Part shown: piece by piece, positions 1 to 20,041 of the stretch
Numbering within the stretch: the first letter of the stretch is position 1
Layout of the letters: every line of letters starts with the position of its first letter
IMG/VR virus record: IMGVR_UViG_3300042361_000315
Coordinates: 1 to 20,041 of that record
Source of the DNA: a virus
Direction: 5' to 3' (one strand)
Length of the DNA stretch: 20,041 nucleotides
Program-made: the position numbers and the translations under genes
The notes under the pieces: generated by a model
The model's input: only the letters and a program-made list of their open reading frames with translations
Told to the model about the DNA's origin: nothing
Database searches by the model: none

Positions 1-113
1 AGCCCCTCGACGACGGGGAGGACCTCGGACTTCAAGACGGCCGAGAAAGCCCGGAGGTCGGCCAACTCAATGGCCTCGGCCTCCGGGTTCTTTTCCTGCC
101 GCCGTGGCTTCAC
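1..113 (-). CDS. partial hypothetical protein (N-terminal 37 codons)
   Basis: A reading frame opens with GTG at 113-111, overlapping the TGA stop of the upstream nuclease gene (GTGA overlap), and stays open to the left edge of the window. The visible residues are charged and helical (start MKPRRQEKNPEAEAIEL), with no recognisable domain. The stop/start overlap is the same type used elsewhere in this genome, which is the main support for a real gene. It would be the third gene of the leftward recombination block. Its function cannot be told from 37 residues. Confidence 0.55.
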   Translation of the reverse strand, partial: MKPRRQEKNPEAEAIELADLRAFSAVLKSEVLPVVEG

Positions 114-961
114 CGGACGACCTCCAATTCGACGATGCTTGCGGCGTAGCCGGGCCACACGCTGTTCTTCTGGCACTCGCCGAAGTTGTGGACGGCGACA
201 CGCCACTCGTCGTAGGCGGTCATAAGGGTCCGGTGGGACAGGGTATAGACGGCAACGGCATAGGGCGGCTCCTTCTCTTGGGCAATCCACACGAAGCGGT
301 CGACGCCGCCGTGGCTCTCGCCTCGGAAGGCGGCATTGATGAGGGCCCGATATTGCACTTCTTGCAGGTCATAGCGGAAGTCCTTCACCGCCCACTTAAA
401 GCCTTCCGGGCTGGCGTCCTTGCAGGTTTTCAGGTCGATGATGGTTCCCGTCTTGTGGTCCCAGCCGTCGAGAAGCCCCTTGATGCGGACGCTCCCGGGC
501 GTCGGGTGCATCGGGTGATAGTCGCACTCAATCGCCATCTCGGTATCGGTGAGCCCGGCGAGAATCTTCGAGGCGACCGGGTGGGCCATAAGGGCGGCCT
601 TCATCGCCTTGATGGCTTCGAGTTGTTCGTCCTTGATGTAGACCTTGCGACCGAGGGACGCCTCGAACTCGGCCTTGATGGCCTTGCCTTCCTTGGTGCG
701 GGCATCCCACTCGGGCTTCATCACGACATTCTCGGAGAAGCGGTCGGGCGTCAGGACATAGGCGTGGTAGGCCGTGCCGAACATCATCGCATCGGTCGTC
801 TCCTTGGGCGTCTCGGTGGAGGCGAGGTAGTGGGCCGGGCTCCGCAGGAACTGCGTGAGCGAGGACTTCGAGAGGGCCGGGATGGCCCTGTAATCAGGGT
901 CCGGGATGTTGCGATGGACCTTGGTATTGCTGAACGAATGAGTGAGGGAGGGAGTATTCAT
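110..961 (-). CDS. RecE-like / DUF3799 PD-(D/E)XK exonuclease
   Basis: This 283-residue protein belongs by pattern to the phage PDDEXK-like nucleases related to the RecE (exonuclease VIII) C-terminal domain. From ATG 961, the visible motifs are SKSSLTQFLRSPAHY (31-45), FGTAYHAYVL with His67, RIKGLLDGWD with Asp165, IIDLKT with Asp177 and Lys179, and the Q/Y motif YDLQEVQYR near 198-205. These are the metal-binding and catalytic elements of the fold. Family members resect double-stranded DNA 5' to 3' and work with a single-strand annealing protein; here the likely partner is the ERF protein at 4522. An in-frame TTG at 997 overlaps the RusA stop, but ATG 961 has a better upstream AGGGAG, so I chose 961. 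Confidence 0.85.
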   Translation of the reverse strand: MNTPSLTHSFSNTKVHRNIPDPDYRAIPALSKSSLTQFLRSPAHYLASTETPKETTDAMMFGTAYHAYVLTPDRFSENVVMKPEWDARTKEGKAIKAEFEASLGRKVYIKDEQLEAIKAMKAALMAHPVASKILAGLTDTEMAIECDYHPMHPTPGSVRIKGLLDGWDHKTGTIIDLKTCKDASPEGFKWAVKDFRYDLQEVQYRALINAAFRGESHGGVDRFVWIAQEKEPPYAVAVYTLSHRTLMTAYDEWRVAVHNFGECQKNSVWPGYAASIVELEVVR

Positions 962-993
962 CGCTCCCTGTAATACCCTTTTCGTTTCAGCCG

Positions 994-1482
994 TCAAGCG
1001 TCATCTTCGGCCTGTATGTCAAGGCGTGGGAAGTCGCCCTCGGTCTTGCAAAGCAGGAGCCGGGAGACGACGGCGTCGTTCGTGAACCATCCGGCGGCGA
1101 CAAGGCAATCAATCACGGCTTTGGCGGCGTTGTCTAGGTCGGGCCTGACTGTGCAAGGGACTTCAAGCCGGAGTTTGCACCCTCGGGACTTGCGTCTCCG
1201 CTGTGGCATCTTGAACGCCCAATGGATAAGCAGACACACCGGGCCGCTTAACGGCTCCGGGGGTCGCATAGCCCTAGCCCCCATCGTGAATGCGTCGAGG
1301 AACGGCCTTATTTTCGCCGTCCTTTTTTTCCCGACGAAGAGGCGGCCGTCCCTCGTTCGTAGAATCTGTGTAGATGATTGATGTGTGGCCCGGGGGGGTT
1401 CCGCTTGGTAGACAAATCTGGCCCGAACAACGCCGCCAGATGACAGCCGATGAGAATCGGAACTCCGACCGCCACAAAACAT
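994..1482 (-). CDS. rusA: RusA-family Holliday junction resolvase
   Basis: RusA cuts four-way DNA junctions as a dimer. The C-terminal half carries the family signature RPDLDNAAKAVIDCL followed by GWFTNDAVV. The three acidic residues of E. coli RusA (D70, D72, D91) are matched in spacing: the two Asp of PDLD, then Asp in NDAVV exactly 19 residues after the second. The first family strand is FVYQAEPPRATHQ, so roughly the first 18-20 residues after the chosen start are extra. The start is uncertain: ATG 1482 has a weak AGG close by, ATG 1530 has AGGG seven bases upstream but gives a longer non-family extension, and TTG 1536 is also open. It is the first gene of the leftward block, with its stop next to the RecE-like gene. 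Function is well supported; the exact N-terminus is not. Confidence 0.82.
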   Translation of the reverse strand: MFCGGRSSDSHRLSSGGVVRARFVYQAEPPRATHQSSTQILRTRDGRLFVGKKRTAKIRPFLDAFTMGARAMRPPEPLSGPVCLLIHWAFKMPQRRRKSRGCKLRLEVPCTVRPDLDNAAKAVIDCLVAAGWFTNDAVVSRLLLCKTEGDFPRLDIQAEDDA

Positions 1483-1524
1483 AGACCTAGCATTACGAGT
1501 ATTTCCATAGCGGCGGCGAGGAGA

Positions 1525-1546
1525 TTGCATTTGCAAGCCCTGTCAA
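1525..1546. promoter_or_regulatory. divergent control region with 12-bp dyad
   Basis: The space between the leftward RusA gene and the rightward HTH gene holds an inverted repeat TTGCA-TT-TGCAA at 1525-1536. Next to it, a perfect TTGACA -35-like hexamer on the minus strand occupies 1546-1541, but I see no matching -10 at 16-18 bp. On the plus strand a poor pair TTGCAA (1531) and TAGCGT (1553) has a 16-bp spacer. A dyad between divergent operons, one of which starts with an HTH protein, suggests an operator. This is inference; no promoter is convincing on sequence alone. Confidence 0.3.
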
Positions 1547-1565
1547 GACCGATAGCGTATGGAGT

Positions 1566-2042
1566 ATGAAATACGAGAGCGACCCCAAGCGACTGCCGAC
1601 CGACCCGAACAACGAACACACGGGGACGAACCTGACCGACGTCCAGCGTGAGGCCGTCCACAAGTTGCTCGACGACGGAGTGGGCACGGCCGAGATTGCC
1701 AAGCGTCTCGGCCACTCGAAGCACACAGTCATCGCCGTCCGCAGGGCCCGGGAGGATGCCAGCGGCGGGCTCAACCTGAACAGTTGGAAGAAGGCCACGG
1801 CCGCCACGATGGCCGCCATCGTCGCCAAGGGTAGCACCCGGCTCCTGACCGAAATCGAGAACATCCCTCCGGGCCAACTGCCTTTGGCCTTGGCCATTAT
1901 GACCGACAAGGTCCTCGCCTTGCAGGACGCCCCGGCCGTTGTCGTGGAGCATCGCCTACGGGTAAGCCACGACGACATCAACAAGATGCTCAAAGGGGAC
2001 GTCATCGACATCCCTCCGGCCGACCCGAAGGAAGGCACTTGA
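1566..2042 (+). CDS. helix-turn-helix DNA-binding protein
   Basis: This 158-residue protein has an N-terminal HTH at about 24-61 (LTDVQREAVHKLLDDGVGTA, then EIAKRLGHSKHTV as second and recognition helices). It is followed by a helical region with LALAIMTDKVLAL and an acidic-basic C-terminus. Proteins of this plan (HTH, then an 'AIxxDKxxAL' helix) are common in phages and are usually annotated as HTH proteins or terminase-small-subunit-like; I cannot decide between regulator and packaging roles. It is the first gene of the rightward block, directly after the divergent control region, which favours regulation. A GGAG lies only one base before the ATG, too close for a standard ribosome site. Confidence 0.75.
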   Translation: MKYESDPKRLPTDPNNEHTGTNLTDVQREAVHKLLDDGVGTAEIAKRLGHSKHTVIAVRRAREDASGGLNLNSWKKATAATMAAIVAKGSTRLLTEIENIPPGQLPLALAIMTDKVLALQDAPAVVVEHRLRVSHDDINKMLKGDVIDIPPADPKEGT

Positions 2043-2054
2043 CAGGGTGGCGGT

Positions 2055-2071
2055 GCCTTGTATCACAAGGC
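2055..2071 (+). promoter_or_regulatory. hairpin covering the ribosome site of the next gene
   Basis: GCCTTG-TATCA-CAAGGC forms a perfect 6-bp stem with a 5-base loop just before the ATG at 2077. The AAGG that would serve as Shine-Dalgarno (2067-2070) is inside the 3' arm. There is no following T run, so it is not a terminator. A role in limiting translation of the 2077 gene is inference. Confidence 0.35.
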
Positions 2072-2076
2072 CCGCT

Positions 2077-2349
2077 ATGATTCACGAGTTTAATAACCCA
2101 ATGCCTGTCGAGACGGACCTCGGCTATGGTATGCTCATCTACGTCCGGTGCGGCGGCACGTTCTCGAACGACGTGTTCGCCATCGCCTTGGACAAGGACG
2201 GAGTCATCCGGCATTTCACGTCCGAGCAGTTCAAGTTGGTCCGCAACGATACCTTCGGCATCCGCACCGAGCCCGAGTGGCAGGGCGAAGATGACGAGGA
2301 CGACGACGGCGGCGACTCCTACCATCACAAACACGCCTTCGGACAATGA
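2077..2349 (+). CDS. small phage protein of unknown function
   Basis: A 90-residue protein starting MIHEFNNPMPVETDLGYG. It has a compact beta-rich core (GMLIYVRCGGTFSNDVFAIAL, then DKDGVIRHFTSEQFKLVRN) and a strongly acidic tail (GEDDEDDDGGD). I do not recognise the family. The start at 2077 has AAGG six bases upstream; a longer in-frame opening at 2047 overlaps the hairpin and has no ribosome site, and ATG 2101 is an alternative. Its stop overlaps the ATG of the next small gene (ATGA). The acidic tail and place in the replication block would fit a small regulatory or DNA-mimic-like protein, but that is speculation. Confidence 0.65.
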   Translation: MIHEFNNPMPVETDLGYGMLIYVRCGGTFSNDVFAIALDKDGVIRHFTSEQFKLVRNDTFGIRTEPEWQGEDDEDDDGGDSYHHKHAFGQ

Positions 2350-2510
2350 AGAAGAAGAAGAAGTGTAAGCCCCAGAAACGCAGACCAGAGATTATGAAAC
2401 CCGGACTCAAACAACTGACGCCCTTCGAGCGACAGGTCATCAAGGAAACCATGGCCGCCATCAATGAACGCTGGAAGAAGTTGTTCGCCCTCAACAAGTG
2501 CAAGTCGTGA
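2346..2510 (+). CDS. small basic protein, 54 residues
   Basis: This short gene opens with ATG inside the previous stop (ATGA at 2346-2349) and ends at TGA 2508-2510, which overlaps the GTG start of the initiator gene. The product is very basic: it begins MKKKKKCKPQKRRPEI and then has one predicted amphipathic helix (LTPFERQVIKETMAAINERW). No family is recognised. The overlaps on both sides are the main reason to accept it. A nucleic-acid-binding role is possible from charge only. Confidence 0.6.
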   Translation: MKKKKKCKPQKRRPEIMKPGLKQLTPFERQVIKETMAAINERWKKLFALNKCKS

Positions 2511-3178
2511 GCCAACCCAAGTTCACAGGCATCTGGATTCCTGCCGGGGTGTTCAACAACAACAACCTGACCACGTCCGCAAAACTCCTCTACGGGGTCG
2601 TGGCGGGCTTGGACGGTGATGATGGGTGCTACGCCTCCAACGCCTACCTCCAACGCCTCCTAGGCGTCAGCGAGAGGGGCGTTCAGGTCCTGCTATCGGA
2701 GTTGGACGCCGCTGGTATCATCCAGCGGGCCGAGGTCGATGGCCGACGTATCATCCGCACGGTTGAAAGCATCGCCTTGGGGGGTGCAGAAATCTGCGGG
2801 GGGGGGATGAAGAAATCTGCGGGGGAGGGGTGCAGAAAACTGCACCCATATAACAAAGATGATAACAAAGAGGATAAGATACCCAAGGGAAGGGTAGCCA
2901 AGTCCCCTGATTTCATGCTCACCCAGCAACCAATCCACATGAAGGTTCCCGAGTTCGCCGCCGCTTGGGTCAGGTGGGCAGAGTATGCCTACCCGAAGAA
3001 GAAGGTCCCCTACATGACCTACATGGGTCAGGTGGACTTCCTCAACAAGATGACCCCGGACGAAGCCGTGGAGTGCATCGAGCAATCCATCCGCAACGGT
3101 TGGAAGGGCCTGTTCCCTGTCCGCAAATCCAAACACCAGACCAAAGCCCTAACCAAAAACGACCATGAGCAGTTTTGA
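2507..3178 (+). CDS. lambda O-like replication initiator, winged HTH
   Basis: This 223-residue protein has the two-part build of phage replication initiators. Residues about 20-85 form a helix-turn-helix domain (LTTSAKLLYGVVAGL, CYASNAYLQRLLGVSERGVQ, LLSELDAAGII) of the kind found in O-like and HTH_36 proteins. A low-complexity linker (about 92-135) joins it to a C-terminal domain (about 147-205, WVRWAEYAYPKKK to IRNGWKGLFP), likely the helicase/loader contact region. The DnaC-like ATPase follows with a 14-bp overlap, the classic initiator-loader pair. The chosen start is GTG 2507, which forms GTGA with the upstream stop; GTG 2498 is also open. The linker DNA holds three 23-bp iterons and an AT-rich stretch, so the gene probably contains the origin. 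Confidence 0.78.
   Translation: MSQPKFTGIWIPAGVFNNNNLTTSAKLLYGVVAGLDGDDGCYASNAYLQRLLGVSERGVQVLLSELDAAGIIQRAEVDGRRIIRTVESIALGGAEICGGGMKKSAGEGCRKLHPYNKDDNKEDKIPKGRVAKSPDFMLTQQPIHMKVPEFAAAWVRWAEYAYPKKKVPYMTYMGQVDFLNKMTPDEAVECIEQSIRNGWKGLFPVRKSKHQTKALTKNDHEQF
2781..2849 (+). repeat. three 23-bp iterons inside the initiator gene
   Basis: Three tandem units lie at 2781-2803, 2804-2826 and 2827-2849. The shared core GAAATCTGC / GAAATCTGC / GAAAACTGC starts at 2789, 2812 and 2835, exactly 23 bp apart. Units 1 and 2 agree at 20 of 23 positions; unit 3 agrees with unit 1 at 16 of the first 17. Two units have dyad symmetry (GCAGA-AA-TCTGC; GGGTGCAG-AAAA-CTGCACCC). Since 23 is not a multiple of three, the units are read in different frames and encode different residues, so the repetition is kept at DNA level. 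This matches the iteron array of the lambda origin within gene O. Confidence 0.72.
2848..2881. other. AT-rich candidate DNA unwinding element
   Basis: Directly after the third iteron lies a 34-bp stretch with 8 G/C bases (about 24%), far below its surroundings. It contains two near-identical 12-mers, TAACAAAGATGA (2851) and TAACAAAGAGGA (2863). Iterons followed by an A-rich tract is the order found in the lambda origin. It also encodes the charged linker NKDDNKEDKI, so the composition may be partly a coding effect. Confidence 0.55.
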
Positions 3179-3836
3179 CATCTCTTGCCATTGTGGGAAG
3201 CGTGGAGCCCTGCTTGCTAACACAGAAGGAAAGTTGACCCGGTACCATCGGTGCAGGGAACACATCGAACCCGACCGCATCAAGGCTGACGGGCTCGGAG
3301 AGATTCAGTTCGTCCCGTCCTACCCTCCGCTGTTCAAGAACACCGAAGTCGCCAAGTTGCATCCCCGGTTGCAGTCTGCCGCCGATTGGGTTCCGAGTGA
3401 ACAGAAGTCTGGGCTCCTGCTCCACGGCACGACAGGCGTAGGCAAGACCCGGCTTGCTTGGCACGTCGTCAATCGCCTGTGGGTAGACAAGGCCCGGCAG
3501 GACATCAATATGCCATACAGGTTCCTGACCATGCGGAAGTTCGAGGGGCTCATCGAAGAGTCCTTCGGCGAGAAGGCCCACGCCCGGATGCTGGATGACC
3601 TCATCAAGATTGACCTGCTTGTCTTCGACGACTTGGGCAAGGAGAGGGCTACGCCTAGGCTGGCCTCTGACCTGTTCGCCGTACTCGACGAGAGGTCGAC
3701 GGCGATGCGGCCGACTATCATCACGACCAACTTCAACGGCCCGGCACTCGTCGACAGGTTCGACGACAAGGAGATGGCTAACGCCTTGGTCCGCAGGTTC
3801 CGTGATTACTACTCCCTCGTCGGAGCCGGGGCTTGA
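3165..3836 (+). CDS. DnaC-like helicase loader ATPase
   Basis: A 223-residue AAA+ ATPase of the DnaC/IstB type, which places the replicative helicase on DNA at an origin. Walker A is GTTGVGKT (88-95), Walker B LLVFDD (151-156), sensor 1 TTNFN (187-191), and an Arg-finger-like ALVRRFRD lies near the C-terminus. The N-terminal 33 residues have three Cys and two His (CHCGK at 8-12, HRCREH at 28-33), suggesting a small zinc-binding knob. It overlaps the initiator gene by 14 bp, so the two are probably co-translated. No replicative helicase is in the window, so the host or another phage gene would supply it. ATPase class is clear; the loader role rests on context. Confidence 0.87.
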   Translation: MSSFDISCHCGKRGALLANTEGKLTRYHRCREHIEPDRIKADGLGEIQFVPSYPPLFKNTEVAKLHPRLQSAADWVPSEQKSGLLLHGTTGVGKTRLAWHVVNRLWVDKARQDINMPYRFLTMRKFEGLIEESFGEKAHARMLDDLIKIDLLVFDDLGKERATPRLASDLFAVLDERSTAMRPTIITTNFNGPALVDRFDDKEMANALVRRFRDYYSLVGAGA

Positions 3837-3845
3837 CATACGCAC

Positions 3846-4370
3846 ATGGCGACCCATCTTGAACAACGCAGGACTTGGTTGAGTCTTGCGGGTTGCATAG
3901 CATCAACCGGGATGCCAGCCGTGTGGCTGGCGTCCCTTACCTTTCTCACCGCCCCTGCCATGGCCACGCTGGTCGACGAGGACTACCTTGACCGGGTGGC
4001 TAGGATTGAAAGCGACAACAGGCCGTCAGCCGTCGGACGTGCCGGGGAACTCGGAGCCTATCAGTTGAAGAAGGCCGCATGGGAAGACTCCGTCCGCAGG
4101 ATGTTCGGCCGCATCCCGAAGGCATACGCCTACTGCCGGGCCAACTGCTTCGACCCGGCCAAGTCCCGTGCCGTGGCCCGTGAGCATCTCCTCTGGCTCG
4201 AACGCACCATGACCAAGGAAGGTTTCACGCCGAGCAAGATTTCGCTTTACATGTCTTACAACTTGGGCATGACTATGTCCGAACGCTATGCACACAATCA
4301 CAGACACCCGTCGCTTGCTGACCAACGAAAGGCCGTATTCGCAAGGGCCGAACGCATTCTCCATCCATGA
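3846..4370 (+). CDS. exported lytic transglycosylase / endolysin-like
   Basis: A 174-residue protein with an N-terminal signal or signal-anchor (basic n-region EQRR, hydrophobic stretch about 11-40 ending APAMA) followed by an SLT/lysozyme-like domain. Motifs are RIESDNRP with candidate catalytic Glu55, GELGAYQL (67-74) and YNLG (138-141). Family enzymes cut the glycan strands of peptidoglycan. It may be the phage endolysin, though it sits with replication genes and not with the holin-like genes. The first ATG at 3846 is chosen because it keeps the signal sequence; ATG 3912 and 3960 are alternatives. A 12-bp hairpin (3909-3936) lies in the signal-coding part. Cys97 and Cys101 could form a disulfide. 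Confidence 0.75.
   Translation: MATHLEQRRTWLSLAGCIASTGMPAVWLASLTFLTAPAMATLVDEDYLDRVARIESDNRPSAVGRAGELGAYQLKKAAWEDSVRRMFGRIPKAYAYCRANCFDPAKSRAVAREHLLWLERTMTKEGFTPSKISLYMSYNLGMTMSERYAHNHRHPSLADQRKAVFARAERILHP
3909..3936 (+). other. 12-bp stem-loop in the 5' part of the lysozyme gene
   Basis: GGGATGCCAGCC pairs with GGCTGGCGTCCC around a GTGT loop: 12 pairs with one G-U. It starts 73 bases after the DnaC-like stop and is followed by TTACCTTTCTC, which is not a proper T run. It may slow translation or partly stop transcription between replication and lysis functions. It also covers the alternative ATG at 3912. Confidence 0.45.
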
Positions 4371-4525
4371 AAACGAAACAACCGAAACTCAATCCCGTGT
4401 CCGAACAGATGCTGACCGTTCGTGTCACGAAGAAACTCATGTCCGCATTGAACAAGACGTCCAAGAAGAATGGTATGTCTCGTTCGGACTTCGTCAGGTC
4501 CTCCCTTGAACGTTCCGTCGCATGA
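4367..4525 (+). CDS. ribbon-helix-helix (CopG/Arc-like) DNA-binding protein
   Basis: A 52-residue protein, opened by ATG inside the previous stop (ATGA) and closed by TGA that overlaps the ATG of the ERF gene. The core fits the ribbon-helix-helix pattern: a short beta strand MLTVRVT (15-21), helix KKLMSALNKTSKKNG, then the MSRSDFVRSSLERSV helix. Such proteins bind DNA as dimers and usually repress transcription. Here it is a likely regulator of early or replication genes. The family call rests on pattern only, but the strand-helix-helix fit is good. Confidence 0.7.
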   Translation: MKTKQPKLNPVSEQMLTVRVTKKLMSALNKTSKKNGMSRSDFVRSSLERSVA

Positions 4526-5301
4526 ACATCTTTACCTACTCCTACTCTCCCAACCCAGATACTAACATGCTAAATAACATCACGCCCGAACTCGCCGCCG
4601 CTTTGGTGGCCGCCATCAACGAAGCCGGAACGAGCGTCGTCGCTGACGCCCAGAACCCGTTTCATAAGAACTCCTATGCCACCCTCGGGGCTCACCTGAC
4701 GGCGACCAAGGCTGTGTTCGCCAAGCACGGCCTCGCCATCGTGCAGTTCCCGCACGGCGACGGCAATCAGGTCGGCGTCAACACGATGGTCATCCACAAG
4801 GAAGGCGGCTACATCCAGAACTACGTCACCCTGCCCGTCGGTGAAACCGTGAAGGGTCAGGATGCTGGCTCCCTGTTCTCGTACCTTCGCCGTTATGCCA
4901 TCGCCGCCGTGGCTGGTCTGGCTACCACGGATGATGACGCCGAGGCTGACCGCATCGTCCGCACCGCCGCCCCGGCTCCCGCCGCCAAGGCCGCCGCCGC
5001 TGTCGCCGGAGCCCGTGCCATGCTCAAGGCCGCCCCTGCCGCTTCCGTCCCTGCCGGGGACATCGACCCGTCCATGGTCCTGCCGTTCGGCCGTAGCAAG
5101 GGCTTGCAGATTGGCGAACTCGGCGTCGAGGACCTTGCCTATTGGGCGAACACTTGGGAGCCCCGTCCGTTTGAAAAGACGGGCCGTGTCTCCGAGAAGG
5201 ACCTCAAACTCAAGCGTACCGCCAAGGCCCTCTACGCCAACGCCTCGGGTGCCGCCCCGGCTGAAGCCGCCGACGCTCCCGCTGACGACGTTCCGTTCTA
5301 A
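4522..5301 (+). CDS. erf: ERF-family ssDNA annealing protein with SSB-like tail
   Basis: ERF proteins anneal complementary single strands during phage recombination. The N-terminal domain (about 20-145) shows the family pattern: NPFHKNSYATLGAHL, then the signature GSLFSYLRRYAIAAVAGLAT followed by an acidic TDDDAEAD. An Ala/Pro linker (149-178) leads to a second small domain (186-212, LPFGRSKGLQIGEL to LAYW), which resembles the DUF3820-type 'FGKxKG' modules. The last residues, PADDVPF, mimic the acidic tip of bacterial SSB (DDDIPF in E. coli), which recruits repair proteins. The start at 4522 overlaps the upstream stop; ATG 4567 (residue 16) is also possible and neither has a clear ribosome site. 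The likely partner is the RecE-like nuclease of the leftward block. Confidence 0.85.
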   Translation: MNIFTYSYSPNPDTNMLNNITPELAAALVAAINEAGTSVVADAQNPFHKNSYATLGAHLTATKAVFAKHGLAIVQFPHGDGNQVGVNTMVIHKEGGYIQNYVTLPVGETVKGQDAGSLFSYLRRYAIAAVAGLATTDDDAEADRIVRTAAPAPAAKAAAAVAGARAMLKAAPAASVPAGDIDPSMVLPFGRSKGLQIGELGVEDLAYWANTWEPRPFEKTGRVSEKDLKLKRTAKALYANASGAAPAEAADAPADDVPF

Positions 5302-5582
5302 TGGGACGCAAGCGAAACATCCGGCAAGAACTTGTTGAGCAGACGGGAGACGAAAGTCTCCTGTTTGCCGACGGGTTTGACTCCTGTATAATTGGCTGGG
5401 CTGTTTATAACGGCGTATGCAAGGTCATCTATGACCGAGGCAAGATGCTCTTGGAACTAGCCAAGACCATGACGTTCGAGGAGGCAGACGAATACTTCCT
5501 CTACAACGTACAGAACGCCTATGTAGGCGACCGAACCCCCATTTATGTTGAACGACTCCACAAATACGTCGTCGACCGATAA
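5301..5582 (+). CDS. conserved small phage protein
   Basis: A 93-residue protein whose ATG overlaps the ERF stop (TAATG). The pattern SLLFADGFDSCIIGWA, then KVIYDRGKMLL, then FEEADEYFLYNVQNAYVG, then TPIYVE is familiar from many phage genomes, where the protein has no assigned function. The central part looks alpha/beta. A very stable hairpin with a GAAA loop lies in codons 13-23. It sits between the annealase and a nuclease, so a recombination-linked role is possible but unproven. Confidence 0.72.
   Translation: MGRKRNIRQELVEQTGDESLLFADGFDSCIIGWAVYNGVCKVIYDRGKMLLELAKTMTFEEADEYFLYNVQNAYVGDRTPIYVERLHKYVVDR
5339..5368 (+). other. 13-bp RNA hairpin with GAAA tetraloop
   Basis: Bases 5339-5351 pair with 5356-5368 around a GAAA loop (5352-5355): 13 continuous pairs, two of them G-U. 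The inner arms are GGGAGAC and GTCTCC. GAAA is a GNRA loop, favoured in structured RNA, and only the plus-strand transcript has it. No T run follows, so it is not an intrinsic terminator. It lies about 40 bases inside the 93-residue gene. A role as RNase III site, translation brake or protein-binding site is inference. Confidence 0.5.
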
Positions 5583-5790
5583 GAAGCCGGAAGTCGAACT
5601 GCGGAACCTAGTCCTGACCTACGATGGAGAGACTGTCTCCTTTGTGAACAAAAGGTTCTTCGACGAACTTGCCGCAGAGGTAAGGCTTCTCACCTCACGC
5701 AACTCTATGCTCAAGCAGGAACTTGCACACCGGGATGAACGCATTGCCTTCCTTATTCAGCAAGCGTCGGACGCCCTGAAGAAGACCTGA
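5545..5790 (+). CDS. small coiled-coil protein
   Basis: An 81-residue protein overlapping the end of the previous gene by 38 bp. An N-terminal beta segment (VELRNLVLTYDGETVSFVN) is followed by a helix with heptad-like spacing (residues about 40-78: FFDELAAEVRLLTSRNSMLK to AFLIQQASDALKK), suggesting a dimeric coiled coil. No family is recognised. Its TGA overlaps the ATG of the nuclease gene (TGATG), so the two may be co-translated. Confidence 0.65.
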   Translation: MLNDSTNTSSTDKKPEVELRNLVLTYDGETVSFVNKRFFDELAAEVRLLTSRNSMLKQELAHRDERIAFLIQQASDALKKT

Positions 5791-6206
5791 TGTCCGGCTG
5801 GAATCCCAAGTTCGACGCAGACCTTCAGTTCGGCCAGCAAGGCGAACGATGGCTGATGTGGCTCGGGACGGACCAAGCGAAGGTCGAGGTTAAGACCGAA
5901 CGGGATACTTGGATGAACACCAAGAACGCCGTGTTCGAGTTCAGGTGCCGGGAAAAGCCGTCAGGCATCACGACGACGCAGTCGGACTATTGGTTGCACA
6001 TCTTCAGCGAACGAGGTCAGGCCGTGATGGCCTTCTTGTTCAGGGTCGATGAACTCAAGCAGTTCCTCCGGGCCGTCTACAAGGACCCGGCGAAGTACGG
6101 TGCTAGGGTCTGCAAAGGGGGCGATGACAACAGGTCAGAAGTTATTCTGGTCCCCGTTCAGGAACTTCACCGGGTCGCTCGCTGGCCTTTTTCCGCCTTA
6201 CCTTAA
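5790..6206 (+). CDS. PD-(D/E)XK-type endonuclease-like protein
   Basis: A 138-residue protein with the compact pattern of small phage nucleases of the restriction-endonuclease fold. FGQQGERWL supplies Glu19, KVEVKTERD carries the ExK pair Glu33/Lys35 (with Asp28 shortly before), and a strand NAVFEF is followed by KPSGITTTQSDYW, which is typical of this phage family. Proteins of this type cut branched or other structured DNA. It is the second such nuclease in the window and ends the rightward block. Its last 65 bp overlap the 3' end of the convergent lipoprotein gene. Fold assignment is good; substrate is unknown. Confidence 0.75.
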   Translation: MSGWNPKFDADLQFGQQGERWLMWLGTDQAKVEVKTERDTWMNTKNAVFEFRCREKPSGITTTQSDYWLHIFSERGQAVMAFLFRVDELKQFLRAVYKDPAKYGARVCKGGDDNRSEVILVPVQELHRVARWPFSALP

Positions 6207-6927
6207 CGTCGGTATCAAACAATTCGTAGATGCCGTAGGCGATGCCTAGGACTACTACGACGCCCACAGTCCACTTAAACCAAGCGGCCTCGACGATGTC
6301 TTGGATGACTAGCGGGGCGGCTCCTACCGTAAGCCCGGCTAGGGAGATAAGCACCCCAGCCTTGACGCCCTTGCCCATCCAATAGCCGATAAGGGCTATG
6401 CCTACCCCCGCAACCGTAAGGATGGTACAGAGCAACAGGCACACATCCCGGAGGTCCTCGTAGGCTTCCTGACGAATCTCGGCCTGACGCTGTTCCTCTA
6501 GCATACGCAGTTTCTCCTTCAGGTCCTTGTTCTCGGAGTCGACCTTTTCGACCCTGTCATAGAGTGCGGTTGTTTCGGCGTCTACCTTGCTCGCCTTCTC
6601 CTTCTCGGCCTTCATGGCGGCCTCGGACTTGAGTGCGTCCTCGTACTTCTTGACCTGTTCCTGAGTAGGCTTCTTAAGCCCGGACATCCTGTCCGTGGTC
6701 AGTTCGACCAATTTGGAATGCGGAGGGGTGACGCCGGGCTTGGCCGCAATCAGGGCGGCGGCGGCCTCCGATGCCTCATGCTCGACCCGGTCGATGTACC
6801 TGTCCTTCTCAGGGTTGTCTACAATCTTGACGACCTCTTTGACCTCGGCCTTTGGCTCGGGCTTCGAGGAGCAACCACTCAACGCAAGAAGCGAGACAGC
6901 AAGAACTGCCAGATGCGGTCTAACCAT
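6142..6927 (-). CDS. coiled-coil lipoprotein with C-terminal TM segments, spanin-like
   Basis: A 261-residue protein with a lipoprotein signal (LALSGC, lipidated Cys19), a Lys/Glu-rich coiled coil (about 90-158), three hydrophobic segments (about 162-183, 188-209, 215-237) and a basic tail (KVRRKKASER). An outer-membrane lipid anchor joined to an inner-membrane anchor by a coiled coil is the plan of unimolecular spanins, which fuse the two membranes in the last step of lysis. Known u-spanins are shorter and have a single TM, so this is an enlarged version or a different envelope protein. It follows two small membrane-protein genes, overlapping the previous one by 8 bp, in the usual place for lysis genes. 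It implies a diderm host. Confidence 0.6.
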   Translation of the reverse strand: MVRPHLAVLAVSLLALSGCSSKPEPKAEVKEVVKIVDNPEKDRYIDRVEHEASEAAAALIAAKPGVTPPHSKLVELTTDRMSGLKKPTQEQVKKYEDALKSEAAMKAEKEKASKVDAETTALYDRVEKVDSENKDLKEKLRMLEEQRQAEIRQEAYEDLRDVCLLLCTILTVAGVGIALIGYWMGKGVKAGVLISLAGLTVGAAPLVIQDIVEAAWFKWTVGVVVVLGIAYGIYELFDTDVKVRRKKASERPGEVPERGPE

Positions 6928-7252
6928 TGTCCTTTTGCTTTGCCTTTAGGGCGAGCCGGATGACGCTTGCGGTCACGACGACCAGACCGATTACGAGTGA
7001 ACTTGTGCATACAATCTCAAAGTTGCTGATGATGTGCTTGGCTTGGTCTATGCTCACGCTTGTGTTTTCCGTGACCAGACTGCCGTTAGTAATAAGGGAT
7101 ACGGATGACGACGCATCCGTGATGGCAAGCATGCCAGCCACCACCGTACTTGCCGCCATGAACCCTGCGATGCCAAAGGCTACGAGGAACAGCGACTGAA
7201 GGAAGATGATGCTCTCAACGACGCTTTGCTTTGGTTTGTCGTTTCTTCGCAT
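6920..7252 (-). CDS. two-TM membrane protein, lysis-associated
   Basis: A 110-residue protein with basic ends ([18 protein letters not shown]) and two hydrophobic segments (about 14-44 and 80-103) joined by a polar Ser/Thr-rich loop of about 35 residues. The charge pattern predicts both ends in the cytoplasm. Size and topology fit a class II-like holin or an antiholin partner of the upstream gene, with which it overlaps by 38 bp. There is no family signature; the role is from context. Confidence 0.55.
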   Translation of the reverse strand: MRRNDKPKQSVVESIIFLQSLFLVAFGIAGFMAASTVVAGMLAITDASSSVSLITNGSLVTENTSVSIDQAKHIISNFEIVCTSSLVIGLVVVTASVIRLALKAKQKDNG

Positions 7253-7556
7253 TGAGGTCGGGTGCGTTGCGGAATTGCCTGATGACCCAGTCGATGAGTT
7301 CCGGGCCAGCCATTCCAGAGAAGGTTAGGATTACGGACTTGTAGATGCCAGCAAGTTCAAGCGGCCAGACTGCGAAGTAGGACAGGACGCCAATGATTAC
7401 GGACGCTAGGATACGCCGAGTCCACCAGATTGCCGGATGGGCCTCATCAGTAACAAGCAAGCGGGCGAGCATCCCGGCTCCTCCAAAGAGGGCCGTAATC
7501 CATCCACCTCGCTTAAAGTCCTGCATGGCGGCTTCGTAGTCTGGTCCAGTTGTCAT
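7215..7556 (-). CDS. putative holin
   Basis: A 113-residue membrane protein with hydrophobic segments at about 17-35, 48-70 and 71-90, and a strongly basic C-terminus ([10 protein letters not shown]). The pattern [15 protein letters not shown], then [19 protein letters not shown] resembles LydA-type and other phage holins with three segments. Holins form holes in the inner membrane and time lysis. Its ATG overlaps the stop of the giant gene (ATGA), so lysis genes are probably read with the late virion genes. Holin function is inferred from size, topology and position. Confidence 0.65.
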
Positions 7557-10500
7557 TTCGGTTCATCTCTACGGACACGTCGCTTGGCTTCTTCAAGGTC
7601 ATTGTAGATGCCGACAAGTGCGTTCTGGGGGTTGTATAGACGGAACTTACGACCCGCAAGATATGTGATGGCATACCCTGCTCCGTTACGCCACATGGAA
7701 CCGTTTTCGGTAGTATCGTTCGTCCAAGACCTCCAGATGACGGCTGGCTGACGAACAGGTGCGGGCAACGGACTAGGCGTAGGCGTCGGAGTCGGCGTAG
7801 GCGTGGGCGGAGGCGTCGGCGTGGGCGTAGGCGTCGGCGTGGGCGTGGGCGTAGGCGTCGGCGTGGGCGTAGGCGTCGGCGTGGGCGTGGGCGTAGGCGT
7901 GGGCGTGGGCGTAGGCGTGGGCGTCGGAGTCGGCGTAGGAGTAGGAGTAGGCGTAGGCGTAGGCGTAGGCGTAGGCTTCGGCTTAAGCGAGGTAGGCTTG
8001 ATGTCCCTACTCCGGTGAGTAGCGGCCAATCGAAGGGACTCCTCAATGTTCTGCTCAAGCAACGTCTTTGTCTTGCTGTTCAGTCCATAGAAATCTGCGA
8101 TGGCAGAGAAATACTCTCCAAGCATTCCACCGAGGTTCTTGAACCAACGGGTCAATCCTCTGACAAAACTAGGCTTGATGGTTCCACCAAGAGGGTCGTT
8201 CGGGTCCTTGGGGAAGGAGTTCTTGCCACGTTCAAACATGTCAAGATTGCCCATGTCTACCGCAGGGATTTCACGAAGGACTGCCGCCTCGTAGGGTCCA
8301 GCAAAAGCCATAATCATGAACTCAATCGGGTTCCAGTATCGGTACAGGCTGGTATCAATACGAGTATTGTAACTCCTTTCTTCGTCAGGAGTGCCCTGAT
8401 ACTCCTTGTCTTTCCTGACGATGTAATGCTCGACCTCCTCATACGTCCCATCCTTGTGCCATTTGGAACTGTTTAAATGCTCAACCATGTCGCTGACTTC
8501 AGTAGACTGATTGATGTTCTTCCTGATAAGGCTCATCAAGGTCACTTCCTTGACGTCAACGCTGTTCAACTTCGTCTTGTTGTTAGTCTTTTTAGTCCTT
8601 ACCTTTACCTTGATGTTGTTCAGGGCATGCTCGTAGACATGCAGGACACGGGCCGCCGCAATCTCGGTACGCATGGCATCCAACTTGGCGTCATAGTCAG
8701 ACTGTGTCATCTGTCCGGACTTCAGTTCACGTTCATACTTTTTGAGTCGCATTCCGACGTCCGTCTTGAATCCGTTTGCCATGAGGAACCAGTTATCGCC
8801 TTTCGTTCCGGTTCTGGTGAAAAGGTTGAACAATGTCGTCTGTGCGGTCGTGCTTGAGATGCCTTCAGGCAATCCTCCACTACCTCGCATGGCCCTGAGG
8901 GCCTCTCCGTGGAACGTATGAAGAATCTCCTCGAAGAACACGCCCTCGAATCCACGGCCTTGGATTCCGAGCATCTTAAAATCTCCGAGTTTTCCGGTAT
9001 TCGTCCACCTGTCACGATGTCCCTTGATGATGTCAGCAAGCGTACCAAGCATCGGCTCGTTCTGCATCTGCTTTGAACGGCCACCGGGAATGGTAGTGGC
9101 TTCGAGGCCGCCACCAGCCCGTGCTTGGGTAGTCTTGATTCTTCGATTGAGCAGACTTACCCTTTTGGTCGGGTCGGACCTGTAATTGGATACAGCCCCC
9201 TCAAACATGGCCTTAATCATCTCGGCCGTCGTGGACATGAATCCACTCTGGCCGATGAGGAAGTCTAATGCGTCTTTAATTAGGATGCTACCTTGCGTCC
9301 TGTCAGCCCATTCGATGAACTGCTCGAAAGTGTGAACCTTTGGGTCTGGAGTATCCTTCTTGGGGATAGGGGTAAACGGCGGACGGTTGTCGAGTCGATT
9401 GCCTACCCCCCTGTCTAGTCTGGCGGCGTTAGGACCATCCTGACCCTCGACTGGCTTCATGCTCATCTGAGCATCGCCCATGTCGTCCGGCTTGATGGCG
9501 TCGCTCAAGGTATCCACGGCTTCTGTGAGGGCTTCAATCTGCTCCTCACGACGCTGGTATCCTTCGGTGTTCTCAAACGCCTCGGAGTTAGACTGAACGT
9601 CCTCCAGTTCATTCAAAATCTCACGGAGCGACTCGACTTGGTCGACGATGTCGGAGATGGCAACGTCCTTGGCTTCCTGAGTGGTAGCCTTGTCGTAGGC
9701 TTCTAGGGCCTCGGCGGCTGACTTTAGGATGCCCTTCTTGGTGCCGGACTTGTTGCCGTACAGTTCGGTCGTGTGGTCCTTGGTGAAGGACGTGGAGTCC
9801 AGAGTGGATTCGACGTCTTCAAGCAACGTGCGGAAGGCACCCGTGTCGATGGCCTTAGGCTTTGGAATCTCGACCTTGGGTTCGTTTGCTCCGGCGAACT
9901 GAACTTCGTCATAGATGCGGCCGAGCCACTTGTTGAAGTCGGCCGGGTCCTTGTACATGGAGTACCTGTCGCCTCCGAACATCTCAGAACCTTCACGGAT
10001 ACGCATGGCCTTGACCTTGTCTCCGGCATCGGAGGCCATGATGTCCTGATACACCTTCTCGTTGATTAGGCGATAGAACTGACCGTGCTTGTTCTTGCCA
10101 AACTGCAAGACACGGGCGTACATGGAGGACTCGTCATCGGCGTCCTTACGATAGCGGAGTAGCGAGCCGACAAGGGACTCAGGATTGAAGTTGGCACCCT
10201 GCTCGGCCAAGAACTCCTTCATGTTCCGGGGAGGCTGGCCTCCGTCCTCGACGGGCTTGTAGTAGGCGTTGGGGTCTAGTTTGGTGATGGTAGAACCACC
10301 CGGAGCGTTTGGCTGACGAGTAGAACCTTTACCAAAGATTTCCTCACGGATGTGGAAGGGAATGTTATCCTTGTTGATTACCGAGCCAAAAAGGTATTCC
10401 GCACCAAGAGAGCGTACACGCTCTCCAGCCTCTGAATAGATAAGTTTTCCGTACCCCTTGTTACGCATGTCGCTACGAACATCAACTCTTGTAATGAACG

Positions 10501-13500
10501 CATGGTCGCCAAACTGGGCACCCTTTGCACCCTTTTCAAAGCGAACACCAATCTGTGCTATTGGCTCCTTTCCACCACCCTCCCAAGGATTGTCGAATCG
10601 AATGGTAAAGCCATAGGGGACATCTTCTCCCGTAAACGGAGAAGCATCAGAGTCATAGTCTACCTTGATTGTAAGCCCATCAAGAATCTCTGGGTTTTCA
10701 TTTGCGTATCTACCTAAGAATCTTGAGGTGAACTGCTTTGAACGAACATCGTATTTCTTTCCGGTAGGTTCAAGTTCGCCTTCGGCTGGCTTCATACGGA
10801 TGTCACGCTTGGTCGTGTCGAACGTGCCACGGTTGTACTCAACGTCCTTTACCTTGCGTCCGTCAAACGGAACGTATCCGAACACGTCTTCTCCGAGGAA
10901 ACTATTGGCGAAATCTGGCAGTTTCTCATTATAACTTCCGGTATCCTTTTGACGCTGATTACGGACTTCGGCTTCGACACGATAGATTACGCCGTCATAG
11001 CCCATCTTCTTCATCATGGTCTTGAACGGCTCGACGCCACCTGCGGCCTTTATTTCCATGTGCAGGACCATCTCGTTGTCGAAGTACATCGGCTTATCCA
11101 TTCGGACAGCCACTCCATACAACTGACCCGGGTCCTTGGGATTACCTTCCTTGTCTAGACGCCAAGAGAAGTCGGTACCATCCTTGTTAATCTTACGAAG
11201 GGTGAAGTTAGTGGCGAGGACCTTGTCGTTGGTGTAATGGGTTCCGAGCGAGGAGTCCACGCTACCCTTTCGTGCCCAATAGGACTTATCTTTGTCCATC
11301 CCATCACGCAGGTACTTGAAGCGACGACGGCTCGTCGAGCCATGGTATGCCAATAACGTGACCCCGGTCGGGAATACCATGACGTCGGGGGAGTTCACTT
11401 TGCCATCCTTTAGGGACGGACGAGGAATGTGAGTTCCCTTGTCATAGATGAACGTAGCGGCGTCATCATCCGGAAGGATAAGTTCGGTACCCTTGGCAAA
11501 CGCCCTGACCTGAGGGTCGTCATAGGCGTCCTCCATCCGGCGAAGCGGAGTAGGACCTTCGTCGCCCTCGGCTGGCTTGAAGTTGTACCGGGCATCCTCA
11601 CGGGAGAACTCACCATAGTTGCTGGAAGCCTTGACGTTGGTGGTGGTCTGGTCGGCAACGATGGTAGGAATGCCTTCGTTGATGGTCCGGTCAGGGACGA
11701 CTACGGCATCAAAGCCATTTTCAAGAAGATGGCGGTTCATCCTGTTCCAATGCTCACCCCAAGTTTCCATGGCGACTTCCATGTCTCCCTTGAAGTGTAC
11801 CTCCTTCTTGTCGTAGCCCTCAGGACCATCCATCAGGAAGCGGCCTTCTTCAACCATCTTCAGGAAGGCGTCGTAGTCGTATTCGACAAGACCTTCATAC
11901 ATGGTTCCTTTGCCATACTCAGGTTCATCGGCGAACTCATCCTTGATGGTGTTTTCCCAGAAACTGCGGAGAACCTTGTCTAGTTCAGGATTCCTCTTTG
12001 CAACATCCTTAAGTTTTGTAAGCACCGCAGGTTTTTCGCTACGGAGATAGTACATGTCAGCCATGTCTCCCGTATCCGCAAACCCTTCAGCCGTGTTCTG
12101 TTCGGAAATGAAGTAGTTGGGGTCCATGCGTCCAGCAAGGTTCATTCCATACTGGTCAGCCCTTCTTGTTACAGTCTCTCCGGTCTTAGGGTCCCAGTAT
12201 CTCCTTTGCTGACGTTCTCCAAACTCGTCAAAGTTACGCTTGCTCATCACACCCTTGAACACGGTCGTGACGAATCCCTTTTCCATGTCGGCAGGACGCA
12301 ACTGCTGGCTAACGCTCTTAATGAACGGAAGCCCTCCAGCCCACTTGCGGAACTGCGAAGTATCCGGGTAGACCCACAGTTTGCGGGGCTGGTTCTTACG
12401 GGCTTCTTGAGCCCGCTTGGACTGCCAGTCCGGAATAGCGTCGCCTTCGGCGGGCTTCAGGTTCTTCGTGCCGACGGTAAGCGGCATGTTGTCCGGACCG
12501 TCGCCACGGGGAAGCGGGGTGGCCCCTTCTTCCATGTCCAAGGTAGTCTCAATGACACGATGCTGGTCCTTGGCGATGTCCTTGCGAAGAACGAACACGG
12601 TGTCGAAGTCTCCACCGTCGTTGATGTTGTTCAGAACGACGCCGTCGTGTCCCTGAAGGAATGCTTCTTGAACAAGGAACTTCATCCGGCCGCTAAGAGG
12701 GTCGGCGGCGTAGTCAAAGACAAGCGGGTTCCTCATCTTGAACACCGCTTTCAGCATCTGTGGCTTCGTGTAATCCGGCCTATCAGGGCTGGTTTGATAC
12801 ATTGGAGACAACGCAGTCTCGTCAGAAGCGGCAAAGAAGATGCCGTGGCGGGCGGCCTCGGCTCCGGTGGTTTCTCCAGCCTTAGCCGGGTCAAGTTCAC
12901 GGACCTTAAGCAATTCGGCAGAAGGAGTACCGTGTACGCCTACCCCAACGAAACCTACTCCGGTCTGGAACTGGTTAGCATAGGTATTGGTTTGATAGAA
13001 CCTACGCATCGGCAGTTTTTCGACTAGGTACTTTCCTAGTCCGTCATGGACCTTATCAGGGTCAAGATTGCTGATGTACTCCTTGGCGTCCAGAACACGT
13101 TTGGCATAACCGCCAAACTTAGGGCCTTGGACGGCAGACCTTTGGTAATGACCCCTATTCTTGGTGGGCAGTCCCTTCTTTAGTTCGGCCTTCAACCTCT
13201 TGATTTCGTTGCCCATCTTGGCCTGAGCCTCAAGTTCTCCTGCGAACGGCATCAGGTCACGGACCATCTGCATCTGGCCCTTAATTTGGGTTCTGTTTGA
13301 AGCCTGAAGGTTGCTGACGAAGTTCGGAATGAACTCATCCATCGAGGTCGCCTCGTTGGCCGCTTTGAGCAAGGCGTCAAAGCCGCCGTACCAATTCATC
13401 GGAGTTCCGACTACCTTACCACCGATGTACTTGGAAAGCACATCATTGAGTCCCTTGCTCGACGTGCCAAAACTGGGCTGGCCAGTCTGCTGACCGATTT

Positions 13501-16500
13501 CAAGACGCTCAAGTTGCTCCTCAATCATCAGTTCACGGAGTTCACCGTTGAAAGCAGATTCGACCTCCATGATGAGACGTTCTGCTTGTTGCTTCGTGAC
13601 GAGTCCGGATTCGATGTTACGCTTGAAGTCCGTAAACTGTTCGTCGGCGGTCTGACGGATGATGGGAAGTTCCTCGACAAACTCCTTCATCGCCGTGGTC
13701 TGGAACAGGTCGCCAAGACGAACGGCTTCAGCGGCTTCCGAATCGTCGACAGGCTTAAACATCTTCTGTTCGGCCTGAACATTACGAACAGAGGTAGCAA
13801 GGTTGTCCTTGTCACGCTTGTTGACCTCACGGGTAATGGCCCGAGAGGCTTGGTCGGTGCTGGAGAACGAACCTAGGGAGTTGCCCTGAGAGTCGTAAGC
13901 CCGGGCCATCGAGCCCTTGCTGATGATGTTGTAGCCAAGCGGGTGCTTGTAGACCGTGCCGTTAGGAGTCTCCTCGGCGGTCATTTCGCTCGGCTTGTAG
14001 TTACGACGGGTGCGGTCGTAGACCTGAGTATGGTCGTAAGGCACGATGTCCGGACGGACGGCCACATGGCTCATCCGGTCGATGCGGAGGGTCTGGTAGA
14101 CGAAGAACTCGCCACGGCCAGCGGGTCCGGCGTAGCCCGGACGGGGAGGATTGATGTAGGACTCGCCCTGCTTGATGGCGGAGCCGAGGACCTCATGGAA
14201 AAAGTTACGCTTCTTGGCACCGACGTCGCCGCCACCGAACAGGTCGGCAGAGGGTATGGCGTTCGGGTCGCTGAGGTTCTGGAGGTAGCGGTAGAAGTCC
14301 GCTTGGAAAGAATCGTAGTCGTTGCCGTACAGGGCACGGGCCTCAGGCTGGGCATAGACGGCCTGACTGCGGCGACCAAGATTGTCGTAGTCGAGGGAGT
14401 GGGCAAGGACGCCGAAGTTGGCTTCGCCGTTCTTGGTCATCGTGATTACCGTTTCCAGCGAGTGAGGAACGAACACACGTCGGGTCATCGGGACGACACG
14501 GGCGTCTCCGGTGTTGACGACACGGGGAGGATTGAGTCCGGAGCCCTGCTCCATGGACTCAGCCCAGTAGTTAGACTGAAGGACGTTCGCACCTTTGCCC
14601 TTCTTGGCGGCCACCTCACGGATGGTCTTGTACTTGTCGGCAAGGGCCTGAGACATGTGGCCGTTCTTGACGATGACCTCAAGTTCACGGTCCGAGAAGG
14701 TGCCTACGACAGTCGTGTCTCCATTGACGTCGACGATGGTCTGGGTGCCACGCTCGGCGGCCGGAATGGTGTTGACGGTGTCAATAATGCCTTGGACACG
14801 GGTCTGGTTCTCACGACGCATCTGGGCTTCGGAGGTTTCCCGGGCACCGCCCTTGCGGTCACGACGGAACAGGCCGTCAAGGCCGTGAGTTTCGCTGAAC
14901 TTGGCACGTTGCTCCGGAGTCATGCCACGGAGGATTAGGTTGTCTGCCGTGTTGATGCCAGAGGCCGCACGGACCAAGTCACGCATCAGGTAGTCCAACG
15001 CAGAGAAACGGGTACGACGGCCGTCACGACGGAATACCTCGTCGATGTGTTCCGGACGGGGTTTCCCGGTACGCTCGTCGATTACGGTCCTAGAGAAATC
15101 GAAGTTAGGCATCGACTTCTTGAGTCGGGCTTCGGTGAAGGACATCCAACCCATCTTGAGGTTGTCGAAGATGCCACGAAGACCGGGAAGTTTGCCGCCG
15201 AAGAACAGGTAGTCGGGAGACTTGTCGTCCAGCCAATGATTGAAGTAGTAGGCACCGAACTCTTCGGAAAGATTCTCAAGGATGGCACGACCTTCCAGAC
15301 CGGACTCCGAGATGAGTTTTCCGGTAGTCTCGAACTCCTTCATGGCCGCATCCAACTGGTCCAACTTGGCCTTCTTCTGGGCAGGGTCCTTGTACTCGAT
15401 GTCAATGTACCGCTTGAACATCTCGTAGGCTTCTGCGGTCGGTACCTCGCCAGCACGGATAAGTTCACCCTTGTCGCCACGGACGCCGAGGATGGACTGG
15501 GTTACTGCGTCGGTGAAGTTCTTGGCGTACACGGAGGAACGCATGATGCCATGGAACAGTTCATGTCCGATGGCATTCTTCTTGGCCCATTCCGTGTTGA
15601 TGAAGATGTCAGTCGCACCGGACTTGTCCTTCTGAATGACGAAACCTTCCCAGCGATGGTACTGCGTCGGGTTAGCAGGGTCCTCTCCACGAAGCACACG
15701 ACCAGCACGGTCCGGGTCAAAGGTATCGACCAACTTGTTCTTCTGGAGGTAAGCCTCGAAGGAGGCACCATCGTGCATGTGCAGACGGGCACCGGGAGCC
15801 ACGGTATCAAGGCCGACGATGATGTGGTCGTAGGACTTGTCATGGACCTGACCCAATGCTCGAAGGAGCATCATGGAGTCGTATTGGGCCTTGTCCGTAT
15901 CCTTTAGGCCCTCGATGACCATGTCCGCTTGGATGCGGGTGCGTTCACGATGGACGTCAGTAACGGCTCGGCCTACGGCTCCACCGATAGCACCAAGGGC
16001 GGTACCGGAACCAGCACCAGCCGCCGCACCTTCAAGACCTCCGGCAAGACCGCCGAGGGCACCGCCAATTACAGCACCTTCAAGTGCGGCATCTCCGGCG
16101 GCATAGGCGTACCCGAAGATAGGGTCTACGGCGTCGATGATTTGAAGCATTCGCTTGGCCTGAGGCGTAAGCGAGCCAGCCTCGGCCTTAAGGGCACGGG
16201 CGGCATAGGAAAGGATACCACGCTGTTCCCTTCCGACCTGACGTCCGATGGCACCAAGAGTCTCGCCGATGCCACCCATGACGTTGGCGGCATAGTAGGC
16301 GTCGGATACGGTGGACCATCCGGGAACTCGGAGGGCAGAGGTGGCAAGTCCAGCACCCTGAAGGGTTTGGTGGAAAGCCTGAGGGGACATCCCAACGATG
16401 TCGCCAAACAAAGCAGAACCACGGGCTACGGCACCATCAATGGTTCCGCTGGTAGCACGGCCAATGAGTTCAAGGGGGGCTCCGGCGACACGCAAGGCAC

Positions 16501-17284
16501 CGGAAAGTACCAAGTCCTTGTAGCCCTGAACACGTCCAGCGGCGGCGATGATTTTCTCGGCGAAGTGACCAGCACCGACGGCCTTGGCTCCGGCCTTGGC
16601 GATGGCACCAAACGCACCGGAAGGAATGAAAAGGGTAGGGTCAGCGATGTAAGAGACGGCCTGAGCCACCTCCGGAATCATCATGCTCTTGTCGATTTCG
16701 ATGTCGAACACCTCCTTGGAAGCGGAGGTCTTGTTCGTCATGATGTCCATCGTAACGGCGTTGAACTCACGGGCACGAAGGAACTGTTCGTATTCGGCAA
16801 CCGGGTCAGAACCATCGCCAGAAAGTACGTTCTTAAACTGGAACAAGACGCTGTTCGGGTCCTGAGACTGGGCCAGCATTCCGTAGAAGTCACGGGTGCC
16901 ACGGGCAAAGCCTTCAAACAAGGTAGGCAAAGCCTTCTTCATCTTGTCGTCGGCTTCCCATCCGGCATCTATGGCGTTACCGAGGTCATCAAGGACCTGA
17001 CCAAATCCAGAAGTAAAAGCGTCGATAATGTCGACCTCACGGCTCTTCATCCAGTTCTTGTAGACCTCGTATTCCTCGATGCTTGGCTTGTACCGAGAGT
17101 CTTCGGCCATTATTTCAGCCAGTTCATCCCCGGTGATTGGGGCGTCCAGTTCAGCCTGTGCCTGTTCACGCTGTTCAGGCGTCAACGTGGCCAGCAACTG
17201 CTGTTCCTCGTCGAGTTGGTCGGGGGTTCCGAACATCGGACCCTGCAAGGGTTCGACGACTTTCTTACGGATGAGGTCAGCCAT
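7553..17284 (-). CDS. giant modular polyvalent protein, probable ejected virion protein
   Basis: A 3243-residue protein. In order: N-terminal helical region with hydrophobic segments (to about 390); a glycine-zipper-like Gly/Ala stretch (about 398-432); an HExxH metallopeptidase (HELFH 574-578, EEFGAYYF near 674); a long unrecognised conserved-looking region (about 800-1170); three ADP-ribosyltransferase-like modules (about 1445-1605, 1670-1900, 1978-2163); a GNAT-like module (about 2175-2340); a helical module (2348-2605); a zincin-like domain with altered motif (EEILH 2785-2789); a Thr-Pro stalk (about 3104-3170); and a small C-terminal domain. A tag K-P-[AV]-[ED]-[GD] recurs six times, mostly at module borders. 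It follows a 795-residue virion-type gene, the place of T7 gp16, the largest ejection protein. The start ATG is three bases from the upstream stop. It may be packaged and injected; this is inferred from position and domain content. Confidence 0.8.
7774..7976 (-). repeat. hexanucleotide tandem repeat encoding a Thr-Pro stalk
   Basis: About 34 copies of a GGCGTN-type hexamer (mostly GGCGTA, GGCGTG, GGCGTC, with a few GGAGTN) run through this stretch. On the minus strand each unit reads as a Thr-Pro pair, giving a rigid extended linker before the last 65 or so residues of the giant protein. Gain or loss of a unit stays in frame, so stalk length can vary without breaking the gene. On the plus strand it yields a meaningless Gly-Val open frame. 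Confidence 0.92.
8200..8990 (-). other. degenerate zincin-like domain of the giant protein
   Basis: Around residues 2760-3030 the giant protein has [14 protein letters not shown], where the zinc motif HExxH would read EExxH (Glu2785, Glu2786, His2789). About 200 residues later is [10 protein letters not shown] (Glu2988), resembling the third-ligand region that follows 'HExxHA' in phage polyvalent peptidase domains. The first His is replaced, so catalysis as a normal zincin is doubtful. Recognition is by pattern and tentative. Confidence 0.35.
10265..10760 (-). other. GNAT acetyltransferase-like module of the giant protein
   Basis: Residues about 2175-2340 contain the acetyl-CoA binding signature of GNAT enzymes: a strand [10 protein letters not shown], then RNKGYGK (R2274, pattern R-x-x-G-x-G), then a helix [20 protein letters not shown] and a late Asn/Phe strand ([17 protein letters not shown]). 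It is flanked by boundary tags at 2165 and 2343, so it is a self-contained insert. Its DNA is poorer in GC than most of the gene. The substrate cannot be predicted. Confidence 0.62.
10796..11353 (-). other. ART-like module 3 of the giant protein
   Basis: Residues about 1978-2163 run from LLAYHGSTS (His1981) through [14 protein letters not shown] and [11 protein letters not shown] to [20 protein letters not shown]. The order 'HG(T/S)', 'G.hfs.d...A', 'GYDGVI', 'N.GTFD..' is that of ADP-ribosyltransferase-like domains in phage polyvalent proteins. The module ends in a boundary tag. ART activity is not proven. Confidence 0.5.
11580..12270 (-). other. ART-like module 2 of the giant protein (altered first motif)
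   Basis: Residues about 1670-1902 begin [13 protein letters not shown] (Lys1677 where the other copies have His) and include [22 protein letters not shown] and [16 protein letters not shown] before the tag at 1903. The order of motifs parallels the other two modules. Loss of the first His suggests a non-catalytic or diverged copy. Confidence 0.4.
12470..12950 (-). other. ART-like module 1 of the giant protein
   Basis: Residues about 1445-1605 contain [13 protein letters not shown] (His1451), [24 protein letters not shown] and [10 protein letters not shown] followed by [12 protein letters not shown]. This is the best fit to the phage ART-like pattern (HGT, HGIYFS, NPLVF, GYDGVI, final hydrophobic strand plus 'IK'). 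Boundary tag KPAEG follows at 1610. Confidence 0.55.
15240..15620 (-). other. HExxH metallopeptidase domain of the giant protein
   Basis: [11 protein letters not shown] carries the zinc motif HELFH (residues 574-578, bases 15551-15565), with hydrophobic residues on both sides as in active zincins. A likely third ligand lies in [11 protein letters not shown] (Glu674/675), a pattern seen downstream of HExxH in phage polyvalent peptidases. It could process the giant protein itself, other virion proteins or a host target. Confidence 0.6.
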
Positions 17285-17286
17285 TA

Positions 17287-19674
17287 CTAGGAGGAAGGAA
17301 GGTTACGTTCAGTACGCAGACGACGTCTGCGAATCTGTTTGATAACGTCCGATTCCTGCCCGCCAACCCTAACATTCAGTCCCATCGACTTAGGCCAGTT
17401 GACGATTTCTGCGTCAACACGGTCCTTAAGTCCCTTGAGGGCGGCTCGTTCGGACGCTTCTAGGGTAAAGATACCAGTACCCTTTTCGACAATACGCTGG
17501 AGGATTTCCTGTTCCTTTTCGCTGATAGCACCCGGGCCGACAATCGGGATTCGGAGTGCGGCGATGATTACCGACTGCAACTGGTCCGCACGGGCACGGG
17601 CAGTCGGAGACATGGACTCATAGCCCATGTCGTTAATCTTGATGAGTTCGTCGATGGCAGAACGCACGTTAGCCATGTGAGAATAGTTCTTACGGAAGTC
17701 TTGGGCTCCGGCGACAGTTCCGGCAAAGATGCCGTCAAGGATGACTCCGTCGGCGATTTCGGTACCTTGGAACGTAAGGGCCTTGGCTTCGGCCATTTCC
17801 TTTACGTTTGGAGCGTCTCCCTTAAGCACGGTAATGTTGCCCTTTCCGTCTACCATGACGGGCACTCCATTAACCTCGGTCATGCGAACCGTAGCCTCAG
17901 GATACATGGTACGGTACATTTCGGTAAATCCAGTCGGGACAGAACCAAATCTCTTGGAATAGAAGTCTCTGGCCGCCGCTTCTCTTTCGACGGCATTGAG
18001 TTGGTAATCTACAAGGCGGCTTCCAAGTTCTAGTTCACCAATAGAGAAAGGCTTAGATTTGACGGCAGGGGTTGTCGGAGCAGTAGCCGTAGCCTTTTGT
18101 GCGGCTTCCGTAGCGGCTTTAGCAACGGATTCCGGAGTAATCTTGGCGGCTTCCTCTGCGGCTTTAACGGCAGTCTGCTTCTGAGTCTGAATGCCAGCCA
18201 TAGCGGCTTCCTTGACACGCAAGAACTGGTCAGCCGTAAGCGGCTTTCTTGGGTTAATACCAAGTTTCTCCATAGCCTTTTCCATCAACTTACGAGCAGG
18301 AGTGTATTCTTCTGGGAGTTTAGACGCACCAAATCCAAAATCATCTCCGGGGGCCGGAACTGTTCTAGAAGTCGGATTTCGGTTAATGTCTTGTTCCGTA
18401 ATGTCTACTAGAACTTGCCATCCCGTTACTTTTTCTCCAGCGGCAATACGTCCAAGGTGCTTGTCCGATACTTCGCTCAAGATTTCGGAACCAAGAACAT
18501 TGAGTTGCTCCTTGAGTTCAAGCGGCTTCTTGCGTTCAGCGGCGGCGGCTTTTGCGACTTTCTGAAGTCCTTCAGGTACATTGACACCTACGCCCAGATT
18601 GCGAAGTTGAACATCGAGTGCATTGGCTTCAGCCTTTGCTTTGTCACGCATCCGTTCCTGCTCCTTGCGAAGAGCCGGGTCCTTCTCGACGTTCTTCGGG
18701 TCGTCGAATCCGGCCGCATACTTGAGTCGTTCGTCACGTTTCTTAATAAGAGCCTGAACCTCGGGACTCTGCGGCTTTGCTTCAGCCTTGCTTTCGCTTG
18801 CCTTGATGGCCTTTTGGCCTTCTTCATAGGACTTTGCAACGATGTCCTGAACGTAGGCGTCTTCTTCGCCGTAATCGGTAAGGTCGCCAACTTCCGTTCG
18901 TAGACCTTCTGCGTATGCATTAAGGGCAGTTCCGAACTCCTCTTTCTGCTCCGGAGTCATGTCTTGGTCGTTGTAACTGCCCTTAACCTTTTCGATGTAG
19001 TCACGAATACCCTTTGCAACCATTTCAGGGTTGTTCGGATAGTTCTGTTCTAGTTGCTTCTTAAGGTTGCGAACTCCGGCAAAGAACGGATTGTTCGGGT
19101 CGACGATGACGTTTGGAGTGACCACGTCTTCTGTAACCTGAACGCTGGTTGGAAGGTTGTTAGCGGTCTGCTGAAGGCGATGCTTGGCGACAAAGTCGTC
19201 CAACTTCATCTGCTCGTCAATCATGCCGAAGGAAGCCTTGGCAGAGTTAAGGGCGGACAACTTAGCGGACAGACCCTTGCTGGGCGAAGACTTTAGCGAG
19301 TCTAAGACTGGCTGGAGTTGCTTGGCGTAGCGGACCATCGGGTTCTTCTCGATTTCAGCAAACGCCTCCCTGTCTCCGTTTTCCTCAATCATGTCATCAT
19401 TGAGGTATCGCTGAAGAAGCGTAGGGTCCACGCCGGAAGCCTCCATGTAGGCTTGTTGGCGAGACATCAACTGCTGACCTACGACTGAGATGTCTTCGTC
19501 GGCCGCCTTAGCCTTGGCGGTGTTTTCGTAGTATTGCTTCAGGCCGCTGGCGATGTTGGCACCAAAGTTACCAATCCCAGAGCCAAGCATCTGACCGATG
19601 TTTGCTCCGGCTTGAGTGATTCCGGGAACAGCCTCGAAACCGCCAGACTGATACCGCTGAAAAGGGTTTGCCAT
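17287..19674 (-). CDS. probable internal virion / ejection protein, 795 residues
   Basis: The N-terminus ([20 protein letters not shown], then a Gly/Ala/Asn-rich helix-breaking stretch) is typical of podovirus internal core proteins. The rest is mostly helical and polar, with long charged coiled-coil-like regions, an Ala/Thr-rich linker (about 505-555) and a basic end ([10 protein letters not shown]). Length is close to T7 gp15 (about 750), and the gene lies between a small Ala/Gly-rich protein and the giant protein, the 14-15-16 order. I see no catalytic motif. The start at 19674 is six bases after the upstream stop with no ribosome site, suggesting coupling. Function is assigned by order, size and composition, not by clear homology. 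Confidence 0.65.
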
Positions 19675-19680
19675 TGTAAG

Positions 19681-20041
19681 TTAGGTGGTGCGGCCAACGT
19701 AGGCTCCAGCAATCGAGCCAAGGCCAGAAAGGATGCCACTTTGGAGGCCAGCCTGAGCCTGAGCCCGGGCGATGTTGACCTGAGCCTGAGTGCTGTATTG
19801 CTGACCCATGACGCCAGCCATGTATTGAGATTCAGGCTGGACGAACTGCGGGCCCTGAGCCCCGACCATGCCGGAGGCGGCTCCCATGAGGCTTCCGGGA
19901 CTCATTACGTTAGAAAGGATAGGGGCACCGTAGGTGGCCGCAGAACGGTCAGCGATACCAGCACCAAGGCCATACACGCTACCAGCATACTGGCGGGCAC
20001 GGTCTTCACGGGCTAGGCCGAGACGATAAGAGTTGAGGACT
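19681..20041 (-). CDS. partial Ala/Gly-rich virion protein (C-terminal part)
   Basis: The frame is open through the right edge of the window; about 119 C-terminal residues are visible. They read LNSYRLGLAREDRARQYAGS, then Gly/Ala/Ser/Gln-rich helices (GAGIADRSAATYGA; AQVNIARAQAQAGLQSGILS) and end AYVGRTT. Composition and place before the 795-residue gene fit the gp14-like member of the ejection-protein trio, a small protein that in T7 enters the outer membrane. A GTG at 19977 could start a short gene, but the frame continues upstream with the same residue style, so I treat it as internal. Confidence 0.62.
   Translation of the reverse strand, partial: VLNSYRLGLAREDRARQYAGSVYGLGAGIADRSAATYGAPILSNVMSPGSLMGAASGMVGAQGPQFVQPESQYMAGVMGQQYSTQAQVNIARAQAQAGLQSGILSGLGSIAGAYVGRTT

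Follow-up and report, generated by a model that had tools for sequence, protein, structure and literature searches.

Replication origins situated inside initiator genes are already known from a few model phages and plasmids. In phage lambda, an A-rich tract is adjacent to the iterons of ori-lambda and the loader gene P lies next door. The lambda iterons themselves are imperfect inverted repeats in O and are bound by O dimers (PMC7466680). In SPP1 gene 38/oriL, direct repeats in the initiator gene are found along with an AT-rich unwinding element and the helicase loader gp39 (PMC6316719); besides oriL, this phage uses another origin, oriR, and encodes a helicase of its own, gp40. In repABC plasmids, oriV is located inside repC, and its AT-rich tract was found essential by silent mutations (PMC3155836). 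RepA_N systems have semi-palindromic iterons that converge on a poly-A tract (PMC7145576). In pSK41 Rep, the prototype of RepA_N, sites in the middle of the rep gene are bound by a winged-helix N-terminal domain, and the part of the protein encoded by the origin is a linker that it can do without (PMC5703833). In pPR9, an HTH_36 N-terminal domain and origin segment stand in place of the RepA_N module and a mini-replicon replicates autonomously (PMC5703833); in staphylococcal initiators of this type (pfam13730), about 500 bp carrying domain and origin are exchanged as a unit (PMC5703833, citing Perez-Roth 2010). In PLE satellites, the RepA_N domain and the origin covary, the C-terminal domain is conserved, and an origin-directed nuclease probably selects for swapped RepA_N/origin modules (PMC8263062).

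The stretch described here, in the window (the whole IMG/VR virus fragment analyzed, 20,041 bases), is very probably a phage replication origin bound by its own initiator, as judged from sequence. By analogy, the system appears to work like lambda O/ori and SPP1 gene 38/oriL, and most of all like RepA_N plasmids. Among solved structures, its N-terminal domain is matched best in Foldseek by the RepA_N N-terminal domains 4pql, 4pt7 and 5kbj (best E 5.5e-3, probability 1.0, TM (target) 0.47-0.51, for a model of pLDDT 66), and semi-palindromic iterons which converge on an A tract in the centre of the rep gene are present in the window too. It differs from RepA_N in that PF06970 was not among the Pfam matches of the initiator up to E 0.1, the C-terminal domain shows no DnaD-like fold and a phage helicase loader gene comes next. 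The origin of PLE satellite RepA is intergenic while the sites of the window are intragenic (PMC7145576, PMC8263062). With pPR9 the locus shares the N-terminal family HTH_36, but pPR9 is a plasmid with the pSK41 C-terminal domain.

The earlier note on this DNA had seen in it the logic of the lambda origin. Iterons in the initiator gene followed by an AT-rich tract do agree with that, whereas by fold and iteron type the closest system is RepA_N and not lambda O. Inverted-repeat iterons inside the initiator gene are common to the window, lambda and its Stx-phage relatives (PMC7466680), and the adjoining AT-rich tract and loader gene of lambda are also found here. The iteron sequence is unrelated, with three iterons against four or six and units of 22-23 bp against 19 bp. 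Phage_rep_O, the family of the lambda O N-terminus, was not among the Pfam matches of the initiator, which carries only the broad PHROG 'O-like' label. The likeness to SPP1 is one of layout. In repABC plasmids the origin also lies inside the initiator gene, but repC has no iterons and the window has (PMC3155836); an RP-C match of the initiator N-terminus is weak and below threshold (E 0.02, 15.1 bits against a cut-off of 24.4).

Initiator gene, iterons and AT-rich tract

The initiator gene starts with GTG, which overlaps the upstream stop as GTGA, and encodes 222 residues when the Ser codon at 2510 is counted as residue 1. Its product matches HTH_36 (PF13730) across residues 19-71 (E 3.1e-9, 36.9 bits against a curated cut-off of 25), PHROG 678 'replication initiation O-like' across residues 9-214 (1.6e-12) and PHROG 270, replication initiation (6.5e-12). 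The AlphaFold model is composed of a winged-helix N-terminal domain, a disordered linker and a small helical C-terminal domain. Helices extend up to about residue 89, including 44-51 and 55-67, while residues 87-133 (pLDDT<50) form the linker, which is Gly- or Pro-rich. A sequence search of the whole protein against PDB gave no match, and the N-terminal profile gave general winged-helix matches only.

The C-terminal domain may be the contact for the helicase loader or the helicase. A model of this domain retrieved nothing with E below 2 among PDB folds. Assignment as DnaD-like found no support from fold, Pfam or PDB profile, though a distant relation is conceivable. For this domain without a recognisable solved fold, a role in loader recruitment is suggested by gene order. 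The next gene, overlapping the initiator gene by 14 nt, matches the PHROG 50 DnaC-like helicase loader (5e-25) and IstB_IS21 (5e-12), and a loader homologue is present near the initiator in 43 of 89 loci.

Features of the putative origin locus in the window
Feature	Position	Strand	Basis or remark
Replication initiator CDS	2507-3178	+	Pfam HTH_36 and PHROG 678/270 replication initiation
Winged-helix DNA-binding domain, residues 5-86	2522-2767	+	HTH_36 match, Foldseek
Recognition helix, residues 55-67	2672-2710	+	AlphaFold helix; covariation with iteron bases
Arg56	2675-2677	+	putative base-reading residue
Gln59	2684-2686	+	putative base-reading residue
Iteron 1	2779-2801	+	dyad core GCAGAAATCTGC at 2786-2797
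Iteron 2	2802-2824	+	core GAAGAAATCTGC at 2809-2820; left half-site degenerate
Iteron 3	2825-2847	+	full dyad GTGCAGAAAACTGCAC at 2830-2845
AT-rich tract, putative DNA unwinding element	2848-2881	+	lowest-GC 34-mer of the whole window
C-terminal domain (W..W ... I.QSI.NGWxGLF)	2897-3175	+	alignment of 35 sequences; AlphaFold pLDDT 79
DnaC/DnaI-like AAA+ helicase loader	3165-3836	+	PHROG 50, IstB_IS21

Three iterons with an exact 23-bp period in the linker of an O-like gene, which had been claimed from the letters alone, were recovered at 2779-2847 with periods of exactly 23 and 23 nt. Iterons 2 and 3 are 91% and 74% identical to iteron 1. Each contains a near-perfect dyad with the core pattern GCAGA-AA-TCTGC, and the three are read in three different frames, giving the peptides AEIC, MKKSA and CRKLH. 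The tract which directly abuts iteron 3 has 23.5% GC (24% in the earlier note), and the two 12-mers reported in it (2850-2861 and 2862-2873) are 11/12 identical. No exact iteron copy was found in the window outside 2779-2847, and the count of copies with two mismatches was near chance.

A score for three tandem 16-bp dyads (maximum 48) reached 41 in the initiator ORF. In 1000 synonymous-codon shuffles, with protein and codons unchanged, the mean was 34.7, the maximum 39, and none reached 41. The iteron array is the top tandem-dyad site of the 20 kb, the runners-up being simple (PT)n repeat DNA near 7.8 kb.

Conserved geometry and variable sequence in relatives

Relatives were collected from a first scan (16), from further scans and from cultured phages, giving 89 non-redundant initiators. 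Pseudomonas phage Skulduggery and Oceanospirillum phage GJ44 are examples of cultured relatives. With a threshold of >=0.80 for three tandem dyads in the linker (shuffle maximum 0.73), 64 of the 89 possess them in the same place. Copy 2 and copy 3 are spaced by 23 nt in 50 of these 64 genes, and copy 1 and copy 2 by 22 or 23 nt in 57. Only 13 of the 128 spacings are divisible by three, and only three genes read all copies in one frame. The half-sites fall into 40 distinct sequences among the 64 genes, while the iteron core is AAAA in 94 of 192 units. The dyads are as a rule followed by an AT-rich tract (mean GC 0.27, against 0.51 in N-terminal coding DNA, in the first set of 35 loci). Neighbouring iterons are separated by 6-7 nt, which form a G-run in 32 of the 64 genes and a C-run in 20, on the coding strand and whatever the iteron sequence (in the window, within 2779-2829). 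In any frame these runs are translated as Gly or Pro.

In the comparison with relatives, which the earlier note had proposed, it is the geometry, the symmetry and the AT tract that are kept, whereas sequence, frame and peptide all vary, so selection acts on the DNA. The suggestion of DNA-level selection made earlier thus gains from the three frames, the shuffles and the geometry kept in relatives. An origin embedded in the initiator gene, also claimed there, is supported by the HTH_36 and PHROG initiator matches, by the loader gene next to it and by the repeats and AT tract in relatives.

An independent search of IMG/VR by DNA pattern, with two TGCAGAAANCTGC close to each other, gave four contigs. 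One was the closest relative. Two (L019 and L021) share an unrelated repeat outside any initiator and were set aside. The fourth, L020, encodes a different wHTH initiator and has iterons and a CCATATAATAAAGA tract as in the window, in the linker but in another reading frame. L012, a close relative with an N-terminal domain 84% identical, retains one iteron and the AT tract. Its initiator is split into two overlapping ORFs in different frames (4956-5647), one with the DNA-binding part and the other with the C-terminal part, which would fit a decayed locus, a split gene or an error in sequencing.

Covariation with the recognition helix and alternative readings

Across 30 loci, iteron distance correlated with N-terminal domain distance when the C-terminal domain was controlled (partial r 0.52, p 0.0005), and not with the C-terminal domain when the N-terminal domain was controlled (r 0.00, p 0.49). 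The recognition helix explains a further share once the remainder of the N-terminal domain is accounted for (partial r 0.39, p 0.0005, 30 loci). Two natural swaps agree with the N-terminal domain as the reader of the iterons. L003 and L004 have 76% in common in the C-terminal domain and just 46% in the N-terminal domain, and their iterons are different; the window and L005 have the same iteron, with 72% in common in the N-terminal domain and just 30% in the C-terminal domain.

An unsupervised mutual-information scan of about 80 N-terminal columns against the six half-site bases in 62 loci ranked residue 56-base 3, residue 59-base 2 and residue 60-base 6 highest. These three residues are all located on the first turns of the recognition helix. 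Arg56 occurs with G at half-site position 3 in 37/37 (Fisher p 7e-14), and where Arg56 is lacking, 22 of 25 have no G there. At position 2, Gln59 is paired with T in 19/21 and Arg59 with G in 13/14. These sequences are not fully independent of each other; among independent phylogenetic pairs, Gln/Arg59 was concordant in 8/8, while for Arg56 only five pairs were available, of which four were concordant and none discordant. The Gln/Arg59 rule was fixed before the larger set was gathered and held in 11 of 13 later sequences. The Arg56 rule was derived from the full set, so its agreement in later sequences is no held-out test. Arginine to G and glutamine to A/T are common contact preferences. Most of the Firmicutes plasmid relatives carry Ser59 and lack Arg56, and their candidate sites are of a different type (TTAACA, TTGACA, TGCCCA). 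The Gln/Arg59 code as given is therefore one for the environmental subfamily. As E56 occurs with TTGACA, a G at position 3 does not need Arg56.

Because iteron sequence covaries with the recognition helix, binding of the iterons by the initiator protein is predicted, with strong indirect evidence. This covariation is the counterpart, by computation, of the binding check put forward in the earlier note. Iterons changing in step with the helix that would read them suggest a readable recognition code.

Such binding need not mean an origin. The iterons could be initiator-binding sites for autoregulation or plasmid-like copy control and not for replication start, and the covariation which argues for binding is independent of origin activity. 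It is also generally known that initiators of iteron plasmids often autoregulate. We consider this explanation unlikely, since the sites are positioned about 270 nt inside the gene and abut the most AT-rich tract, the pairing of sites with an AT tract recurs in relatives, and the layout matches the proven intragenic origins of pSK41, SPP1 and lambda (PMC5703833, PMC6316719, PMC7466680).

Two further explanations would take the function away from DNA binding. The dyads, each with an A-rich 4-nt centre, could fold as mRNA hairpins acting in translation control or mRNA stability. This is very improbable, and as a mechanism it is excluded by the covariation, which involves base-reading residues of a DNA-binding helix, and by the imperfect arms of several copies including iteron 2 of the window. 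That the repeats are a protein-level feature, a flexible Gly-rich linker lengthened through G-tract slippage and without a function as DNA, would suit a disordered linker rich in Gly or Pro with G- or C-runs as spacers in 52 of 64 genes. It has hardly any probability left: the copies stand in different frames and encode different peptides, their spacings are seldom divisible by three, the pattern is lost on synonymous shuffling, and the iterons covary in sequence with the recognition helix. By these, linker expansion is excluded as the mechanism. Counted against the origin reading itself are the iteron loss in L012, the degenerate left half-site of iteron 2, the GC skew, the C-terminal fold and the incomplete independence of the sequences used for covariation.

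Proposed mechanism, its meaning and neighbouring genes

The origin would be built into the linker-coding part of the phage's own initiator gene. The winged-helix N-terminal domain, probably as a dimer, would bind each palindromic iteron through the recognition helix, with Arg56 reading base 3 and Gln59 reading base 2 of each half-site. Three dimers placed 22-23 bp apart may form a complex which melts the adjacent AT-rich tract. The C-terminal domain would then recruit the helicase loader, which is the product of the next gene, and the loader could place a DnaB-type helicase on the melted tract.

By a slight balance of probability, HTH_36 phage initiators possess a hypervariable but geometrically fixed origin in the linker, in which a residue code predicts and retunes specificity and the 40 half-sites reflect avoidance of cross-talk or attack. 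Three dyads at 22/23 bp would then be kept through any frame, across environmental and cultured lineages. If true, a code of residue 56 for base 3 and residue 59 for base 2 would allow origin specificity to be shifted by one or two substitutions, and the many specificities would point to selection against cross-talk or against origin-directed attack by competing elements. Such a residue-level code with a locked 22/23-nt geometry over many specificities was not found in the open literature searched, so its novelty is provisional. The same origin layout is readable in the sequences of dozens of phages, uncultured as well as cultured, which makes origins and initiator specificities predictable for metagenomic phages. 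About 60 natural pairs of recognition helix and iteron constitute a testable recognition code. With this paired set one can begin to ask what makes replication origins diversify so quickly, a matter in which PLE satellites are a precedent (PMC8263062).

GC skew is uninformative as an origin marker in the window, and the cumulative minimum at the site which had been proposed as a check was not seen in seven near-complete relatives (L283-L299). In five of these seven contigs the detrended cumulative skew has a weak maximum, which lies 1-1.6 kb downstream (in gene direction) from the putative origin and is probably related to gene orientation.

Positions 1-8000 of the window gave no close DNA relative among cultured phages. 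A recombination module is present around the initiator (110-997 (-), 994-1536 (-) and 4522-5301 (+)), with an exonuclease VIII-like protein (PHROG 412, 2e-65), a RusA-like resolvase and an Erf-like annealing protein as members. Directly 3' of the helicase loader, an SLT transglycosylase-domain protein is encoded at 3846-4370 (+). A single ORF of 3243 residues extends over 7553-17284 (-) and shows weak matches to ART-PolyVal, the ADP-ribosyltransferase of polyvalent proteins, and to GNAT acetyltransferase. It possesses a long Pro-Thr repeat near the C-terminus (DNA about 7.8-8.0 kb), and its product is probably a giant phage polyvalent or internal virion protein.

Follow-up and report, generated by a model that had tools for sequence, protein, structure and literature searches.

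How a single viral gene can unite several domains of disparate activity, and what the short motif repeated between them might be for, is the question raised by the locus studied here, a window of 20,041 bases of viral DNA dominated by one giant open reading frame.

The giant protein and its genomic setting

The giant protein P0001 is encoded from an ATG start without an internal stop and takes up 9732 of the window's 20,041 bases (Table 1). The uninterrupted gene of about half the window proposed in the sequence-only reading thus holds, and in the alignment its start agrees with the N-terminus of the family. The gene is no artefact, since the related locus L004 carries a homologue of 3282 residues that is 75% identical. 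Family members, represented by clusters at 85% identity after removal of L163, L198 and L188 (a different gene) before any counts, are proteins of 1.6-4.6 kaa in metagenomic viral contigs and adjoin virion genes. In P0001, a conserved backbone of ~1100 residues is followed by a variable effector region, and the one chain holds a zincin-like peptidase, a GNAT and an ART-PolyVal-like module. The protein fits the known class of 'polyvalent proteins', which belong to phages and conjugative elements (Iyer et al. 2017, PMC5512222; here and below, the passages covered of that paper), and the earlier assignment as a polyvalent multi-effector protein adjoining virion genes is borne out by module content and gene order. 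The upstream gene and both halves of the giant had no tblastn match among 50,697 phage records, the NCBIfam search gave no match, and a scan of bacterial genomes confirmed no relative. A PHROG match at residues 3098-3187, a Thr-Pro repeat, was rejected as low complexity.

Table 1. Features of the window, from the upstream genes to the C-terminus of the giant protein
Feature	Coordinates	Strand	Basis
3' part of virion-structural-like gene	19681..20040	-	phrog_8003, E 1.7e-4
Upstream gene, 795 aa, likely ejection or virion protein	17287..19674	-	position; L003, L004 homologues in same place
Giant polyvalent protein P0001, 3243 aa	7553..17284	-	ORF call
Conserved backbone, residues 1-1096	13997..17284	-	homology in 28/34 records searched with residues 1-1176; alignment
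Zincin-like peptidase region, residues 463-777	14954..15898	-	AF2 model, VIA-align best Z 7.3
E546, column best tracking dialect (n.s. after correction)	15647..15649	-	permutation test
HEXXH (HELFH, residues 574-578)	15551..15565	-	sequence, alignment
Join site 1, KPSE 1097-1100	13985..13996	-	motif
Cap domain, N copy, residues 1101-1176	13757..13984	-	cap profile
Join site 2, KPVD 1177-1180	13745..13756	-	motif
ART1-bearing module, residues 1181-1609 (H1451)	12458..13744	-	alignment, PF18760
Join site 3, KPAE 1610-1613	12446..12457	-	motif
ART2 candidate, degenerate (K for H), residues 1614-1902	11579..12445	-	motif, homologues
Join site 4, KPAE 1903-1906	11567..11578	-	motif
ART3 candidate (AYHGS), residues 1907-2164	10793..11566	-	motif only
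Join site 5, KPAE 2165-2168	10781..10792	-	motif
GNAT module, residues 2169-2342	10259..10780	-	PF00583 in relatives, fold match
Join site 6, KPVE 2343-2346	10247..10258	-	motif
Module without assigned function, residues 2347-2609	9458..10246	-	homologues in 5 other proteins
Join site 7, KPVE 2610-2613	9446..9457	-	motif
C-terminal module, residues 2614-3100, with EEILH at 2785	7985..9445	-	homologues in L004, L115 only
Thr-Pro repeat linker, residues 3101-3172	7769..7984	-	hexamer array 7774-7976, 33.8 copies
C-terminal cap domain, residues 3173-3243	7556..7768	-	iE 2e-07 to cap profile

The gp15-sized gene expected ahead of the giant is present directly upstream, and the major head protein of L003 is encoded on the strand of the giant, 7.5 kb upstream of it. 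The comparison with gp15 and gp16 uses the T7 gene sizes, and the kinship seen between the giant and T7 gp16 is positional only; no gp16-type PHROG or Pfam match was found in the giant, and residues 1-462 lie outside the modelled part. From protein class and gene position, packaging in the virion followed by injection appears plausible.

The metallopeptidase assignment is supported. Among giants that include this region and were identified independently of the motif, 25 of 25 have HE..H where P0001 has HELFH, and two Glu of a later helix (E674, E675) are invariant in 36 of 36 alignment rows; these rows were chosen by the pattern HE[LIM][LF]H, so that HEXXH within them is no test. The best match of the catalytic-domain model, to a candidate lethal-factor-like zincin fold, spans 163 aligned residues (Z 7.3, rmsd 4.1) and stays below the caution level of 8; a common fold tells nothing on function. 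Foldseek on the same model returned none at E<=0.001, profile searches of the PDB with alignments of the peptidase, ART1 and ART3 yielded nothing above chance level, and Pfam, run on the peptidase rows, assigned no MPTase family to that of the window; DUF5700, in 3 of 36 rows, was the strongest hint of a zinc peptidase. A WYL-like match at model positions 392-627 was discarded (Z 6.6, below the caution level).

As regards the effectors, the three ARTs proposed earlier fared unequally. ART1 is supported by PF18760 and by an H and a D, of the H-Y-D active site expected of an ART, that are invariant in 18 of 18 homologues (the Y is not); PF18760 (ART-PolyVal) matches 6 of these 18, at a best E of 0.0033, and leaves the window's own row unmatched. 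ART3 is a matter of its HGS motif only, and ART2 is a degenerate candidate, K standing in for the His (VFKGV). The GNAT module is borne out: PF00583 is found in the relatives L195 and L181 (E 1.5e-11 and 2.4e-15), the fold match has Z 10.8, and in P0001 itself PF00583 is sub-threshold (E 0.0011). Of the degenerate zincin suggested for the C-terminal module, the EEILH string is the only sign. A C-terminal cap copy is present in 38 of 40 complete representatives. The module set can no longer be called unusual, zincin, ART and GNAT each being described for the polyvalent class, in which one GNAT family typically has an ART as neighbour (PMC5512222).

Join sites and their phage-specific dialects

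The most unusual feature of the protein is a repeated, phage-specific join motif, left without comment in the sequence-only reading, even as six of its copies fall exactly at the borders drawn there (1177, 1610, 1903, 2165, 2343 and 2610). The borders between modules are marked by a short site, [FYWM]-X-P-z-[ED]-(G), in which the acidic residue is conserved and often followed by G, and X is K at all seven sites of P0001. All five sites within the modelled stretch fall in segments of pLDDT<50, which 1 of 1192 circular shifts equals. The relatives have Q, M, S or H for X, or KV in place of XP, and these dialects are largely uniform within one protein. Strict own-dialect sites number 0 in 44,656 aa of backbone as compared to 125 in 64,000 aa of effector region, and the motif occurs 0 times in 55 other ORFs of >=300 aa from the same loci (29,245 aa) as compared to 82 times in the 20 giants compared.

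Later copies can be predicted from the first-site dialect. Own-dialect sites add up to 146 in 38 proteins, whereas permuted assignments give a mean of 40 and a maximum of 81, none of 20,000 reaching 146; when 12 hand-set clades are the units, 40.4 own-dialect sites stand against 10.4 permuted, again with 0 of 20,000 as high. L200, L201 and L185 have no first site and stand outside the dialect counts, and neither the permutation nor the backbone and effector site counts include the single HI and the single MM protein. A Y/SP pattern present four times in the remote relative L201 was not counted, shuffles reaching at least 4 in 11 of 200. On the best backbone tree, which leaves out the join site itself, the dialect changes 10 times, the least possible for 8 states being 7 and the shuffled mean 25.9. 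Most homologous modules show the resident dialect: the ART1 border reads TVNL-SP-NE in L146 and L161 as compared to TVNL-HP-NE in L122 and L124, and GNAT 3' borders follow suit ([32 protein letters not shown]). Of 41 GNAT copies, the 3' border is own-dialect in 32, other in 5 and without a site in 4, the respective figures at the 5' border being 30, 7 and 4. The GNAT tree requires 16 changes of resident dialect, and independent pairs (Q versus not-Q, 3' border) agree in 6 cases, oppose in 0 and are equal in 2 (p 0.031).

Some relatives do not fit. Eight of the 38 proteins lack a strict own-dialect site downstream; L187 and L195, of MP dialect, have QP at their GNAT 3' borders; L189 starts with KV and has KPEE at its GNAT. 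The KP pattern turns up in foreign groups, 14 times in 8 KV proteins and 5 times in 9 QP proteins, and several groups foreign to the KV pattern have it at about one copy per protein. Thirteen proteins were added later, of which eight were counted (L213 duplicates L124, L243 and L246 are truncated, and L250 and L252 lack the cap); they hold 14 own-dialect sites, as against 13 sites of six other patterns combined. The first-site dialect is followed in L233, L235 and L236, L211, L239, L253 and L254 have no later own-dialect site, and L249 has one weak site. At the level of sequence, the modules, the joins, the dialects, their concerted change and their confinement to the effector region of one protein are demonstrated.

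Possible readers of the join sites

We lean towards the view that the polyvalent effector is a polyprotein whose join sites are read by one recogniser, most likely the in-chain peptidase. The backbone zincin peptidase would be trailed by exchangeable effector modules (ART, GNAT and others) on flexible joins, each join being marked by the recognition site aromatic-X-P-z-E/D-(G). A single enzyme would have to read all joins, and the sites of one protein would for this reason share one dialect; an incoming module would have to adopt that of the resident protein (KP here; QP, MP, SP, HP or KV elsewhere). The chain might be made with the late genes and packaged, and cutting at the joins, whether in the prohead or following entry, could release single enzymes into the host. 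We infer the proteolysis, the in-chain peptidase as cutter, the packaging, the injection and the timing. Extended to the giants at large, the idea of self-cutting DNA-phage polyproteins, in which the in-chain peptidase reads a phage-specific dialect and moving modules are re-addressed, has in our judgement an even chance of being right. Proline in X-P hinders most proteases, which counts against cleavage at the sites. MPTase processing of the polyvalent class was proposed by Iyer et al. 2017, and the same source counts against self-cutting through its account of the N4 vRNAP, likewise an MPTase-bearing protein, as packaged in unprocessed form (PMC5512222). Within the peptidase, the column best tracking dialect (546) is non-significant when all columns are considered (1454 of 5000 permutations as high; 494 of 5000 for the catalytic part alone), and has misfits in L253 and L254 (N, Q dialect) and in L239 and L249 (D, S dialect). 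Having failed the corrected test, E546 was dropped as specificity residue and is kept as a lead only.

Docking is the foremost alternative, possible if rather unlikely. The sites would bind a common, co-evolving partner (the cap domain, another ejection protein or the portal channel) in ordered packaging or threading. The same sequence evidence on sites and dialects applies to it, and short Pro-rich motifs are common binding motifs, which favours it. So do the location of the cap domain, adjoining the first site and standing at the C-terminus, and the architecture of L253 and L254, in which the first site is retained and the chain stops shortly after the cap, without effector modules. However, the peptidase is kept intact, and the conserved acidic residue, often with G behind it, resembles prohead-protease sites cut C-terminal to Glu (PMC5694885, in the passages covered, as below). 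Alternatively, another phage or host protease could read the sites, in the prohead or after entry. Head proteins of SPN3US are cut by a separate prohead protease, like those of T4 and phiKZ (PMC5694885), and dialects could follow hosts; yet Peptidase_S78 and ClpP were each found in 0 of 17 family records, which may be incomplete, and the motif's absence from the 55 other ORFs would be odd for a general prohead protease, making this reading improbable. The S77 profile (0 of 17) is uninformative, its control being likewise silent everywhere.

The motif might also be a relic, either of linkers copied along with modules or of short DNA that guides module exchange and is homogenised by recombination. 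QP borders in L187 and L195 look brought along with the module, and the same-codon fraction among copies in 28 proteins (0.572) is somewhat over that expected (0.476). We conclude from the latter comparison that selection is on the protein, and homogenisation at the DNA level was rejected on it. The Pro codons of the P0001 copies differ (CCG, CCT, CCC, CCA), and related borders differ at the dialect residues, their flanks being alike ([36 protein letters not shown]); we give the relic little credence. That an ordinary polyvalent protein carries a functionless join motif would agree with a domain content matching the published class and is scarcely credible in light of the permutation results and the absence of strict sites from the backbone.

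Significance and relation to known systems

Reading by the in-chain peptidase, if true, would mean that protease specificity limits effector exchange between phages. Proteolysis, if confirmed, would imply a polyprotein strategy of tailed phages in which protease and sites co-evolve, and would supply a rule for exchangeable effectors. The 2017 proposal names no cut site for polyvalent proteins in the passages covered; the join motif supplies exact candidates, for which the dialects of related phages are a built-in specificity control. The dialect could, moreover, parse giant phage proteins into natural units, including those that profile searches cannot annotate.

Among individual proteins, the 3694-aa 'structural protein' QLF85284.1 of Elemovirus (Flavobacterium phages) has a HEXXH string and one module in common with L187; it differs in that identity is 23% over about 260 residues only, and no motif recurs in it beyond what shuffled sequence gives. 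The N4 virion RNA polymerase gp50 is likewise a giant virion protein with an MPTase domain, and P0001 resembles 9pnt (Z 4.0) and 9pnr (Z 3.8) weakly in fold; P0001 differs in that no RNA polymerase match was seen in it, and the N4 protein by its reported packaging in unprocessed form. The prohead-protease substrates of T4, phiKZ and SPN3US have short Glu sites with phage-specific letters (A-X-E, S-X-E), but a separate protease there acts on several head proteins (PMC5694885), whereas here the motif lies in one peptidase-bearing protein. A search of PMC open text found no publication dealing with motifs between the modules of polyvalent proteins. These proteins are likewise large, multidomain neighbours of virion genes with a zincin-like MPTase, a Tox-ART-HYD2-like ART and a RimI-like GNAT (PMC5512222); in contrast to the published class, for which the passages covered give no repeated inter-module motif or phage-specific dialect, the P0001 family has both.

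The giant protein, its locus and its relatives

The giant ORF proposed in a sequence-only reading is real and lies on the minus strand where it had been placed. The IMG/VR virus record that carries it, 20,041 bases in length and classed linear, is probably a fragment. In the related viral record L003, a major head protein (phrog_1328, E 6e-52) is encoded on the same strand, 7.5 kb upstream of the homologue of the 795-aa gene. Relatives were gathered via the head protein, giving 80 contigs, and through two more scans; complete family proteins span ∼1.6 to 4.6 kaa, and clustering at 85% identity left 40 complete representatives, including two remote ones. Of the 34 records tested, 28 have a match to residues 1-1176 of the giant, and the backbone (∼residues 1-1100) is alignable across 13 diverse members at 29-34% identity; outside it, length and content are variable. 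The close relative L004 encodes a 3282-aa protein with 75% identity to the giant and has a TPPP-like version at the Thr-Pro repeat position. GenBank phages gave no tblastn match to the giant, and no relative was confirmed in the bacterial genomes scanned.

Two family members, L253 (1614 aa) and L254 (1581 aa), stop shortly past the first cap, the small domain after the first join, and consist of a backbone that lacks effector modules. The remote relatives L201, L250 and L252 reach 4.1-4.6 kaa, L201 with four [YF]SP[VAS][ED] strings from 2815 to 3601. The Elemovirus giant 'structural protein' (L202:9832-20916, 3694 aa) contains HEXXH and has one module in common with the relative L187; it belongs to an isolated phage, where packaging would be testable.

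Features of the window and of the giant protein
Feature	Position	Strand	Evidence or description
Virion-structural-like gene	rightmost, cut by window end	-	phrog_8003, E 1.7e-4
795-aa gene	between virion-structural-like gene and giant	-	gene order
Giant gene	7553-17284	-	3243 aa
Short membrane-protein-like genes, lysis type	after giant in minus-strand order	-	weak holin match, E 0.07
174-aa ORF	3846-4370	+	hydrophobic N-terminus; by eye resembles transglycosylase/lysozyme-type protein
TAGGCG hexanucleotide array	7774-7976		33.8 copies; encodes Thr-Pro repeat ahead of C-terminal cap
Possible WYL-like region	14196-14731; residues 852-1029, extending further (model 392-627)		structural match to regulators BrxR, CapW; Z 5.7-6.6, middling, below caution level
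HELFH	residues 574-578		peptidase motif
KP[SVA][ED] join sites	residues 1097, 1177, 1610, 1903, 2165, 2343, 2610		
Two additional modules	effector region		besides ARTs and GNAT

Join sites and their dialects

The remaining x-P-[ASTVPGN]-[EDQ] strings past residue 1050 of the giant are three DP and one RP, none at borders. Relatives have different letters at the equivalent borders, and the letters of the first site define a dialect for each protein: KP in 7 proteins, QP in 9, MP in 4, SP in 8, KV in 8, HP in 2, HI and MM in 1 each. The preceding residue is F, Y, W or M. Position +3, which the search pattern restricted to D/E in later copies, is Glu in 37/43 KP, 51/59 QP, 16/17 MP, 19/24 SP and 4/4 HP sites and Asp in 37/39 KV sites; Gly frequently follows the acidic residue.

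Downstream sites largely keep to the first one. KP proteins have 36 KP and no QP, MP or SP; QP proteins 48 QP, 5 KP, 2 MP and 1 SP; MP proteins 13 MP and 2 QP; SP proteins 16 SP and no KP, QP or MP; and KV proteins 31 KV, 14 KP and 4 SP, though several groups show a background level of roughly one KV-pattern match per protein. Label permutation gave a mean of 40 and a maximum of 81 against 146 observed (0/20,000 as high), and at the level of 12 clades 10.4 against 40.4 (0/20,000). The flanking F/Y/W/M and +3 D/E accompany 125 of 312 own dipeptides vs 19 of 788 foreign ones. These strict own sites number 125 in 64,000 aa of effector region and zero in 44,656 aa of backbone, with 8/38 proteins lacking any downstream; 55 other ORFs of at least 300 aa in the same loci (not curated genes) contain no strict own sites. 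A later sample of eight proteins had 14 own-dialect sites vs 13 for six foreign patterns combined: L235 (KV, 7), L236 (QP, 4) and L233 (MP, 2) agree, and in the rest later sites are few or absent. The rule is thus strong for KP, QP, MP and KV proteins, and elsewhere weak or untestable.

On a backbone tree built without the site, a quick one that carries a long-branch warning, the eight dialects need 10 changes, and QP, SP, KV, KP and MP each comprise at least two group changes, also when starred branches only are counted. The GNAT tree requires 16 changes of resident dialect, and QP clusters on it no more than when shuffled (332/500 as low); GNAT modules have moved between backgrounds. The resident dialect nevertheless stands after 32/41 and before 30/41 GNAT copies. 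Independent pairs for Q give 6 agreeing, 0 opposing and 2 equal on the 3' side (p 0.031) and on average 5.7 agreeing and 0 opposing on the 5' side; for K, M and S they are too few, with none opposing among the pairs listed. The clearest example is the ART1 end, TVNLSPNEGA or TVNLSPNEGT in L146 and L161 vs TVNLHPNEGA in L122 and L124, fitting the respective first sites NWSP and NFHP. Codons differ among copies inside one protein. All five sites in a model of residues 1170-2362 (mean pLDDT 66.9) sit at pLDDT <50, matched by 1/1192 circular shifts; the low pLDDT stems partly from a shallow alignment.

Backbone peptidase and effector modules

The proposed metallopeptidase is supported by HE..H in 25/25 giants holding the region, found without using the motif, and by E674 and E675, invariant across 36 rows. 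Zincins are the best fold matches of a model of residues 463-1179 (mean pLDDT 72.9), with anthrax lethal factor entries to Z 7.3 over 163 residues, which is under the caution level; N4 vRNAP gave Z 4.0 and 3.8, and Foldseek alone nothing at E<=0.001. Fold and motif are mutually supportive, neither being proof by itself.

Peptidase column 546, which precedes an invariant Gly in the strand N-terminal to HEXXH, ranks first of 563 columns in dialect agreement: E in 14/14 K-dialect rows, K in 7/8 QP, A in MP and MM, N in HP and 5/8 SP. Corrected permutation gave values as high in 1454/5000 overall and 494/5000 within the catalytic part. Additional proteins fit in L233 and L190 (M, A), L211 (H, N), L181 (Q, K) and L189 (K, E) and depart in L253 and L254 (Q, N) and L239 and L249 (S, D), so that the column is a lead only.

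The GNAT-like module proposed earlier holds, with fold matches to GCN5 (Z 10.8) and RimI (Z 10.4) and strong Pfam matches in relatives; 41 copies occur among 40 proteins, at most three per protein. Of three suggested ART-like modules, ART1 is supported: PF18760 ART-PolyVal is matched in 6/18 homologues (each sub-significant, best E 0.0033), H and D are invariant with a VHGT motif, and among viral folds a PolyVal ADP-ribosyltransferase matches at E 2.6e-4 (TM 0.51 of target). Tankyrase entries appear at E 0.004 among structure matches given without the model region. ART3 is a candidate by motif (HGS and a DIR tail), and ART2, with K in place of H, is a degenerate candidate. The cap, ∼55 residues, is found at the C-terminus in 38/40 complete representatives, with a second copy directly after the first join.

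A putative reader and known systems

The sequences indicate that the joins are read by something and that this reader co-varies with the backbone. The main rival to cleavage is that the joins are docking motifs rather than cut sites. A protease would be the simplest reader because one sits in the chain and, in the passages seen of PMC5512222, processing by an in-chain peptidase is proposed for the polyvalent-protein class. No S78 or ClpP protease turned up among 17 family records. The giant is of a known kind, a polyvalent protein, and its new aspect is the dialect-coded joins, of which no description was found in PMC open text and those passages of PMC5512222. Phage head proteases, as excerpted from PMC5694885, likewise use short Glu sites whose letters vary among phages.
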